From Streptomyces sp. WZ-12 (GTDB taxonomy: Bacteria > Actinomycetota > Actinomycetes > Streptomycetales > Streptomycetaceae), in contig NZ_CP118574.1 in assembly GCF_028898845.1 (NCBI RefSeq), positions 1,364,001-1,428,000 of the forward strand: DNA of 64,000 bases, in the 5' to 3' direction. How positions within the stretch are numbered: the first letter of the stretch is position 1; every line of letters starts with the position of its first letter. Below, piece after piece: positions 1-64,000 of this stretch. The notes below the pieces were generated by a model. That model saw nothing but the letters and a program-made list of their open reading frames with translations, did no database searches and was not told the origin of the DNA. A program made the position numbers and the translations under genes.

Positions 1-2410
1 CTCAGCACTGCGAAGTCTCCCGAAGACCATCGACAAGAACCATGATTCCATCGTCAACGCCATGGAAAAGCTTGGTTCCGCTGCGGGCGACGCGTTCTCG
101 GACGCGATCTCTCGCGCGATCAAGAAGGCAACCAGTGGTCTAGGAAACATCTTCGACCCGCTCCATATTGGTGGCCTCTTCGGCTCTGGCTCTTCCGGCA
201 AGAAGGCGAAGGTCAAGCACTATGCCTCTGGCGGTATCGTTCCGGGCTATTCCCCCGGCAGGGATACCGTTCCGGCTGTCTTGTCTCCTGGTGAGGCCGT
301 TCTCAGGCCGGAGGCCGTGAGGCTACTCGGTGCTGGAAACATCCTGGCTCTCAACAAGGCCGCTCAGGGCGGCAGTACTGGCGACGCCTCCAAGCAAGGC
401 ATCCCGAACACTGCCGAGTCCCTGAAGCAGGCAGCGGAGAAGTCCAACCAGGTGTGGCTTCAGCAGATGAAGCCCGTGTTCGACAAGATCGACACCTATT
501 TCACGGTGACGATGGTCGCCGCTGAGAAGGAGTACGTCACTCAGAACAAGTCGAACTGGGACCGGATCTCTCTGGATATCCAGACGTCTTGGGCAGCGAA
601 GATCAAGCCGAGCCTTCAGGCTATCGGCCGCTACCTCGCGGTGGATCTGACCAACAGTGAGAAGCGGTTCCAGGCGTCGAACACGACCGTATGGGCGGGC
701 GTCACGTCCACGGTGGCCGCCTCCTGGTCCAAGCTGAACGGCTCGTTCTCCTCGATCGAGCGTGGTGTTCGTGGGGTGCAGTCGCAGTTCCAGTCGTCGG
801 CCTCGGCCATCAAGAGCGCCTGGGGCAACGCCATGAGCTTCGTGACCAGCTCCACCAGGAGCGCGGTGAACGGCCCGTACAACGGCGGTGCTGTGGCCAT
901 GCTGGGGCAGATGGCGAAGCTCGCCGGCACCGGCAATCCCCTCAAGCCCGTGCACTTCGCTACGGGTGGCGTGGTGCCCGGTTACGCCCCTGGTGTGGAC
1001 ACGGTTCCGGCCGTGCTCAGTCCAGGGGAAGGGATCCTTCGTCCGGAGGTGGTTCGTGCCCTGGGCGCCGAGACGATCCACGCGTGGAACGCTGCCGCCA
1101 GGAGCGGGGGCAACATGTTCGCCAATGGCGGTGTCGTCGGCGAGAAGGCTCCGTTGAGCCTCACCGTGGACGGCGGTGGCTGGGTCAATCAGCACAAGAA
1201 CGACCCGTACAAGGGCTATTCGGATGCTCTGACTGCCGGCTGGAAGGCCGTGATCAATCCCGCTCTGGACAAGATCTCTGCTGCCTTCGGGACGGTGGGC
1301 CACATCCAGAAGGGCATGTTCGCCAAGACTCAGCCGATGGCGTCGAAGTGGGCCCAGTACATCGATGCCCACACGGCTCTTGCGGCTACCCAGTCCGCCA
1401 AGAACGCGATTGCTGTTGAGCGGTCGAGGTCTGAGTCTGGGTCGGCGAGTTGGTACAACCTCTGCGAGATGAATGCTGAGACGGCCTGGGGTCTCTCCGG
1501 CCTGTACCCCTCTGCGGCTGCCGCTTACCGGGCTTCCGGTGCTACCCGCGGGGACAAGAACATTCCTCCGGGTGCTGCCGTGTACTGGCCCAACATCGGT
1601 GGGGCCTTCGGGCACATCGCCCTCGCGGACACGACTCCGGGCTACGTGTGGTCGAACGATGTGCTCCGTAGGGGCTGCATTGACCGCGTGCCGATCTCCG
1701 CCATCGAACAGGGATGGGGTGCCGGCGTCGGCTACTGGGCACCGCGGATCGGCTCCCACACCATCAACGTCATGGGCGGTGGCTCCGGTGGGGGTCACTT
1801 CAACCCGTGGCCTGGCTCGCTGGTCACTCCCGACGGTGTCCTGCCGTACACGGGTGGCGGTGGCGTCCATGCGTCGCCGGCTAAGGCCAAGGGCATTGCT
1901 GTGGCCATGCTGAAGTCCCTCGGGTGGGATTCGCAGTTCTCTGCTCTTGAGCAGATGTGGACCAACGAATCCGGTTGGCGCTGGAATGCCACCAACCCCA
2001 GCTCCGGGGCCTACGGCATCCCTCAGTCGCTTCCTGGTTCAAAGATGGCTTCGGCCGGCTCCGACTGGCGTGACAACGCGGCCACTCAGATCCAGTGGGG
2101 CCTTAGCTACATCAAGGAGCGTTACGGGGATCCGGCTAAGGCTTGGCGGTTCTGGCAGGCGAACCACTGGTACGAGAAGGGCACCAAGTCCGCTCGTCCT
2201 GGTCTCGCCCTGGTGGGCGAGCGAGGCCCTGAGTTGGTGTCCTTCAAGGGCGGCGAGCGGGTCTACAACAACAGTGAGACAGAGCAGATGCTCGGTGGCC
2301 GCGGCGGCACCACCATCACGATCAATGCGGCTCCGGACGTTCCTACGGAGCAATCACTGATGAGGGCTATGGATCGTGCAGCGATGATGCACGGCATGCT
2401 CTGGGGCTAA
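1..2410 (+). CDS. Tape measure protein, C-terminal part, with lytic domains
   Basis: The frame is open from position 2, so this is the C-terminal part (about 802 codons visible) of a gene beginning left of the window. Tape measure proteins set tail length and are ejected ahead of the DNA. Two near-copies of a glycine/proline segment (HYASGGIVPGYSPG near 220, HFATGGVVPGYAPG near 952) and the C-terminal GERGPEL motif are typical of actinophage tape measures. Codons at about 1440-1760 (NIPPGAAVYWP then GHIAL) resemble a CHAP/NlpC-like domain. Codons at about 1870-2190 form a lysozyme-like transglycosylase domain with WTNESGW carrying the likely catalytic Glu. The local cell-wall activity is inferred from these domains. 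Confidence 0.93.
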   Translation, partial: SALRSLPKTIDKNHDSIVNAMEKLGSAAGDAFSDAISRAIKKATSGLGNIFDPLHIGGLFGSGSSGKKAKVKHYASGGIVPGYSPGRDTVPAVLSPGEAVLRPEAVRLLGAGNILALNKAAQGGSTGDASKQGIPNTAESLKQAAEKSNQVWLQQMKPVFDKIDTYFTVTMVAAEKEYVTQNKSNWDRISLDIQTSWAAKIKPSLQAIGRYLAVDLTNSEKRFQASNTTVWAGVTSTVAASWSKLNGSFSSIERGVRGVQSQFQSSASAIKSAWGNAMSFVTSSTRSAVNGPYNGGAVAMLGQMAKLAGTGNPLKPVHFATGGVVPGYAPGVDTVPAVLSPGEGILRPEVVRALGAETIHAWNAAARSGGNMFANGGVVGEKAPLSLTVDGGGWVNQHKNDPYKGYSDALTAGWKAVINPALDKISAAFGTVGHIQKGMFAKTQPMASKWAQYIDAHTALAATQSAKNAIAVERSRSESGSASWYNLCEMNAETAWGLSGLYPSAAAAYRASGATRGDKNIPPGAAVYWPNIGGAFGHIALADTTPGYVWSNDVLRRGCIDRVPISAIEQGWGAGVGYWAPRIGSHTINVMGGGSGGGHFNPWPGSLVTPDGVLPYTGGGGVHASPAKAKGIAVAMLKSLGWDSQFSALEQMWTNESGWRWNATNPSSGAYGIPQSLPGSKMASAGSDWRDNAATQIQWGLSYIKERYGDPAKAWRFWQANHWYEKGTKSARPGLALVGERGPELVSFKGGERVYNNSETEQMLGGRGGTTITINAAPDVPTEQSLMRAMDRAAMMHGMLWG

Positions 2411-2422
2411 GAAATCAAGGTT

Positions 2423-2452
2423 GGGGAGGCTGGTCTTCGGACTGGCCTCCCC
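2423..2452. terminator. UUCG-capped hairpin between tape measure and next tail gene
   Basis: A 13-bp stem (two wobble pairs) closed by a TTCG loop lies 12 bases after the tape measure stop and is followed by a pyrimidine-rich run, TCCTTTA. It could attenuate transcription into the tail genes or protect an mRNA end. It also argues against the upstream TTG at 2421 as start of the next gene. Confidence 0.6.
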
Positions 2453-2474
2453 TCCTTTATGGAAGGAAGTCGCC

Positions 2475-3749
2475 TTGAACGGTGAATACACAATCTATGT
2501 CCGCGACAAGGACATGAACATTGTCGGCATGGTGGATGACTACAAAGAGTTCACTGCGACTCTTCAGTTCTGCGATGTGGGTACGTGGCAACTCAAGATT
2601 TCGTGTGCATCGCAGCACGCGAAGTTGTTCCAGCCCAATACGGGCATTGTGGTGCACCGTAAGGGCGTCGATCGAGTCTTGTTTTCCGGCACTGTTACGG
2701 GCATCCAGAAGTATTGGACGGTGGATGAGGATTCCGGACCGGGTGCTCTGATCGTTACCGGCTATGACGACAACTACATAGCCAAGTACCACGTCTGTTA
2801 TCCGGATCCGTTGCAGCCTATCTCTCATCAGGACTGGGACACTGACGCCAACACCGACTTTCCCTCTTCACGTGCTCTTGAGGGTCTGATCAGCGCTAAC
2901 GCCGGCTACGACTCGAAGTCTTCCCCTTTCCGTGTTCCTGCCGGCTATGACACTCCTGGTGATGGGAGACAAGATTGGCCGTACGACACTTTCGGCGATC
3001 CAGTTCCTTACAGTGTCCGCTATGACAACCTGCTAGATGCTGTGAAGCCTATTGCCACTAAGAGTGGGATTGGTTGGCGTAACGCCTACGATCATCAGGA
3101 TCGGAAGATCAGGCTTGAATGTTGGGAGGTTAAGGACCTTTCCAAGCTGGTGAGGTTCAGCCCGGAGATCGGCAATCTTAAAGAGTTCGTGTACTCGATG
3201 AACGCCCCGAAGTGTACGAGGGCTGTCATTGGCGCCCGCGGCGAGGCGCATCTTCGCTATGTCGAGTCGTACACGAATGCGGAGGCCGAGGAGGCCGAGA
3301 AGTTTTGGGGCATTGTCGCCGAGCAGTTCTTTGACGCTACCGATGTGCCGATCATGCGGGATGCCAAGGCCCCCTGGAGCGACCCCATCATTGATCCGAA
3401 CTACACGGGTCAAGGTGACATGAATCTGGATAAGGCACTGTCCATGATTCACCAGAAGGGCGATACTCACCTGAGGGAGAACGGGCCTAGCAGCAATCTT
3501 CAGCTCTACCCGCTCGATACGCCGCAGTGCATGTTCGGTCGTGACTGGTGGATCGGCGACATCGTCTCTTGCATCATCGATGGTGACGTGCATTCCGATC
3601 CGGTCACCAAGGTGACGATCTCCGATTCCGCTAGCGGCACTTCCCTCACTGTTTCCCTTGGTGCTCAGGGTACGACCGCGTCCGCGAATGTGTACACAGA
3701 GATTCAGTCCTTGTGGAGGCAATTGAACGAACTCAAGTCGAGACGATGA
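2475..3749 (+). CDS. Gp37-like siphovirus tail protein
   Basis: 424-aa protein resembling the siphovirus ReqiPepy6 Gp37-like family of actinophage tail-tip components. The N-terminus (YTIYVRDKDMNIVGMVDDY, then FCDVGTWQLKI) is the family signature. The start chosen is TTG at 2475, because GGAAGGAAG lies 5 bases before it and the longer frame from 2421 would run through a hairpin. It directly follows the tape measure and ends 3 bases before the Dit-like gene. A role as structural hub or receptor-side tail protein is inferred from position. Confidence 0.8.
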   Translation: MNGEYTIYVRDKDMNIVGMVDDYKEFTATLQFCDVGTWQLKISCASQHAKLFQPNTGIVVHRKGVDRVLFSGTVTGIQKYWTVDEDSGPGALIVTGYDDNYIAKYHVCYPDPLQPISHQDWDTDANTDFPSSRALEGLISANAGYDSKSSPFRVPAGYDTPGDGRQDWPYDTFGDPVPYSVRYDNLLDAVKPIATKSGIGWRNAYDHQDRKIRLECWEVKDLSKLVRFSPEIGNLKEFVYSMNAPKCTRAVIGARGEAHLRYVESYTNAEAEEAEKFWGIVAEQFFDATDVPIMRDAKAPWSDPIIDPNYTGQGDMNLDKALSMIHQKGDTHLRENGPSSNLQLYPLDTPQCMFGRDWWIGDIVSCIIDGDVHSDPVTKVTISDSASGTSLTVSLGAQGTTASANVYTEIQSLWRQLNELKSRR

Positions 3750-3752
3750 CCT

Positions 3753-4760
3753 ATGCCTATTCCTGCAACATACGACTACTTCCCCGACCACGGCGGGGGC
3801 GGCGATAAGCAAAAGTACAATCCGGTTACCTGGCCGCACACGTTCGTCACGTGGTCTGGCAGTGACGGCAGGATCATCCCCCTTACTGGCGACCTTACCT
3901 GTAGGGACAATCCCGCCGGCATCGGAATCATGTGGGGCCCGCAGGCTTTCGACATGCCTTCGTATGACGTGAAGTCCGACGCCATCCCGAACATGGACGG
4001 TTCGCTCTTCAAGTCAGCACGGGCCACTAGTCGAGACATCACGATCCCGATCCGCATTCAGGCCCTGGACCGCAAGTCTCTCATTGCGTTGAAGCAGTAC
4101 CTTTTCCATTCCCTTAACCCGCTCAGAGGCCCCGGTCGGATTACCGTGACCGAGGGCGACGGCCATCCACGGCACCTTGAGTGCTATTACGTCGATGGCG
4201 CCCAGGGAAACGAGGGTCGAGACCAGGCTGGCTTCTACTGGATAACCTATGCCCTCGTCTTCCGCGCCATGGATCCCTACTGGTATGCGAACCGGCACGA
4301 TCAGGTCGAGTGGCACATCTACAAGGACGACGCTAAGCCCTTCCTCTCCGAACACTTCCTTCCGCTTCAGGTAGGCGCCACCGGATTCAAGCCCGGTGAC
4401 CCTGTGACGGTCACGAATGACTCGTCTCTCGACTGCTGGCCCGTGTGGACCGTTGAAGGCCCCATCTCATCCATGGCAGTAAAGAACCTGACCACAGGCG
4501 AGTCTTTTGACTTCCTGGACAACTTCACTATTCAGGTAGGGGAAAAAGCCACGATCGACACCACCCCTGGAGTGAAGTCAGTGATCCTCAGGGACAAGAC
4601 GGGGGAAGAGAATCTTTGGCCGCAGGTAAAGCCTGCTAGCGCTATGTGGTCCCTCATCCCCGGGGACAACCAGATAACCATTACCGGCGCCGAGCCGGGA
4701 GACGCAACGGTTGTTCGCGTCACCTATGTTCCTCGATACCTTTCTTACTCTGGAGGCTGA
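3753..4760 (+). CDS. Distal tail (Dit-like) protein
   Basis: 335-aa protein. The N-terminal half (residues about 25-190) has the layout of siphovirus distal tail / phage tail-family components: a reference-frame statement, RDITIPIRIQALDRKSL, then a region ending in FRAMDPYW, a common Dit signature. The C-terminal part (about 195-335) looks like a galectin-like beta domain (VTVTNDSSLDCWPVWTVEGP). Dit forms the ring joining tail tube to baseplate. In most siphoviruses it directly follows the tape measure; here the Gp37-like gene comes between them. Confidence 0.8.
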   Translation: MPIPATYDYFPDHGGGGDKQKYNPVTWPHTFVTWSGSDGRIIPLTGDLTCRDNPAGIGIMWGPQAFDMPSYDVKSDAIPNMDGSLFKSARATSRDITIPIRIQALDRKSLIALKQYLFHSLNPLRGPGRITVTEGDGHPRHLECYYVDGAQGNEGRDQAGFYWITYALVFRAMDPYWYANRHDQVEWHIYKDDAKPFLSEHFLPLQVGATGFKPGDPVTVTNDSSLDCWPVWTVEGPISSMAVKNLTTGESFDFLDNFTIQVGEKATIDTTPGVKSVILRDKTGEENLWPQVKPASAMWSLIPGDNQITITGAEPGDATVVRVTYVPRYLSYSGG

Positions 4761-4765
4761 CTATC

Positions 4766-5854
4766 ATGCCTAGTTTCGATGCCCCTAACGGTCAAGGATC
4801 TGAGTATTCCTGGCCTTTCAGCGACGGCAAGGGAACTGCTGTCGATCAGGCTAAGTGGCAGGACATGGCGGCACGCATGACGTACACCGCCGTCTCGGGC
4901 AAGCTTGGTGATGCTGCTCTTCAAGTTTCCATATCGAAGGCCGGCACTCCCCCGTCTGTCGATGTCGCTCCGGGTGAAGCCATGGTCCGTGGCTTCTGCT
5001 ACAAGACCGACGGTGTGACCGTGCAGCTCAAGGACAACTCGCGTACCCCGCAGCCTCGCTTGGACACGATCGTTCTTCGCCTGGACATGGCGAACAACAA
5101 CATCTCCGCAACGTCGTTGATGGGTGCTCCGGCCGAGGACCCTAAGCCTGCTGAACTCAAACGGGAACAAGGCGGCGTCTGGGACTTCCCCATTGCCTAT
5201 GTGCTGCTCAAGAAGTCGTCTAACGAGATCGCGGAGATTGCGGATCTCCGCATCTTCTCTGATGGCGGCAACCTTCCGCAGGCGTACGACCCGTCTAAGG
5301 CTGATGTGGAGCCTAACCCGGGTGATCTCCTGTTCATGCGTGAGGCGAAGAGCGGTTACGAGAGTTTCGTTTCGTACTCGAACCGCGGCGGTTGGGCCAT
5401 CAACGAAGACATCGGCAAGTACCGCACGTATAAGCCGAACCTGAACTATGCCTCGGTTGACTCTCCTAAGCCTGAGACCAAGGGGCACTGGAAGTGGATT
5501 TCACAGAACACCGTCTACTTCTGCGCGAACATCACCAACAACGACAACACGCGGAACATTGTTGCCGGCGGCCAGCAGACCTACATGAACGTGGATCTGC
5601 CCGTTAAGGCCCGCGGGGGCATGTTCCAGCTCGTGAACGCGACCCTGTTCAACAACTCCGACCGTGCCGAGAGTGAAGACAACTACTACATCGGCAACGC
5701 CTACTTGTCTGGAGGAAGCACCTGCCAGCCGGTCTTCCCGAATGTCAACAACTACAGGGCTATGGGTGACTGGCTCACCAAGATTCCGCACAACGCCGCG
5801 GTGTTCATCAGCGGCGTGTACGAGGCCGACCAGTTCCGAGAGGGGAACAGCTAA
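4766..5854 (+). CDS. Baseplate/receptor-binding-type minor tail protein
   Basis: 362-aa protein. Start ATG at 4766 follows a TGGAGG ribosome site; the frame is open further upstream but overlaps the Dit-like gene. Residues about 1-165 (VDQAKWQDMAARM, then DVAPGEAMVRGFCYKTDG, then RLDTIVLRLD) resemble the N-terminal region of actinophage baseplate or receptor-binding proteins that carry many side domains. The rest is beta-rich with no motif I recognise. The stop overlaps the next ATG (TAATG), suggesting coupled translation. Confidence 0.7.
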   Translation: MPSFDAPNGQGSEYSWPFSDGKGTAVDQAKWQDMAARMTYTAVSGKLGDAALQVSISKAGTPPSVDVAPGEAMVRGFCYKTDGVTVQLKDNSRTPQPRLDTIVLRLDMANNNISATSLMGAPAEDPKPAELKREQGGVWDFPIAYVLLKKSSNEIAEIADLRIFSDGGNLPQAYDPSKADVEPNPGDLLFMREAKSGYESFVSYSNRGGWAINEDIGKYRTYKPNLNYASVDSPKPETKGHWKWISQNTVYFCANITNNDNTRNIVAGGQQTYMNVDLPVKARGGMFQLVNATLFNNSDRAESEDNYYIGNAYLSGGSTCQPVFPNVNNYRAMGDWLTKIPHNAAVFISGVYEADQFREGNS

Positions 5855-6615
5855 TGCCTGTGCACACCTTTGGTGGCACCACCGATGCCGCTGCCGAGGA
5901 CATGGAAGGCAACCGTCTCCCGAACCATAAGGGAGACGTGTACGACGGGGCCGGCGAGGACGCCCAGAAGGTCACAGACCTACGTGACATGGACGGCCAC
6001 CACATCGAGTTCGTCACCTCGGACCAAAACGGCATGGTCCCGATGTTCCAGGGACCTGACGGCTACACGGAACTCTGGGTGGACTTCGGCCCCGGCAAGT
6101 ACGGCCTCATACCTGTAGACACCGCTGCGGGCCTTGAGGAGCACGTGACGGCCGCCGACCCGCACAAGTCGAAGCAGTACACGGACGAGCAGCTGAGGCA
6201 CTACGTCCACAACGACAGCTCCAACGTCATGGACGTGTCCGGCCTCGACGGCTGGCTGAAGCCCAAGATCAGTGGAACCTCCAGCTCGATGATCCTCGCC
6301 GCTAATGGCGACGATGACTGTTCGTGGAATGTCCGGCAGGACGGTTCCATGGAGGCCAAGGCGAAGGGCGGCGTCGATGGCATCAAGTATGTGGTTGACG
6401 CCAACAAGGCTGCCTTCGTTGCTTCTTCTCGGGAGTCCGGTAAGGCCACAGCCCAGATCAACGGTGATGGTTCGGCTTCGTTCACTGGGCCGGTGAGTGC
6501 CCCGAACATCGGCGGCGTCCGAGTCTTCTCCGGGGCGAAGGCGCCCACCAATCCTCAGATCGGTGACGTGTGGGTGCAGCTCGCTACCGATACCCCTAAG
6601 GGGAGCGATGGGTAA
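5854..6615 (+). CDS. Putative tail fibre/minor tail protein
   Basis: 253-aa protein coupled to the previous gene by TAATG. The N-terminal half is rich in charged residues (FGGTTDAAAEDMEGN, then DLRDMDGHHIEFVTSDQNGMV). The central segment, LEEHVTAADPHKSKQYTDEQ, resembles linkers in phage fibre proteins that precede trimerising beta regions. The C-terminus ends in a glycine-rich beta segment. No catalytic motif is visible. Role as part of the adsorption apparatus is inferred from its place in the tail operon. Confidence 0.6.
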   Translation: MPVHTFGGTTDAAAEDMEGNRLPNHKGDVYDGAGEDAQKVTDLRDMDGHHIEFVTSDQNGMVPMFQGPDGYTELWVDFGPGKYGLIPVDTAAGLEEHVTAADPHKSKQYTDEQLRHYVHNDSSNVMDVSGLDGWLKPKISGTSSSMILAANGDDDCSWNVRQDGSMEAKAKGGVDGIKYVVDANKAAFVASSRESGKATAQINGDGSASFTGPVSAPNIGGVRVFSGAKAPTNPQIGDVWVQLATDTPKGSDG

Positions 6616-7477
6616 CAGGCTTCTCTTCTATGACGGGGTCATCTGGAACCAGACTGAAGCTCAGGTCTATGACGATCAGAGTCAGTGGGCCGACGCCACC
6701 TCGTATGCGGTGTGGGATGGGGCGGAGTGGATGACCGCCCTGCCGGCTCCCGTCGAGTTCCCGCAGCCTTCCAAGCAGACGCATGGAAGCTTCGAGGGCG
6801 TTGATGTCGCAACACTCAGCCTCCCTGACGGCATGCGCCTCGGCGAGACCGTGGTGTCGGTGTGTGCCTCGTACGGGGACCAGGATCCGGCACCACCCGG
6901 CGGCCTGGGCCTGGTGGAGCTGCTTCCTGTCAGGGCCTCCGAGGGCGTGACGCTGGATCCGACGAAGCTCCACTTGCAGGCCAGCATGTTCATGTGGGAG
7001 CCGTCCAAGGGCAGTTCAGTGTCCTGGCGGGTGTCTGGCCAGCGGGACACGAACGCCGTCGTCATGAACCTCGTGTACCGGGACACCGACACGACGAAGA
7101 TTCCGGCGAAGCCGATCGCCCGCTATGACACGGCCGAGAAGGCCGACGAGATCGAGTTGCCGGCTTCCTCTGACTACACGTCTCTCTACGTTGCCCTGGC
7201 CCTCGCCAGTGACCTCACCAATGGCATCTGGCCTGAGGGCTTCACGTCCAAGTATGAGGAGTTTGGGACGTTCGGCGAGGACAAGGTGCACATGTTGGCG
7301 GCTCACACGGTGGGCTCTAAGGCATCCCCCGGAAAGCTCCTCCTGGATTCGACAGTGGATGAAGTCGCGGTTGCCCTGATCACTGTTCCCGGCATGGAGA
7401 ATCCGGACCATAAGGGTGTGTGGATTCTTGGTGATGGTGAGCGTTCGACGCTCGGCACTACGACGGTTCTTCAGTAG
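6608..7477 (+). CDS. Putative minor tail protein
   Basis: 289-aa protein. Start ATG at 6608 lies in GGGGAGCG context and overlaps the preceding stop by 8 bases; the longer frame from 6497 would overlap that gene heavily. The sequence is beta-rich, with a lectin-like look (VWDGAEWM near residue 40, then alternating hydrophobic strands), but I recognise no family. It sits among adsorption proteins. Confidence 0.6.
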   Translation: MGNRLLFYDGVIWNQTEAQVYDDQSQWADATSYAVWDGAEWMTALPAPVEFPQPSKQTHGSFEGVDVATLSLPDGMRLGETVVSVCASYGDQDPAPPGGLGLVELLPVRASEGVTLDPTKLHLQASMFMWEPSKGSSVSWRVSGQRDTNAVVMNLVYRDTDTTKIPAKPIARYDTAEKADEIELPASSDYTSLYVALALASDLTNGIWPEGFTSKYEEFGTFGEDKVHMLAAHTVGSKASPGKLLLDSTVDEVAVALITVPGMENPDHKGVWILGDGERSTLGTTTVLQ

Positions 7478-7486
7478 GAGGAGATA

Positions 7487-8617
7487 ATGCCTGTTCCTGA
7501 GATTCTTGATTGGGAAGAGCGCGAGATCATTGTCCCGGACAAGATGAATTCACAGATCCGGGACATGCAAGCATATTTCGGCAACCGGCCATGGTTTCAC
7601 ATCATGATGCCGGACCAGGAGGTGAAGGATTGCCAGAAGTTCCCCGCGGGCGCCGACAATCAGTTCATTAAGTGGCCTGGTCCTGGACGTGAGCATGGAG
7701 GGTGGAAGATTCGGGATGACCGTTCGGCTTTCATTGTTCCCGAGGATGGCGTCTATTTCGTTTACGCCAACGCGGGTGCGGCCCCTTTGAAGGGCCCATC
7801 CCCCACCAATATTCCGGTGATCTATCTGACCATCGTGAAGGACGGTACGGATTTCTCGTCCACTGCCGTCTCATGCCCAATGCAAAATGAAGTCACGACT
7901 ACGCACGGTGTTCTTGTGGAGTGCAAGAAGGGGACTGTGCTGCAAGCCGAGATTTTCGCAATGAAGAAAGCCGGGATTGATTTCCGCATCGAGAACCAGG
8001 GCCAGCTTTGCACCTTCGGCGCTTTCAAGGTTTCCGAAGGGGATCTCACAGGGCCTTGTGAGCCGATACCCGGATTGAAGCGTGATTGGAAGGATGGGGA
8101 GCACCTAGACACCGTTCTCTGGCAGGAGCAGACAACTGGTGTTAGTAGGTCCCTGCTGGGTATGCCTCGTTTTCAACTTCGTGGAACGAAGAATCGCAAC
8201 TATCCCCAAAATGGTTTCGAGGACATTCACTGGAGCACGGAAAATATTCGACACAGTGGGGGCTGGGAGTGGAATGAGGATGCCTCTACCATCACCGTCC
8301 CCGAGACTGGCATCTATGTTGTTTCTTCACACGCCTCGATCAATGCGCCGAATGTGGACTTGCATTGTAATTTCAACTTCTACATGAAGCTTAACGATGA
8401 CCGTGTCGCCCTGTCACAAGGGGGTGCACATCGTAAGAATTATCTGCATAGTCGCGCCATTCAGGATGTTAGGCGACTCGCGAAGGGCGACAAGATTACT
8501 TTTCAGTGGAATCTCAGCGGTGGTGACGGCGTGTGGATTTCGGGCGAGGATATCGCTATGGGTGCGGTGAATATTTTCATGATTTCCCCCGAGTCTAGTT
8601 TTGCGGACGTGACGTAA
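7487..8617 (+). CDS. Tail fibre-like protein with two C1q-like domains
   Basis: 376-aa protein with a strong AGGAGGAG ribosome site. After an N-terminal segment (residues 1-35) it holds two similar beta modules. Module one (about 40-185) carries SAFIVPEDGVYFVYANA and ends FGAFKVS. Module two (about 215-372) carries STITVPETGIYVVSSHA and ends GAVNIFM. The pattern 'x-VP-x-x-G-hydrophobic-Y-x-hydrophobic' is the classic first strand of C1q/TNF-like jelly rolls. These often trimerise and bind glycans or surface proteins. The next gene has a third copy. Confidence 0.65.
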   Translation: MPVPEILDWEEREIIVPDKMNSQIRDMQAYFGNRPWFHIMMPDQEVKDCQKFPAGADNQFIKWPGPGREHGGWKIRDDRSAFIVPEDGVYFVYANAGAAPLKGPSPTNIPVIYLTIVKDGTDFSSTAVSCPMQNEVTTTHGVLVECKKGTVLQAEIFAMKKAGIDFRIENQGQLCTFGAFKVSEGDLTGPCEPIPGLKRDWKDGEHLDTVLWQEQTTGVSRSLLGMPRFQLRGTKNRNYPQNGFEDIHWSTENIRHSGGWEWNEDASTITVPETGIYVVSSHASINAPNVDLHCNFNFYMKLNDDRVALSQGGAHRKNYLHSRAIQDVRRLAKGDKITFQWNLSGGDGVWISGEDIAMGAVNIFMISPESSFADVT

Positions 8618-9213
8618 TGGATCTTAAAACTTGGGAGTCGCGAGATGTTGTTGATGCCCAGAGCCTGAAGGAGGCCCTTACGGCACCGTATGACGCCATC
8701 CGCAACATGCCTCGATTCCATCAGACTGGCATGAATGATTTCGCCACCCTGTTTGGCCCGAAAATGGCAGTGGTGGATTTCAAGGAATCAGGCTTTGTTC
8801 AGCATGATGGCTGGACTCGACACAAGGTCGAAACAGGGGATAATCCGAATGGTACCGCTTTCCGCGTGCCCATGACTGGCATGTATTACATATTCTCTGA
8901 GATTTTCCTGCGCGCCGATAGCGATAGTGACGCTGGGCGCCATTGGTGGATGTATATCGAGAAGCGCACTAGCCCCGGCGATGAAGATTCCTCCATTCAC
9001 CTGGCATCGGGAATTGTCCAGAGCGAGGTCAAGAAATACCACATGTCGAATTCCGCAAACTGCATAGCCTTCCTTGAGGAGGGTGACTACATTTGCGCCG
9101 CCATCTATTCTGGCTACGTTTGGCAGAATCCTATCCAGGATCGGGACATTGCTAGCCGGATGGGCGCCTACTTGATTGCCCCAGGCGAGGCTAGCGATGG
9201 GAATGAGCTTTAG
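8617..9213 (+). CDS. Tail protein with a single C1q-like domain
   Basis: 198-aa protein starting within the preceding stop (TAATG). Its N-terminus (DLKTWESRDVVDAQSLKEALTAPYDAIRNMPRFH) matches the layout of the preceding protein's N-terminus. It then has one jelly-roll module (about 65-190) with TAFRVPMTGMYYIFSEI. It appears to be a shorter paralogue of the gene before it, probably from duplication of a receptor-binding module. Confidence 0.65.
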   Translation: MDLKTWESRDVVDAQSLKEALTAPYDAIRNMPRFHQTGMNDFATLFGPKMAVVDFKESGFVQHDGWTRHKVETGDNPNGTAFRVPMTGMYYIFSEIFLRADSDSDAGRHWWMYIEKRTSPGDEDSSIHLASGIVQSEVKKYHMSNSANCIAFLEEGDYICAAIYSGYVWQNPIQDRDIASRMGAYLIAPGEASDGNEL

Positions 9214-9215
9214 CT

Positions 9216-9470
9216 ATGGATCATCTTGTTTCATCTATTGAGGTACTAGTACCGGTGCTTTCGGCCCTGGTGCTGGGTCTGCGGAAGTACAGGAGCGATG
9301 TGGTGAACACGCTTCGCCAGGAATGCCAAGAATGGCAGGACCGATCTACCGCGCTCAGCGAGGAACTGAAGGAACTACGCGATGAGGTGATTGAACTCCG
9401 CAAGGAGAACTATTCACTTCGCGCCTACCTCGCTTCGCGGCTCGGTGAGGAGGTTGGGAAGGTTGATTAG
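9216..9470 (+). CDS. Small protein with N-terminal hydrophobic segment and coiled coil
   Basis: 84-aa protein. Residues 5-22 are hydrophobic (SIEVLVPVLSALVLGL). Residues about 28-75 form a strong heptad-like coiled coil (ELKELRDEVIELRKENYSL). It starts two bases after the previous stop. The layout suits a membrane-tethered lysis accessory or spanin-like protein. Function is unassigned. Confidence 0.55.
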   Translation: MDHLVSSIEVLVPVLSALVLGLRKYRSDVVNTLRQECQEWQDRSTALSEELKELRDEVIELRKENYSLRAYLASRLGEEVGKVD

Positions 9471-9474
9471 CACT

Positions 9475-9756
9475 ATGACTGCTGTAGCCCTGTACGGCCT
9501 GATGGCCGCTTTCTGTTTCGGCCTGGTGGTGCAGCATCGCAAGCACCAGGAGACGCCCGTGCTGGCCCGACTGGGGCGGCCTATCGATGAGGATGTGTTC
9601 TGCCTCTGGCTGGCCGTGTATCTCGCACTGAGGGCTGTCGCCCGCGGCCTGTGGGCCCTGCCGGCGCTAGACGTACCCCTGACCATCGCGGCGAACCTGG
9701 TGCTCGCCCTGGTCCTCGTCGCACGGCTCCGGTTTGAGCCGAAGCCCGCCAAGTAA
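9475..9756 (+). CDS. Small membrane protein, possible holin or lysis accessory
   Basis: 93-aa protein with about three membrane segments (residues 2-20, 46-66 and 70-87), a short basic region between them and a basic C-terminal tail. The start chosen is ATG 9475, 5 bases after the previous stop; the longer frame from 9391 overlaps the upstream gene. It precedes a terminator and the endolysin gene. Holin function is inferred from size, topology and position only. Confidence 0.5.
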   Translation: MTAVALYGLMAAFCFGLVVQHRKHQETPVLARLGRPIDEDVFCLWLAVYLALRAVARGLWALPALDVPLTIAANLVLALVLVARLRFEPKPAK

Positions 9757-9774
9757 GCAACTACACCGTATGCC

Positions 9775-9798
9775 GCCCGGCTGCTGCCGGGCTTTTTT
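9775..9798 (+). terminator. Rho-independent terminator after the tail operon
   Basis: A 7-bp perfect GC stem (GCCCGGC/GCCGGGC) with a 4-base loop is followed by six T residues. It separates the tail operon from the endolysin gene. Confidence 0.9.
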
Positions 9799-9821
9799 CA
9801 TGCCCGGACACAGGAGGAAAG

Positions 9822-11078
9822 ATGTCTCAGGCACTTGATTTCATCAATAGCGCTAAGGCTCAGGTCGGCTACCGAGAGGGTGCCAACAACTGGAACAAGT
9901 ATGGCCAGTGGTATCGGGACAACAATGAGCCGTGGTGTGCCCAGTTCGTGAGCTGGAACGCCAATGAGGCTGGCATTCTCAACACTAAGGTCCCGAAGTA
10001 CGAGGGCTGTTCCGCGGGAGTGGCCTGGTACCGAAACAAGGGCCGGTTCACTGACTACCCGGTCGTTGGCGGCCCGGTCTTCTACGGCTCCGGTGGCGGT
10101 AGCCACACGGGCATATGCGTTGCATATTCCTCTTCGACCATCACGACCATCGAGGGGAATACCAATACCGACGGTTCAGCCGAGGGTAACGGCGTCTACC
10201 TCAAGACTCGCTCTCGTCAGTCCAGCTACGTGTATGGCTATGGCATTCCGGACTTTGACGAAGGCACCGTTCTGGCTGACCCTTCCTACAAGGGCAAGGC
10301 AGGTTACATCTACTTCGGGGAGGAAGCTTCGACTTCCGACGTCCCGAACAAGCCGACACCTAAGCCGACTCCAGGGAAGGTGACGATCAACGGATCCGTG
10401 TACGGCCCTGGAACTCAAGGCGATCACATTCAGTACATGGCGGATTGTCTCTGGAAGGCCGGCTGCTGGAAGGGCCCCAAGGATGCGCACGCTTGGGGCG
10501 ATGGGCATACCGAGTCGATGCGGGCCTATCAGATCGCCATCGGCGACGCCGACTCGGCGGATGGTGTGCCGGGCCTGAAGCAGCTGACACGACTTGAGAC
10601 GGAGCACGGCCAGGGCCTGTGGCCCATCCAGAAGCCGGCTCCGCCTAAGCCTGACCCTTCGCCTAAGCCGGACGGCAACACGATCCCTAAGACTGTGTGG
10701 CTGAGTAACCCGTCCCCTTCCAAGGTCAAGGCCAATACGTGGACGACTGTCGATGTCACTGGCAAGGGAGACGGGACGGTCATCCATTCCAATGGTGACT
10801 GCAAGTTCTCGTCCAATGTGAAGATTGCTTTCGCCGATGTCCCGGCCGGCGCCACTGTCCAGGGCCGCTTTCTCAAGTTCACCAACGATGGCGACAGTGA
10901 CGGCGGCTATGCAGTGGTCGAGCGTGTCGCTACCGGCGACTTCTCGTTTGTGGACTTCTCCGCAATGGGCCACATGAACACTGACCGTCGCCTGGTGTGT
11001 CAGGTTGCCGTGTTCGGCAAGGACGACCAGGAGTTCACGATTAGCGGCCGTACGGCCGAAGCTCTCTACTGGGACTAG
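9822..11078 (+). CDS. CHAP-domain endolysin
   Basis: 418-aa endolysin with a strong AGGAGGAAAG ribosome site. Residues about 10-135 form a CHAP domain: Cys39 in EPWCAQF, His95 in GSHTGI and Glu111/Asn113 in IEGNT are the expected catalytic set. This predicts an amidase or endopeptidase that cuts host peptidoglycan at lysis. A Pro/Lys-rich linker (about 178-188) leads to a peptidoglycan-binding-like domain (about 190-265), then a second Pro-rich linker and a C-terminal beta domain (about 290-418), perhaps a further wall-binding module. There is no signal peptide, so release should need a holin. Confidence 0.92.
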   Translation: MSQALDFINSAKAQVGYREGANNWNKYGQWYRDNNEPWCAQFVSWNANEAGILNTKVPKYEGCSAGVAWYRNKGRFTDYPVVGGPVFYGSGGGSHTGICVAYSSSTITTIEGNTNTDGSAEGNGVYLKTRSRQSSYVYGYGIPDFDEGTVLADPSYKGKAGYIYFGEEASTSDVPNKPTPKPTPGKVTINGSVYGPGTQGDHIQYMADCLWKAGCWKGPKDAHAWGDGHTESMRAYQIAIGDADSADGVPGLKQLTRLETEHGQGLWPIQKPAPPKPDPSPKPDGNTIPKTVWLSNPSPSKVKANTWTTVDVTGKGDGTVIHSNGDCKFSSNVKIAFADVPAGATVQGRFLKFTNDGDSDGGYAVVERVATGDFSFVDFSAMGHMNTDRRLVCQVAVFGKDDQEFTISGRTAEALYWD

Positions 11079-11086
11079 CGATAGAC

Positions 11087-11347
11087 ATGAATGCTCTGAT
11101 TGACTTCCTGAAGAAGAACCCTGTCCGCATCAAGGCGGCACTTGTTTCCGTGCTGGCCTTGTTCTCTGACTTCATCAGTCCGGACCTTCAGGGGAAGATT
11201 GTTTCCCTGGCGATGCTGGCCGTGTCCATCCTGGGTGGCGAGATCGCTCAACGGGTGGAGAACAAGAAGACCAACGATGCCCGACTCTCTGACATCCCCG
11301 TCGAGTCTGCTGGCATCTCGCATGTTTCGGATGCGCCTATCGCTTGA
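11087..11347 (+). CDS. Holin-like small membrane protein
   Basis: 86-aa protein starting 8 bases after the endolysin stop. It has a basic N-terminus, hydrophobic segments at about residues 15-30 and 38-54 (IVSLAMLAVSILGG), and a polar tail. Size and position next to the endolysin suggest a holin that opens the membrane for it. Start ATG 11087 has only a weak ribosome site (AGCGATAGAC). Confidence 0.65.
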   Translation: MNALIDFLKKNPVRIKAALVSVLALFSDFISPDLQGKIVSLAMLAVSILGGEIAQRVENKKTNDARLSDIPVESAGISHVSDAPIA

Positions 11348-11374
11348 GGCAGTGTCCGAGTTTGAGAAAAGAAA

Positions 11375-11412
11375 CCCCCCGGCTTCCCTGAGTGGAGGCC
11401 GGGGGCTCTTTT
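11375..11412 (+). terminator. Rho-independent terminator after the lysis genes
   Basis: A 12-bp stem (one wobble pair; CCCCCGGCTTCC paired with GGAGGCCGGGGG) with a 6-base loop is followed by CTCTTTT. It ends the late operon. Confidence 0.92.
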
Positions 11413-11430
11413 GCATTGAGGGCTCGAACC

Positions 11431-11460
11431 AACCTAACTAACCGTCATACAGAGAGTGAC
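11431..11460. repeat. Copy 1 of the AACCTAACTAACC prophage element
   Basis: The 13-mer AACCTAACTAACC is followed 12 bases later by GTGACGG. Further copies lie at 18252, 25601 and 26485, all in intergenic DNA. Read on the minus strand it offers a promoter-like TCACTC, 17 bases, TAGGTT. It may be a promoter, or a site for the phage repressor. Confidence 0.55.
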
Positions 11461-11464
11461 GGCC

Positions 11465-11508
11465 TGGCCATGACCTGCCTGCACTCCCCAACTCCGTGGC
11501 CATGACCT
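11465..11508. repeat. Direct repeat TGGCCATGACCT, two copies
   Basis: TGGCCATGACCT occurs at 11465-11476 and 11497-11508, 32 bases apart start to start (three helical turns), immediately before the gene at 11520. The spacing suits cooperative binding of a regulator. No regulator can be named. Confidence 0.45.
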
Positions 11509-11519
11509 AGATTTCAGCC

Positions 11520-12056
11520 ATGATCCCTACGGCCGACACAATCCGCTTCACGTTGCTGCACCCGCAGACCTTGAGCCGCCAGGAGTCGGTAGTCCTCGCC
11601 GGCCTGCGCATCGACTTCACCACCGAACCCCAGACCCGAGAGACCATCCTCGCCCGCGCTGAAGCCCGCGGCGTCGAGCATGGCGGGTTCCCTGACGAGT
11701 ACCCCGACGAGTGGCAAACGCTCCGGATCCACATACAGGACATCCCGAGCGCCAAGTCCCTGTCTCTGGCTTCACGGATACGGGCTGCCAGCAGCAGCGG
11801 TCACTCCATGGTCGAGGCGTGGTCGCCGGCTGCACCCGGCTCCGGGCAGTGGCAGCACACCACGTTCCCGTGGGTCTACTGGGAAGGGCTCGGAGCCACG
11901 TGTTCCGTCGGCGTGGACGACATCAGTGTGTGGGGATACCTCTTCTCCGAACCCTGGGGTACCCACGCGAAGTTGCCCGCCCGCAGCAACGCTGCTGACG
12001 CGCCATGGGTCACCGTGAACACGGACACACCCCCATCCAGTTGCGGGAAGAGCTAG
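11520..12056 (+). CDS. Hypothetical protein, convergent with the RiPP operon
   Basis: 178-aa protein of no family I recognise. Codon use is high-GC and looks coding. There is no signal peptide or membrane segment; it contains several Trp residues (TTFPWVYWEGLG, DDISVWGYLFSEPW) in the C-terminal half. Its stop overlaps the stop of the oxygenase gene on the other strand by 4 bases. It lies between the lysis block and the RiPP operon and is probably part of the same cargo region. No clear ribosome site precedes the ATG. Confidence 0.55.
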   Translation: MIPTADTIRFTLLHPQTLSRQESVVLAGLRIDFTTEPQTRETILARAEARGVEHGGFPDEYPDEWQTLRIHIQDIPSAKSLSLASRIRAASSSGHSMVEAWSPAAPGSGQWQHTTFPWVYWEGLGATCSVGVDDISVWGYLFSEPWGTHAKLPARSNAADAPWVTVNTDTPPSSCGKS

Positions 12057-12772
12057 ACCAATGTGGGAAGGACTCTGCGCGGCCACCGGCCAAGCCAGAA
12101 GGCCGCCGCCGAAGGAAGAGGAGCCCCATCGGTCGATCCATCGTGGGGGAGGTATTCGGTCGGCGCTAGGTAGCCCTCACCAGGGGCGAGCCGTATTCGG
12201 ACGATGCGGAACGAGCGCCCGCTGGCGACATACGCCCGGTAGTCATCTGTGTGTGGGTAGCGGTGCGCATATGCGGTGGGGTAGATGGCTCGGCACGTTG
12301 CCTGTGCGTCGATGTCGCCGAGAATGATGTACCGGGTTCCAGGGCCGAGATTGAGGCACAGCCGACGGCGTCCCGTGTGCTTGTCGGCAAACCTCAGCTT
12401 GTCCCAGTTATCCAGGTGCAGCCCGATCAGCCGGCCATCCTGGTAGTTGTTGGTGGTCGTGGCCATGCCTGGCTCGGCAAGCGCCTGACCGAGGTATACC
12501 GCGTCAGCATCGCCTAGAGGCTGGGCAAGCTCTTCCAGCGGTAGCCCGTCCTGAAACGGCGGTCGAACGATCTCCACCACGGTGCTGTCTAACGTCTGGC
12601 GAGGCGCTGTGATGGACGTGACCTCTGCCTGAGTCAGGGAGCGCCATGCGCCGGAGGGCACTACCGCTCCAGTCTCGTACGCACCTTCGTCGCGACGTGC
12701 GGTCCTGACTGTGGCGATCTCGCACCGGGAACGAAGCGCGGCTTCATCGTCATAGACGATGTGCAGGGGCAT
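12053..12772 (-). CDS. Fe(II)/2-oxoglutarate-type oxygenase of the cyclophane RiPP operon
   Basis: 239-aa protein. Start ATG 12772 has an excellent AGGAGG site; a longer frame from 12802 would overlap the upstream stop. H119-x-D121 (in GLHLDNWD) and a later His210 (LPHDG), with a cupin-like region between (RRRLCLNLGPGTRYIILGD), fit the 2-His-1-carboxylate facial triad of 2OG-Fe(II) oxygenases. In related actinobacterial cyclophane clusters a 2OG oxygenase (named YhhC in NCBI families, from memory) accompanies maturase and precursor, and this gene matches that layout. Hydroxylation of the peptide core is inferred. Last gene of the operon. Confidence 0.7.
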   Translation of the reverse strand: MPLHIVYDDEAALRSRCEIATVRTARRDEGAYETGAVVPSGAWRSLTQAEVTSITAPRQTLDSTVVEIVRPPFQDGLPLEELAQPLGDADAVYLGQALAEPGMATTTNNYQDGRLIGLHLDNWDKLRFADKHTGRRRLCLNLGPGTRYIILGDIDAQATCRAIYPTAYAHRYPHTDDYRAYVASGRSFRIVRIRLAPGEGYLAPTEYLPHDGSTDGAPLPSAAAFWLGRWPRRVLPTLV

Positions 12773-12788
12773 GCGGGCCCTCCTGGTA

Positions 12789-13463
12789 TCAGTCGTCTCC
12801 AAGGGTGATGTCCAGCTCGGCTACCAGCGCCTGCGCAAGGTCCGCCTCCTGGCCGGGATCGATACGAACCTTCTTGAGGTTCGCGAGGCCCCGGATGGTG
12901 GCGAGCGTGTTGCCGCGCAGGTCGGTGCCGCGGTAGCGGCCGGCCTCGAATTCGGTGAGCCTGAGTGTGCACTCGGAGAACACGACGTCGGTCAGGTCGC
13001 AATCAGTGAACGTGGCTTCGCTAAGGACACAGTTGACGAAGGCCACGGGGCCCGTGGCACGCACCTTCTCGAACGTGGCGAAATCGAGCTTGCAGCCCTC
13101 GACCAGGACATCGTCCAGTACCAGCCCGTCGAGCGCGGCGCCCATCAGCTTGCAGTCACGGAGGACCACGCGGGTCAGCTTGCTTTCACTCCAGCTGATC
13201 GTGCCGAGGTCGCTGCGAGTGATCTCCACGCCGTGCAGGTTCAGGGCCTCGAAGTGTGTCCGCTTTGAACGGACGCCGCTGATCCGGCCGGTGATGAGCT
13301 GAGTGTCGGTGATTTCGAGTGAGCGTAGGTCAGCGTCACTGTAGGCGAAGTCTTGGACCATGCCGCGCGGGTTGTCGAGGGTACCGACGTTGGACAGGTA
13401 CAGGCCCGGCTCATCGAGGCCGGGCAGAGTGAGCCTGACGCGGCCGAAGGTGAGGGTGTCCAT
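12789..13463 (-). CDS. Pentapeptide-repeat protein, possible self-immunity factor
   Basis: 224-aa protein with a ribosome site CAGGAG. Residues about 45-185 follow the pentapeptide-repeat pattern: hydrophobic Leu/Phe every five residues with small residues two before (ADLRS, FEALNLHG, SDLGT, FATFEKV, ATFTDCDLTDVVF). This folds into a right-handed beta helix. In the QnrB/McbG/AlbG families such proteins protect DNA gyrase. Here it lies between precursor and oxygenase in the RiPP operon, so an immunity role is plausible but unproven. A scaffolding role in maturation is the alternative. Confidence 0.75.
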   Translation of the reverse strand: MDTLTFGRVRLTLPGLDEPGLYLSNVGTLDNPRGMVQDFAYSDADLRSLEITDTQLITGRISGVRSKRTHFEALNLHGVEITRSDLGTISWSESKLTRVVLRDCKLMGAALDGLVLDDVLVEGCKLDFATFEKVRATGPVAFVNCVLSEATFTDCDLTDVVFSECTLRLTEFEAGRYRGTDLRGNTLATIRGLANLKKVRIDPGQEADLAQALVAELDITLGDD

Positions 13464-13525
13464 GGTGCTCCTGGTTCGAGACGGGCGGGGCAAGCCGCCA
13501 TGATGCAGCTTGCCCCATCGCGCTA

Positions 13526-13732
13526 CTACTTCTTGTTCCAGTTGTCCCATGTGGAGCGGTTGTCGAAGGTGTTACCCGCGTTGTCCCACGTGGGGCGGTT
13601 GTCGAACTTTGCCACCGGGTCGATCGGCGTATCTCCGATCAGATCACGGAACCCGGCGGCGGCGCTGAGGATCAGACCAACGGCCGTGGACGTGTTGGCT
13701 TCGCGGGAGATCAGTTCACTGGCTGCGGACAT
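13526..13732 (-). CDS. Cyclophane-type RiPP precursor peptide with repeated FDN/WDN core
   Basis: 68-aa peptide. Residues 1-41 are a leader with a hydrophobic helix-like stretch (TAVGLILSAAAGF). The C-terminal 26 residues hold five aromatic-x-polar tripeptides: F43-D-N, W49-D-N, F56-D-N, W62-D-N and W65-N-K. The nine-residue unit FDNR(P/S)TWDN occurs twice (43-51, 56-64) with four residues between. Radical SAM/SPASM enzymes of the triceptide class join the aromatic ring to the third residue of such motifs. Start ATG 13732 has AAGGAG 9 bases upstream and overlaps the end of the maturase gene by 17 bases. The likely core starts after about residue 41. Confidence 0.85.
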   Translation of the reverse strand: MSAASELISREANTSTAVGLILSAAAGFRDLIGDTPIDPVAKFDNRPTWDNAGNTFDNRSTWDNWNKK

Positions 13733-14828
13733 GTCGTGTGACTCCTTCCAGGAGAGCGATCTTTGCCGTTGTGCAGTATCGAGTGCGGGTGCCATCCATA
13801 CGGCCCCCGTGCTCGAAGTACCGGTTCGCAGGGTGCGCGCCGCCGCAGAACGCGAAGTACCCGCAGGTGTTGCGGCAGGCGTCTACGCCATCCCGGAACT
13901 CGGTGATCCAGGGGGTTCGGGTGTCGGCCTCACTCATGAGGACGTCCAGGCCGTCACGGAGGACGTTGCCGGTGGTGAAGTCGCCGAACCGCTCGTCGGT
14001 GAAGCCGGCCAGTTCGGGTGAGAGCAGAACCACGCCGCCGTCAACGCTGACAGTGGGCAATGGGTCCCACAGTGCCGACACCGGGTCAGGCTGGGGCTGT
14101 TGAGTGCTGAGGACGGTGCTGGCGAAGTTCAGCACGCGCGATATCTCTCGTAGGCGGACTACCGGATTGGCGCTCCATGCGTCCGTGAGGGCGGCCCAGA
14201 AGTCTGCTGTCCTTGCAGGGTCGGTTGCGTGCACGCCGCGGTTGACGCCCTCTTCCTCTTCGACGTTCACGCCGAGGGTGGTAACACCCAGTTCGGCGAA
14301 GAACTCGTAGAAGCTGGCGGCCGTTCCGGGGTCAGGGTCGGAGACAACTGCGATGGCGGAGAACGGGATCCCGTGCCGACGTAATCGTTGGATCCCTCGC
14401 ATGATCACGCGGAACGCGGGGTGACCGGCACGAGTGACACGGTGGTGGTTCATGTCCTCCGGACCGTCGATGCTGACGCCCACATGCACGTTGTGCTCCA
14501 GCAGGTAGCCGCACCAGGCGTCATCGACGAGGGCCGCGTTCGTCTGCACACTGTGCTTCACGCCTTCGAAGGGGGCCATCAGTCTGGCCAGATGATCGCG
14601 GCCGGCGGACAGTGGCTCGCCGCCGTGCCACACGACTTCGAACGCGGGATCGTCGGCGGCCCACTTGTTGACCGACTTCGCCACAGCCTGTGCCACGGGG
14701 ACCGGCATCAGGTTCTTGACCTTGCGGAACGGCAGGTAGCAGTACGTACAGTCCATGGGCAGGCACTGTGTGGTTGGCTGCATGATCACAGCGTGCGGAA
14801 CGGTCGCGAGCTGTACGGGTTTGCGCAT
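13716..14828 (-). CDS. Radical SAM/SPASM cyclophane-forming peptide maturase
   Basis: 370-aa enzyme. Start ATG 14828 follows GAGAGGAG. The radical SAM cluster is ligated by C22, C27 and C30 in QCLPMDCTYCYLP, giving CX4CX2C rather than the usual CX3CX2C; translation of the DNA confirms the spacing. VVWHGGEPL (GGEP motif) follows. The C-terminus has SPASM-type cysteines C318, C322, C328 and C352 (CRNTCGYFAFCGGAHPANRYFEHG). This layout is that of FxsB/YhhB-like peptide maturases that form three-residue cyclophanes between aromatic and Asn/Asp/Lys side chains. It is first gene of the operon and its end encodes the ribosome site of the precursor gene. Confidence 0.88.
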   Translation of the reverse strand: MRKPVQLATVPHAVIMQPTTQCLPMDCTYCYLPFRKVKNLMPVPVAQAVAKSVNKWAADDPAFEVVWHGGEPLSAGRDHLARLMAPFEGVKHSVQTNAALVDDAWCGYLLEHNVHVGVSIDGPEDMNHHRVTRAGHPAFRVIMRGIQRLRRHGIPFSAIAVVSDPDPGTAASFYEFFAELGVTTLGVNVEEEEGVNRGVHATDPARTADFWAALTDAWSANPVVRLREISRVLNFASTVLSTQQPQPDPVSALWDPLPTVSVDGGVVLLSPELAGFTDERFGDFTTGNVLRDGLDVLMSEADTRTPWITEFRDGVDACRNTCGYFAFCGGAHPANRYFEHGGRMDGTRTRYCTTAKIALLEGVTRHVRSQ

Positions 14829-14868
14829 CGTGCTCCTCTCGATTGGGTTCGAGTGGTGCATGGGTGGC

Positions 14869-14901
14869 GCTGAGGATCACGTACAGTACGTGATCCTCAG
14901 C
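14869..14901. promoter_or_regulatory. Perfect 33-bp palindrome upstream of the RiPP operon
   Basis: Arms of 16 bases flank a single central A. The left arm reads GCTGAGGATCACGTAC and the right arm is its exact complement. It lies 41 bases before the maturase start and would overlap any promoter of the operon. Its length and perfection suggest a dimeric regulator site. An attenuating hairpin in the leader RNA is the alternative; no T-run follows on the minus strand. Confidence 0.75.
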
Positions 14902-14998
14902 ACCTCTTCCGCCCCCTGCCGAGACTCATCGAAATCGGGGGAACCACGAAGGCCAGTTGGCAGGGACTGGAGTCTGATGTCGTCCTGGCGGCGCCTGC

Positions 14999-15349
14999 TT
15001 AGGTGATGTTCGACAGGAGCACCATCACACCAGCCCACAGGCCGAGCACCACCAGGCCCACGAAGGCCGCGGCCAGGGTCAGGCCGACCATGATGACGTT
15101 GTCCTCGCGTTGCTGCTTCTCTCGCTCCTCCACGGCCTGTTGGTGTGCTTCAGCGTTGCAGCCGGCGCATCCTGTGATCTCGTGCTCTAAGTGATCGCTC
15201 AGACCATCACCGTCCTTGGTAGCACTGGGTGGTAGCCCGCCCCGACCAACCGAGCGTGTCAGGAAGGCAGGGGCGGGAACTTGTGGCGGGCCGCCCGGTC
15301 CCCGACCAAGGCCGAGCGACCCGCTTCGCACTCTCCCGTCTCGGCGCAT
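14999..15349 (-). CDS. Small single-pass membrane protein, start uncertain
   Basis: Up to 116 aa if started at ATG 15349. The convincing part is the last about 67 residues: a Cys-containing polar segment (DHLEHEITGCAGCNAEAHQQ), a charged helix (EEREKQQRED) and one membrane helix (VGLTLAAAFVGLVVLGLWAGVMVLL). The upstream half looks like GC-rich non-coding DNA, but no ATG or GTG lies in frame nearer. A rare TTA codon (15188-15190) would make it bldA-dependent in Streptomyces. It lies upstream of the RiPP operon on the same strand. Function is unknown. Confidence 0.4.
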   Translation of the reverse strand: MRRDGRVRSGSLGLGRGPGGPPQVPAPAFLTRSVGRGGLPPSATKDGDGLSDHLEHEITGCAGCNAEAHQQAVEEREKQQREDNVIMVGLTLAAAFVGLVVLGLWAGVMVLLSNIT

Positions 15350-15524
15350 ACGCGGGGAACCGGAGACGGAGTGCGCCCGGCCCATCGCTAGCCGGGGACT
15401 GTGACCCGCCCCCTGATGATGAGTGTCACCTCGGGGGATCAGGGAGCGGGAGTTCATTGGAGAGAGGTCTAGTGGTTCTCTGTCTCCCAGAGGGCGGCGA
15501 AGAGAAGTCCGATGCTGGAACAGA

Positions 15525-15851
15525 TCAGGAGGACGAATAACGGTCCTGCGAACCTGAGGACCTGGTCCCTTGTCCACCTGAGCAGCCATCGGCATAACTC
15601 GAAGAGGCATCCGGCGTTAGAGCCCACTTCGCCTCCAGGACATCGCAAAGCTTGTTGGTGGTTGCGACGTTGACTCGACCGAAGTGGACGGTGGGCCGGG
15701 TGCCTTCCTCGTCCACGTAGAGGGTGCGGAACTTGATTCCGAACCTCTCCAGCACGTCACGGAGGCGAAGACATGCCTTACTCGCGTCCTCGAACGTCAC
15801 GCCGTCAAGCTCAACGGGAACCTTGGGAAGTGGGGGCGGCGTGAAGGTCAT
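15525..15851 (-). CDS. Hypothetical protein (third of a three-gene overlap set)
   Basis: 108-aa protein. Start ATG 15851 overlaps the stop of the 35-aa gene (ATGA). Residues about 8-85 look folded (ELDGVTFEDASKACLRLRDVLERFGIKFRTLYVDEEG); the last 20 residues are Ser/Gly-rich. No family recognised. Confidence 0.6.
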   Translation of the reverse strand: MTFTPPPLPKVPVELDGVTFEDASKACLRLRDVLERFGIKFRTLYVDEEGTRPTVHFGRVNVATTNKLCDVLEAKWALTPDASSSYADGCSGGQGTRSSGSQDRYSSS

Positions 15852-15955
15852 CCCCGCCTCACCTTCTGGCCCATCTGCTCCGAGGCCCGCTTGTCCTTCG
15901 ACTTCTTCTCGCACTCCTTGAGCTTCTTACTCAGGTCTTCAGTCGTCCCGCTCAT
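15848..15955 (-). CDS. 35-aa charged peptide gene
   Basis: 35-aa, strongly basic and helical peptide (LSKKLKECEKKSKDKRASEQMG) with one Cys. GAGGAG lies upstream and the gene overlaps both neighbours (TGATG and ATGA), which supports it being real. Function unknown. Confidence 0.55.
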   Translation of the reverse strand: MSGTTEDLSKKLKECEKKSKDKRASEQMGQKVRRG

Positions 15956-16365
15956 CACTCCTCCTCACCTGCATCAAGGGCATTGGCGAGTCGTCGCGCG
16001 TTGGTGATCGAGAGCGAAGGCGGAAGTACTTTGTTCGCCGTACGACCCTTCACCGTGCCCACGATGACCAATGAGGGTGAAGTGCGGATGCTGATCCCGA
16101 GTAGAGCCGCATCCAGCTCCTTGGCAGCGACGCGTGCAAGGGGCTCCCTGGATCGGGTGACGCGACCGCCGATGGAGAGGGTCAGCCGCTGCGTCTCCTC
16201 CAACGTCAGTGCCGTGAGGCGGACTCGCGAGACCTTGACGCCTTCGACGACGCCGCTCGACACGATGGACTCAGCACTGACCTCGGCCCGACGCAGCCCG
16301 GCGTCCAGCCGCCCTCGTACCTCTTCGGCGGCTTGGTGTGGTGTCCTCACCGACACGTCGGGCAT
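15955..16365 (-). CDS. Hypothetical protein heading a three-gene operon
   Basis: 136-aa protein with GAGGAG 12 bases before ATG 16365. An alpha-helical N-terminus (HQAAEEVRGRLDAGLRRAEVSAESI) is followed by a beta-rich region. No family recognised. It is divergent from the XRE-TPR regulator; the shared 181-base gap holds the TTGCACAG repeats and GCTTAGTTAACGGC, a partial reverse match to the prophage element. Confidence 0.6.
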   Translation of the reverse strand: MPDVSVRTPHQAAEEVRGRLDAGLRRAEVSAESIVSSGVVEGVKVSRVRLTALTLEETQRLTLSIGGRVTRSREPLARVAAKELDAALLGISIRTSPSLVIVGTVKGRTANKVLPPSLSITNARRLANALDAGEEE

Positions 16366-16462
16366 GGCGGATCACTCCTCAACGACGTTGCAGCGTTGAC
16401 TGCTTGGGGGTTCACGTGACTAGCTGCCTACGCTTAGTTAACGGCCATTCGAGGGACCGAAC

Positions 16463-16481
16463 TTGCACAGAAGTTGCACAG
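16463..16481. promoter_or_regulatory. Tandem TTGCACAG operator candidate
   Basis: TTGCACAG is repeated at 16463-16470 and 16474-16481, an 11-base period that puts both copies on the same DNA face. They lie 66 bases before the regulator start at 16547. A site for autoregulation is a reasonable guess. Confidence 0.5.
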
Positions 16482-16546
16482 TGGGGGTGCGCCCCGGAGC
16501 GGGCCCTTGGGAGGATGGAGACACCCACTGCACCGAAGGGGATCAG

Positions 16547-17713
16547 ATGACCCATGTGGAACGCACACCAGGACCGGGCAGGAACGTTGCGACCCTCCGC
16601 AAGGAGCGAGGTCTGAGCCAGGCTCAGCTAGCGCGCATGGCCGGGGTCTCGCTGTCGATGCTGAGCAAAATCGAGGTGGGCGACCGGCCTCTGACTCAGG
16701 GCATGGGGGCCGCCCTGGCGAACGCTATGGGCATCACCCTGGATGAAGTCCTCGGTAAGGCTCCGGTCACGAGCGAAGACAACCTCAAGGAGCTTCGCTC
16801 CGCCATGCGCCGCTTCGACCTTCCGGGGGAACCTCCCGTCGAAGCGGAAGCCCTGAAACTGGACCTCGCGAGGCTCACCAAGCACCGGTTTAACACTGAG
16901 CTGTCGGAAGTCCTGTCAATGCTTCCCGGGCTCACCAGCCGAGTCACGAACTACGCGCACGCAGCCGGCACACCGGAAGCCTGGGCGATGGTTGCGGACA
17001 CCTACAGCACGATCTATTGGGTTGCCGCCCGGCACAGGTGGCTCGATCTGGCCGAACTGGCCTCGGTCAAGCAGGTACTCGCCGCCGAGAGGGCAACCAC
17101 CCTGGTTCAGGTTGTGGCCGCCAGGGATCACGCCGGAATGTTCCTGAACGGCGGCGACTTCGCTGGGGGCCTGGCCGTCGTAGAGCGGGCCATCGTCAAG
17201 GCCGAGTCCACTCTCACCGGCCGGGAAAGGGCGTTCGGCCTAGGAACTTTGCACCTTCGGGGGCTCACCTTGGCTGGCCGGCTCAGGGACAAGGCGGAGG
17301 CTGACAAGCACATCGAACGAGCCGAGCGGCTGGCCGGCGAGTTTCAGAGCGATGTGGTCAAACACGAAATGCACTTTGGCCCCCAAAACGCTGCCGTTCA
17401 CATCATCTCGACGTCCGGGGACCTCCGTAGGCATAGCAAGGCACTTCAGGTCTCCAACGATCTTCAGCGGCAAGAGATCAACCTGCCCGCCACAAGGGTC
17501 GGGCCGATGCACCTGGACACGGCAAGGGCGCGGCTCGCTCTCGGAGACAGGGATGGAGCCTTGGACTCCCTGGAATCAGCATGGGCGGTTGCTCCCCAGT
17601 TGGCGAAGGTTCACCCCACGAGCCAGGAGCTTTTTCGGGTGTTGATCTCGCTGCACAAAAGGAGCAATCCGCGGTTGAACCAGATTGCCAAGAGGGCCAA
17701 GGTTTCCATCTAG
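16547..17713 (+). CDS. XRE-family regulator with C-terminal TPR-like domain
   Basis: 388-aa protein. Start ATG 16547 follows GAAGGGG. Residues about 12-70 form an XRE/Cro-C1 helix-turn-helix (LRKERGLSQAQLARMAGVSLSMLSKIEVGDRPLT). The remaining about 300 residues are alpha-helical with TPR-like features (AVVERAIVKAESTLTGRERAFGLGTLHLRG). This design is common among Streptomyces regulators of specialised metabolism and development, and is not that of a typical small phage repressor. It is the nearest regulator to the RiPP operon and may bind the palindrome at 14869. That link is inferred. Confidence 0.85.
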   Translation: MTHVERTPGPGRNVATLRKERGLSQAQLARMAGVSLSMLSKIEVGDRPLTQGMGAALANAMGITLDEVLGKAPVTSEDNLKELRSAMRRFDLPGEPPVEAEALKLDLARLTKHRFNTELSEVLSMLPGLTSRVTNYAHAAGTPEAWAMVADTYSTIYWVAARHRWLDLAELASVKQVLAAERATTLVQVVAARDHAGMFLNGGDFAGGLAVVERAIVKAESTLTGRERAFGLGTLHLRGLTLAGRLRDKAEADKHIERAERLAGEFQSDVVKHEMHFGPQNAAVHIISTSGDLRRHSKALQVSNDLQRQEINLPATRVGPMHLDTARARLALGDRDGALDSLESAWAVAPQLAKVHPTSQELFRVLISLHKRSNPRLNQIAKRAKVSI

Positions 17714-17752
17714 GGTCTGACCGCCTGACCTGCCCCTCCCCGCAACAACAAG

Positions 17753-17779
17753 AAAGCCCCCGTATCAGCCGGGGGCTTT
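17753..17779. terminator. Terminator between convergent genes
   Basis: AAAGCCCCC pairs with GGGGGCTTT across a 9-base loop. The A-rich and T-rich flanks suit both directions: the XRE-TPR gene from the left and the gene at 17842-18180 from the right. Confidence 0.88.
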
Positions 17780-17791
17780 CCCTGTAATCCA

Positions 17792-17812
17792 CTGCTAGGA
17801 CAGTCCTAGCAG
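17792..17812. promoter_or_regulatory. 21-bp palindrome (CTGCTAGGAC-A-complement)
   Basis: Arms of 10 bases flank a central A, the same design as the 33-bp palindrome at 14869 (both have an AC-A-GT centre). It lies between the terminator and the stop of the minus gene at 17842. It could be a second site for the same regulator or simply a hairpin after the minus-strand gene. Confidence 0.45.
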
Positions 17813-17841
17813 GCAGCACCTTACACCCGCCGGCGCTTGGT

Positions 17842-18180
17842 TCATGACAAGATCTCCGGCCCTGCCACGCAGGCGTACTCACCGGTGCCCGCGTCGCGAC
17901 GGTACCGTGCACGCGTGACGCGATGCCCGTTCTCTGCCTTGCCCAGGATCCGGAACCACTCGGGGGCCGAGGGCAGCCCGTCAGGCTTCTCGCACTCCTG
18001 GTAGACGTAGGCCGTTCGCTTCCCTAGGGCTTCGGTTGCCATCTCCGCTTCGCGGATGGTGTGCATGCTGGCAACTTCGATGATGCGCTCATACCCGACA
18101 CCAGGGTTAGGCCAGACATGCCAGTCTTTGCCGTTCTCACTGATCTCGACTTCGAGTAGTAGCTTTTTTCCTCGGATCAT
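17842..18180 (-). CDS. Hypothetical prophage protein
   Basis: 112-aa soluble protein beginning MIRGKKLLLEVEISENGKDWHVWPNPG. It is beta-rich at the N-terminus, then has one helix (ASMHTIREAEMATEALGKRTAYVY). No family recognised. No clear ribosome site precedes the ATG, so it may be leaderless or start elsewhere. Copy 2 of the AACCTAACTAACC element, about 70 bases upstream, would be its promoter. Confidence 0.6.
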   Translation of the reverse strand: MIRGKKLLLEVEISENGKDWHVWPNPGVGYERIIEVASMHTIREAEMATEALGKRTAYVYQECEKPDGLPSAPEWFRILGKAENGHRVTRARYRRDAGTGEYACVAGPEILS

Positions 18181-18251
18181 GGGATTCGCAATCCCACATT
18201 CGCACTCTAGTCAAACCTTACCGGCTTTATTTGCACACTTTGAGCCTAACG

Positions 18252-18281
18252 AACTTAACTAACCGCTAGACGGAAAGTGAT
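18252..18281. repeat. Copy 2 of the AACCTAACTAACC element (one mismatch)
   Basis: AACTTAACTAACC is followed after exactly 12 bases by GTGATGC, aligning with copy 1. Minus-strand reading gives TCACTT, 17 bases, TAAGTT, upstream of the gene at 17842-18180. Confidence 0.55.
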
Positions 18282-18329
18282 GCATTGATTGCGCTACTCT
18301 CAGTAGCGTTTGTGGGCAAATAAAAAAGA

Positions 18330-18351
18330 GCCCCCGGCGTGTGCCGGGGGC
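18330..18351 (-). terminator. Terminator after the lipoprotein gene
   Basis: GCCCCCGGC pairs with GCCGGGGGC around a GTGT loop. Six A residues on the left serve as the U-run for minus-strand transcripts. Confidence 0.88.
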
Positions 18352-18360
18352 ATCCTTTTG

Positions 18361-18846
18361 TTAGTCCCAAGACTTGGTGCGGTCAACCTTGGTGATCTTC
18401 CACGTGTAGTGGGTGGATTCCTTGAGTTCTTCCGCCGATGACGTCTTGCCGATGACCGTCTGTCCGGGCTTCACGTCGTTCTTAAAGTCGCTGAAGTCTG
18501 CGACTCGGTTACCGGAAGGATCGTCTACTTCGCCGTCAATCTCGTAGTTAGAACGCTTGGAGCTGTGGTTGACGAGCTTGTACTCGATCTTGTCGAACCC
18601 CTGACCTTCGTAGGGCTCGTCAATCTTCGCCGAGGTGAGCGTCACGTCCTTGCGCGGGTCGCTCACCGTGTTGTCCGAGCCGGTTACGACGTCATCGTTG
18701 GTGGTGCTGCCCGACTTGGCACCGGCCCCGGTGTGGCTGGTGCCGGCCGCATGCTCCGCCGTCGAGAGGCTGCCGCATGCGCCGACGGCACCGAGCACGA
18801 CAACTCCGGCGACAACACCGAGCAGGCTCTTCAAGGGCGACTTCAT
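18361..18846 (-). CDS. Prophage-encoded lipoprotein
   Basis: 161-aa protein with a lipoprotein signal peptide: basic start MKSPLK, a hydrophobic core and lipobox VGAC with Cys24. A Ser/Thr/Gly-rich linker follows, then a beta-sandwich-like domain (about 65-158; DVTLTSAKIDEPYEGQGFDKIEYKLVNHS) resembling DUF4352/FxLYD-type domains. Surface lipoproteins of prophages are often lysogenic-conversion factors, for instance blocking superinfection. That role is an inference from context here. It follows a small HTH gene by 30 bases. Confidence 0.75.
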   Translation of the reverse strand: MKSPLKSLLGVVAGVVVLGAVGACGSLSTAEHAAGTSHTGAGAKSGSTTNDDVVTGSDNTVSDPRKDVTLTSAKIDEPYEGQGFDKIEYKLVNHSSKRSNYEIDGEVDDPSGNRVADFSDFKNDVKPGQTVIGKTSSAEELKESTHYTWKITKVDRTKSWD

Positions 18847-18876
18847 TTTCTTGTCTCTTCTACTTGTTGTGGATGC

Positions 18877-19056
18877 CTATGCCGCGTCCGCGGGCTGGCC
18901 TTTTTCTTTAGCTTCGAGTCCTGCGAGGATCCAAAACACGTTGGATGTGGAGAGCCCGACTTGCTTGCCGATTTCGGCAGCCGTCATATCCAGATCCCTA
19001 TGCATCTTGGCTATCACTCCAGGGTTAATAACCCTGCCATGCTCCCACTTGTCCAT
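18877..19056 (-). CDS. Small helix-turn-helix protein
   Basis: 59-aa protein. Start ATG 19056 has AGAAGGAAAAT; longer frames from 19104 and 19131 lack as good a site. Most of it is one HTH unit (NPGVIAKMHRDLDMTAAEIGKQVGLSTSNVFWILAGLEA) of the kind in MarR/AsnC-like or phage Cro-like proteins. It could be a second phage regulator. Confidence 0.65.
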   Translation of the reverse strand: MDKWEHGRVINPGVIAKMHRDLDMTAAEIGKQVGLSTSNVFWILAGLEAKEKGQPADAA

Positions 19057-19130
19057 ATTTTCCTTCTCAGACCTATTGAGCCGCGTGTCATGAACAGTAA
19101 ACATCCTTTGGACTTGCTCGCTGCACAGCA

Positions 19131-19154
19131 AAGGTCCCGACGCCGCGGGACCTT
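19131..19154. promoter_or_regulatory. Inverted repeat AAGGTCCC/GGGACCTT
   Basis: Two 8-base arms with an 8-base loop lie 75 bases upstream of the small HTH gene. On the minus strand the hairpin is followed by TTGCTG. It may be an operator for the HTH protein or a weak terminator. Confidence 0.45.
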
Positions 19155-19236
19155 CGTCATGTGCTGCCTTTATTTAATTTTCACTGGTCGTTCCCATGAC
19201 AAGTCACGGGAGCCGAGAACAGCGACCAAAAGAAAA

Positions 19237-19261
19237 GACCCCCAAGGATTCCTTGGGGGTC
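19237..19261 (-). terminator. Terminator after the Lsr2-like gene
   Basis: An 11-bp perfect stem (GACCCCCAAGG with its complement) around a 3-base loop, with an A-rich left flank supplying the U-run on the minus strand. Confidence 0.9.
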
Positions 19262-19275
19262 ATTCCTGCATCTGG

Positions 19276-19653
19276 TTATGAGTGAGCCTTGTCGTAAGCC
19301 TCTTCGATCTCAGTGGGGACACGACCACGGTCGGAGACCTCGTATCCCGCTTCCTTGGCCCATGCCCGGATCTGGGCAAGCTTCATGGTCCGGTCCGGGC
19401 TCGTGCCGGCCGTCCGCTTCGTAGGCCGAGCAACGAAGGAGGGAGCCGGGGCCTCCACTACCCTCTCCACACCAGCCTCAGACAGCGCGTCCAGGAGGTC
19501 ATCGCGAGACTTCTCGTAGGCCGTCAGCTTGGTAGAGAACGCCTTACCAAGCTTCTCAAGGTTCTCCATAGCATCTTCAGCTACTTCACCCTTGTACTCC
19601 TTGCCATCAATGGTGATGGTTACAAGCTTCTTGACCTCGAACGGGCTAGACAT
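19276..19653 (-). CDS. Lsr2-family xenogeneic silencer encoded by the prophage
   Basis: 125-aa protein; start ATG 19653 with AAGGGAG 7 bases upstream. The C-terminal about 40 residues (MKLAQIRAWAKEAGYEVSDRGRVPTEIEEAY) are the Lsr2 DNA-binding domain, with the minor-groove RGR triad at about 109-111. The N-terminus (VTITIDGKEYKGEVAEDAMENLEKLGKAF) matches the beta-hairpin plus helix used for oligomerisation. Host Lsr2 silences AT-rich foreign DNA. A phage copy could silence its own AT-rich region or interfere with host Lsr2. It is monocistronic, with terminators on both sides. Confidence 0.88.
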   Translation of the reverse strand: MSSPFEVKKLVTITIDGKEYKGEVAEDAMENLEKLGKAFSTKLTAYEKSRDDLLDALSEAGVERVVEAPAPSFVARPTKRTAGTSPDRTMKLAQIRAWAKEAGYEVSDRGRVPTEIEEAYDKAHS

Positions 19654-19720
19654 GATGCGCTCCCTTCCCCTTGCTTCTCTATGTTCCTTGGACGCTAGCA
19701 TAGTTAGCGCACATAGCAAA

Positions 19721-19741
19721 AGCCAGTCCTTAGGACTGGCT
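19721..19741 (-). terminator. Terminator after the DUF3987-type gene
   Basis: A 9-bp perfect stem (AGCCAGTCC with its complement) around TTA. AAAA at 19717-19720 gives a short U-run for minus-strand transcripts. Confidence 0.8.
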
Positions 19742-19769
19742 ATCACTATCTGAGCTATCTGCGGGATGT

Positions 19770-21164
19770 TTAGTTCAACAAGTCGGCGAACTCGTTGTCA
19801 TCTTCGACCGACATAGTCACAGAGGCCACAGGAGTCTCACAGCCAATGGCCTTGAGTCGGGGCCCGGATGCCTGCTCAGGCACGGATGCCGTCGGCTCCT
19901 CGCCGGCCTCACCCATCTCTTCCGCGGTCATGAGCCGGAACATGGTCGGCTTGCGGCCACCGCTGAGACTGCCCAGGCCCCGCCACATGTCGATGTCGTC
20001 GCGCTTCTCCGCCCATGCCTTGGTGTACCGCGCGGGCACGCCAGTCAGCTTGAAGATGTCCGTGCCGGTGATGCCCCCAGGGTTACGGCGGAGAACCTTG
20101 AGGATCTTGTCCTCCTCCGTCTCCCCGCTCACCATGTCGGCGCCTTCGCCCATGATGTGGGCGACCGAGTCAAGGCCGTGCCGCACGAAGCTCCACGCGG
20201 CCTCGATGTCCGCCACGCTGATCTCGTCCCGCAGGTTGATGAGTGCGTAGATGGCGCCGACGCGCCACACGTTCTCTACCGCGCGAGGAAGGAAGTCCTC
20301 GATGTACTCGTCTTCGCAGCGGTACTCGTCGATCTCGTCCCGCAGGCCATCGTCGAAGAGATCGATGGCTTCCTCAGAGAGCGTGATCTCGTCAATGCCA
20401 CCAGTGAAGGCGACGGCCCGAGCGAGGATCGCTCCGGCTTCCTTGATGCTGTCCTCGTTGATGACGTGCCGCATGGACAGGCGCTTGGAGCGGGTCACGT
20501 GCTGAATGACCATGCGGTTGTAAGTTCCGCCCGCAACATCGGTCGCGCTGATGTTGTCCCGGAAACCTCGCGGGGTCGAGTGGCCGTGGACAACGAAGCG
20601 AGGGCTCCGCAGTACCCCACCATCGGCCACCATGTTTTGAAGGTCAGCGCCGTCCCATGCCTTACGCATGACACCTTGCAAGGTCGCGTCCCGCTTACCG
20701 CGCTTAATGACGGTCTCGTACTCGGCTTCCACCAGGAGCATGCGCGTGTCGGTGACGCTCAGGCCGGCGTACTCGCGGCCGTTCTCCTCGGCGTCCCGCA
20801 TGGCCGCAAGAGCACTCTCACGGCGCTTAACGAATGCCCGGATGATGCCGGACCCAGACGACGCACCAGACGACTCGTGGTCGGTCAGGAAGTCCGGGCA
20901 CGCCACGTTGCAGACCCGTGCAGCCATGCCATAGGCAGTACCTTTGCGCCCCTTACCCGTGGCACCAATGAGAAGCGTCCAGACACTGACGGGCATCTCT
21001 CGGCCGCCAATGTTCAGCATGACCTTATCCCCGACCATGCAAGAGACCTGAGATAGAAGGGCGGCCAGAACGCCGGCGGGGTCAGCTTCAGTCTCGGGCA
21101 TGACCAGGTCGAGGATTTCCCTAACCTTCCCGACGGTCATTCCCTCTACGGGATGCTCACTCAC
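19770..21164 (-). CDS. DUF3987-type ATPase, probable replication protein
   Basis: 464-aa protein. A P-loop-like GATGKGRKGT (residues 67-76) and an overall layout like DUF3987/YfjI proteins (SGASSGSGIIRAFVKRRE, then LLVEAEYETVIKRG, then HSTPRGFRDNI) suggest a RecA-fold ATPase of the kind found beside phage and plasmid primases. About 345-395 resembles a winged helix (KILKVLRRNPGGITGTDIFKLTGVPARY). It is probably the phage replicative helicase or initiator. Its start overlaps the upstream zinc-finger gene by 8 bases. Confidence 0.72.
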   Translation of the reverse strand: MSEHPVEGMTVGKVREILDLVMPETEADPAGVLAALLSQVSCMVGDKVMLNIGGREMPVSVWTLLIGATGKGRKGTAYGMAARVCNVACPDFLTDHESSGASSGSGIIRAFVKRRESALAAMRDAEENGREYAGLSVTDTRMLLVEAEYETVIKRGKRDATLQGVMRKAWDGADLQNMVADGGVLRSPRFVVHGHSTPRGFRDNISATDVAGGTYNRMVIQHVTRSKRLSMRHVINEDSIKEAGAILARAVAFTGGIDEITLSEEAIDLFDDGLRDEIDEYRCEDEYIEDFLPRAVENVWRVGAIYALINLRDEISVADIEAAWSFVRHGLDSVAHIMGEGADMVSGETEEDKILKVLRRNPGGITGTDIFKLTGVPARYTKAWAEKRDDIDMWRGLGSLSGGRKPTMFRLMTAEEMGEAGEEPTASVPEQASGPRLKAIGCETPVASVTMSVEDDNEFADLLN

Positions 21165-21366
21165 TCGGCAATTCCTTCCCCACCTCAGGCGCTTCTACTT
21201 CATTGGCGGACTCCGCAGAATCCGCCCCGAAGAGAATAGCATGCAGCTTGTCTGCATGTTCCTTGCAAAGGTCCGCACTCATGTTCCCTATCGATGCTTC
21301 CTCGGTAGCCACCTGATTCTTTCCCTTGCGGTGGCAGAGGTCGCAAACAGTCCAGCTAATAACCAT
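21157..21366 (-). CDS. Small zinc-binding protein
   Basis: 69-aa protein. Start ATG 21366 follows AAGGGTGATC. C-x2-C (VCDLCHRKG) and C-x3-H (LCKEHADKLH) form a likely zinc site. The C-terminus is acidic. Translationally coupled to the DUF3987 gene by overlap. Similar Cys patterns recur in the genes to the right. Confidence 0.6.
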   Translation of the reverse strand: MVISWTVCDLCHRKGKNQVATEEASIGNMSADLCKEHADKLHAILFGADSAESANEVEAPEVGKELPSE

Positions 21367-21401
21367 GATCACCCTTCGAGCTTGAGCTTCCATAGCAAAG
21401 A

Positions 21402-21419
21402 GCCCGACCGTAGTCGGGC
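21402..21419 (-). terminator. Terminator after the gene at 21435
   Basis: GCCCGAC pairs with GTCGGGC around CGTA, followed on the minus strand by TCTTTGCTATG. Confidence 0.75.
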
Positions 21420-21434
21420 CCCCACTAAAGCCGC

Positions 21435-21791
21435 TCAGTCGCTATTGCCGTCCCACTCGTCGGCATCTTCCGTCATACCGCTTAGCGTGATGGCGATGTC
21501 TCGTGCCTGCTGCGCGGACTGCCGCAGTATCTCGGCAGCCTGCCGGTAACCGTCATTGGTCACGATGCTCTTATCTTGTTTGGTCCTGATGTCGGGGTCA
21601 CGCTGGCCAGCCTCGTAAGCATGCTGCGCTTCCGCAGCGGCCTGCCCTTGCTTGTCCGCGTACACGTGGAGCGCGTTCACGATCGCGCCCGCCCGCCGTT
21701 CCACGTACAACCCGATGTCGTGGCGGCGCTGAACACGCCCCACTAATTCGCCGAACTCCGCCCCGCTCAGTTCCCCACCGTTGCCGGTCAT
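21435..21791 (-). CDS. Hypothetical early protein, helical
   Basis: 118-aa, mostly helical protein (GLYVERRAGAIVNALHVYADKQGQAAAEAQHAYEAG). Start ATG 21791 overlaps the upstream stop (ATGA). No family recognised. Confidence 0.6.
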   Translation of the reverse strand: MTGNGGELSGAEFGELVGRVQRRHDIGLYVERRAGAIVNALHVYADKQGQAAAEAQHAYEAGQRDPDIRTKQDKSIVTNDGYRQAAEILRQSAQQARDIAITLSGMTEDADEWDGNSD

Positions 21792-22159
21792 CACTCTTCC
21801 CCTGCTATCTCCGCCATTGCCCTTGCTGCCCCTGCTATGTCGCACGCCGCGAACCAAACGATGTCGCCGTGGTCGGCGCACTCCCACACGGCCGTCTCGG
21901 GCTCCCTCCACCAGTCGCCCGTCAGTCCCTTGTGGGAGGCCGCTAGCGCACGTAGCACCGACTGACACAACAGCGGCTCGTCCATGGCATCAGCGCGCAT
22001 CCAGTCGTGTTCGAGCGTCACCACACTGACGGCCTGGTCGTCCTGGTCGAGCACGACCACACGCACGCCCGGTCGTGCCTTGCTCCACCGCGCGACGACT
22101 TTGAACCCGAAGATGTTGGGTGTGAACCCGACCGCCATCTGATCAAACGCGGTTGTCAC
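21791..22159 (-). CDS. Hypothetical early protein
   Basis: 122-aa soluble protein with two Trp-rich stretches (LTGDWWREPETAVWECADHGDIVWFAACD). Overlaps both neighbours by 1-4 bases. No family recognised. Confidence 0.6.
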   Translation of the reverse strand: MTTAFDQMAVGFTPNIFGFKVVARWSKARPGVRVVVLDQDDQAVSVVTLEHDWMRADAMDEPLLCQSVLRALAASHKGLTGDWWREPETAVWECADHGDIVWFAACDIAGAARAMAEIAGEE

Positions 22160-22392
22160 TTGATGACCTCCACTGCATCAAGCGGAAACACTAGGTACCG
22201 GTCCCACTCGGGAACCTTGTTATAGGTTCCGTCCAGGTTCCTGTACGGCTCTTTCTCGACGACAACATGTGTGATGTTGGGTCGGTTCATCTTCGGGCCC
22301 CCGTAAAGCACTCCCACTATCGGGCCACACTCCAGGAACATCATCTTGCGATTGCGGACACGTACGCCTAGCTGTACGTCTTTCAGCTTCAC
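22156..22392 (-). CDS. Hypothetical early protein, beta-rich
   Basis: 78-aa basic, beta-rich protein (MKLKDVQLGVRVRNRKMMFLECGPIVGVL). GGAGGGTG ribosome site. An SH3-like or small nucleic-acid-binding fold is possible. It heads a three-gene set and follows a 105-base gap. Confidence 0.6.
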   Translation of the reverse strand: MKLKDVQLGVRVRNRKMMFLECGPIVGVLYGGPKMNRPNITHVVVEKEPYRNLDGTYNKVPEWDRYLVFPLDAVEVIK

Positions 22393-22480
22393 TCTCCACC
22401 CTCCCTGTATGACCTTGTAACGGCCTGACAGGCCATGGCTCGGACCCCGGCAGGTAGGGCCCGACCAAAGCGCGTCACGC

Positions 22481-22500
22481 TTGGTACAGCTAACAAGTTA
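22481..22500. repeat. Copy of the early-promoter element
   Basis: CTTGGTACAGCTAACAAGTT lies at the 3' end of the gene at 22498. It matches, in inverted orientation, the early promoter at 25010-25033 except for one inserted base. The 16-mer GTACAGCTAACAAGTT is exact in both. It may be a repressor operator shared by two sites. Confidence 0.5.
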
Positions 22501-22767
22501 ACTGACAAGAGAATGCGTCTTGCTCGCCAGGATGGTTACGCCATGCTCGGCCAACACGTCCGCATATCGGCCGTTGTCCGACACGAACACGTTGTATTCC
22601 GGGTCAAGCTCGTACGAGTAACACAGCATGTGGTTAGGGTGTGCCTTGGCTCCCGTCCGCCGATCGCTGCATATCTTGCGAGCATCCGACTCGGAGACGT
22701 GCCACAACACCCGACGCTTACTCGGGGACGTGTTCCTGCTCGCTATGAACACCGCTACACGCTTCAT
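22498..22767 (-). CDS. Hypothetical early protein
   Basis: 89-aa basic protein (MKRVAVFIASRNTSPSKRRVLWHVSESDARKICSD) with a C-terminal segment DNGRYADVLAEHGVTILASKT. ATGA overlap with the upstream gene. No family recognised. Confidence 0.55.
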   Translation of the reverse strand: MKRVAVFIASRNTSPSKRRVLWHVSESDARKICSDRRTGAKAHPNHMLCYSYELDPEYNVFVSDNGRYADVLAEHGVTILASKTHSLVS

Positions 22768-23015
22768 GCGCCAAACCCCTCTTCCGGCCAGAGTCCCGTA
22801 CGACGGAAGTACTCGCGCCCCTCAGCTGTAAGCACCCTTTCAGCATCCGCCCGACGCCTTACGGCCTGCTGCTGGAAATACTTGATGTCGCCCGGATCTG
22901 TCCGGTTGGATGCAACAACCTCTAGCCGGTCGGCCTGGTGACGCATGTAAGTGACATAACCCGCGATCATCGCGTCAATGTCCGCGCCTGTTTCCTTCTC
23001 AAAGTCGTACGCCAT
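22764..23015 (-). CDS. Hypothetical early protein, helical
   Basis: 83-aa helical protein (IDAMIAGYVTYMRHQADRLEVVASNRTDPGDIKYFQQQAVRRRADAERVL). AGAAGGAA ribosome site directly before the ATG. No family recognised. Confidence 0.55.
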   Translation of the reverse strand: MAYDFEKETGADIDAMIAGYVTYMRHQADRLEVVASNRTDPGDIKYFQQQAVRRRADAERVLTAEGREYFRRTGLWPEEGFGA

Positions 23016-23026
23016 TTCCTTCTCCT

Positions 23027-23224
23027 CTACTTGACCGGGGCGTGCGTCATACCAGGCTCACTAGCCCTACGATGCTTGTCGCAACGAGGGTCACAGGCGA
23101 AATGCTTCTCCCCGTACATTTCCCTGCATTCCCAGTGGGTTACAGGCTCCTCACAGAAAGGTATGCACTTAACCCCCTCCGCTGCCGCATAGCTGCTGTA
23201 GTGGACTCCCACACGCTTACTCAC
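23027..23224 (-). CDS. Cys-rich early protein
   Basis: 65-aa protein starting with GTG, overlapped with the previous stop (GTGA). Four Cys and several His (VKCIPFCEEPVTHWECREMYGEKHFACDPRCDKH, given in part) suggest one or two zinc sites. Similar in style to the neighbours. Confidence 0.55.
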   Translation of the reverse strand: MSKRVGVHYSSYAAAEGVKCIPFCEEPVTHWECREMYGEKHFACDPRCDKHRRASEPGMTHAPVK

Positions 23225-23379
23225 TTACTCTCACACCCTTCGCACAGTTCACCGGTCGCCGGATTGCAATACTCGTGTCCGTGATCCTCGTAAGCCTCAC
23301 AGTGCTTACAGTCATCCCATGCGCCATGACGCCGCAGATGCCAGTTACTGAACCATCGGCCCGACGGAAGCTGTTTCAC
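23221..23379 (-). CDS. Tiny Cys/His-rich protein
   Basis: 52-aa protein starting at GTG 23379. It carries CKHC, HEYC and LCEGC, so one or two zinc knuckles are likely. It shares GTGA overlaps with both neighbours, which supports it despite its size. Confidence 0.55.
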   Translation of the reverse strand: MKQLPSGRWFSNWHLRRHGAWDDCKHCEAYEDHGHEYCNPATGELCEGCESK

Positions 23380-23543
23380 GTCTCCGCATCCTTTCGGAAG
23401 ATCTCAATCATGAACTCAAGATGCCGCACATCATGATCCAGGCACCATTCATCGTTGGCATCCCAACGCTGATTCCGATTGATCTTCGCTACCCGGTTAG
23501 CTATGCACTCGCGTGCCTCACGAATGATGTCGTTGTCAGGCAT
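23376..23543 (-). CDS. Small acidic early protein
   Basis: 55-aa protein (MPDNDIIREARECIANRVAKINRNQ, in part) ending in EIFRKDAET. GAGGAG ribosome site; TAATG overlap upstream and GTGA overlap downstream. Function unknown. Confidence 0.55.
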   Translation of the reverse strand: MPDNDIIREARECIANRVAKINRNQRWDANDEWCLDHDVRHLEFMIEIFRKDAET

Positions 23544-23833
23544 TACCGCTCCTCACACTCCCCCGGGTACGTGCATCCGGATCCATCGCAGTAGCCCGTG
23601 AAGCAATGCCACGACTCGGCCGGATCACATGCACAACCATCCGCCCTAGCGTCGTCGCACGGCTCACAGAAGTACTCGGAATCGTCCAGCGGACCTATTA
23701 CAGTCGTGCCGCAGCAATCGCAGTAGCGATAGCCATGCGCGCAGTCCCGACCGGATCGCAGTGCGGAACCGGCACGCGCCGCCGCCTGACACTGATGCCA
23801 AGACATGTCCAAGTATTCGAGCGTTGCAGTCAT
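23543..23833 (-). CDS. Cys-rich early protein with zinc-ribbon-like pairs
   Basis: 96-aa protein with about twelve Cys. CDCC followed by FCEPC at residues about 38-60 resembles a zinc ribbon. Further pairs (CACD, CFTGYCDGSGC) crowd the C-terminus. It may bind several metals. Function unknown. Confidence 0.55.
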   Translation of the reverse strand: MTATLEYLDMSWHQCQAAARAGSALRSGRDCAHGYRYCDCCGTTVIGPLDDSEYFCEPCDDARADGCACDPAESWHCFTGYCDGSGCTYPGECEER

Positions 23834-23847
23834 AGCCGTACCTCTCT

Positions 23848-24099
23848 TCAGTGAAGAGCCATGCAGTGATGTTCAACCGGCCCCATGCGGGTACCGAGAC
23901 GCGTTAGGTGCCTATCAAGCAACTCATCCGACGCGGTAAGCGCCTGTATCAGCTCTTCTATGTCCCACCCGTGGTAGTTCCACATAGAGCCCTTACAGGT
24001 CTCACCTGTCTCCGGGAACCACTCCCCGAGAGCGTTGGCCATGTGCTCTTCACATGCCTGGTAGTCAGCAGGTTCGTAGTAGAAAAATCGCTCTGCCAT
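23848..24099 (-). CDS. Hypothetical early protein
   Basis: 83-aa acidic protein (MAERFFYYEPADYQACEEHMANALGEWF, in part) with a helical C-terminal half. AAGGGAC ribosome site. No family recognised. Confidence 0.55.
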   Translation of the reverse strand: MAERFFYYEPADYQACEEHMANALGEWFPETGETCKGSMWNYHGWDIEELIQALTASDELLDRHLTRLGTRMGPVEHHCMALH

Positions 24100-24120
24100 G
24101 TCCCTTGACCCTGTCCGCTG

Positions 24121-24300
24121 TCACTTACACGCGTTACCGAAACCGTCCGCGCCCTTGTGACACGCCCCGTCCTGGAAACCGTCGTTGTAGTCGGTCACGT
24201 GCGCCTTATCGGCAGCCTTAGCGTCCACGCTATGAACCGTGACCCCTGTGCCAGTAGCGAGCATCACGGCGGCCACGCCCGCAAGAATCCAGTTACGCAT
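24121..24300 (-). CDS. Small secreted or membrane-anchored protein
   Basis: 59-aa protein with a clear signal sequence (MRNWILAGVAAVMLATGTGV) and a small processed part containing two Cys (FQDGACHKG, GNACK). Start ATG 24300 overlaps the upstream stop (TAATG). Superinfection or envelope role is possible; not shown. Confidence 0.55.
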   Translation of the reverse strand: MRNWILAGVAAVMLATGTGVTVHSVDAKAADKAHVTDYNDGFQDGACHKGADGFGNACK

Positions 24301-24467
24301 TACCAATCCACTCCCAACATTTGTTCAAGTTCAATGGCCGTAGGCGCCTCAGCTAGCCTCAATGCCTCCACATACGCGGAATCGATCTGCGCCCTCGTGA
24401 TTTCCTCGCCGTCACCAATCGCCATCATGAGAATGCCGACCAGCGCATCAGCTATACGGGTATCCAT
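24300..24467 (-). CDS. Small acidic early protein
   Basis: 55-aa acidic helical protein (ADALVGILMMAIGDGEEITRAQ). It overlaps the upstream gene by 16 bases and the downstream one by TAATG. Function unknown. Confidence 0.5.
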   Translation of the reverse strand: MDTRIADALVGILMMAIGDGEEITRAQIDSAYVEALRLAEAPTAIELEQMLGVDW

Positions 24468-24682
24468 GCCTGGTTTCCTTCCTGTACCGCTTTCAGGGTC
24501 TTCCGGTACGCACCTCTAGGAACCGTGAAATCAACCAGACACCCGAAGATGTCCAGCGCCTCAAAGTGCTCGCTGCACAGGTTCCGGGATTGCCTCCCGT
24601 GCACGTACCCGATCACGTAAGGCAGGGCGCCTACCGCCTGACAGTGCCTGATGTCGCACTCGCGTTTGAGATTGACGGTCAT
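24452..24682 (-). CDS. First gene of the leftward early operon, zinc-binding
   Basis: 76-aa protein with strong AGGGGAGG ribosome site. C-x4-C (CDIRHC) and C-x2-H (LCSEHFEAL) give a likely zinc site; compare the 69-aa protein at 21157. The early promoter lies about 310 bases upstream, leaving a long leader. Confidence 0.6.
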   Translation of the reverse strand: MTVNLKRECDIRHCQAVGALPYVIGYVHGRQSRNLCSEHFEALDIFGCLVDFTVPRGAYRKTLKAVQEGNQAWIPV

Positions 24683-25001
24683 GTTGCCTCCCCTTTGTTC
24701 TGCTGCGTGCCCATGACCGGTCTTGCACCTGAGAACCGCTTACACCGGTAGTCATGGACTACGGGCTGTTTGCTTGCCTGATCGCAAGCGCAGCCCTATG
24801 AGGGTGATACCTCCGCCGGTTGTCGCTTGGGGCCACCGGGCAACCCATACGCGGTTTGATGCCTTACCTCAGCACTTGCTTTGGTCGTGCACGCTTCCGC
24901 ACTCTCCCGGATCCGTAGATCCTTGGCCGCTTAGAGTCTGTCCCTTGCTTAGAACCTTAGTCCTTCGCTTTGTTTGGGCTGTTCCCCTTGCGACACCCAG
25001 A

Positions 25002-25030
25002 ACATTACGCAACTTGTTAGCTGTACGCAA
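25002..25030 (-). promoter_or_regulatory. Promoter of the leftward early operon
   Basis: On the minus strand: -35 TTGCGT (25030-25025), a 17-base spacer and -10 TAATGT (25007-25002). The spacer contains the 16-mer GTACAGCTAACAAGTT (in part) also seen at 22485. It would drive the operon starting at 24682. Confidence 0.6.
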
Positions 25031-25600
25031 GTAAGCCAATAAGCCTCTGACCTGCGGTTTTTAACATCATCAACGCCCTGACCTGCATAAACGCTATCTA
25101 GGTAAAGTGCATAGCAATCTAAGTAGTCATAGCGCTACGTACAGTATCCAAGCTGGCCCTACCCGGATACATAGGAATATGCGCGCATGCATCTAGCACA
25201 CCATCTATCCCTAAGTCCAGAAAGCCATGTGCGCCAACTTAAGGGCCTACCGCATACACCTAGGCCCTGTACAGCACCCTCATATAGATAGGCCCTCATG
25301 CGGGCACCTATCCATTGCTACTCTTTGTGCTTTAGTCTCACTCTTTGTGTTTTCATTCATTCTTTGCTTTGTGACTCTTGACTTAGCCTCTTCAATCCGT
25401 TATCGCCCCTCAATCAAGCATTATCACCACAATGAGACAAGCATCACCACAAGCATCCATAGGCAACATGCAAACAAACATGTAACGTAGAAAGAATGCC
25501 TAAAACAGGCATCTCCCATTCGACACCCATAGCCCACCTAAGGAACTCCCCCACTCAATAGACGGTCCGTTACCTGCTCACCAAAAGAAGGATGGCAACC

Positions 25601-25613
25601 AACCTAACTAACC
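25601..25613. repeat. Copy 3 of the AACCTAACTAACC element
   Basis: Exact 13-mer, preceded by AACC as in copy 1; the GTGA part is not conserved here. An oppositely oriented, related sequence follows about 30-60 bases to the right, so the pair faces outward. Confidence 0.55.
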
Positions 25614-26117
25614 CATAACAGAAGGCATCCACCCCTAACCGTAGAGTTAATAGTTAATTAGGTAGGTTCCCTTGCCTGCATCCAATAAGGAATGTCTATG
25701 CATATGGGGGGTAATGTTAGTTCGTTTGCACATAAGGAACCGCCGGAGGCTGTCGCTCGGCATACGTACGAACCAAGGGTCTAATGATCTTGCTTGGCTA
25801 GCCTAAGACGCTTAGATAGCCTAACGAGCTTCTGCATGGCTCCCTGAGGGCCTTTCGAGAGGCTTGGCAGCCAATGACGCCAAGGAGAGAACATAAAGCG
25901 CCCTAGGGGTCTTAGAAGGCTTTCCAGGGGCATCAGGGGTCCGTCTAGCTGCTCCGACTTAGAGCACCTATCCCTATATTTGTGAACTACGCCACAGCAG
26001 TGTCACTAAATCGAGAGAGTGACAAGTACGTTATTAGTGGAGGGGTAAATATATATGCTCCCTAGCCATACATGAACTTAGTGGTCGTCTAGGTTATCTA
26101 TCTATGGGTACAAGTGA

Positions 26118-26140
26118 GCCCCGGCTACCAGGGCCGGGGC
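26118..26140. terminator. GC hairpin after the small gene at 26158
   Basis: GCCCCGGC pairs with GCCGGGGC around a 7-base loop, with no clear T-run. It lies just beyond the stop of the minus-strand gene at 26158. Confidence 0.5.
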
Positions 26141-26157
26141 TTCGCCTTCTCCTCTAA

Positions 26158-26367
26158 CTAACTCCATACGTCTGATCCTCCGCCCCTCCATGTGATGAGT
26201 CGGGAGTCGTCGAGGCTGATCTCATCCTCATCAAGGCCGGCACGTCGAAGGAACTCGACAACGTCTCTAGGGCCGTAGGCAAGGCCCAGGTTCTCGGCAT
26301 TTACCGTCACCCGCCGGCCACCAGTAGGCGACGGTGGATGCACCACCACAAGTGGACGTGTAGCCAT
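26158..26367 (-). CDS. Small hypothetical protein, paralogue of a chromosomal gene
   Basis: 69-aa protein starting at ATG 26367. It is clearly homologous to the chromosomal gene at 59126-59353: both share HPP(S/T)P(T/S)GGRRVTV, then GLA(Y/H)G-x-x-DV-x-EFLRRAG and the C-terminal LDD-x-RL-x-x-WRGG. The family appears Streptomyces-specific to me, of unknown function. A prophage copy at the very end of the element suggests capture from a host. Confidence 0.7.
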   Translation of the reverse strand: MATRPLVVVHPPSPTGGRRVTVNAENLGLAYGPRDVVEFLRRAGLDEDEISLDDSRLITWRGGGSDVWS

Positions 26368-26484
26368 GCCCCCACTGTGCGCCAAAAGCTTCAGTGACGC
26401 ATGGGTACGGAACTGCGCCCACTCTGCGAGAACTGTCGCCAGGAGTGCCGAGAGGTGGCCGTCGAGGGCCACACCCCGTGAATC

Positions 26485-26514
26485 AACCTAACTAACCTCT
26501 GACTGTCCGTGATG
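26485..26514. repeat. Copy 4 of the AACCTAACTAACC element
   Basis: Exact 13-mer, followed after 11 bases by GTGATGG. On the minus strand it gives a promoter-like TCACGG, 16 bases, TAGGTT, about 120 bases upstream of the gene at 26158-26367. Confidence 0.55.
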
Positions 26515-26678
26515 GCCCTCTCACGGGGCCTCGGGGTTCGAGCTGGGGCGTCACGGGGTCCGGGCAGACGTGCCTGATGAGGCGTCAGCGAAGTCAGCAT
26601 TGGGTCAGCATGAGTCCTGGCAGAGGCTGTTTCAGGGGGTCACACCTGCAACTCGCTTACTGACCCCGAAAACCTGCT

Positions 26679-26702
26679 TTGACCTGCTGCGATGCAGGTC
26701 AA
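26679..26702. promoter_or_regulatory. Inverted repeat near the attachment junction
   Basis: TTGACCTGC and its exact complement flank a 6-base loop, about 35-40 bases from the prophage-host junction. Three GTCAGC copies lie nearby (26584, 26593, 26604). They may be attP-arm or directionality-factor sites, or an operator. Confidence 0.45.
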
Positions 26703-26750
26703 CCGCAGATCAGGCTAGACTCCTCTGCACCCCCGGATGTCCTTCTGGTA
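26703..26750. other. Right attachment junction (attR region)
   Basis: Reading leftward, homology to LigD polymerase stops after FFYQK, and the frame ends within about eight codons (stop at 26715). GC content and codon style change here. The exact core cannot be fixed without the other end of the prophage. Confidence 0.7.
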
Positions 26751-26960
26751 GAAGAACTCGCCCTCGACGCCGTCGGGGAAGCGCTGCATCGTCGTCGGCC
26801 GGTCCCGCAGCCCGCGCAGCACGCCGTCGGCCACCGCCAGGTAGTAGTGGACAACGTCCAGCTTGGTGAAGCCGCGCTCCGGGTAGTACGTCTTGTCCGG
26901 GTTCGACACCCGCACCGCGCGTCCCGCGACGTCCAGTTCCACAGCTCCGGCTCCGGCCAT
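26715..26960 (-). pseudogene. LigD-type primase-polymerase gene, broken by the prophage
   Basis: About the first 75 codons of a LigD polymerase-domain protein (VELDVAGRAVRVSNPDKTYYPERGFTKLDVV, in part, then RPTTMQRFPDGVEGEFFYQK). The family is about 300 aa and works with Ku and a ligase in non-homologous end joining. Here only the N-terminus remains and the frame ends in prophage DNA. The rest of the gene should lie at the far end of the prophage, beyond the window. It is divergent from the ligase gene by 86 bases. Confidence 0.85.
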
Positions 26961-27046
26961 GCCTCCACGCTAGGTTCCGCCGCGCACCCCCGCGCGCCGG
27001 CCGTCTCCGCGGGCGGGAACGGGCCGCGGCCCGCAGGATCGGGGGC

Positions 27047-28108
27047 ATGGACCTGCCCGTGATGCCCCCGGTCTCCCCCATGCTCGCCAAGCCGGTCGCC
27101 GAGCTCCCCGCCGGCATGCAGTACGAGGCGAAGTGGGACGGCTTCCGCGTCATCGTGTTCCGGGACGGCGACGAGGTCGAGATCGCCAGCCGCACCACCA
27201 AGTCGCTCAGCCGCTACTTCCCCGAGGTGCTCGACGCGGCGCGGGCCCAACTGCCGCCGCGCTGCGTGCTCGACGGCGAGATCGTCATCGCGCACGACGG
27301 CCGGCTGCACTTCGAGGAGTTGCTGGAGCGCATCCACCCGGCCGACTCCCGGGTGCGGACCCTCGCCGCCCGTACGCCGGCGTCGCTGGTCGCCTTCGAC
27401 CTGCTGGCGCTGGACGACGCCGACCTGCTCGGCGAGGCGCAGACGGTCCGCCGGGCGGCGCTGGTCGAGGCGCTGCGGCCGGCCCGGGCGCCGGTGCACA
27501 CCGCGCCCGCCACCACCGATCTGGAGCTGGCCCGGCGGTGGTTCGGGCAGTTCGAGGGCGCCGGGCTGGACGGGGTGATCGCCAAGCCGTTGGACCTGCC
27601 GTACCGGCCCGGCGACCGGGCGATGTTCAAGGTCAAGCACGCCCGGACCGCGGACTGCGTGGTCGCGGGCTACCGCGAGCACAAGAGCGGCCCGGTGGTC
27701 GGCTCGCTGCTGTTGGGGCTGCACGACGACGCCGGCCACCTCCAACACGTCGGGGTCTGCGCCTCGTTCCCGATGGCCAGGCGGCGGGCGCTGGTGGAGG
27801 AGTTGGCACCGCTGCGGATGGCCGACGCCACCGGCCACCCCTGGGGCGACTGGACCGACGAGGCGGCGCACGGGGCCCGTCGGATGCCGGGCGGCCCGAG
27901 CCGCTGGAGCGGTGGGAAGGACCTGTCGTGGGTGCCACTGCGCCCGGAGCGGGTGTGCGAGGTGGGCTACGACCACATGGAGGGCGACCGCTTCCGCCAC
28001 ACCACGCAGTTCCGCCGCTGGCGACCCGACCGCACGCCGGGGAGTTGCACCTATGCCCAGTTGGAGGAGCCGGTCGGCTACGACCTGGGCGAGCTGCTGG
28101 GTGAGTGA
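27047..28108 (+). CDS. ligC: ATP-dependent DNA ligase (LigC/LigD ligase type)
   Basis: 353-aa ligase. Motif I is YEAKWDGFR (residues 25-33) with the AMP-accepting Lys; CVLDGEIV is motif III-like, VIAKPLD is motif IV and MFKVKHARTADCVV is motif V. An OB-fold follows. The length fits the ligase-only LigC/LigD type used in repair and end joining. Its partner polymerase gene next door is interrupted by the prophage, so this ligase probably still acts but the local pair is split. Confidence 0.9.
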   Translation: MDLPVMPPVSPMLAKPVAELPAGMQYEAKWDGFRVIVFRDGDEVEIASRTTKSLSRYFPEVLDAARAQLPPRCVLDGEIVIAHDGRLHFEELLERIHPADSRVRTLAARTPASLVAFDLLALDDADLLGEAQTVRRAALVEALRPARAPVHTAPATTDLELARRWFGQFEGAGLDGVIAKPLDLPYRPGDRAMFKVKHARTADCVVAGYREHKSGPVVGSLLLGLHDDAGHLQHVGVCASFPMARRRALVEELAPLRMADATGHPWGDWTDEAAHGARRMPGGPSRWSGGKDLSWVPLRPERVCEVGYDHMEGDRFRHTTQFRRWRPDRTPGSCTYAQLEEPVGYDLGELLGE

Positions 28109-28123
28109 CCGGGCGGCGGCCGA

Positions 28124-29110
28124 TCACTGCTCCGGCGGCCAGCTACGCCGGCTCTCCCCCGGCGCCAACCGGTCCACCACCTCGGCGAGTTCCCGGCACG
28201 CCTGCTCGATCCGCCGCCGGACGGCGTTCTGCTCGGTGACGATCGCCGAGAGCAGCAGCGCGGTGAGGGCGGCGGAGGCGTTCAGGGCCTGGAGGTTGAC
28301 CATGGTCTCCAGCAGGCTCCGGCCGGCGAACGGGCCGTACCCGCGGGTGGCCGCGTTGATCGCGCAGACCGACATCACCAGGACGCAGGGCGCCGCGCCG
28401 ATCAGTTGGAACCGCAGCGCCGCCCACACGATCACCGGGAAGACCAGGAACAGCAGGGACAGCGAGGAGCGGGTGATCACCACCGAGACCGCCGCCACGG
28501 CCACCAGGAGCGTGACCGCCTCGGCCCAGCGGTGGAGGGGGAAGTGCCGGGGCCATCGGACGGCCTGGCAGGCCAACAGCAGCGGAGCGATGACCAGGAC
28601 CCCCATCGCGTCCCCCACCCACCAGGACGCCCAGGTGCGCCAGAAGTCCCCCGTGGGCAGCGCCCCGGTCAGCACCTGGGTGCCGCTGCCCAGCGTCGCG
28701 CTGATCACCATCGCGGCGAACGCGCCCAGCGCCACCAGGGCCACCCCGTCGCGCAGCCGGTCCAGTTCGGTGCGGAAGCCGACCCGGCGCAGCATCAGAC
28801 AGGCGCACACCGGGGCGAGGGTGTTACCGGCGATCACGCCGATGCCGGCGAGGTCGAGCCGGGTGAGCGTGGAGATGACCAGGAAGGTGCCGAGCGCGAT
28901 GCCCGGCCACATCCGCAGCCCCATCAGCAGCAGGCAGCTCAACGCGATGCCGGTGGGTGGCCACAGCGGGGTGACCACCGCCCCCGCGACCACCACCTGT
29001 TCCAGCAGACCGACCTTCGCGGCTCCGTAGTAGACGGCGGCGAGCGCGAGGTTCCCCAGGGCTGCCGGCGCCAGCCGACGGATCTCCCCGGTGCGCACCA
29101 CGCCAGCCAT
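28124..29110 (-). CDS. MASE1-domain integral membrane protein
   Basis: 328-aa protein; start ATG 29110. About eight membrane helices in the MASE1 arrangement (VTPLWPPTGIALSCLLLMGLRMWPGIALG; TWASWWVGDAMGVLVIAPLL) and a short C-terminal coiled region. MASE1 is a sensory module usually fused to a kinase, cyclase or phosphatase. Here no output domain is attached; a SpoIIE-type phosphatase gene lies immediately upstream in the operon. Confidence 0.85.
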   Translation of the reverse strand: MAGVVRTGEIRRLAPAALGNLALAAVYYGAAKVGLLEQVVVAGAVVTPLWPPTGIALSCLLLMGLRMWPGIALGTFLVISTLTRLDLAGIGVIAGNTLAPVCACLMLRRVGFRTELDRLRDGVALVALGAFAAMVISATLGSGTQVLTGALPTGDFWRTWASWWVGDAMGVLVIAPLLLACQAVRWPRHFPLHRWAEAVTLLVAVAAVSVVITRSSLSLLFLVFPVIVWAALRFQLIGAAPCVLVMSVCAINAATRGYGPFAGRSLLETMVNLQALNASAALTALLLSAIVTEQNAVRRRIEQACRELAEVVDRLAPGESRRSWPPEQ

Positions 29111-29165
29111 CAGACAACGCCGGTGACCGGGCCCCGGCCGCGACACGCGCTCGCGGCCCCGGGCT

Positions 29166-29993
29166 TCACCCCCGTCGGTCCGCGTCGTAGCGCAGCACGA
29201 TCACCGCGGCGTCGTCGGTGTGCCCGGTGAGTTCGGCGACGCACAGCACCGCCTCGGCGACCTCGGCCGGGTCGTCCCCGGCCTTCGCGCCGACCAGCCG
29301 GGCCACCTCCGCCAGTCCGTCGTCGATGGGGAACGACGGGCCCTCGATCACCCCGTCGGTGAGCAGCACGAACGCGCCCGCCGTGGCGAGCCGCCGGCGG
29401 GTGACCGGATAGTGCTGCCCCGGCAGCACGCCGAGCGGGATGCCCCCGGGGTCCTCGGCCAGGCCGCACCGGCGGTCGGTGGTGGCCCAGACCGCGGGGA
29501 CGTGCCCGGCGCGGGCGCTGGTCAACTCCCAGGACACCGGGTCGAAGCGGACGAAGGTGCAGGTCGCGAAGAGTTCGGAGTCGATGGACAGGAGCAGGTC
29601 GTTGGCCCGGCTGAGCACCTCGCCGGGGTCGGGGGCGTGGGCCGCGACGGCCCGCAGCCCGATCCGGATCTGCCCCATGAACGCGGCCGCCTCGACGTCG
29701 TGGCCCTGCACATCGCCGACGGAGAAGGCGAGCGAGCCGTCCGGGAGGGCGAAGCCGTCGTACCAGTCGCCCCCGATGGCGAGGCCGTGCCGGGCCGGGA
29801 CGTAGCTGGCGGCGGTGCGCAGACCGGGGAGCTCGGGGAGGGTGGCCGGCAGCATCTCCCGTTGAAGGACCTCGGCCAGCTCGACCCTGGCCCGCTGGAG
29901 TTCCGCGCCCTCCCGCGCCTGGGCGGTCAGCCGGCCGAGCGTGCTCAGCAGATCGTCGGCGCTCGCCGACCGCGGGGGACGACGCCGAAGCAT
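29166..29993 (-). CDS. SpoIIE/RsbU-type PP2C phosphatase
   Basis: 275-aa protein. After an N-terminal helix (about 10-55) comes a PP2C/SpoIIE catalytic domain with GGDWYDGF, VGDVQGHD, AGHVPAVW and LLTDGVIE metal-binding motifs. Such phosphatases activate anti-anti-sigma factors in stress or developmental pathways. The following MASE1 gene, 55 bases downstream, is probably its sensor; the two are often fused in Streptomyces. Confidence 0.92.
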   Translation of the reverse strand: MLRRRPPRSASADDLLSTLGRLTAQAREGAELQRARVELAEVLQREMLPATLPELPGLRTAASYVPARHGLAIGGDWYDGFALPDGSLAFSVGDVQGHDVEAAAFMGQIRIGLRAVAAHAPDPGEVLSRANDLLLSIDSELFATCTFVRFDPVSWELTSARAGHVPAVWATTDRRCGLAEDPGGIPLGVLPGQHYPVTRRRLATAGAFVLLTDGVIEGPSFPIDDGLAEVARLVGAKAGDDPAEVAEAVLCVAELTGHTDDAAVIVLRYDADRRG

Positions 29994-30074
29994 GGCCCCA
30001 TCATATTTCCGGGGTCCGGCATCCGCTCCACGGCGACGTCGCGCCCCGGCGGCTCCCGCCGGGGCGCGACGGGG

Positions 30075-31706
30075 TCAGGCGACGGCCCGCCGCACGACCG
30101 TGAGGTGGCCGACGCCGGACCGCACCGCCCAGAAGAAGACCGCCAGCGCGACGGCGCCCACGGTGAGCGAGTCGTAGGGCGCGGGCAGGTGCCCGGAGCC
30201 CTTGAAGGTGCCCAGCCAGGACAGTGCGGTGAGCGCGAGGAGGTACACCACCAGCCAGGCGCCGGTGGTGAGTTCGGCCTTCAGCGGGCGGCGCGGACCG
30301 GCGCCGTCGCTCTCCGCGGACCGGGCGCCGGGCCGCCGCATCACCAGGAAGAGCAGCAGTCCCACGAGGACCATCGGCAGCGCCAGCCGCAGGTGCTGCC
30401 AGCCCGACCAGTAGACGAACTCGCTGGCCACCACGAAGCTCAGCGGGGCGATCCAACGCAGCCCCGGTACCCACCCGGCGGTGCCGCCGCCGGCCTCGGT
30501 ACGGAAGACCGCCACCGCGACCGCGGAGGCGCAGTAGATCAGCAGGTACATGTCGCCCATGACGCTGACGATGTCCTGCCAGCCGCCGAACGGCAGCAGG
30601 TACAGCACGATCACCACGAGGTTGATCACCAGGGCGCGGCGCGGCATGCCAGAGCCCTCGTCGATCTTCATGAAGTAGCGCGGGATGGTGCCGTTCTTGG
30701 CCAGCGCGTAGGTGTGCCGGGCGTCGATGGCCACCCCGACGTACGCCGAACCGCCGGGCGAGAGCACCGCGTCGGCGTAGAGCAGGTTGGAGAGCCAGTG
30801 GAGGTTGAGGATCAGCGCCAGCTGCCCGAAGGGCGAGTCGAAGGAGACGCCCTTCCAGCCGCCGCCGAGCAGGCTCTCGGGGACGGTGAACAGATAGGCG
30901 ACCTGGAGCGCCACGTACATCAGCAGGGCCAGGCCGATGCCGGCCAGCACGGCCCAGGGGAGGGTGCGGCGGGGGTTGCGGGTCTCGCCGGAGAAGTCCA
31001 TCGGGGCCTGGAAGCCGTTGACGGAGTAGACGATGCCGCCGCCGGCCAGCGCGGTCAGGCAGGCGACATAGCCGTACGGGGCGAAGCCGCCGTGGTCGGT
31101 CAGGCGCCCGGAGTGCCAGCCGGAGGCGATCAGGGCGAGCACGGTGGCGACCGGTACCGCGATCTTGAAGATCGAGACCAGGGTGTTGAGGCGGGCGAAG
31201 AGCCGGACCGCGAACCAGTTCAGCGCGGTCAGCAGCACGCTGAGGCCGGCGGCCACGGCCAGTCCGGAGGCGGTGAGGGTGTGGCCGTTGTAGAGGCCGG
31301 GGACGTAGTGCGCGGTGTACTGCATGATGGCGCTGATCTCGGCGGCGGTGGCGCCGACCGAGAGCAGCACCGACCAGCCGACGAGGGTGCCGACCAGCCG
31401 CCCGTTGGCGAGCAGCGGCCAGCGGACGGTGCCGCCGCCCTCCGGCCGGGACGCCCCCAGCTCGATCATCACCAGCGCGACCAGCCCGCACAGCAGGCCC
31501 GCGCCCACCCACGACAGCAGCGCGGCCGGGCCGGCGGTCTGCGCGGCGTACATGGCGGCGAACAGCCAACCGGAGCCGACGATGTTGGAGAAGCCGATTC
31601 CGGTCAGTCCCCAAAAGCCCAGGTCGCGCCGCAGTCGGCGTTCCTGCGTCCGCACTTCGGACGCACCGCCTCCGACGGACTCCCCCGCTACCTGATGCTC
31701 CGTCAC
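30075..31706 (-). CDS. APC-family amino acid permease
   Basis: 543-aa membrane protein, start GTG 31706. About 12-14 helices. N-terminal helix carries GFSNIVGSGWLFA, the unwound substrate-binding segment of the APC superfamily; YSVNGFQAPMDFSGETRNPRRTLP is the conserved loop after helix six. Substrate cannot be told. No linked enzyme suggests one. Confidence 0.9.
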   Translation of the reverse strand: MTEHQVAGESVGGGASEVRTQERRLRRDLGFWGLTGIGFSNIVGSGWLFAAMYAAQTAGPAALLSWVGAGLLCGLVALVMIELGASRPEGGGTVRWPLLANGRLVGTLVGWSVLLSVGATAAEISAIMQYTAHYVPGLYNGHTLTASGLAVAAGLSVLLTALNWFAVRLFARLNTLVSIFKIAVPVATVLALIASGWHSGRLTDHGGFAPYGYVACLTALAGGGIVYSVNGFQAPMDFSGETRNPRRTLPWAVLAGIGLALLMYVALQVAYLFTVPESLLGGGWKGVSFDSPFGQLALILNLHWLSNLLYADAVLSPGGSAYVGVAIDARHTYALAKNGTIPRYFMKIDEGSGMPRRALVINLVVIVLYLLPFGGWQDIVSVMGDMYLLIYCASAVAVAVFRTEAGGGTAGWVPGLRWIAPLSFVVASEFVYWSGWQHLRLALPMVLVGLLLFLVMRRPGARSAESDGAGPRRPLKAELTTGAWLVVYLLALTALSWLGTFKGSGHLPAPYDSLTVGAVALAVFFWAVRSGVGHLTVVRRAVA

Positions 31707-31824
31707 GAAACGGCCTCCTCGACTCGCTGTCTGCGCCGGTCAGGACCCTACTCGACGTGTTCGCGCCAGCGGGAAGCCGATTGTTGCGGCAATGTGAAGC
31801 GTTCGACGGGAGGGTTTTGAGGGG

Positions 31825-32565
31825 CTAGCCGAGCCGCTCGGGGGCGAGGCCGAAAGTTTCCGACAGCCCCCGACGCCCGGCGTCGGTGAGCCGGACGACC
31901 CGCCGGTACCGGCCGTTGCGCAGCCAGTCCAGCGCGAACAGCCGGGCGGTGACGGCGACGCCGAGCGGGCCGGCCAGGTGGTGGCGGCGCTCGGCCCAGT
32001 CGACGCAGTAGCGGACCGCGGACCGGCGCCGCGGCAGCCGGTCCAGGTCCACGCCGAAGGAGGTCAGCGCGCGCCGGCCCGACGGCGTCAGGACGTAGCG
32101 GACGTCGGCGGGCTCGTCGCCGGCGCGCTCCTCCCCGAGGACGCCGTCGGCCAGCAGGGCTTCCATCAGGGCGACACCGAGGCGGCCCGCGAGGTGGTCG
32201 TAGCACAGCCGGGCGCGCAGCAGGGCCCGGGCGCGGGTGTCGGCGTTCAGGGAGCGGACCGGCAACGGCCGGGCGATCTGGGCGAGTTGCTCCAGGGCGC
32301 GGGCGACGTCGGGGGTGGCGAGCCGGTAGTAGCGGTGCCGGCCGTCGAGCTCGACGGTGAGCAGCCGCGCCTCCCGGAGCCTGGCCAGATGGCCGCTGAG
32401 GGTGGAGGGACTCACCCCGGCCTCGGCCGCCAGGGCGCTGGCCGGCAGCGCACCGCCCCCGGCGAGGGCGAGCAGCACCTTGGCGCGGGACGGGTCGCCG
32501 ATCGCCGCGGCGACGTGCGCCACGTCCGTCTCGGTGCGGGCTGCGGGCTCGGTCCGGGCGTCCAT
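31825..32565 (-). CDS. ArsR-family regulator
   Basis: 246-aa protein. Start ATG 32565. Residues about 14-85 are an ArsR winged helix (IGDPSRAKVLLALAGGGALPASALAAEAGVSPSTLSGHLARLREARL, in part). The C-terminal 150 residues form a second domain (YCVDWAERRHHLAGPLG) seen in the larger Streptomyces ArsR proteins. No metal-binding Cys pair (ELCVCD type) is present, so it probably senses an organic ligand. Divergent from an MFS exporter it likely represses. Confidence 0.88.
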   Translation of the reverse strand: MDARTEPAARTETDVAHVAAAIGDPSRAKVLLALAGGGALPASALAAEAGVSPSTLSGHLARLREARLLTVELDGRHRYYRLATPDVARALEQLAQIARPLPVRSLNADTRARALLRARLCYDHLAGRLGVALMEALLADGVLGEERAGDEPADVRYVLTPSGRRALTSFGVDLDRLPRRRSAVRYCVDWAERRHHLAGPLGVAVTARLFALDWLRNGRYRRVVRLTDAGRRGLSETFGLAPERLG

Positions 32566-32698
32566 ACCGCGACCGTACGTCGCGAACGATTCGGCAAGCA
32601 GCGAAACGTCCTCGCGGTCCCGGACCCCACCACGGACCCCACCCCGCGACAAGAACGTTTCGCCACAGACCGCAACGTCCCGGCCCGACACTGACCGC
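32566..32698. promoter_or_regulatory. Divergent promoter region with inverted GCGAAACGT motifs
   Basis: GCGAAACGT (32601-32609) and its complement ACGTTTCGC (32655-32663) sit symmetrically between the ArsR and MFS genes, each near one gene's promoter. They are candidate operators for the ArsR protein. Confidence 0.6.
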
Positions 32699-34147
32699 AT
32701 GCCGACGACCCCGACGCTCCCCGCCCCCGCCCCAACCCGGCCACGCACCGCCCGCGCCGCCCGCCTGCCCCTGGTGGCCGTGTGCCTCGGCTACTTCCTG
32801 GTCATCCTGGACGTCACCGTGGTCACCGTGGCGCTGCCGGACCTGGGCCGCGCGCTGGACGCCGGGGTGACCGGCCTCCAGTGGACGGTGGACGGCTACA
32901 CGCTGGTCTTCGCCGGGCTGTTGCTTTTCTGCGGCGGACTGGCCGACCGGTTCGGCGGGCGGCGGGTGTTCCTGGCCGGGCTGACGGTGTTCGCGCTGGC
33001 CTCGGCCGGTTGCGCGCTGGCCCCGTCGGTGGCGGTGCTGGTGCTGGCCCGGTTGGTGCAGGGGGTCGGCGCGGCCCTCCTGGTGCCCGCGTCGCTGGCG
33101 CTGCTGCGGGCCGCGTACCGCGAACCGGCCGCCCGCGCCCGGGCGTTCGGCGTCTGGGGAACGGTCGCGGGGCTGGCCGCCGGGGCCGGCCCGGTGCTCG
33201 GTGGCACGCTGGTCGCCGCGTTCGGCTGGCGCGCGGTGTTCCTGGTGAACCTGCCACCCGCGCTGCTGGCCCTGGTACTGACGGTCCGTCACATCCCGTG
33301 CTCCCCCGACGGGCCGACCCGCGGCGGGCTCGACGTCCCGGCCCAGACGGCCGGCGCGGTGGGCGTCGCGGCCCTCGCCGCCGGCTGCATCGAGGCCGGC
33401 TCCCTGGGCTGGGTCCACCCCTTCGTCCTCGGCGCGTTCGCCCTCACCCTGCTCGGTCTGGCCGCCTTCCTGCTCCTGGAACACCGCTCGCCGGCCCCGA
33501 TGCTGCCGCTCGCCCTCTTCCACAACCGGGCCTTCGCCGCCTCCGCGGCCGTCGGCGTCCTGCTCAACACCGGTTTCTACGGGCTGCTGTTCCTCGCCCC
33601 GCTCTACTTCCAGCGGGTCCACCACTACAGCGCGCTGCGCACGGGCTGGGCGCTGCTGCCGGCCGTCGGCCTGATCGCGGCCGGTTCGGCGCTGGCCGGC
33701 CGGCTGACCGCGCGGAGCGGGCCCCGGCCGTCGATGGTGGCCGGCCTGCTCATCGGGGCGGCGGGCCTGGCCGGCTGGCTGTGCGCGGGCCCCGGGACGC
33801 CCTACGCGGCGCTGGTCGGCCCGATGGCCGCCGCCGGTTTCGGCACGGCGCTGACCATGCCGGCCGCCACCGCGGCGGTGATGGAGTCCGCCCCCGGCGA
33901 CCGCGGCGGCGCGGCGGCCGCGGTCTTCAACGCCGCCCGCCAACTGGGCAGCGTCCTCGGCGTCGCGGTCTTCGGGACGCTGACCACCGGCGGCCTGGTC
34001 CCCGGGCTGCACACCGCGGCGCTGATCGGCGCCACCGGCTTCCTGGCCGCCGCCCTGGGTGCGGTCCGCTGGGCCCCTGGCTCCCGCCGCACGTCACCGG
34101 GAACGGCCGCCCGGCGCGCGCCCGTACGGTCCAGCCAGCGCCGGTAG
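32699..34147 (+). CDS. MFS drug exporter (DHA2/EmrB-QacA type)
   Basis: 482-aa protein; start ATG 32699. About 14 helices with LDVTVVTVALPDLGRAL (motif in helix 1), GGLADRFGGRRVFL (loop 2-3) and AGPVLGGTL (motif C). Proton-driven export of a drug or metabolite is predicted. Expected to be induced through the divergent ArsR regulator. Confidence 0.92.
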   Translation: MPTTPTLPAPAPTRPRTARAARLPLVAVCLGYFLVILDVTVVTVALPDLGRALDAGVTGLQWTVDGYTLVFAGLLLFCGGLADRFGGRRVFLAGLTVFALASAGCALAPSVAVLVLARLVQGVGAALLVPASLALLRAAYREPAARARAFGVWGTVAGLAAGAGPVLGGTLVAAFGWRAVFLVNLPPALLALVLTVRHIPCSPDGPTRGGLDVPAQTAGAVGVAALAAGCIEAGSLGWVHPFVLGAFALTLLGLAAFLLLEHRSPAPMLPLALFHNRAFAASAAVGVLLNTGFYGLLFLAPLYFQRVHHYSALRTGWALLPAVGLIAAGSALAGRLTARSGPRPSMVAGLLIGAAGLAGWLCAGPGTPYAALVGPMAAAGFGTALTMPAATAAVMESAPGDRGGAAAAVFNAARQLGSVLGVAVFGTLTTGGLVPGLHTAALIGATGFLAAALGAVRWAPGSRRTSPGTAARRAPVRSSQRR

Positions 34148-34203
34148 CCGAGCCCCGTACCGACGCACCAGAACGGCCAGTTCAGGGGCCGCCCCCGCTC
34201 CCC

Positions 34204-34458
34204 TCATCCGAAGACGACCACCCCGGCCGCCACCACGGCCACCACAACCGCCCCGACGACGAAGCCCGCGATCACCTTCCGCTGCCAGGGCGCCACCCAA
34301 CCGCCCCGTAGGGCACTCCCCATCCGCCCGTACTGCTCGCTCCGCCCAATCGGCGTCAGCGGCTCGGTCGTCCCCTGCGGCATCCCACTGGTCCAGTCGG
34401 GCCCCGACTGCGGATACCGGCGGCGCCAGCGCTCGTCCTCCCGCCACGGCAATGTCAT
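34204..34458 (-). CDS. Small C-tail-anchored membrane protein
   Basis: 84-aa protein; GAGGAG 6 bases before ATG 34458. Polar, Pro/Arg-rich N-terminus, then one C-terminal helix (KVIAGFVVGAVVVAVVAAGVVVFG, in part). Function unknown. Confidence 0.6.
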   Translation of the reverse strand: MTLPWREDERWRRRYPQSGPDWTSGMPQGTTEPLTPIGRSEQYGRMGSALRGGWVAPWQRKVIAGFVVGAVVVAVVAAGVVVFG

Positions 34459-34614
34459 GGGCCGCTCCTCACGTTCCTCCACACCTGCCGCCTGCCCGTC
34501 GGCCGGGCCGGCACACCCACCGACCCACCGGCGAACGCGCGGCGGCTCCCCCCAACCGCCGTCAGCCTCCGGACGAGCCCCCGCCGGTGCAGCTCCCGAC
34601 CGCCCGTCGCGGAC

Positions 34615-34851
34615 TCAGCCACACAGCCAACACCCCGCCCAGCACGCCGACCGGGCACGGTGGTTGCGCAGTTGGCGATCGGTGAGTCCGTCGTCGCGCG
34701 CCTGCTCGCGGTCACCGTCGGCGAGCGCCCGGGCCCAGGCGAGCCGACTGCACACGACGACGGCGAGCGCGGCCAGTTCCTCGGGCTCGGCGTTGCCCCG
34801 GACGATGCGCAGCGGCATCTCGGCGGGGTCGTCCTCAGTCGGGCGGGTCAC
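34615..34851 (-). CDS. Acyl-CoA carboxylase epsilon-subunit-like protein
   Basis: 78-aa protein, start GTG 34851 (ATG 34818 is an alternative). LRIVRGNAEPEELAALAVVV is the core signature of the small epsilon subunit that stabilises actinobacterial acyl-CoA carboxylases. The C-terminus (ACWAGCWLCG) is unlike the family. No carboxyltransferase gene is nearby, whereas epsilon genes usually follow accB/pccB, so it may be a stray or decaying copy. Confidence 0.65.
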   Translation of the reverse strand: MTRPTEDDPAEMPLRIVRGNAEPEELAALAVVVCSRLAWARALADGDREQARDDGLTDRQLRNHRARSACWAGCWLCG

Positions 34852-35048
34852 CCAGCCGACGCTAGGAGCGGACGCCGGCGACGGCGCGGGGGCCTGCGCC
34901 GTTCGGCGGCCGGGTGGCCACCCCACGCGTGATTTCGACGGGCCCCACCGTGTTGTTCCCGGACGGGGCCCGGCCGGCCGCGAGGATCGCGGCGCAAGCA
35001 GGGGTAACGCACACCGGCGGCGCGGGCCGCAGTGGGGATGGCTGGGCG

Positions 35049-36326
35049 ATGAGGGATGAGCGGAGCGGAGACGAGCGGAGCGCGGCGCGGGACGGCGGGC
35101 GCCGAGGGTTCCTGAAGTACGCGGCCGGGGTCGCGGGCGCGGCGGCCGGCGCGGGGCTGTGCGGCGGCGAGGCGGCGGCCGTCCCGGCAGGTCGATCGCC
35201 GTCGCCGCAGGGCCACTCCGCGGAGGGCCGGCTGCTGCCACCGGACCGGATCCCGTTCCACGGTCACCACCAGGCCGGCATCGTCACCCCGCAGCAACTG
35301 TTCGCCGGTTTCGTGGCGTTCGACGTGCTGGTACACGACCGGGCGGACCTGACGCGGCTGCTCAAGAAGGTCACCGAACGGTCCCGGGTGCTGGCCGCCG
35401 GGGTGAAGCCGAAGGACGAGAAGACCGCCGCGGAGCCGCAGACCCCGGACTCGCTGAGCATCACGGTCGGCGTCGGGGCGTCCCTCTTCGACGACCGGTT
35501 CGGGCTGGCCGGGCACAAGCCACGCCACCTGAAGGCCATGCCGGCCTTCCCCGACGACCGGCTGGACCCGCCGCGCTGCCACGGCGACCTGTCGTTGCAG
35601 GTCTGCGCGGAGCACCCGGACGCGGTGGTGCACGTCCTGCGCGACCTGGGCCGCGAGACCCACGGGATGATGCGGCCACGGTGGCGGACGGACGCGTTCC
35701 TCAACCCGTCCCGGCCCTCGGGTTCACCGCGCACCTTCATCGGCTTCAAGGACGGCATCGTCAATCCGGACACCGGCTCGGCGCGCGAGATGGACCGGCT
35801 GATCTGGGTGACGCCGGAGTGCGGGGAGCCGGACTGGGCCGAGGGCGGCAGCTATCAGGTGCTGCGGCTGATCCGGTTCCACGTCGAGTCCTGGGACCAG
35901 GTGCCGGTCAGCCGCCAGGAACGGATCTTCGGCCGGCACAAGGCGAGCGGTGCGCCTCTGGGACGCGAGCGGGAGAACGACGCACCGGACTACCGCCACG
36001 ACCCGCACGGCCGCACGATCCCCCTCGACGCGCACATCCGACTCGCCAACCCGCGCACCCCGCACACCGACAAGTCCCGTTTCCTGCGCCGGAGTTACAA
36101 CTACGACCAGGGCTACGACCGGCGCGGGCGGATGAACCTCGGGCTGGTCTTCTGCGGCTACCAGCAGAACGTCCAGCGGCAGTTCGCCACCGTGCAGCGC
36201 CGGCTGCGGCACGAGCCGCTGTCGCGCTTCATCACCCCGGAGGGCGGCGGCTACTTCTTCGTCCTGCCCGGCGTGCGGGACAAGGACGACTGGTTCGGGT
36301 CCCGGCTGATGCGCGACACCCACTGA
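35049..36326 (+). CDS. Tat-exported DyP-type heme peroxidase
   Basis: 425-aa protein with a twin-arginine signal (GRRGFLKYAAGVAGAAAGAG, about 18-37). The DyP signature GFKDG (with catalytic Asp) and heme-ligand His in the C-terminal half (RIFGRHKASG and the LDAHIRLANP segment) are present. EfeB/DyP proteins oxidise dyes, lignin-like phenols or porphyrins outside the cell. No EfeU/EfeO iron-uptake partners are adjacent. Start ATG 35049 chosen because the longer frame would add residues before the Tat signal. Confidence 0.9.
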   Translation: MRDERSGDERSAARDGGRRGFLKYAAGVAGAAAGAGLCGGEAAAVPAGRSPSPQGHSAEGRLLPPDRIPFHGHHQAGIVTPQQLFAGFVAFDVLVHDRADLTRLLKKVTERSRVLAAGVKPKDEKTAAEPQTPDSLSITVGVGASLFDDRFGLAGHKPRHLKAMPAFPDDRLDPPRCHGDLSLQVCAEHPDAVVHVLRDLGRETHGMMRPRWRTDAFLNPSRPSGSPRTFIGFKDGIVNPDTGSAREMDRLIWVTPECGEPDWAEGGSYQVLRLIRFHVESWDQVPVSRQERIFGRHKASGAPLGRERENDAPDYRHDPHGRTIPLDAHIRLANPRTPHTDKSRFLRRSYNYDQGYDRRGRMNLGLVFCGYQQNVQRQFATVQRRLRHEPLSRFITPEGGGYFFVLPGVRDKDDWFGSRLMRDTH

Positions 36327-36340
36327 GCCCTACCGCGACC

Positions 36341-36391
36341 GACGCACCCCGTGTCGCCCCGCGCCCCCGCGCGGGCGGCGCGGGGTGCGTC
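36341..36391. terminator. Hairpin after the DyP gene
   Basis: GACGCACCCC pairs with GGGGTGCGTC; the long GC-rich loop can itself pair (GCGCCC-type). It lies 15 bases past the DyP stop. Confidence 0.6.
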
Positions 36392-36419
36392 GTCACCGGC
36401 CCCGGGTGCGCGGACACAG

Positions 36420-36457
36420 CGGTCGGCGGCCGGACGTTGCCGCCCGACCGCCGACCG
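36420..36457. terminator. Hairpin after the hypE gene
   Basis: CGGTCGGCGG pairs with CCGCCGACCG, 11 bases beyond the hypE stop on the minus strand. With the neighbouring hairpin it insulates two convergent genes. Confidence 0.6.
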
Positions 36458-36467
36458 TCCCGACGTC

Positions 36468-37574
36468 TCAGCAGATCCGGGGCAGTTGCTCCCCCAGCGG
36501 CAGATCGACCACCCGCGTCCCGCCCAGCGGGGTGCGGGCCACCACCATGCCGGGGTGGGCCGCGACCGCCTCGCCGATCACCGCGGCGCCGACGCCCAGC
36601 GGGTGGGCGCGCATCGCGTCCAGCACCGCGTCGGCGTGCTCGCGGGGGACGAACGCCACCAACTTGCCCTCGTTGGCGACGTACATGGGGTCCAGGCCGA
36701 GGATGGCGCAGGCGTTGGCGACGGCCGGCGGGACGGGAACGGCACGCTCGTCGATGACCACGCCGGTGGCGGAGGCGGTGGCGATTTCGTTGAGCGCGGC
36801 GGCCAGCCCACCGCGGGTGGGGTCGCGCAGCACGTGCAGATCGGGGGTGACCGCGAGCATCGCCTGGACGAGCCCGCCGAGGGCCGCGCAGTCGCTCTCG
36901 ATCTCGACGCCGAACTCCAGGCCCTCGCGGACGCTCATGATGGCCACGCCGTGCACCCCGATGTCACCGCTGACGATCACCACGTCGCCGGGCACCACTC
37001 GCTGCGGCCGCAGGTCGACACCGGGCGGGATGACGCCGATGCCGGCGGTGTTGAGGTAGACGCCGTCGCCGCGGCCGGCCTCGACGACCTTGGTGTCGCC
37101 GGTGGCCACCTCCACCCCGGCGGCCCGGGCGGCGGCACCCATCGCGTCCGCGACCCCGGCGACCACCGGCATCTCCACGCCCTCCTCCAGGATGAAGCCG
37201 CAGGAGAGGTAGGCGGCCCGGGCACCGCTCATGGCGAGGTCGTTGACGGTGCCGTTGACGGCGAGGTCGCCGATGCTGCCGCCGGGGAAGAACAGCGGCC
37301 GGACGACGTAGGAGTCGGTGGAGAAGGCCAGTCGCTGCCCGCCGAGCGGGAAGACCGCCGAGTCGCCCAGCTGGCCGAGGAGTTCACCGCCGAAGGCCGG
37401 CACGAAGATCTGCTGGACGAGCTCGGCGGTCAGCGCCCCGCCCCCGCCGTGGCCCATGACGACGCGCGGGGTCTCGCGCAGCGGGGCGGGGCAGGTCCAG
37501 CCGGTGATGTCGACGGTGGGCAGGTCCCGGGGGCCCGGCCCGGTGGCGGGGCGGGACGAGGTGGTGTCAGACAA
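36468..37574 (-). CDS. hypE: Hydrogenase maturation protein HypE
   Basis: 368-aa protein. The C-terminal LPRIC supplies the Cys that is carbamoylated by HypF and dehydrated to the thiocyanate precursor of the cyanide ligands of the NiFe site. N-terminal MGHGGGG and the AIRS-like ATP-binding segments ([22 protein letters not shown]) are intact. It starts at TTG 37574 with GGAGG upstream and overlaps hypD by 8 bases. Last gene of the hydrogenase operon. Confidence 0.95.
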
Positions 37575-38691
37575 CGGGGGTCGCCTCCAAGGGGGTCGGC
37601 GCGGTGCCGAGCCGGCGGTACAGGTAGTAGGCGGCGCAGGCGCCCTCGCTGGAGACCATGGTGGCGCCGAGCGGGGTGCGCGGGGTGCAGGTGGTGCCGA
37701 ACGCCTGGCACTCGTGGGGCTTGATCAGCCCTTGCAGTACCTCGCCGCTGCGGCAGGCGGCCGGCTCGCGGGTGGCGATGCCCTCGACCGAGAAGCGGTG
37801 TTCGGCGTCGTAGCCGCGGTAGCGCTCGGAGAGCCGCCAACCGCTGGCGGGAATGGTGCCGATGCCGCGCCAGGAGCGGTCGGCGACCTCGAAGACGTCG
37901 GCCAGCATCGCCCGGGCGGCCGGGTTGCCCTCGGGGCGGACGGCGCGCGGGTAGGCGTTCTCCACGGTGTGCTCGCCGCGCTCCAGTTGGCGGACGGTGC
38001 GGCGGATGCCCTCCAGGATGTCCAGCGGTTCGAAGCCGGTGACGACGATCGGCACCCCGAAGCGCTCGGCGAGGGCCGGGTATTCGTCGACGCCCATCAC
38101 GCTGCACACGTGGCCGGCGGCCAGGAAGCCCTGGACCCGGCAGCTCGGCGAGTTCATGATCGCCTCGATCGCGGGCGGGACCCGGACGTGCGAGACCAGC
38201 ATGCTGAAGTTGTCCAGGCCCAGCCTGCGCGCCTGGTGGACCGCCATGGCGTTGGGCGGGGCGGTGGTCTCGAAGCCGATGCCGAAGAACACCACCTCGC
38301 GGTCCGGGTTCTGTTGGGCGATCTTCAGCGCGTCGAGCGGGGAGTAGACCACGCGGACGTCGCCGCCCTCGCTGCGCACCCGGAACAGGTCGCGGTCGGT
38401 GCCGGGGACCCGCAGCATGTCGCCGAACGAACAGAAGATCACCTCGGGCCGGGCGGCGATCTCCAACGCCTTGTCGATGACCGCCAGCGGGGTCACGCAC
38501 ACCGGACAGCCGGGCCCGTGGATCAACTCGACTTCCTCTGGCAGGAGTTGGTCGATGCCGTGCCGGATGATGGTGTGCGTCTGACCGCCGCAGACCTCCA
38601 TCAGCGCCCAGGGCCGGGTCACCATGCCCCGGATCTCGTCCAACAACCTCCGGGCCAGCTCGGGGTTTTGGAACTCGTCGAGGTACTTCAC
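37567..38691 (-). CDS. hypD: Hydrogenase maturation protein HypD
   Basis: 374-aa iron-sulfur scaffold on which the Fe(CN)2CO unit is built with HypC. Motifs [33 protein letters not shown] and the C-terminal cysteines ([22 protein letters not shown], in part) for the 4Fe-4S cluster are present. ATGA overlap with hypC. Confidence 0.96.
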
Positions 38692-38987
38692 TGCCGCGCC
38701 TCCTCCGCCTGCGGTCCGTCCTGTTCCGCGGCCTCCTCCCAGGGATCACCGAACTCCTCCTGGAGCAGCCCCAGTTCCTCGAAGAGCGCCAGGGTCCGGC
38801 GGGCCGACTCCTCGTCGAGCCGCTGGAGCGCGAAGCCCACGTGGACGATCGCGTACTCACCGACCGCGAGGTCCGGGACGTATTCCAGGCACACCTCCTT
38901 GACCACCCCGCCGAAGTCGACGGTGGCCATCCGGGTGCCGTCCCGGTCCTCGATCTCCATCACCATGCCGGGCACCGCCAGGCACAT
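38688..38987 (-). CDS. hypC: Hydrogenase assembly chaperone HypC
   Basis: 99-aa chaperone with the essential N-terminal Cys (MCLAVPG). It carries the iron unit between HypD and the large subunit. The C-terminal acidic tail ([18 protein letters not shown]) is somewhat longer than usual. Confidence 0.95.
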
Positions 38988-39031
38988 GGGTCCTCCTCGT
39001 CGTACGGGTGTGGGTACATACGGGCTACGGG

Positions 39032-41533
39032 CTAGGCGCCGCGACTGCGGGCCGCGACCAGCAACTGGCCGAGCGCCAACCCGCCGTCGTTGGGCGGGAC
39101 CAGGCGGTGCCGCAGCACGGTGAAACCGTCCTGCCGCAGCATCCGGGCGGCGGTCTCGGACAGCAGGGTGTTGCCGAAGACGCCGCCGGTCAGCGCCACG
39201 GTCGCCAGGCCGGTGCGCTCCCGGGCCAGCCCGCAGGCGCGCCGGACGAGGCCGGCGACGGCGGCGTGGAAACGGGCCGCGACCAGTGCCTGGCCGGTGC
39301 CGGCGCGCACGTCCTCGACGATCGCGGCGAGCACGGGGGCGGGGTCGGCGACCAGCGCGGCGGCGCCGCCGACCGGGGCGCCGGTGCGCAGCGCGAAGGT
39401 GTAGCCGGGGCCACGGTCGTCGCCGGCGGTGCGGGCCGCGGCCTCCAGCGCCACCGCGGCCTGGGCCTCGTACCCGGCATGGTGGCAGATCCCGGCGAGC
39501 GAGGAGACCGCGTCGAAGAGCCGCCCCATGCTGGAGGTCGGGGCGCAGTTGATGTCCCGCTCCAACTGGCGTTCCAACACGGGAAGTTCATCGGACTGAC
39601 AGGCCGTCACCGGCGGCAGGTCGGCGCTCCAGGGCAGGCCGGCGGCGCGCAGGTGGGCGAGGGCCATGCGGTAAGGGCGGCGGACCGCGGCGTCGCCGCC
39701 GGGCTGCGGGACGTAGCCGAGTTGGACGAAGCGGCGGTACCCGGCGTAGTCGGCGAGGAGGATCTCGCCGCCCCAGATCGCCCCGTCGTCGCCGTAGCCG
39801 GTGCCGTCGAAGGCGACGCCGATCACCGGCTGCCGGCCGTCCAGTCCGTGCTCGGCCATGGCGGCGGCGACGTGGGCGTGGTGGTGCTGGACCCGGACCA
39901 GCGGCCGGCCGCCGGTGTGGCGACGGGCCCACTGGCCGGTGCGGTATCCGGGGTGCCGGTCGGTGGCGAGCAGCCGCGGCCGGACCCCGGTGATCGTCTC
40001 CAGGTGCGCGGCGGCCCGTTCGAACGCCAACTGGGTGGCCAGGTCGTCCATGTCGCCGATGTGCGCGGAGAGCCAGGCCCGCTTCCCCTCCCCCAGGCAC
40101 AGCGCGGTCTTGAGGTCGCCGCCGGTGGCCAGCGCGGGCCGGACCGGCACCGGCAGCGGTACCGGGTACGGCGCGCGGCCGCGCGAGCGCCGGACGTACA
40201 GCGGCTCGCCGTCGCTGATCCGGACCACCGAGTCGTCGCACGGGACCTGGATGGCCCGGTCGTGGGCGAGCCAGGCATCCGCCAGCCGCGCCAGTTTGGC
40301 CAGGGCGTCCGCGTCGTCGGTGACGAGGGGTTCGCCGGACACGTTGCCGCTGGTCATCACGAGTAGCCGGGGGCCATGGTCGTCGCCGGGCAGGCCGAAC
40401 AGCAGGTGGTGCAGCGGGGTGTAGGGCAGCATCAGCCCGAGGTCGGGGCAGCCGGGGGCGACCGCGTCGGAGACCGCGGGCGCTCCGCCCACGGGCCCGC
40501 CGGCCCGCCGGTGCAGCAGCACGATCGGCCGCACCGGCCCGGCGAGCAGCTCGCGCTCCTCCGGCCCGACCTCCACCAGCCCTTCCACGTCGGCGAGTTG
40601 ACGCGCCATCAACGCGAACGGCTTGTCCCCGCGGGCCTTGCGGCGACGCAGTTCCGTCACCGCGCGGTCGTTCGCCGCGTCGCACACCAGGTGGTAGCCA
40701 CCGAGCCCCTTGACGGCGACGATCGCGCCGTCGGCGAGCAGCCGCCGGGTGCCGGCCACCGGGTCGCCGGGGACCGGACGCGGCGGCTCCGCGGTGCCGT
40801 CCGCACCGTCCGGGCCCGCGGCCAGCAGGCGCAGCCGGGGGCCGCAGTCGTGACAGGCGATCGGCTGCGCGTGGAACCGCCGGTCCGTCGGGTCGGCGTA
40901 CTCGGCCGCGCACCGCGGGCACATCGGGAAGCCGGCCATGGTGGTCTGGGCGCGGTCGTAGGGCAGCGCGCGGACGATGGTGAAGCGCGGGCCGCAGTGC
41001 GTGCAGCTGATGAACGGGTGCCGGTGGCGGCGGTCGTCCGGGTCGGTCAGCTCGGCCAGGCAGGCGTCGCAGGTGGCGGCGTCCGGGGCGACCAGGGTGC
41101 GGGACGGGCCACGGGTGCGGGAGGGGCGGATGGTGAACCCGGTGTCGCCGGTGGGCGCGAGGTCCTCGCCGTCCACGGCCTCGACGACCGCCAGCGGCGG
41201 CGCCTCGGCCCGCAGTCGCACAGCGAACCGGTGCAGCACCGCGGCCGGCCCCTCGACCTCCACGTCCACGCCCTCACCGGTGTTGCTCACGTGCCCGGTC
41301 AACCCCAGTTCCGTGGCGAGGCCGTGGACGAACGGGCGGAATCCGACGCCCTGGACGATGCCACGCACGGTGATCCGGCGGCGGGCGGAGTCCGTTGCGG
41401 GCGCCTGTGGTGGGCGGGCGGCGCACACCGCTCCGCCGTCGCACGAGGACGGGGCGGGCGCCGGTTCCGACGGCCCGGGGGACGGTGGGGGGGCCTGCGG
41501 AACGGTGCCGGCGCCGGGCTGCCCGACGGTCAT
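39032..41533 (-). CDS. hypF: Carbamoyltransferase HypF
   Basis: 833-aa protein. An unusual Pro-rich N-terminal extension (about 1-50) precedes the acylphosphatase domain (ITVRGIVQGVGFRPFVHGLA). Two zinc-finger motifs follow (CDACLAEL...CTHCGPRF; CPRCAAEY...CHDCGPRL), then the YrdC-like domain and the Kae1-like domain (VRVQHHHAHVAAAMAEHG, VAFDGTGYGDDG). It makes HypE thiocarboxamide from carbamoyl phosphate. ATGA overlap with hypB. Confidence 0.95.
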   Translation of the reverse strand: MTVGQPGAGTVPQAPPPSPGPSEPAPAPSSCDGGAVCAARPPQAPATDSARRRITVRGIVQGVGFRPFVHGLATELGLTGHVSNTGEGVDVEVEGPAAVLHRFAVRLRAEAPPLAVVEAVDGEDLAPTGDTGFTIRPSRTRGPSRTLVAPDAATCDACLAELTDPDDRRHRHPFISCTHCGPRFTIVRALPYDRAQTTMAGFPMCPRCAAEYADPTDRRFHAQPIACHDCGPRLRLLAAGPDGADGTAEPPRPVPGDPVAGTRRLLADGAIVAVKGLGGYHLVCDAANDRAVTELRRRKARGDKPFALMARQLADVEGLVEVGPEERELLAGPVRPIVLLHRRAGGPVGGAPAVSDAVAPGCPDLGLMLPYTPLHHLLFGLPGDDHGPRLLVMTSGNVSGEPLVTDDADALAKLARLADAWLAHDRAIQVPCDDSVVRISDGEPLYVRRSRGRAPYPVPLPVPVRPALATGGDLKTALCLGEGKRAWLSAHIGDMDDLATQLAFERAAAHLETITGVRPRLLATDRHPGYRTGQWARRHTGGRPLVRVQHHHAHVAAAMAEHGLDGRQPVIGVAFDGTGYGDDGAIWGGEILLADYAGYRRFVQLGYVPQPGGDAAVRRPYRMALAHLRAAGLPWSADLPPVTACQSDELPVLERQLERDINCAPTSSMGRLFDAVSSLAGICHHAGYEAQAAVALEAAARTAGDDRGPGYTFALRTGAPVGGAAALVADPAPVLAAIVEDVRAGTGQALVAARFHAAVAGLVRRACGLARERTGLATVALTGGVFGNTLLSETAARMLRQDGFTVLRHRLVPPNDGGLALGQLLVAARSRGA

Positions 41534-42288
41534 GACCGGCTCGACCCCACCGGGCCGCGGTCGCCGTCCCGGTCCTCGGGGCCGTCGTGCAGATGGTGCG
41601 ACCGGCGGGTCATCACCGGGATGTGCCCGGGACCCTTCTCCCGCGCCGCCAACGCCCGCTCCAGCAGCGTCCCGAGGCCCTCGCCACCGCGGACCGAAGT
41701 GCGGACGACCTCGGCGCCCGGGTTGATCCGTTCCACGTTGGCGCGGAACGTCGGCTCGTCGAAGTCCACCGCAGCGGCGAGGTCGGTCTTGGTGATCAGC
41801 ACCAGGTGGGCCAGCCCGAAGGCGGTGGGGTACTTCAGCGGCTTGTCCTCGCCCTCGGTCACGGCGGCCAGCACCACCCGCAGCGTCTCCCCCAGGTCGT
41901 AGGAGGCCGGGCAGACCAGGTTGCCGACGTTCTCGACGAACAGCAGCCGGGTGTCGGCGGGCAGCCAGCCGTCCAGGTGCCCGCCGAGCATCTCGGCCTC
42001 CAGGTGGCACAGCCCGTCGGTGAGCACCTGTTTGACGGGGACCTCGGCGCGGGCCAGGCGGACCGCGTCGTTCTCGGTGGCCAGGTCGGCGGTGAGTGCG
42101 GCGACCGGCACCCCGCGCTCCCTGGCGAGGGTCAACTCCCGCTCCAGCAGGGCGGTTTTACCGCTGCCGGGGCTGGAGAGCAGGTTGACGACCGCGGTGC
42201 CGCGGGCCGCCAGGTCTTCGCGCAGGGTGTGGGCGCAGGCGTCGTTCTTGGCGAGCACCGCCTGTTGCAGATCAAGGACACGGCACAT
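41530..42288 (-). CDS. hypB: Hydrogenase nickel-insertion GTPase HypB
   Basis: 252-aa GTPase: P-loop SSPGSGKT, VENVGNLVCPASYDLGE and LITKTDL. It delivers nickel with HypA. The N-terminus lacks the His-rich nickel store of some homologues; a short SHHLHD occurs at the C-terminus instead. The first residues (MCRVLDLQQAVLAKND) are typical of actinobacterial HypB. Confidence 0.94.
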   Translation of the reverse strand: MCRVLDLQQAVLAKNDACAHTLREDLAARGTAVVNLLSSPGSGKTALLERELTLARERGVPVAALTADLATENDAVRLARAEVPVKQVLTDGLCHLEAEMLGGHLDGWLPADTRLLFVENVGNLVCPASYDLGETLRVVLAAVTEGEDKPLKYPTAFGLAHLVLITKTDLAAAVDFDEPTFRANVERINPGAEVVRTSVRGGEGLGTLLERALAAREKGPGHIPVMTRRSHHLHDGPEDRDGDRGPVGSSRS

Positions 42289-42292
42289 GGGA

Positions 42293-42673
42293 TCAACGCT
42301 CCTCGTGCGTCGGGGTGGATTGCGGGCCGTCGTGCCAACTGACGTCCGCGATCCGCAGTTCGCGGCCGGACAGCAGCTCCACGGACGCCCCGCCGCACCC
42401 GGTGCAGCTCAGCCGCGGCGGCCGGCCCGCCGGCCAGGTCCGCTCGCAGCGGCCGCAGCGGGCGCGGGCCGCGATCGGTTCGGTGATCAGCTCGGCGCCG
42501 GCCAACGCCGTTCCCTCGCAGGCGAGTTGGAAGGAGAACGCCAGGGCGTCGGGGACCACCCCGGCCAGTTCACCGATCTGGAGCCGGACGCTGCTGACCG
42601 CGGCGGCGCCGGCGGGCGGGACCGCGCTCTCGACCTGGTCGATGACCGCCAGCGCGATGGACATCTCGTGCAT
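42293..42673 (-). CDS. hypA: Hydrogenase nickel metallochaperone HypA
   Basis: 126-aa protein. The correct start, ATG 42673, gives the required MHE nickel-binding N-terminus; the frame is open further up. Zinc site: CGRC and CTGC. Partner of HypB, 4 bases upstream of it. Confidence 0.94.
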   Translation of the reverse strand: MHEMSIALAVIDQVESAVPPAGAAAVSSVRLQIGELAGVVPDALAFSFQLACEGTALAGAELITEPIAARARCGRCERTWPAGRPPRLSCTGCGGASVELLSGRELRIADVSWHDGPQSTPTHEER

Positions 42674-42820
42674 CGGCCCGTCTCTTTCGGGTGTGACGAC
42701 CGGTTGCCGGTGCCTCATTAGACGGCCCGGCCCCGGGCCGCCCGGGATGCCTCGCCGGGCGGGGCGGTGGCATACACCGTTCGGTGCAGCGCGCCCCGCC
42801 GGCCGCGGGACCGACGCGCC

Positions 42821-42922
42821 TCACATGGCGCGCATCCGCAAGTACCGCTTGATGTCGGGCAGGTTGCGCAGGGCGACGGCGAGGATGGCGGCCAGCGTGC
42901 CGCCGAGGGCGATCTTCAGCAT
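42821..42922 (-). CDS. DUF6893-like small protein
   Basis: 33-aa peptide (MLKIALGGTLAAILAVALRN, then LPDIKRYLRMRAM) with one short hydrophobic helix and a basic tail. Its start overlaps the stop of the protease gene. Similar tiny proteins (DUF6893, from memory) occur at this place in Streptomyces hydrogenase clusters. Possibly a membrane anchor or regulator. Confidence 0.65.
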   Translation of the reverse strand: MLKIALGGTLAAILAVALRNLPDIKRYLRMRAM

Positions 42923-43530
42923 GGGGTGGTGTTCCTCTCGGTGGGGTCGGCGGGGACCGGCGCCGGCTCCGGCGCGCCGACCAACCGCAGCACGAGCCGG
43001 ACGGCTTCGTCGACGGCGGCGGCGACCGGGGCGCTCAGGCCGATCCCCTCGGCGGTGTCGGCGGGTTCGCAGCCGACGACCAGGACGCGCTCCGGGCGGC
43101 GGGCGCCGGTGCCCGCGCTGAGCGTGCCGAGCAGCGCCAGGACGGCGTCCGGGGTCATGTGGTGGGCGTCGGGTGGGCCGGCGCCGGGGCGGGCGGTCGC
43201 GGCGGCGGGGTCGGTGGCGTCCAGGAGGTAGAGCGAGCCGGGCCGGCCGCCGCGCGCCGCGGCGTCCACCAGCAGCACCGAGGCGTAGCCGTCCAGCATC
43301 CGGTAGGCGAGGTCGACGCCCCGGATACCGGAGTCGACCAGGTCCACCCCGTCGGGGAGAGGGTGTTCCCCGAGCGCGCGGGCGGTCTCGACGCCGAAGC
43401 CGTCGTCACCGAGGAAGATGTTGCCGACGCCCGCAATCAGGGTGCGGCCGGGTGGGAGAGACACAGTGCGGCCGGGTGCGAGAGGCACAGTGCGGCCGGG
43501 CCGGAGGGGGTGGATCGGGTCGCTGTTCAC
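42916..43530 (-). CDS. Hydrogenase maturation endopeptidase (HyaD/HupD family)
   Basis: 204-aa protease that trims the C-terminus of the large subunit after nickel insertion. GVGNIFLGDDGFGVE (nickel-sensing acidic residues), DSGIRGVDLAYRML and PDAHHMTPD are the family motifs. The N-terminus is extended by an in-frame 24-base tandem repeat (two copies plus a partial, from 43442) encoding PGRTV(P/S)L-type units before the normal family start. GTG 43530 overlaps the upstream stop. Confidence 0.9.
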   Translation of the reverse strand: MNSDPIHPLRPGRTVPLAPGRTVSLPPGRTLIAGVGNIFLGDDGFGVETARALGEHPLPDGVDLVDSGIRGVDLAYRMLDGYASVLLVDAAARGGRPGSLYLLDATDPAAATARPGAGPPDAHHMTPDAVLALLGTLSAGTGARRPERVLVVGCEPADTAEGIGLSAPVAAAVDEAVRLVLRLVGAPEPAPVPADPTERNTTPC

Positions 43531-44924
43531 TCGTCCTCCAGGGGCGCGACTTCGTCGGGTTGGAAGTAGAGGAACCGCCCCTGTTCGCGCCGGATGTCGG
43601 CGCCCGGGTCGCCCTCGACGGTCACCGCGAGGTGCACCCCGCCGTCCACGTCGTGCAGTACGGCCTCGACGCGCGCGGTGCGGCCGTGCAGGAAGAGGTC
43701 CTGGGCGTCGGTGCGGCGCCGGCCGGGGCGCAGCGCCACCCGGCTGCCGGCGCCGACCGGTCTGCCGTCGACGGTGATGCGGTCGGTCAGCGGGTCCACG
43801 GAGTCGTCGGCGCCCGGGTCCCACCAGGGGGTGTCGGGCCGGGCCGGTTCCGGGGTCGGGTCGGGCCCGGTGGCCGCCCTCAACTCCCGTACGGCGCCGT
43901 GCAGCCGCTCCAGGACCTCGGGCGGCATTCCGTCGGCGAGGGCGATGACCTCGGCGGCCCGGGGGTCGGTGCCGCGGGCCTCGCGCTTCTCCTGGTCGGT
44001 GAGGGCTGCCGTGCGGAGGGTGAGGATCTCGTCGATCTCCAGGGCGTCGTAGAGCGCGCCGGGGCTCTCGGGGGCGATGGCGGGGTGGTCCGCCAGGATG
44101 ATCGGGGCGGAGAGCACCACGTCCGCGCTGCCGGGCGGGCCGGCCAGGACCGGCCAGGCGTGCTCGTTGCGGCAGTCGGCGACCGCGCCCCGGGCCCATT
44201 CGGGCGGGTCGGTCTGGGAGAGGAACCGGCCGGCGGTCAGGCCGAGCAGGAGGTGCGCGGCGACCAACGACCGGGGCAGCGCCGCGTCCCGGTCGTCGGC
44301 GTCCGGGCCCGGCTGCCAGTCGCTGGAGTTCGTCACGGTCGCGGTCAACTGCTGTACCGCGTACGGGCCCGCGAGCTCCCGCGCGGTCAGTCGCAGCGTC
44401 CCGCTGATCTCCGCGCGGCGCCGCACCAGCCGGCCCACCTGCCGCCCGTCCGCGTCGTGCACCGGCTCGGTCTCCTCGCCCGCGGGCCGGGTGAACGGGA
44501 CGGTGACGCCGTCGCCCGCCAGCTCGGCCACGGGGACGTCGACCGGGCAGCGCTCCTCGACGCCCTCGTCCCAGGGGACCAACACCCGGTCGGGCAGCTC
44601 CAGTTCCGGGACGGTCTCGAACGTGCCGTCCGGGCGCAGGCGTTGGACGGTCCGCCGCTGGGCGCGCAGGAACCGCAGCTCGGCGCGGAGCCGGGCGCCG
44701 GCGCGGGCCTCCATGAGGCATTCGGTGCGCTGGTGGGAGGGTTCGGCCCGGTCGGCGCCCCAACGGGGCGGCACCAGGACGCCGAACTGCCAGCGGAGCC
44801 GGTTCTTGGCGGCGGATGCCCGGTAGGGGTAGAGCACATAGCCCTCGAAGAGCACGGCGTCCGCGACCTGCCGGGCGGTGGCGAACCGCTCCGCCAGGGT
44901 GTCCGTGGGCGCGGAGGTGGTCAC
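43527..44924 (-). CDS. Hydrogenase-cluster protein of unknown function, 465 aa
   Basis: 465-aa soluble protein, start GTG 44924, coupled to both neighbours by GTGA overlaps. No known domain or metal motif is evident; it is mixed alpha/beta with a Pro-rich linker at about 360-375. Its central position, between DUF6084 and the protease, suggests a dedicated role in assembly or electron transfer for this hydrogenase class. From memory, similar proteins occur in other actinobacterial group 1h clusters. Confidence 0.7.
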   Translation of the reverse strand: MTTSAPTDTLAERFATARQVADAVLFEGYVLYPYRASAAKNRLRWQFGVLVPPRWGADRAEPSHQRTECLMEARAGARLRAELRFLRAQRRTVQRLRPDGTFETVPELELPDRVLVPWDEGVEERCPVDVPVAELAGDGVTVPFTRPAGEETEPVHDADGRQVGRLVRRRAEISGTLRLTARELAGPYAVQQLTATVTNSSDWQPGPDADDRDAALPRSLVAAHLLLGLTAGRFLSQTDPPEWARGAVADCRNEHAWPVLAGPPGSADVVLSAPIILADHPAIAPESPGALYDALEIDEILTLRTAALTDQEKREARGTDPRAAEVIALADGMPPEVLERLHGAVRELRAATGPDPTPEPARPDTPWWDPGADDSVDPLTDRITVDGRPVGAGSRVALRPGRRRTDAQDLFLHGRTARVEAVLHDVDGGVHLAVTVEGDPGADIRREQGRFLYFQPDEVAPLEDE

Positions 44925-45613
44925 GGTGCGGTCCTCTCGGTGGCGGGGCGGGCGACGGCGGTGAAGCGCCCGCGGGTGGGCGCGGCACCGTCCGCGGTGG
45001 CCAACAGCGCGGTGACGGTGGCCTCCCAGGACGGCAGGGCGTGTCGGGACCGGAACGCCAGCAGGGCGTCCAGGCTCTCCCGCGGCAGCCGCAGCCAACC
45101 GCAGCCGGGGAAGTGGGTGTCGGTCATCTCCCGCCACACGGCCACCGGGAGGCGGCACTCGGCCTCCTTGTGCCAGGGCACCGGCGCGACCTGGAAGCCG
45201 CCCGGCCCGGCGAAGACGGTGCCGGAGAAGAGCAGCAGCAGCGGCACCTCGCCGTCCCGCAGGGCGTGGACGTAGCGGCCGGCGGCGACCTCCAGGTCGT
45301 GGCTGCACGGGACGGGCAGGTCCACCTCGGTCTCGCCGTGGAAACCGGGGACGACGAGGGAGACCTGGGCGAACTGGAGGGGCTTGAGGGTGCTGCCCCA
45401 ACGGGACCGCGCGCCGAAGAGGTCGGCCAGGGCCGCGGCCTCCTCGGCGTCGTGGTCGCGCCGGGCCGGTTCGATGCGGAGCTGGCAGCGCAACGCCAGG
45501 GCGTGCACCCGGGCCCCGTCGGCGGCGGTGATCCGCAGACGGAAGAGGAGGGTGGGAGCGGCGGCGTAGCGGTCGGCGCGGACGCCGGTGCAGGTGAAGG
45601 ACAGCTCGGTCAC
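44921..45613 (-). CDS. DUF6084-like hydrogenase-cluster protein
   Basis: 230-aa beta-rich protein (TELSFTCTGVRADRYAAAPT; MTDTHFPGCGWLRLPRESLDAL) of the DUF6084 type linked to actinobacterial high-affinity hydrogenases. GTG start 45613. Biochemical role unknown. Confidence 0.75.
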   Translation of the reverse strand: MTELSFTCTGVRADRYAAAPTLLFRLRITAADGARVHALALRCQLRIEPARRDHDAEEAAALADLFGARSRWGSTLKPLQFAQVSLVVPGFHGETEVDLPVPCSHDLEVAAGRYVHALRDGEVPLLLLFSGTVFAGPGGFQVAPVPWHKEAECRLPVAVWREMTDTHFPGCGWLRLPRESLDALLAFRSRHALPSWEATVTALLATADGAAPTRGRFTAVARPATERTAP

Positions 45614-46257
45614 GGCCGCCGGTCCTCCCCCCGCGGCTCCCGGGCCCGGCCCGCGACCTCGGTGAAGAACTCCGCCAGGGCGGCCCGGGCTTCGGCCCCG
45701 CCGTCGAAGCCCCGCCACACCATCCGGAGCCGGCCGGTGAGTTCGTAGGCGCGGTCGACGGGGATCAGGTGGCAGTCGGTCCGGCCCGGGGTGCGGTGCA
45801 GCAGCAGGGCCTCCACGTCGGGGGCGAGGAGGCCGGCCAGGCGGGTGGCGTCGTGGACGGACTGCCGGGCGGCCGGGGCGAGTTCGCTCTCGGTGGCGCC
45901 GGCCGGGCTGGGGTAGAGCGCCACCATCCGGCCCAGCGCGGTGTTGTCCAGCAGGAAGGCGATGCCGACGGGGATCTGGAGCCGGTCCCAGAGCGCGTCG
46001 TCGAGGCGGTGTCCGGGGTCGGTGAGGTAGCGGTCGGGGACGGTGCGGAACTGGCCGCCGCCGGCGCCGGGGCGCTCGAAGAGCAGCGCGCAGGGCGGGC
46101 AGGCGCAGGCCAGCGCCCGGTTCCTGGTGTCGACCAAGTGGCGGTGCCGGTCGACGAGTTCGGTACCGCACAACTCGCAGCGCTCGGGCGGCGCCGGCGC
46201 GGGGGCCCGGAAGCGCCGCAGGCCCCGGTGGGCGGCGGCGGTGCGCGCGGCGCTCAC
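45610..46257 (-). CDS. DUF5947-like hydrogenase-cluster protein
   Basis: 215-aa protein with a zinc- or metal-binding CELC followed by CACPPC in its first third, then RFRTVPDRY-like and VGIAFLLDNTALGR segments. Belongs to the DUF5947 type of group 1h clusters. It may be a rubredoxin-like accessory. GTG start 46257 overlaps the upstream stop. Confidence 0.75.
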   Translation of the reverse strand: MSAARTAAAHRGLRRFRAPAPAPPERCELCGTELVDRHRHLVDTRNRALACACPPCALLFERPGAGGGQFRTVPDRYLTDPGHRLDDALWDRLQIPVGIAFLLDNTALGRMVALYPSPAGATESELAPAARQSVHDATRLAGLLAPDVEALLLHRTPGRTDCHLIPVDRAYELTGRLRMVWRGFDGGAEARAALAEFFTEVAGRAREPRGEDRRP

Positions 46258-46799
46258 GACGCCGGGGCGGTGGTCGGCGGGCGGCGGGAGATCTGCAGCA
46301 GCGGCAACTCCGGCGCGCCGCCCGTCTCCCAGGCCACCGAGGTCACCTCCGGCACGAAGCAGGACAGCGCGCCCTCCACCGCGGACCGGTCGGCCGCACC
46401 GCCGCATCCGCACCCTCCGGACGCGCCCTCCCGCAGTCGCAGCGCCCCGCTCTCCGGCACGAACTCCGCGACCTCCACCGCGTCCTGGCTCCGCACGCTC
46501 GCCAACGCCCGCCCGATGCGGGCGGTGACGTCCTCCGGGTGCAGGTCGTGCAGCACCAACAGGCTGGCGACCAACGCGTCGCCCAGCAGCGCGGCCCGCG
46601 GCCCGCCGGCGTCGGTGCGCCGCTCGACGAGGTGCAGGACGCGGGCCAGCCCGGCGCCGTAGAAGTCCATCAGGACGCGGACGAGCTCCTCGGCGGTCGC
46701 GGCCGTCGCGGCGTCGCCGCGCTCGACGAGCCGGTCCAGCAGCTCCTCTACCCGATGCCCCGTCAACTCGGCGTCGGGAGCGGCGGCTTGGGCGGTCAT
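46254..46799 (-). CDS. NifU-like iron-sulfur protein of the hydrogenase cluster
   Basis: 181-aa protein with an alpha-helical N-terminal half and a C-terminal NifU-type domain containing GGCGCGG (CxC pair). Likely delivers or holds an iron-sulfur cluster for the enzyme. ATGA overlap with the large subunit gene. Confidence 0.75.
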   Translation of the reverse strand: MTAQAAAPDAELTGHRVEELLDRLVERGDAATAATAEELVRVLMDFYGAGLARVLHLVERRTDAGGPRAALLGDALVASLLVLHDLHPEDVTARIGRALASVRSQDAVEVAEFVPESGALRLREGASGGCGCGGAADRSAVEGALSCFVPEVTSVAWETGGAPELPLLQISRRPPTTAPAS

Positions 46800-48577
46800 C
46801 CGGCCAGCCCGCTCAGCCCGGTGGGGACGTGCATGGTCTCCACGGTCCGGCCGCCGACGTACATGTGGACGCCGCAGGGCAGACACGGGTCGAAGCTGCG
46901 CACCGCCCGCATGATGTCGATGCCCTTGAAGTTCTCCGGGGTGTTCTCCTCGAAGATCGGGGTGTTCTGCACGGCGTCCTCGTACGGGCCCGGGGTGCCG
47001 TAGGAGTCGCGGGTGCTGGCGTTCCACGGCGTGGGCGGATAGGGGTGGTAGTTGGCGATCTTCCCGTCGCGGATGACCATGTGGTGCGAGAGGACGCCGC
47101 GCACCGCCTCGGTGAAACCGCAGCCGATGGACTCGTCGGGCACCTCGAACTTCTCCCAGGTCTGGGTGCGTCCGGCGCGCACCTCCTCCAGCCCCTGCTC
47201 GGCGAAGTGCAGCGCCATGGCCGCCGCGTACGCCTGGAAGTAGGTGCGGGCGCGGTTGCGCTCCAGGGCGTTGCTCCACTTCGGGATCTTCCACTCGAAG
47301 CGGGCCTCGGGCCGGGTCATGCTGCGCGGCAGGTCGATGACGACGCTGTTGCCGGTGGCCTTGACGTAGGGGGTGTCGACGAGCCCGGACAGCGCGGTGG
47401 ACCACAGGCGGGCGATCGGGCCGCCGCCGGTGTCCAGCGCCAGGTGCTCCTTGCCGTCGAACCAGCGCGGCGACATCACCCAGCTGTACTTGTCGTTGAA
47501 GTCCCGCTTCTGCGGGGCGGGGATGGTGTGTTGGTTCCAGGGGTGGCGGGCGTCGATGGGGTTGCCGAGCGGGTCGTGGGTGACGAACTTCTCCTGGCCC
47601 TCCCAGTCCTGGTAGTAGGAGCTGCCGAGGAGGATCCGGATGCCGAGGTTGATCTCGGTGAGGTCGTTGGTGACCAGCTTGCCGTCGACGATGATGCCCG
47701 GGGTGACGAACATCCGACGGCCCCAGTCCGTCATGTTGCGGTAGGTGAAGTCGCAGTGCTCGGGGTCGTTGAGGGCGCCCCAGCAGCCGAGCAGCACCCG
47801 GCGCCGGCCGACCTCCTCGTAGCCGGGCAGCGCCTCGTAGAAGAAGTCGAAGAGGTCGTCGTGCAGCGGCACCACGCGCTTCATGAACTCGACGTAGCGC
47901 ATCAACCGGCTGAGGTAGTCGGTGAAGAGCTGGACGCTGGCGACCGTGCCGACACCGCCCGGGTAGAGCGTGGAGGGGTGCACATGGCGGCCCTCCATGA
48001 GGCAGAACATCTCCCGCGTGTAGCGGCTGACTTGGAGTGCCTCGCGGTAGAACTCGCCCTCGATGGGGTTGAGGGCGGTCATGATGTCGGCGATGGTGCG
48101 GTAGCCGTGGTCGCCGGCGTGCGGGGCCTCGGTGCGCTGGGCGAGCTCCCACACGCCGGGGTTGGTCTCGCGGACCATCTTCTCGCAGTAGTCGACCCCG
48201 ACCAGGTTCTCCTGGAAGATGTTGTGGTCGAACATGTACTCCGCGGACTCGCCGAGGTTGATGATCCACTCGCCGAGGTGCGGGGGCTTGACCCCGTAGG
48301 CCATGTTCTGCGCGTAGACGGAGCAGGTCGCGTGGTTGTCGCCGCAGATCCCACAGATCCGGCTGGTGATGAAGTGCGCGTCGCGCGGGTCCTTGCCGCG
48401 CATGAAGACGCTGTAGCCGCGGAAGACGGACGAGGTGCTGTAGCACTCGGCGACCCGCTTCTGCTTGAAGTCGATCTTGGTGTGGATGCCCAGGCTGCCC
48501 ACGATCCGGGTGATGGGATCCCAGGACATCTCCGTCAGACCGCTGCCGTCTCCGGCCGTCTTGGTCTTCGGTGCCAT
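46796..48577 (-). CDS. hhyL: High-affinity [NiFe]-hydrogenase large subunit
   Basis: 593-aa catalytic subunit. Nickel-iron ligands are RICGICGDNH (L1) and DPCLPCGVH (L2). A C-terminal extension after the second motif (MYVGGRTVETMHVPTGLSGLAG, in part) is the piece removed by the protease. The features match group 1h enzymes that oxidise atmospheric H2 during starvation or sporulation in Streptomyces. It lies 67 bases after hhyS. Confidence 0.95.
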   Translation of the reverse strand: MAPKTKTAGDGSGLTEMSWDPITRIVGSLGIHTKIDFKQKRVAECYSTSSVFRGYSVFMRGKDPRDAHFITSRICGICGDNHATCSVYAQNMAYGVKPPHLGEWIINLGESAEYMFDHNIFQENLVGVDYCEKMVRETNPGVWELAQRTEAPHAGDHGYRTIADIMTALNPIEGEFYREALQVSRYTREMFCLMEGRHVHPSTLYPGGVGTVASVQLFTDYLSRLMRYVEFMKRVVPLHDDLFDFFYEALPGYEEVGRRRVLLGCWGALNDPEHCDFTYRNMTDWGRRMFVTPGIIVDGKLVTNDLTEINLGIRILLGSSYYQDWEGQEKFVTHDPLGNPIDARHPWNQHTIPAPQKRDFNDKYSWVMSPRWFDGKEHLALDTGGGPIARLWSTALSGLVDTPYVKATGNSVVIDLPRSMTRPEARFEWKIPKWSNALERNRARTYFQAYAAAMALHFAEQGLEEVRAGRTQTWEKFEVPDESIGCGFTEAVRGVLSHHMVIRDGKIANYHPYPPTPWNASTRDSYGTPGPYEDAVQNTPIFEENTPENFKGIDIMRAVRSFDPCLPCGVHMYVGGRTVETMHVPTGLSGLAG

Positions 48578-48644
48578 CGTCTGTGCACTGCCCTTCTTCG
48601 CGTACCGGGGTGGGGAACTGACGGAGCGTTGAGGAGCGGACCGG

Positions 48645-49730
48645 TCACCAGGGACGGCGGTATCCGGTGGTCAACTGCTCGCCGCGGTGCCGCCACTTGG
48701 GTTCGTGGTCAACGGTCTTGGCGGTGATGCCACGCAGTCGGCGGACGAGCCCGCCGTAGGTCGCGCTGGCGGTGCTGGAGAGCTTGGCGCCGGGCGGCTC
48801 GTCCATGAACGGCATGAACTTGTCGGGGAAGCCGGGCATGGTGCAGGCGATGCAGACACCGCCCACGTTGGGGCACCCGCCGATGCCGTCCATCCAGCCC
48901 CGCTTGGGCACGTTGCATTTGACCACGGGGCCCCAGCAACCGACCTTCACCAGGCACTTCGGCGAGTCGTAGGTGGTGGCGAACTGGCCCTGCTCGTAGT
49001 AGCCGGCCCGGTCGCAGCCCTCGTGAACGGTCTCGCCGAAGAGCCAGGTGGGCCGCAGTTGGTCGTCCAGGGGGATCATCGGGGCCGCGCCGGTCGCCTG
49101 GTAGAGCAGGTAGACCAGGGTCTCGGCAAAGTTGTCCGGCTTGATCGGGCAGCCGGGGACGCACACGATCGGGATGCCGGCCTTGGACTTCCAGTCCCAG
49201 CCGAGGTAGTCGGGCACCCCCATGGCGCCGGTCGGGTTGCCGGCCATGGCGTGGATGCCGCCGTAGGTGGCGCAGGTGCCGATGGCGACGACGGCGAGCG
49301 CGTTGGGGGCGAGCCGGTCGATCCACTCGCTGGTGGTGATGGGCTGCCCGGTCTCCGGGTCGTCACCGAAGCCGCACCAGTAACCCTCGGGCTTGATGGT
49401 CTCGTTGGGGATGGACCCCTCGACGACGAGGACGAACGGGTCGATCTCGCCCCGTTCGCCCTTGAAGAACCACTCGATGAAGGTGTCCGCGCCCTGGGTC
49501 GGGCCGCATTCGAAGTCGATCAACGGCCAGTGGACCTGGATCTTCGGCAGGCCGGGCAGGACGCTGAGCGCGATCTCCTCGATGCTCGGCTGGGTCGCCG
49601 CGGTGAGCGCCACCGAGTCGCCGTCGCAGCTCAGCCCGGCGTTGATCCAGAGGATGTGGATCGGGGGCTCGTCCGCGTCGTTACGCGCGGGCGAGGAGGA
49701 ATCGGTTGCGGCGGCGGGTGCGGCTTTCAT
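48645..49730 (-). CDS. hhyS: High-affinity [NiFe]-hydrogenase small subunit
   Basis: 361-aa electron-transfer subunit. Start ATG 49730 with GAGGAG 8 bases upstream. Cysteine clusters: NAGLSCDG, GTCATYGG, VPGCPIKP, HEGCDRAG and CWGPVVKC...GGCPNVGGVCIACTMPGFPDK, for three Fe-S clusters. There is no Tat signal, as in other group 1h enzymes, so the enzyme faces the cytosol. First gene of the 14-gene operon. Confidence 0.95.
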   Translation of the reverse strand: MKAAPAAATDSSSPARNDADEPPIHILWINAGLSCDGDSVALTAATQPSIEEIALSVLPGLPKIQVHWPLIDFECGPTQGADTFIEWFFKGERGEIDPFVLVVEGSIPNETIKPEGYWCGFGDDPETGQPITTSEWIDRLAPNALAVVAIGTCATYGGIHAMAGNPTGAMGVPDYLGWDWKSKAGIPIVCVPGCPIKPDNFAETLVYLLYQATGAAPMIPLDDQLRPTWLFGETVHEGCDRAGYYEQGQFATTYDSPKCLVKVGCWGPVVKCNVPKRGWMDGIGGCPNVGGVCIACTMPGFPDKFMPFMDEPPGAKLSSTASATYGGLVRRLRGITAKTVDHEPKWRHRGEQLTTGYRRPW

Positions 49731-49826
49731 GGCGGTGCGCCTCCTCGGGGAGGTGGTGGGCGGGGGCGCGCGGCGCGCCTTCCGTCCACCTTGGTAACAC
49801 CGCCCGGGAGGCCTGGAGAGCCGACG

Positions 49827-49865
49827 GGGGCCGTTCCGGTGACGCACCAGCGCCGGAACGGCCCC
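49827..49865 (-). terminator. Strong hairpin after the DUF4232 gene
   Basis: A 13-bp perfect inverted repeat (GGGGCCGTTCCGG and complement) with a 13-base loop lies 21 bases past the lipoprotein stop and about 100 bases upstream of hhyS. It probably ends the lipoprotein transcript and isolates the hydrogenase promoter. Confidence 0.75.
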
Positions 49866-49886
49866 GCGGCCCGTGGGGGGTGGTTC

Positions 49887-50588
49887 TTAGGACGGCACCC
49901 CGGTGGTCAGCGTGGACACCGTGAAGGTGCCGCCGCACACCCGCAGCCCGCCGCTGCCGGTGGTCATGGACTCCTTGGAGCCGGGCGGGTAGACGAAGAC
50001 GATCTGCGAGTTCGACCAGCAGGGGGTGTCCGAGACGCCCTCGTTCACCGTGTGCAGCAGGGCGGACGCGCTCTGCCCGGGCTGGAGGCGGACGCTGCCG
50101 CCGGCGCCGCCCTCGCGGGAGGCGGGTGTGCCGACCGCCGAGCCGTCGCGCTGGATCAGCGAGACGCCGGGGAAGCCGCGCAGCGAGCACGCCTTCTTGC
50201 CCTTGTTGGTGAAGATCAGCGGGATCCGGATGTTGCCGGCCCCGATGTCGGTGCGGCCCAGGCGCAGCGACATGTTCGCCGCGGTGCAACGGTCCGAGTC
50301 CGTCATGGCCGAGGGGTTGGCCTGGCTGGCGTTGGGGACGCCCTTGGCGCCGCCGGAGGGCTTGGCCTCGTTGGACGGCCGGGGCGCGTGGCCCGCGGAC
50401 TGCGTGGCACCACCGGCCGACGGCGCGCCGTTCGCGGTGGCAGTGGCGGGTGCGGCGGCCGACGAGGAGCGGGACGCGCTGTTGTCCGTGCCGTTCTGAC
50501 AGGCGGAGAGCGTCAGCGCGGTGACGGCGATCAGCGATCCGGCGGCGACGCGGCGGCCGCGACCGAGGGTCTTGAAGGTGAGCGACAT
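49887..50588 (-). CDS. DUF4232-domain lipoprotein
   Basis: 233-aa protein with lipoprotein signal and lipobox LSAC (Cys30). A long Ser/Ala/Pro-rich linker (about 33-95) leads to a DUF4232 domain (about 98-233; CTAANMSLRLGRTDIGAGN, four Cys probably in two disulfides). Such proteins are abundant, exported and uncharacterised in Streptomyces. Confidence 0.85.
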   Translation of the reverse strand: MSLTFKTLGRGRRVAAGSLIAVTALTLSACQNGTDNSASRSSSAAAPATATANGAPSAGGATQSAGHAPRPSNEAKPSGGAKGVPNASQANPSAMTDSDRCTAANMSLRLGRTDIGAGNIRIPLIFTNKGKKACSLRGFPGVSLIQRDGSAVGTPASREGGAGGSVRLQPGQSASALLHTVNEGVSDTPCWSNSQIVFVYPPGSKESMTTGSGGLRVCGGTFTVSTLTTGVPS

Positions 50589-50681
50589 GAGTCCCCCTCG
50601 TCTGGTAGGTGGGTACCCTCGAAAGGCGGGTGCGTACGGTCCGTCCGTTGCTCTTCTAGCGTGCTCCCGAGCACTGCCGGT

Positions 50682-50715
50682 CCGCTAACGAGGGACTAAC
50701 ACCCCGCTAACGAGG
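50682..50715. repeat. Direct repeat CCGCTAACGAGG upstream of the lipoprotein gene
   Basis: Two exact copies (50682-50693 and 50704-50715), 22 bases apart start to start, lie about 100 bases before the DUF4232 start. Two helical turns apart, they suit a dimeric regulator such as a response regulator. Confidence 0.55.
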
Positions 50716-51254
50716 CCGCGCGCCCGACGGGACGCTGCCCCGGTGGCCGGTGTGACCAGCCAGAACTCCGGTGCGCCGCCCAGGCTCGCAGAAATCCGCG
50801 CGGTTGCGGACGCGGCACTACGAGGTTCGGCCGTTTCAGCCTTCCTGCCCACCTGTCCCGGAATACCGCTTCCGCCCCAGGTGTCCCGGGCCGTGGGTCC
50901 ATGCCCCTGGTAAGTGCGCAGGGGCGGGCTCCGGGCGTCGGTGCTGATGGTGCGGTAGCGCGACCGGGGCGGACCGGGAGTCCGCACTCGACCGAAATCC
51001 CACCATAGGGTGTGGACGAGACGCATTCCTTGACGTTGGAGTTGCACGGGAACCGTGTTTTTCGGCCGCGGCGGGCGGGGGCTGGCGCGTCGTGATCGGT
51101 GCCTCCGTTGGTCGGTGACGTGTCGTCATGCCAGTGCGGTGGGTGGGGTTGTGGCACGGGGGTCGGGGGGTGGGGATCCGTGACGGGCCGTCATCTTCCC
51201 CAAGTCGTCTCCTCCCTTGAGTCTGTCGCCGCCGGCCGTCGTGGGCGGACCCCG
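50716..51254. other. Intergenic region without a convincing gene
   Basis: Several overlapping minus-strand frames (50685-51157) compete here and none has a convincing ribosome site or recognisable product. I see no RNA gene. Promoters for the neighbours may lie within. Confidence 0.5.
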
Positions 51255-53612
51255 TCAGTTTCCGGCCGCGGGGTGGGCGAGGTCCAGGTCGAGGTGCGCG
51301 TCGATGCCGTTGGCGAGGGACAGGGGGGCGGCGTGGGGCGGGTATCCGGCCGCGGACAGGGTGTAGTGACGGGCGGTCAGGTCGGTGAAGGCGTAGGCAC
51401 CGTCCGGGCCCGTGACGGTGTGGGCGACGACCGTGCCGTCTTCCAGGAGCGTTACCGAGGCGTCGGCGAGAGGGCGCCCGTTGGGAGCGAGGACCGTGCC
51501 GGCGACGGTGGCACTGGGGTGCAGGCGGATCTCCCGGGTATGGGGGGCGTCCGGGCGGTCGCCGGGGGTCAACTGGACTGCGCGGGCGGTCGGTTGGTGA
51601 CCCGGCGCGCTGAAGACGAGGGTGTATTCACCGTCCGGGAGGTGGGGGATGGTCCACTGGCCGTCGGTGTCGGTTGCCGTGGCGGTGACCACGTCGCCCC
51701 GGGCGTCGGTGACCACGACGCTGGCGTCGGGCAGGGCGGTGCCGTGCGGGCCGCCGAGCAGGGTGCCGTGGAGGGTGCTGGTGGTGGCCGGCAGGACCAG
51801 GTCGGCGTCGGCCACCGTGCCGTCGCCGAAGTGCGTGGCGGGAGTGGCCTGCGGGGCGTGGCCGGGGGCGGCGGCGGTGAGGACGTAGGTGCCCGCGGTC
51901 GGGGCGGCGAGGGCGTAACTCCCGTCGGCCGCGGCCGTGGTGACGCCGGCCTGCTGGCCTTTCCGGTCGATGAGGGTGACGGTGGCGCCCGGGACCGGCT
52001 CGCCGGTGGCGCTCATGACCCGCCCTCGGAAGCCGGCGGGGTCGGTGAGGTGGGCGATCCCCGCGGGTCCGTCGGTGGTGGTCGAGCCGGGGGTGGCGGG
52101 CGTCGACTCGGCTTCGTCCGTGGGCTTCGGGCGGGGCGGGGACGTGCGCGGGGAGGGCAGGAAGGCGGCCACGAGCACGCCGAGGGCGACCGCGGCGGTG
52201 GCGATCAGGAACGAGATCCGGAAGCCGGCCATCGTGGGGACCATGACCGAGCCCAGCGGCCGGGACATGTGCGCCAGGACCATGCCGATCACGGCGCTGG
52301 AGACGGAGGTGCCGATGGAACGCATCAGCGTGTTCAGCCCGTTGGCCGCGCCGGTCTCGGAGGCGTCGACGGCGCCGACGATCAGCGCCGGCAGCGAGGA
52401 GTACGCCAGGCCGATGCCGGCGCCGACCACCACCGCGACGACGGCGGTCTGCCAGGGGGCCTGCATCAGGCCGATGCCGGCGCCGTACCCGACGCCGATG
52501 ATCAACATGCCGAGCAGCAGCGAGACTTTCGGGCCGCGGCGGGCGGCGAGCCGGGCGTAGAGCGGCGCGACGAACATCATCGTCAGGCCCAGCGGCGCCA
52601 CGCAGAGCCCGGCGACCACCATGGTCTGACCGAGGCCGTAGCCGGTCGACTTGGGCAGTTGGAGCAACTGCGGCAGCACCAGCGAGATGGCGTAGAACGC
52701 CACGCCGACCGTGATGGAGGCGAGGTTGGTGAGCAGCACCTCGCGGCGGGCGCTGGTGCGCAGGTCCACCAGCGGGTCGGCGATCCGCAGCTCCATCACG
52801 CCCCAGAGCAGCAGGATCAGCAGGGCGGCCCCGAACAGGACGAGGGTGCGGGGCGAACTCCAGCCCCAGTCACTGCCCTTGGTGATCGGCAGCAGCAGGG
52901 CGACGAGCCCGGCGGACAGGCCGAGGGCGCCGGCGACGTCGAAGCGGCCGGGCGCCCGGACCTGGGTCTCCGGGACGATGAGCAGCGTGAGCAGCATCGA
53001 CAGCACGCCGAGCCCGGCGGCGGTGAAGAACAGCGCGTGCCAGTCGGCGTGTTGGGCCACCAGGGCCGCGCCGGGCACCGCGAGTCCGCCGCCGACGCCT
53101 ATCGAGGAGCTCATCAGCGCCATGGCCGAGCCGAGCCGCTCCCGGGGGAGTTCGTCGCGCATCAGGCCGATGCCGAGGGGTATCGCGCCCATCGCGAAGC
53201 CCTGGAGTGCGCGGCCGATGATCATGATGACCAACTGGCCGGTGAATCCGCAGATCAGCGAGCCGATGACCATGACGCCGAGGCTGGCCAGCAGCATCCG
53301 CCGCTTGCCGTGGAGATCGCCGAGGCGGCCCATGATGGGGGTGGCGACGGCGCCGGCGAGGAGGGTGGCCGTCATGACCCAGGTGGCGTTGCTGGGCGCC
53401 GTGCCGAGCAGCGTCGGCAGGTCCTTGATGACCGGGACGAGCAGCGTCTGCATCACCGCGACGGTGATGCCGGCGAAGGCGAGGACGGGGACGACCCCGG
53501 CATGCGCTCTGCGGGGTGCGCGGTGTCCGCCGCCGGAGCGCGGGGGCAGCGGTCGTCGGCCGGCGGATTCCGCCGAGTTCGCGGGGAGTTGGTCCGTCGT
53601 CGTCTGGGTCAT
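51255..53612 (-). CDS. MFS transporter fused to three carboxypeptidase-regulatory-like domains
   Basis: 785-aa protein. Residues about 35-505 are a 14-helix DHA2-type MFS transporter (MGRLGDLHGKRRML; ALMSSSIGVGGGLAVPGA). A Pro/Thr linker follows. Then come three tandem Ig-like CarboxypepD_reg domains at about 535-605, 615-690 and 700-780, each of the form G-x-V/L...G-x-P-(V/L)-x-x-A-x-V...DG-x-(Y/W)...L-x-A-x-x-(Y/H). Export with an exposed binding region is inferred; the domains may catch substrate or bind the envelope. Confidence 0.88.
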   Translation of the reverse strand: MTQTTTDQLPANSAESAGRRPLPPRSGGGHRAPRRAHAGVVPVLAFAGITVAVMQTLLVPVIKDLPTLLGTAPSNATWVMTATLLAGAVATPIMGRLGDLHGKRRMLLASLGVMVIGSLICGFTGQLVIMIIGRALQGFAMGAIPLGIGLMRDELPRERLGSAMALMSSSIGVGGGLAVPGAALVAQHADWHALFFTAAGLGVLSMLLTLLIVPETQVRAPGRFDVAGALGLSAGLVALLLPITKGSDWGWSSPRTLVLFGAALLILLLWGVMELRIADPLVDLRTSARREVLLTNLASITVGVAFYAISLVLPQLLQLPKSTGYGLGQTMVVAGLCVAPLGLTMMFVAPLYARLAARRGPKVSLLLGMLIIGVGYGAGIGLMQAPWQTAVVAVVVGAGIGLAYSSLPALIVGAVDASETGAANGLNTLMRSIGTSVSSAVIGMVLAHMSRPLGSVMVPTMAGFRISFLIATAAVALGVLVAAFLPSPRTSPPRPKPTDEAESTPATPGSTTTDGPAGIAHLTDPAGFRGRVMSATGEPVPGATVTLIDRKGQQAGVTTAAADGSYALAAPTAGTYVLTAAAPGHAPQATPATHFGDGTVADADLVLPATTSTLHGTLLGGPHGTALPDASVVVTDARGDVVTATATDTDGQWTIPHLPDGEYTLVFSAPGHQPTARAVQLTPGDRPDAPHTREIRLHPSATVAGTVLAPNGRPLADASVTLLEDGTVVAHTVTGPDGAYAFTDLTARHYTLSAAGYPPHAAPLSLANGIDAHLDLDLAHPAAGN

Positions 53613-54177
53613 GCGGGCGGCCTCCAGAGCGGCAGGAGCGAGCGGAGCGGGTGCGCCGTGCGCGACGGTGCGCGGCGCTCGGGCAGGGGGCGACCCCTTG
53701 ATACGTGCATGACGAACGTTTCACCGCGAGGGGCTATTCCAAGACACCTACGCGCGTCTCGCGCTGCGGTCGGTGATCTCGCTCACGCCCGCCGCTCTCG
53801 GCGGCCGCCCGTGCCAACTCCCGTGCACCGCACCGCCGATCGCCGCCGCCCCCGCGCAGGCCAGCCGCGTGTGCCCGGCCGGCGACGCCCTCCTGGGCGC
53901 ACTCCTCAGCCCGCTCCACTGCCCGTTCCCCGGTCCACGTCCGGGTCCGTCCGGCACGCCGTGCACCGCCCCTCCCCCGCCTCGTTTCGGACACTGGCTC
54001 CAGTGAACCGCACGCCACTGACAGTGCGTCCGCGCGGGGATCAAGAGTGGGTCAAAGGCGGAGTGCGGGCGCCGGCGCGCGCCGGGGGACGGAACCGGCT
54101 TTCCCGTACACCGGGGGAGCTTCCGTTCTTCAGCTCCGCGCCCGGCGGGCCCTCGCGCGCGCAGCGGGGAAGTCCCG
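53613..54177. other. Intergenic region without a convincing gene
   Basis: It holds the promoter side of the MFS-fusion gene (53613-53720) and about 450 bases where short frames overlap on both strands without a clear start site. The CCGTGCACCGC motif occurs twice (near 53823 and 53959). Nothing else is evident. Confidence 0.5.
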
Positions 54178-54885
54178 CTAAGGCGCCGCGTCCAACAGGT
54201 GTGCTGCCGCCGCGCCCTCCGCGCCGTCGGAGGCGTCGCGCGCCTCCCGGTGCCGCCGGAGTTCCGCGTCGAGCAGTGCGCCGCGCTCCGGGTCGAGTCT
54301 GAGCCTGGCGAGCATGGCGGGCACGGCGATGGTGGGCAGGGTGTGCTCGAAGAAGACGGCCAGCCGGTGACAGAGGTCGTCCTGGTCGGTGAACGCCTTC
54401 GACATCATCTGGATCCCGGCGAAGGCACCGACGAACAGCTCTGCGGCGTCCCGCACGTTGACGCTCTCCAGGACCTCGCCTCGCGCCTTGGCCTCCTTGA
54501 GCAGGCCCTCAACGAACGACGTCCACGCCGACATTGACTGCCGGCGGTCGAGGCGGTTGGAGCCCTGCTCGATGGCCAGACGGGCGGCGCCGCGCTGGAT
54601 CGCGTCGTCGCGGAGCCGGTAGGCGAGGATCTGCCCCGCGTCCACGAACTCCTGGAGCTTGATCTGCTGCGGCCGCACGGCGATGTCCAACACCTGCTCG
54701 TGCAGCACGGCGAGGGCGAGTTCCTCCTTGGAGGAGAAGTGGAAGTACAGGGCGCCCTTCGTCACGCCCGCGCGCGCGAGGATCTCCGCGATGGTCGCGC
54801 GGTCGAAGCCGGACTCGTCGAAGACCGACGCGGCGGCTTCCAAGATCACTCGCCGGGTCCTGATCGCGCGGTCCTGACGTGCCAC
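54178..54885 (-). CDS. scbR: Gamma-butyrolactone receptor-type TetR regulator (ScbR/ArpA family)
   Basis: 235-aa regulator, start GTG 54885. Residues about 1-50 are a TetR helix-turn-helix typical of butyrolactone receptors (RAIRTRRVILEAAASVFDESGF; ILARAGVTKGALYFHFSSKEEL). The C-terminal domain has the length and Trp (WTSFVEGLL) of ligand-binding ArpA-like receptors. Divergent from an AfsA/ScbA gene, the classical quorum-sensing pair controlling antibiotics and development. Confidence 0.9.
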   Translation of the reverse strand: MARQDRAIRTRRVILEAAASVFDESGFDRATIAEILARAGVTKGALYFHFSSKEELALAVLHEQVLDIAVRPQQIKLQEFVDAGQILAYRLRDDAIQRGAARLAIEQGSNRLDRRQSMSAWTSFVEGLLKEAKARGEVLESVNVRDAAELFVGAFAGIQMMSKAFTDQDDLCHRLAVFFEHTLPTIAVPAMLARLRLDPERGALLDAELRRHREARDASDGAEGAAAAHLLDAAP

Positions 54886-54989
54886 AGAACGCCTCCCGTC
54901 TCTCAAAGGCTTGAGTCTCTCAGCAATTCGCTACGGCTCAAGTTTCCTCCAGAACAGTGCCCGCCCCGCACCTTGGCACCAGCGTTGAA

Positions 54990-55016
54990 AAGAAAACCGG
55001 ATGGTACGTATCTTAA
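54990..55016. promoter_or_regulatory. ARE-like butyrolactone-receptor site
   Basis: AAGAAAACCGG, then GGTACGTATCTTAA (54990-55016) resembles autoregulatory elements bound by ScbR-type receptors, and it lies 42 bases before the scbA start. The exact boundaries are a guess. Confidence 0.55.
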
Positions 55017-55057
55017 GCCGTGTCCGGAGCTCTCCCGTTTGATGCCTAGGGGCTGTC

Positions 55058-56026
55058 ATGAGCGACACGTTGCAGGTCAGCAGCACGGTTCGGCCCACAT
55101 CCCGACGTCAGACGCAACCGGCCCGGAACCGTCCCGTCACGGCGACCCCCGTCCCCGGCGAGCTCGTGCACCGCCCGCACCCGGAGGACGTACTGATCAC
55201 GTCCTGGCAGCGCCGGGACGGCAGCCACTTCTCGCTCACCGGCCAATGGCCCCACAACCACGGGTACTTCACCCCCAGCCACGGCCGGCACCACCTCGTC
55301 CTCACCGGCGAGACCATCCGTCAGGCCGGGTTGCTGCTCTCGCACAGCGAGCTCGGCGTCCCTCTCGGTCACCACTTCATCCTCAGTGACCTCGTCTACA
55401 CGATGTCCCCCGGGCACCTCGCCTCCAGGACCGCGCCGACCCCACTGGCCATCGACGTCACGTGCAGCGGCACCCGCATGCGGGCCGGTGCGCTGGCCAG
55501 CAGCCGGTTCGACATGACCATCCGCACGGGTGGTCATGTCGTCGCCACCGGTCACTCCCACGTGAGCGTGACCTCGCCTGGTGTCTACCGACGGATCCGC
55601 GGCGAACGACTGCTGGCCCGGCCCGTCCCGGGCCCGCTCGCCCCGCCGGTACCGCGGGAGTTGACCGGCAGCGCCAGCGACCGCGACGTGCTGCTCTCCC
55701 CCACCGGGGGGCCGGGCCGGTGGCTGCTGCGGGTCGCGCCCGGGCACGCCACGGTCGTCAACCCGGCGAACGACCATGTCCCCGGGCTCTCGTTGCTCGA
55801 CGCGGCGCAGCAGGCCGCCCGCGCGCTGTTCGCGCCCGCCCCCTTCGTTCCGTACGCCTTCAGCACGCAGTTCCACCGGTACGCGGAACACGGCGTGCCC
55901 TGTGTGATCGAGGCGCGCCGGATCCCGTCGAGGCTCCCCGGGATCACGACGGTCGAGGTCGTCGGGGAGCAACACGGGGAACCGGTTTTCGTATCGACCC
56001 TGACGGGGTTGGACGCGTACCACTGA
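55058..56026 (+). CDS. scbA: AfsA/ScbA-type gamma-butyrolactone synthase
   Basis: 322-aa protein of two AfsA hotdog repeats. HRPHPEDVLITSW begins the first; TGETIRQAGLLLSH and GLSLLDAAQQAARALF are the paired signature segments of the two repeats. The enzyme joins a beta-ketoacyl-ACP to dihydroxyacetone phosphate in signal synthesis. Divergent from the receptor gene with an ARE between. Confidence 0.9.
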   Translation: MSDTLQVSSTVRPTSRRQTQPARNRPVTATPVPGELVHRPHPEDVLITSWQRRDGSHFSLTGQWPHNHGYFTPSHGRHHLVLTGETIRQAGLLLSHSELGVPLGHHFILSDLVYTMSPGHLASRTAPTPLAIDVTCSGTRMRAGALASSRFDMTIRTGGHVVATGHSHVSVTSPGVYRRIRGERLLARPVPGPLAPPVPRELTGSASDRDVLLSPTGGPGRWLLRVAPGHATVVNPANDHVPGLSLLDAAQQAARALFAPAPFVPYAFSTQFHRYAEHGVPCVIEARRIPSRLPGITTVEVVGEQHGEPVFVSTLTGLDAYH

Positions 56027-56185
56027 GCGGGAGGGCCGACACCGGCCCGGGCGGTCCGCCGCACCCGTAGGAGCCCGCATCAGGCATGCCCCATGGGCCT
56101 GGGCCCCTTCGGCGGGGAGACTGGCGCCCCGCCCGGGCCCGGTGGCATCCGCCGCCGTCAGCACAACGGAAGGCCGACAACGACC

Positions 56186-56950
56186 ATGGGTGACCTCAAC
56201 GGAAAGACCGCGTTGGTGACGGGTTCCAGCCGTGGCGTCGGCCGCGGGATCGCCCTGCGCCTCGCCCAAGACGGCGCGCTGGTCGCCGTCCACTACGGGC
56301 GGAACGCCGACGCGGCCGGTGAGACCGTCGAGCGCATCCGGGGCGGCGGCGGCCGGGCGTTCCCGATTGCCGCGGAGTTGGGGGTGCCCGGCGACGCCGA
56401 GACGCTGTTCGCCGCCTTCGACACCGAACTGGCCACCGCCGGCGCGGAACCCGGCCTGGACGTCCTGGTGAACAACGCGGCGATCAGCCTGCCGGGGCAC
56501 ATCGACGAGGTGACGCCGGAGGAGTTCGACCGGGTCCTCGCGGTCAACACCAAGGCGCCGCTCTTCCTCATCCAGCACGGTCTGCGGCGGATGCGGGACG
56601 GCGGGCGGATCATCAACGTCTCGTCCGCCGTGACCAGTACCGCCTTCCCCTCGACGCTCGCCTACGGGCTCTCCAAGGGGGCGCTCGACACCCTCACTCG
56701 CACCCTCGCCAAGGACCTCGGCGCCCGCCGGATCACGGTGAACGCCGTCGCGCCCGGTTTCCTGGAAACCGATATGAACGCCGCAATGCGGTCAACTCCC
56801 GAGGCGCATGCGGCGCTTGCCGCCATCTCGGTGTTCAACCGGCTCGGCCGGCCGGCCGATGTCGCGGACGTGGTCGCCTTCCTGGCCTCGGACGACGCGC
56901 GCTGGATCACCGGCCAGCGGCTCGACGTGACCGGCGGCTCGATGCTCTGA
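56186..56950 (+). CDS. Short-chain dehydrogenase/reductase
   Basis: 254-aa SDR: TGSSRGVGRGIAL (cofactor), NNAA, Ser in NVSSAVTS and YGLSK (catalytic Tyr and Lys). Sequence at the cofactor site suggests NADPH. It follows scbA by 160 bases, so it may act in butyrolactone tailoring, but nothing specific shows this. Confidence 0.85.
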   Translation: MGDLNGKTALVTGSSRGVGRGIALRLAQDGALVAVHYGRNADAAGETVERIRGGGGRAFPIAAELGVPGDAETLFAAFDTELATAGAEPGLDVLVNNAAISLPGHIDEVTPEEFDRVLAVNTKAPLFLIQHGLRRMRDGGRIINVSSAVTSTAFPSTLAYGLSKGALDTLTRTLAKDLGARRITVNAVAPGFLETDMNAAMRSTPEAHAALAAISVFNRLGRPADVADVVAFLASDDARWITGQRLDVTGGSML

Positions 56951-56993
56951 CGGCCGGCGCCGGGGCGGTGCGCGACGGGCCGCGGCCGCCTCC

Positions 56994-57503
56994 TCAGGCG
57001 GCGCCCGGCACCGCCCCTTCGAGGTCCAGCAACTGCCGCTTGCGCTCCAGGCCGCCGGCGTAGCCGGTGAGCGAGCCGTCGGCGCCGATGACGCGGTGGC
57101 AGGGCCGGAGCACCAGCAGCGGGTTGGCGCCGATCGCCGTCCCGATGGCGCGGACGGCGGCGCGCGGCGCCCCGATGGCGGCGGCGATCGCCCCGTAGGT
57201 GGTCGTCGTGCCGTACGGGATGGTCTCCAGCGCCGCCCAGACGCGCTGCTGGAAGTCGGTGCCGCGGGGGAGGCATTCGAGGGTGAACGGGGCCGTCGCG
57301 CCGTCGAAGTAGGCGCGCAACTGCCGGGCGATGTCGGCGAAGGCGGCCGGGTCGTGCGTCCAGTCGTCCTGCACGACCGCCGCGCGCTTCTGGCCCGGCA
57401 ACGAGAGCGAGGCCAGCGCGGTGCCACCGGGGGCGGTGGCCGATCGCTCGCCGACCAGCAGGAGTTCGCCCAGGGGGCTGTCGAGGGTGGTGTACAGGGT
57501 CAT
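56994..57503 (-). CDS. ogt: Methylated-DNA-[protein]-cysteine S-methyltransferase
   Basis: 169-aa protein. Active site PCHRV is present, preceded by NPLLVLR; the helix-turn-helix (TTTTYGAIAAAIGAPRAAVRAIGTA) is typical. Repairs O6-methylguanine by irreversible methyl transfer. Overlaps the Ada-AlkA gene (ATGA), forming an alkylation-repair operon. Confidence 0.92.
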   Translation of the reverse strand: MTLYTTLDSPLGELLLVGERSATAPGGTALASLSLPGQKRAAVVQDDWTHDPAAFADIARQLRAYFDGATAPFTLECLPRGTDFQQRVWAALETIPYGTTTTYGAIAAAIGAPRAAVRAIGTAIGANPLLVLRPCHRVIGADGSLTGYAGGLERKRQLLDLEGAVPGAA

Positions 57504-58990
57504 GCGGGGTCGTGCCCTTCTGTGGGGTTGCGGTGCCCTTCCGGACGGCCGGCGGGCTCGGCGGCGTCGGCCGCCCAGAGGTGGTGGGTGGCGTACGAGC
57601 GCCAGGGGCTCCAGAGCTCCGGGGCGCTGCCCGGGGCCGGGTCGGCGAGGAGAACGTCGGGGTCGCCGAGGGCCCGCATGCGGACGTAGCCGGCGGTCCG
57701 GGCGGTAACGCCGGGGAGCCCGCGGAGCGCGTGCTCGGCCCGGTCGCGGTCGGTCCCGGCGTCCAGGGTGATCTCGCCGGTGGCCAGCGCCTCGGCGAGG
57801 GCGCGCAGCGCGGCGGTCCCCGACCGGGACGGGACGAGGTCGACGAGCGGCGCCCCGGCGAGCTCCTCGGCGCGCGGGAAGAGGTGGGTGAGGGTGCCGG
57901 CGGGCCGGGCCAGCGGCTCCCCGTGCGCGGTGACCAGCGCCGCGCCCAGGGCGCGCCCTTCGGCGGTCCCGGCCCGGCCGCCGAGGACGGCGCGCAGCGC
58001 GAGCTCGTCCGGGTCCACGGTCCCCGGGGAGCGCAGTCCCGGGCGGGCGGCGACCAACGGGGCCAACGCCGGGTCGGCGCCGAGCCGTTCACCGACCGCG
58101 TACGGGTCGGCGTCGAGGTCGAAGAGGCGGCGCAGGCGCTGGGCGGCGGTGGTCAGGTCGCGCAGCTCGGCGAGGTGCAGCCGGCAGTCCAGCCAGCCGT
58201 CGCCGGCGGTCTCGTCGACCTCGGCGATGCCGGTGCCGTTGGGCAGCCGCAGGGTGCGCCGGTAGGTCCGTCGGCCGGGCTCCCCGGTGACCTCCTCGAT
58301 GCCGGCGAGCGTCCGCAGCGCCAGGTAGTCGAAGATCTGCCGCGCCGCGTACGGGCCGCGGAACGCCAGCCGCAGCGGCAGCACACCGGGGGTCGCGGAC
58401 GGCGCGGCCGGGCCGGTGCGGGCGCCGGGTCCGGGGCGGACCGCGCGCAGGGTGCTCGGGGTGAGCGCGTAGATCTCCTTGATGGTGTCGTTGAACTGCC
58501 GGACGCTGGCGAACCCGGCGGCGAACGCGATCTCGGCGATCGGCAGGCCGGTGGTCTGGAGCAACACCCGTGCGGTGTGGGCGCGTTGGGCCCGGGCCAG
58601 GGCCGCGGGCCCGGCGCCGAGCTCGGCGGTCAACTGCCGCTGCACCTGGCGGGCGCTGTAGCCGAGCCGGGACGCCAGCCCGGCGACGCCCTCCCGGTCG
58701 ACCACCCCGTCGCCGATCAGCCGCATGGCCCGGCCCACGACGTCGGCCCGGGCGTTCCACTCCGCGGAGCCCGGCACCGCGTCGGGGCGGCACCGTCGGC
58801 AGGCACGGAAGCCGGAGCCCTGGGCGGCCGCGGCGGTCGGGAAGAAGGTGACGTTGCGCCGGCGGGGGGTGGTGGCGGGGCAGCTCGGCCGGCAGTAGAT
58901 CCCCGTCGTCGACACCGCGAAGAAGAACGCCCCGTCGAACCTGGCGTCCCGGCTCCGCACCGCCTCGTATCTGCTGTCCTCGCTCATCAC
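57500..58990 (-). CDS. AdaA-AlkA fusion: adaptive-response regulator and DNA-3-methyladenine glycosylase
   Basis: 496-aa fusion. Residues about 8-75 are the Ada metal-binding domain (FFFAVSTTGIYCRPSCPA with the methyl-accepting Cys, then CRRCRP). About 85-185 is an AraC helix-turn-helix (LASRLGYSARQVQRQL). The rest is AlkA: N-terminal beta domain, then HhH-GPD (GLPGVTARTAGYVRMRALGDPDVLLADP). It senses methylation damage and removes alkylated bases, and presumably activates its own operon. Start could be ATG 58990 or 58987. Confidence 0.92.
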   Translation of the reverse strand: MMSEDSRYEAVRSRDARFDGAFFFAVSTTGIYCRPSCPATTPRRRNVTFFPTAAAAQGSGFRACRRCRPDAVPGSAEWNARADVVGRAMRLIGDGVVDREGVAGLASRLGYSARQVQRQLTAELGAGPAALARAQRAHTARVLLQTTGLPIAEIAFAAGFASVRQFNDTIKEIYALTPSTLRAVRPGPGARTGPAAPSATPGVLPLRLAFRGPYAARQIFDYLALRTLAGIEEVTGEPGRRTYRRTLRLPNGTGIAEVDETAGDGWLDCRLHLAELRDLTTAAQRLRRLFDLDADPYAVGERLGADPALAPLVAARPGLRSPGTVDPDELALRAVLGGRAGTAEGRALGAALVTAHGEPLARPAGTLTHLFPRAEELAGAPLVDLVPSRSGTAALRALAEALATGEITLDAGTDRDRAEHALRGLPGVTARTAGYVRMRALGDPDVLLADPAPGSAPELWSPWRSYATHHLWAADAAEPAGRPEGHRNPTEGHDPA

Positions 58991-59125
58991 ACCCCCTACT
59001 GTGCGCCATCCCGGGCCCGCCTTCTGGCGGAAATCAGACGCGACGCTGGTGAGGTGGGGGTCTGCGGAGGGGACGCGCTGCGACGGCCCGGATACCGGGC
59101 GCGTACCGCTGCGGCCGGGCCGGGG

Positions 59126-59353
59126 TCAGGCCGGCGGCATCGGCCAGTCGTCCAGGGAGCCGCCGCGCCATTCGACCAGGCGCGGGTCGTCCAGCGCGAT
59201 GTCCTCGGCGGGGTCGGTGACCCCGGCGCGGCGGAGGAATTCGGCCACGTCGCCGCGGCCGTGTGCCAGGCCGACGATCTGCCCGTGCACGGTCACCCGA
59301 CGCCCACCGGACGGCGTCGGCGGGTGCACGATGACAGGCGGATGCTCGGACAT
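59126..59353 (-). CDS. Small hypothetical protein, paralogue of the prophage gene at 26158
   Basis: 75-aa protein starting at ATG 59353. Shares HPPTPSGGRRVTV, DVAEFLRRAG and LDDPRLVEWRGG with the prophage gene at 26158-26367. Function unknown. Confidence 0.75.
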   Translation of the reverse strand: MSEHPPVIVHPPTPSGGRRVTVHGQIVGLAHGRGDVAEFLRRAGVTDPAEDIALDDPRLVEWRGGSLDDWPMPPA

Positions 59354-59638
59354 GCCTCCAGCGTGCGACGGGCTCCGCGCGCTCGCACGTCGGCGGCGGT
59401 AACTCACCCGGACGGCAGGGCCGCGGTCCGGGGGCGGCGGCGGTGGGAGGCGGACGACGCGCCGGCGCCGCGGTCGCAGTGCGGCGGCCGCGGCGCCGGG
59501 GGTCCGGTGCGGTCGCAGTCGAGGACCGCGGCCCGCGGTCCGGGGCCCGGTCGCGGACCAGGGGCGTCGCCCCTGGGCAACGAGCCGTGGGGCGTGGCCC
59601 GTTGGCCAACTGCCCCTGAGGAGTCGGTCGTTGAGACC

Positions 59639-59800
59639 TCAGCCCTTGGGGGTGGAGAGGCGTTCGACGCCGGCGAGGAGGGCGGAGTGGTCCAGGCCGC
59701 CGTCGCCTTGGGCGCGGAGGGCGGCGACGAGGGAGCCGACGGGGAGGGGGGCGCCCACCGTGCGGGCGGCGTCGGTGACGATGCCCATGTCCTTGTGGTG
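59639..59800 (-). pseudogene. glxR: C-terminal remnant of tartronate semialdehyde reductase (glxR)
   Basis: 53 codons (HHKDMGIVTDAARTVGAPLP, then VGSLVAALRAQGDGGLDHSALL) equal the end of the about 295-aa family. The upstream part, including the nucleotide-binding domain, is gone; homology starts 26 bases after the hyi stop. A deletion between hyi and glxR is the simplest cause. Confidence 0.85.
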
Positions 59801-59826
59801 CCGCGTTCGGTGGTGGTGCCGACGGC

Positions 59827-60666
59827 TTAGGAGGCGGCGCGCAGGAGGGCGGGCAGCCAGGCGAAGCTCTCGGCGCTGGGGCCCTGGCCTGGCTTGTATT
59901 CCAGGCCGACCCAGCCGTCGTAGCCGTTGTTCTTCAACTGGCCCAGCAGGGCGTCGAAGTCGAGGTGGCCGGTGCCGGGGGCGCCGCGGCCGGGGTTGTC
60001 GGCGATCTGCACATGCCCGGTCTTGTCGGTGTAGCGGTCGATGACCTCGGCAAGGTCCTCGCCGTTCATCGACAGGTGGTACAGGTCCATCAGGAATCTG
60101 GCGTTGTCCACACCGGTGGCGGCGTTGACCGCGTCGACCACCTCGATGGCCTTGGGCGCCGAGACGATCGGGCACTGCGGCGACTCCGGCGCGTTGAGCG
60201 CCTCGATCAGCAACGTGCCCTCCACCTGAGCCACCTCCCGCGCCGCGAACGTCAAATTCGTCAGCGCCAGCGCGTCCTGCTCGGCGGCACTGACCCCCTC
60301 CACACGGTTGCCGTACAGGGCGTTGAAGGACGTGCAGCCCAACGACGCGGCGAACTCCACCGCCACCGGCACATTCGCCCGAAACCGCGCCGACTCCTCA
60401 CCCGGAACCGACAACGCACCACGATCCGGCCCCGGCAACCGCCCCGCGTAGAAGTTCAACCCGGTCAACTGCGTCCCGGCATCACGCAACGCACCAGCCA
60501 GCGCGTCCAGTTCACACCGATCCGGAGTCGGAGCATCCACCCACGGCCACCACAGCTCCACCGCCGTGAACCCCGCCGCCCGCGCGGCCGCCGGCCGCTC
60601 AAGCAACGCAAGCTCGGTGAACAAGATCGACAGATTGACGTTGAAGCGCGTGTCCGTGAAACCCAT
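59827..60666 (-). CDS. hyi: Hydroxypyruvate isomerase
   Basis: 279-aa TIM-barrel (AP-endonuclease-like) isomerase. NVNLSILFTELALLERP, ELWWPW, LNFYAGRLPGPDRG, LIEALN and VQIADNPGRGAPGTGHLDF are family-typical. Interconverts hydroxypyruvate and tartronate semialdehyde in glyoxylate use. AAGGAG before ATG 60666. Follows gcl. Confidence 0.93.
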   Translation of the reverse strand: MGFTDTRFNVNLSILFTELALLERPAAARAAGFTAVELWWPWVDAPTPDRCELDALAGALRDAGTQLTGLNFYAGRLPGPDRGALSVPGEESARFRANVPVAVEFAASLGCTSFNALYGNRVEGVSAAEQDALALTNLTFAAREVAQVEGTLLIEALNAPESPQCPIVSAPKAIEVVDAVNAATGVDNARFLMDLYHLSMNGEDLAEVIDRYTDKTGHVQIADNPGRGAPGTGHLDFDALLGQLKNNGYDGWVGLEYKPGQGPSAESFAWLPALLRAAS

Positions 60667-60680
60667 AGGCCCGGCGCTCC

Positions 60681-60713
60681 TTCCGAATAGCGGATTTCTT
60701 TTTGCTTTACGGG
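60681..60713 (-). promoter_or_regulatory. Promoter/operator region of hyi with the TAAAGCAAAA motif
   Basis: Minus strand: GTAAAGCAAAAAG, then ATCCGCTATTCGGA, an imperfect inverted repeat. The same TAAAGCAAAA-plus-inverted-repeat pattern precedes gcl (62637-62673). Confidence 0.55.
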
Positions 60714-60792
60714 ATGTTGCGGGGCCGGGCGCGGCCGGTGAAGCCGCGCCCGGCACACCGTCCGGATCGGGTCCGGATACCGACGGCGGCGG

Positions 60793-62574
<1,782 letters not shown>

Positions 62575-62636
62575 CGAGTACTCCTGCGTCGACCTGTCAC
62601 GGGCATGTCCGACCGATGGGGTCGGGTCACTGCGTC

Positions 62637-62673
62637 AATTCCGCATCTTGGAATTAATGTTTTGCTTTATGGA
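62637..62673 (-). promoter_or_regulatory. Operator region of gcl
   Basis: AATTCC, 7 bases, GGAATT (62637-62655) forms an inverted repeat next to CATAAAGCAAAACATT on the minus strand. It matches the hyi upstream region in layout. An IclR/AllR-type regulator is a candidate. Confidence 0.55.
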
Positions 62674-62830
62674 AGGAAAGTAGAGCGAGACGTTCGACCC
62701 GTCAAGAGGTGTGGTGCGACCGCGGGACGGCGCCAGGCACGGAGACGTCGCGCACCGGGGAGCGTTCGGCGCGCGGCGCGGGCGGCGGCCGGATCCGCGG
62801 TCCGTGAGCGCGCCCCGCTCCGCACGTACC

Positions 62831-63979
62831 GTGAGCGGGGTGAACCGTGCGCGCGACCGACTACAGGCCGTCCTGGAGGCACTGCCACGGGCGGCGATCG
62901 TGCAGAGCGGCGACGCGCACGTCGTCGCCGTCAACCGCCGCTTCATCGAGCTGTTCGGGCTCGACGGGGTGGACCACTCCCCCGGCGCGCCCCTCTGGCC
63001 GGTGGTCGAGGAGGTGGCCGGCCGGTTCGCGGTGCGGCCGGATCCGGCCGGGGCGCGCAGTGCCGCGCTGGCGGCCCGCCGGGTGCACCGCGTCGCCGAA
63101 TTCCCGCTCGCCGACGGCCGGATCATCCGGCGCGAGACGGCGCCGCTGTACGACGCGGACGGGCACCCCTTCGGGACGCTGTGGACCGCCGAGGACGTCA
63201 CCGAGGCCAAGCGCCGCGAGCACGCACTGCACCGGGACAACGCGTCGCTGGCCGAACTCGCCCGCCGGCGCAACGCGTTCCTCGCCACCGCCTCGCACAA
63301 CCTGCGGACCCCACTGACCTCCGTGCTCAGCTTCTGCGATCTGCTCGCCGACCCGGCGTCCGGCCCGCTCGACCCGGAGCAGCGGGAGTTCCTCGCCGCG
63401 ATCCGCCGCAACGCCGAGCGGATGGCGTCGGTGATCACCGAGTTGATGGAGACCGCGGTGTTGCGCGAGCCGCGGCACCGGCTGGAGTTCGACACGGTGG
63501 ACGTGGCCACGATGGTCGAGCACGCCGTGCTGGACCGGATGCCGACGCTGACGGCGGCCGGGGTGTTCACCGTGCTGCGCTGCCGGCCCGGCCCTCCGCT
63601 GCACGGCGATGCGCACCGGCTGGCGCAGGTGCTGGACAACCTCCTGGAGAACGCGGCCAAGTTCACCCCGCCCGACGGCCGGGTCGAGGTCGTCGCCGAG
63701 GCGGACGACGACACCTGGCGCATCGAGGTGGCCGACACCGGGATCGGCGTGCCGGAGCAGTACCGGGAGGAGATCTTCTCCGGGTTCGTCCGGGCGCCCA
63801 ACGCCGAGCACGGCGGCTATCCGGGCACCGGCCTCGGCCTGGCCTTCAGCCGGGACGTGGTGCGCCGGCACGGCGGCGAACTCACCGTCGCGGACGCCCC
63901 GGACCAGGGGGCGGTCTTCACCGTCCGGCTACCGGTCGGCGGGCCGGGGCCGGAGGCGGACGGGGCGGGCCCGCGGTGA
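62831..63979 (+). CDS. Cytosolic PAS-containing sensor histidine kinase
   Basis: 382-aa kinase without membrane segments. Start GTG 62831 (62840 possible). PAS-like domain at about 5-115 (LEALPRAAIVQSGDAHVVAVNRRFIELFG). HisKA follows with phospho-His in ATASHNLRTPL. HATPase has N box DNLLENAAKF, G boxes DTGIGV and GTGLGLAF. It overlaps the response regulator start, so the pair is coupled. Stimulus unknown. Confidence 0.92.
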   Translation: MSGVNRARDRLQAVLEALPRAAIVQSGDAHVVAVNRRFIELFGLDGVDHSPGAPLWPVVEEVAGRFAVRPDPAGARSAALAARRVHRVAEFPLADGRIIRRETAPLYDADGHPFGTLWTAEDVTEAKRREHALHRDNASLAELARRRNAFLATASHNLRTPLTSVLSFCDLLADPASGPLDPEQREFLAAIRRNAERMASVITELMETAVLREPRHRLEFDTVDVATMVEHAVLDRMPTLTAAGVFTVLRCRPGPPLHGDAHRLAQVLDNLLENAAKFTPPDGRVEVVAEADDDTWRIEVADTGIGVPEQYREEIFSGFVRAPNAEHGGYPGTGLGLAFSRDVVRRHGGELTVADAPDQGAVFTVRLPVGGPGPEADGAGPR

Positions 63980-64000
63980 CCCGGATCCTGGTCGTCGAGG
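63976..64000 (+). CDS. Response regulator, first codons only
   Basis: GTG 63976 overlaps the kinase stop (GTGA). The visible codons, VTRILVVE, are a typical receiver-domain start. The gene runs out of the window. Confidence 0.8.

What the first reader, a model, noticed from the sequence alone, without database searches (positions are those of the whole stretch)
11520..17713. Prophage-borne cyclophane (triceptide-type) RiPP operon
Between the lysis genes and the early genes of a prophage lies a compact minus-strand operon: radical SAM/SPASM maturase, precursor with five aromatic-x-polar motifs, pentapeptide-repeat protein and 2OG-type oxygenase, with an XRE-TPR regulator close by. Seen directly: gene order, motifs and overlaps. 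Family knowledge: SPASM maturases of the FxsB/YhhB type form three-residue cyclophanes. Inference: the phage carries a modified peptide that could act in competition, lysogen maintenance or host change. I know of no described case in a Streptomyces prophage.
Basis: partly seen in the sequence, partly recalled or inferred. Interest (0 to 1): 0.95.

Follow-up and report, generated by a model that had tools for sequence, protein, structure and literature searches.

The report
Prophage-carried ring-stapled peptide operon
A virus genome lodged in the chromosome of a Streptomyces soil bacterium carries, right beside its cell-bursting genes, an intact four-gene cluster that is predicted to make a small peptide stapled into tight rings, likely giving the host a chemical weapon together with its own protection.

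Summary
On the minus strand at 12053-14828 lie amcB and amcA (both over NCBI's curated cut-offs; motifs FDN, WDN, FDN, WDN, WNK), a pentapeptide-repeat gene and an oxygenase-like gene. They sit inside a 55.9 kb prophage with integrase, polymerase, packaging, head, tail and lysis genes, whose 13-bp att core splits a ligD-pol gene in frame. Seven of seven informative relatives lack such cargo at this junction. A Streptomyces yunnanensis record holds a 96% identical oxygenase three locus tags from a 71% identical endolysin, so a sister prophage very likely carries the cassette too. Elsewhere the set is chromosomal and sporadic. The maturase is AmcB/GrrM-like, not FxsB/YhhB. The oxygenase family is unnamed; an invariant HxD...H and a modest fold match suggest a Fe(II)/2-oxoglutarate enzyme. 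The pentapeptide-repeat protein is acidic and models near gyrase-linked proteins, suggesting immunity, but fails the Qnr and MfpA cut-offs. Product and activity are untested. Prophage-borne RiPPs are known (sublancin); my searches listed no cyclophane RiPP in a phage. In passing: some Streptomyces phages carry an unrelated, pamtide-like pair at the equivalent place.

The parts
13716..14828 (-). amcB, radical SAM/SPASM cyclophane maturase, 370 aa
   Evidence: NF041718 443.9 bits, cut-off 425; Pfam Radical_SAM; CX4CX2C motif and C-terminal CX3CX5C
13526..13732 (-). amcA, precursor peptide, 68 aa, core ...FDNRPTWDNAGNTFDNRSTWDNWNKK
   Evidence: NF041721 72.2 bits, cut-off 40; core aligned with 14 other precursors
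12789..13463 (-). pentapeptide-repeat protein, 224 aa, likely immunity factor
   Evidence: Pfam Pentapeptide_4; AF2 pLDDT 89.8; structural matches include EfsQnr and AlbG; pI 4.7
12053..12772 (-). oxygenase-like protein, 239 aa, predicted Fe(II)/2-oxoglutarate type, unnamed family
14866..14904 (.). inverted repeat, 19-nt arms 95% complementary with 1 nt between, just upstream of amcB; possible operator or leader hairpin
   Evidence: fold z -4.6 over 14829-14960
16547..17713 (+). XRE-TPR regulator, divergent from the cluster
   Evidence: Pfam HTH_3; phrog_5823 nearly full length; 52.3% to a regulator of phage PapayaSalad; TPR nature is recalled from such regulators, no TPR model matched
14999..16365 (-). 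small ORFs between regulator and amcB (15955-16365, 15848-15955, 15525-15851, 14999-15133), unknown
   Evidence: gene calls; no Pfam hit in 15955-16365 and 15525-15851
17842..18180 (-). 112-aa ORF of unknown role, inside the right cargo edge
   Evidence: no PHROGs match
11520..12056 (+). 178-aa ORF of unknown role, convergent with the cluster
   Evidence: one homologue only, 99%, on a contig of the S. yunnanensis length
11427..11459 (+). left copy of a 33-nt repeat at the cargo edge
18248..18280 (+). right copy of the 33-nt repeat (79% identical) at the cargo edge
9822..11347 (+). endolysin (9822-11078) and holin-like membrane protein (11087-11347) that precede the cargo
   Evidence: phrog_9589 endolysin; the 86-aa protein has no family match and is called holin-like from position and size as in Ponzi/Success
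11376..11405 (+). terminator-like hairpin after the lysis genes
   Evidence: 7 such sites found in the stretch, 4.2 expected
18330..18351 (-). terminator-like hairpin ending the minus-strand genes to the right
26742..26754 (.). attR core CTTCTGGTAGAAG, right end of the prophage (left end lies outside the window)

Best explanation
A four-gene cluster (amcB, amcA, a pentapeptide-repeat gene and an oxygenase-like gene) sits as cargo inside an integrated Streptomyces phage and is predicted to make a peptide cross-linked into three-residue rings, likely hydroxylated afterwards, with the pentapeptide-repeat protein likely protecting the lysogen from it. Shown here: the genes, their family scores, their conservation as a set, the prophage around them, and the absence of such cargo in the informative relatives. 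Inferred from the family: AmcB joins the aromatic residue of each FDN/WDN motif to the third residue (about 2 Da lost per ring). Inferred from fold and motif only: the oxygenase-like protein hydroxylates the peptide. Inferred from fold, charge and linkage to the precursor: the pentapeptide-repeat protein is an immunity factor that shields the target, most likely DNA gyrase, as AlbG and Qnr do (recalled knowledge). Proposed role: lysogenic conversion. No exporter or leader protease gene stood out as shared between the neighbourhoods compared, so release by the neighbouring lysis genes, or by general host export, is a guess; loss of the prophage would remove the protection.
For: Curated AmcB and AmcA models over cut-off. 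Two-copy core (FDNRPTWDN, then FDNR.TWD.W) conserved among 15 aligned precursors. Of 48 loci examined by tblastn, 29 hold an AmcA-like precursor and these same 29 hold the pentapeptide-repeat gene; 25 of them hold the oxygenase gene. Phage and two chromosomal copies differ under constraint: dN/dS 0.18-0.23 for amcB, PRP and oxygenase. Prophage with att core splitting ligD-pol in frame. No amc gene and no multi-kb insert at the junction in 7 of 7 informative relatives: phages Success and Ponzi and 5 of 8 fetched prophage regions. S. yunnanensis: oxygenase 96% (tag MOV08_05315) and endolysin 71% (MOV08_05300), each on a contig of 9,982,274 bp; 178-aa ORF 99% on a contig of that length. Oxygenase: invariant HxD...H, 24 of 24, 2OG-type structural neighbours. 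PRP: acidic in 26 of 26 (pI 4.6-5.3), best chains EfsQnr TM 0.74/0.79 and AlbG 0.65/0.74 against HetL 0.28/0.27.
Confidence: 0.55

Rival explanations
1. The peptide works inside the lysogen rather than as a secreted weapon: for example as a defence or superinfection-exclusion factor, with the PRP shielding the host's own enzyme from it.
For: No exporter or leader protease stood out next to the cassette; phage-type DNA enzymes would be natural targets (inference).
Against: The PADLOC scan of nine proteins of the region gave nothing for PRP, oxygenase or the 178-aa ORF, weak viperin hits for AmcB (32.4 bits) and general helix-turn-helix hits for the regulator (amcA was not in that call); an anti-phage HalA model touches the PRP only at 20.2 of 250 bits. 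Chromosomal copies exist without a phage.
Confidence: 0.2
2. The PRP and the oxygenase-like protein are both biosynthetic or scaffold parts, and the product is a signal or morphogen rather than a toxin.
For: PRP is as tightly tied to this precursor type as the maturase is (29 of 29 loci). HetL, a pentapeptide-repeat protein, acts with a peptide signal in Nostoc (PMC7476756: title and start of abstract seen; its immunity role is recalled).
Against: EfsQnr and AlbG align better than HetL; immunity to a signal would itself be an immunity role.
Confidence: 0.15
3. The cassette is a silent passenger picked up from a chromosome, with no benefit to phage or host.
For: AmcB of the phage nests among chromosomal Streptomyces copies; GC of the cassette, 64%, lies between the rest of the prophage and the chromosome.
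Against: All four frames are intact with ribosome-binding-type sequences; dN/dS about 0.2 against chromosomal copies, though much of that divergence may predate capture; a second, diverged phage-type context in S. yunnanensis.
Confidence: 0.1

Closest known systems
AmcA/AmcB multi-cyclophane RiPPs (NCBIfam NF041721 / NF041718), part of the triceptides
   Same: Maturase and precursor score over the curated cut-offs; FDN/WDN motifs; Phe-Asn and Trp-Asn rings are described for OscB and XncB (PMC11002830, passages seen).
   Different: Carried by a prophage; CX4CX2C instead of CX3CX2C, a trait of its whole clade (20 of 42 tree rows).
Sublancin 168 cluster of prophage SPbeta (PMC8270828, passages seen)
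   Same: Modified ribosomal peptide with immunity gene carried by a prophage; weapon and prophage-maintenance factor.
   Different: Sublancin is a glycosylated peptide with its own exporter and disulfide enzymes; here a radical SAM cyclophane system with no exporter in the cassette.
Small biosynthetic clusters in actinobacterial prophages (PMC10023795, section 11 read)
   Same: Peptide clusters inside Streptomyces prophages (13 of 2112 had any small cluster).
   Different: Class I lanthipeptides are named there; no cyclophane cluster is mentioned in the section read; its supplementary table was not seen.
Pentapeptide-repeat proteins EfsQnr, AlbG, MfpA
   Same: Fold; gyrase or topoisomerase connection of the relatives (titles).
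   Different: About 20% identity; curated Qnr and MfpA cut-offs not met.
Type I pamtides (PMC10787088, sections 8 and 10 read)
   Same: Compared because some Streptomyces phages carry a methyltransferase plus 47-70 aa Gly-rich peptide between lysis genes and a regulator, as the amc cluster lies here.
   Different: Unrelated chemistry; TIGR04188 is not met over cut-off (337.2 of 380), and the peptide has little proline, unlike the reported type I average.

Membership tests
AmcA/AmcB multi-cyclophane RiPP | maturase over the curated AmcB cut-off | tested here: met
   443.9 bits, cut-off 425
AmcA/AmcB multi-cyclophane RiPP | precursor over the curated AmcA cut-off | tested here: met
   72.2 bits, cut-off 40
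AmcA/AmcB multi-cyclophane RiPP | three-residue cyclophanes in the product | not testable with these tools
   needs co-expression and tandem MS or NMR
   FxsB 69.4 of 370, YhhB 94.5 of 445 bits
Fe(II)/2-oxoglutarate oxygenase | HxD...H metal triad | tested here: met
   H119, D121, H210 invariant in 24 of 24; that these three bind metal is inferred
Fe(II)/2-oxoglutarate oxygenase | double-stranded beta-helix fold | tested here: inconclusive
Fe(II)/2-oxoglutarate oxygenase | 2-oxoglutarate-dependent activity on the peptide | not testable with these tools
   enzyme assay needed
Qnr/MfpA/AlbG gyrase-protecting proteins | pentapeptide repeats | tested here: met
   Pfam Pentapeptide_4 and Pentapeptide over cut-off; model pLDDT 89.8
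Qnr/MfpA/AlbG gyrase-protecting proteins | curated Qnr or MfpA cut-off | tested here: not met
   Qnr 30.6 of 240, MfpA 22.6 of 360 bits; not filed as a member, only as possibly working like one
Prophage | integrase, att sites, packaging, head, tail and lysis genes | tested here: met
Prophage | can be induced and packages the cassette | not testable with these tools
   needs induction and virion sequencing

The most novel reading that the evidence does not exclude
Temperate Streptomyces phages keep a dedicated cargo slot between their lysis genes and their early or regulatory genes for swappable peptide-weapon cassettes: a multi-cyclophane peptide with a gyrase-shielding pentapeptide-repeat protein here and in a sister prophage, an isoaspartate-type pamtide in PapayaSalad and its kin. 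A divergent helix-turn-helix regulator stands at the slot, and the product arms or addicts the lysogen.
Probability: 0.25. Interest if true: 0.8.

Novelty: new variant of a known kind. Interest (0 to 1): 0.6.

Why it matters
It would put radical SAM cyclophane chemistry among the traits that phages hand to their hosts, and link it to a pentapeptide-repeat protein and an unnamed oxygenase family. Because the whole system is four small genes, ring formation, hydroxylation, target and protection can be tested directly. It also gives a place to look for more such peptides: the lysis-side junction of actinophages.

Tried and rejected
Close phage relatives of the cassette: none found. DNA megablast of window 1-25000 against phages found nothing. 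AmcB tblastn gave 18 records, all under 60% identity (highest 34.6%; the best-covered about 24%). Oxygenase: none. Viral contigs with AmcB, PRP, regulator and a DNA pattern for FDNR(x)TWDN: none (single-sequence queries find close relatives only, and records very near the window's genome may be left out); with the endolysin one short 29-residue match. Plasmids: 114 records, 12 rows seen, GrrM-type and other radical SAM proteins at 33.4% or less.

Is the chromosomal cassette often phage-borne? The portal search (E 1e-20) put a portal on the same contig within 100 kb of the cassette only in G000 among the 27 genomes over the AmcB cut-off. PF05065 capsid lies near it only in G083, 9 kb away. There the capsid and a recombinase-like ORF sit on the other side of tad-like genes (judged by eye), so I do not count it as phage-borne. 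PF05065 does not detect this prophage's own capsid, so that test is weak; contigs are fragmented in several genomes. The integrase search was listed only in part and was not used.

Same regulator as the switch of phage RiPP cassettes: only partly supported. The XRE-TPR protein matches three phages (PapayaSalad 52%, Gilgamesh and VWB about 30%) but not, at E 1e-5, the shorter regulators of Ididsumtinwong, Alderaan and Austintatious. Of 46 matches in 39 genomes I fetched 20 loci; my gene caller re-found the regulator in 17, and 3 of these 17 have a RiPP-type cassette within 6 kb on the divergent side (L125, L127, L131). In L125 another regulator pair lies between. The methyltransferase and ATP-grasp models there are below cut-off (TIGR04188 279.8-344.1 of 380, TIGR04187 308.6 of 350); the graspetide precursor model is met (28 of 25). 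The other 14 show no such cassette. Relation of the 108-aa ORF at 15525 to a small PapayaSalad protein: no alignment, dropped.

The 33-nt repeat at both cargo edges was first read as insertion scars; two further weaker copies at 25601 and 26485 fit dispersed phage operators as well, so it stays open. Rfam: no match in 9000-27000. Promoter scan of 11300-18500: none.

Literature: the searches (open-licence library; several lists were cut) listed no title or abstract start on a cyclophane RiPP in a phage or prophage. Subscription papers could not be read: those that described AmcB are recalled; Dragos 2021 on phage-borne clusters was seen only as a reference entry.
Full report
Observation. The minus strand of 12053-14828 carries four ORFs in one direction: amcB, amcA, a pentapeptide-repeat gene (PRP) and an oxygenase-like gene (OXY). 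amcB and amcA overlap by 17 nt, and each gene has a purine-rich ribosome-binding-type sequence upstream (read directly). amcB scores 443.9 bits against NF041718 (cut-off 425) and amcA 72.2 against NF041721 (cut-off 40); GrrM/OscB comes next (228 of 310), FxsB and YhhB far below. The precursor has FDN, WDN, FDN, WDN and WNK.

Prophage. I took 32 kb to the left of the window. PHROGs names integrase, DNA polymerase, thymidylate synthase, ribonucleotide reductase, terminase, portal, capsid, tail, tape measure and endolysin. The 13-bp palindromic core CTTCTGGTAGAAG occurs at G000:C1:1334824 and 1390742, giving a prophage of about 55.9 kb whose right end is window 26742-26754. Joining the flanks restores an open frame that passes the ligD_pol model (252.4, cut-off 214.7). 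The cassette lies 12-15 kb inside the right end.

Cargo, not backbone. The nearest isolated phages by portal are Success (61.8%) and Ponzi (54.0%). In both the last lysis-side membrane gene is followed after about 80 bp by minus-strand genes that include an Lsr2-like protein. Of 8 related prophage regions fetched, 5 show the junction, and all 5 have under 0.4 kb between the holin-like gene and the next opposite-strand gene; 3 were uninformative. No amc protein matched in any of these ten stretches. The first opposite-strand genes differ between relatives, so the junction is variable even without an insert. Here about 7 kb lies between the holin-like gene (ends 11347) and the first minus-strand gene beyond the right terminator-like hairpin (18361). 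Terminator-like hairpins close both sides (11376-11405, 18330-18351), and a 33-nt repeat, 79% identical, sits just inside each. Two weaker copies near attR mean that it could equally be a dispersed phage operator.

Second context. The oxygenase search returned 405 proteins; of the 120 listed, every row that bears a name says hypothetical or uncharacterized as far as the names are shown. One, 96% identical, is MOV08_05315 of Streptomyces yunnanensis. The endolysin search found MOV08_05300 of the same species at 71% on a contig of the same length. The 178-aa ORF that lies between them here has a single homologue, 99%, on a contig of that length. The simplest reading is a sister prophage with a diverged endolysin and a nearly identical cargo. 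I could not fetch that DNA, and did not see its amcB, amcA or PRP.

The cassette elsewhere. In the genus sample 27 of 392 genomes have AmcB over cut-off. Among 48 loci compared by tblastn, 29 have an AmcA-like precursor; these same 29 have the PRP, and 25 of them the oxygenase gene (a weak 28% oxygenase hit in L064 not counted; at least two loci, L056 and L075, look like the same region). In the other 19 loci none of the three partners was found, apart from that weak hit. Oxygenase relatives also occur outside Streptomyces: 11 of 100 relatives, 4 of 29 genera. Neighbours beyond the four genes are not shared widely: the largest other clusters reach 7 of 29 loci (its gene caller found amcB in 26, PRP in 26, OXY in 23 and amcA in 22 of the 29). 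In the tree of 42 AmcB sequences the phage copy lies inside a supported Streptomyces clade (99/99, 16 rows). All 20 rows of the wider clade (100/99) have CX4CX2C where the other 22 have CX3CX2C. dN/dS between the phage copy and two chromosomal copies is 0.18-0.23 for amcB, PRP and OXY.

Pentapeptide-repeat protein. Model pLDDT 89.8. Foldseek's first row is a designed solenoid, then AlbG and EfsQnr; the best TM-scores are EfsQnr 0.74/0.79 and AlbG 0.65/0.74, other AlbG chains down to 0.50/0.57, MfpA and QnrB1 mostly lower, HetL 0.28/0.27. It is acidic, as are 26 of 26 aligned members. Curated Qnr and MfpA cut-offs are not met. An immunity role is the most economical reading: it is present wherever this precursor type is, and related folds protect topoisomerases (recalled). 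A pentapeptide-repeat protein also acts with a peptide in the HetL-PatS system (PMC7476756, title and start of abstract).

Regulation. The XRE-TPR regulator matches phrog_5823 over nearly its whole length and PapayaSalad's regulator at 52.3%. A strong inverted repeat at 14866-14904 lies just upstream of amcB; its exact half-site was found in none of the other loci held at that time (132 loci, two of them the window's own place). It may be an operator.

A parallel. In phage PapayaSalad the stretch between lysis genes and this regulator holds, on the minus strand, an O-methyltransferase and a 48-aa Gly/Ser/Asp-rich peptide, with a tRNA and two small ORFs. The methyltransferase scores 337.2 of 380 against TIGR04188, so that family is not met; size, peptide make-up and two-gene layout resemble type I pamtides (PMC10787088, sections 8 and 10; no word beginning with 'phage' occurs in its main text). 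Eight records of five Streptomyces phages carry it at 90% or more; the four that I opened are Austintatiousvirus. A prophage in G238 carries it too. The methyltransferase is under purifying selection in all 10 pairs of the five sequences tested (dN/dS 0.09-0.24) and the peptide hardly changes. The regulators of three of these phages are shorter and did not match ours, so the shared feature is the place, not always the switch.

Verdict. A new, phage-borne variant of a known peptide system. What is certain: genes, prophage, cargo position, conservation. What is predicted: ring chemistry. What is plausible: hydroxylation, immunity, and a benefit for the lysogen. Prophage-borne modified peptides are an established kind (sublancin, PMC8270828, passages), so I rate interest at 0.6.

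Noticed in passing
L102 (PapayaSalad) 5653-6992; L149, L150, L151; L131 9498-10834: Four Austintatiousvirus phages and a related prophage carry an unannotated pamtide-like pair (methyltransferase plus 47-70 aa Gly-rich peptide) between lysis genes and a regulator, with dN/dS 0.09-0.24.
   Followed up: partly
window 14739-14765 (in amcB); 20 rows of the AmcB tree: A whole clade of AmcB proteins, including the phage copy, has CX4CX2C instead of CX3CX2C at the radical SAM cluster site.
   Followed up: partly
window 14866-14904: Near-perfect inverted repeat (19-nt arms, 1-nt spacer) just upstream of amcB, absent from the other loci held at the time by exact half-site search.
   Followed up: partly
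window 11427-11459, 18248-18280, 25601, 26485: Repeated motif like AACCTAACTAACC in one orientation; a similar site lies at the lysis junction of prophage L096 (13891). Possible dispersed phage operator.
   Followed up: partly
Streptomyces yunnanensis, tags MOV08_05300 and MOV08_05315: Endolysin 71% and oxygenase 96% identical, three tags apart: likely sister prophage with the same cargo.
   Followed up: partly
window 26742-26942 and G000:C1:1334029-1334836: The prophage splits a ligD-type polymerase gene in frame, an attachment gene worth noting for actinophages.
   Followed up: yes
L136 (Thermus phage Cumys) 3998-5248: A radical SAM protein gene near baseplate genes of a Thermus phage, next to a DUF483 protein; also a hit in Thermus phage phiMa.
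   Followed up: no
L055 1779-7684 and L066 230-5652: Chromosomal amc cassettes in two genomes share a nearby block of three large unnamed ORFs plus an ORF of about 160 aa; no Pfam match for the five members tested. Possibly a mobile element.
   Followed up: partly
PHROGs phrog_27668: A phage protein family of unknown function matches AmcB over most of its length (148.8 bits), so AmcB-like proteins occur in other phages or prophages; members were not identified.
   Followed up: no
window 36468-48577: Chromosomal genes that look by eye like NiFe hydrogenase subunits and maturation proteins; not tested.
   Followed up: no
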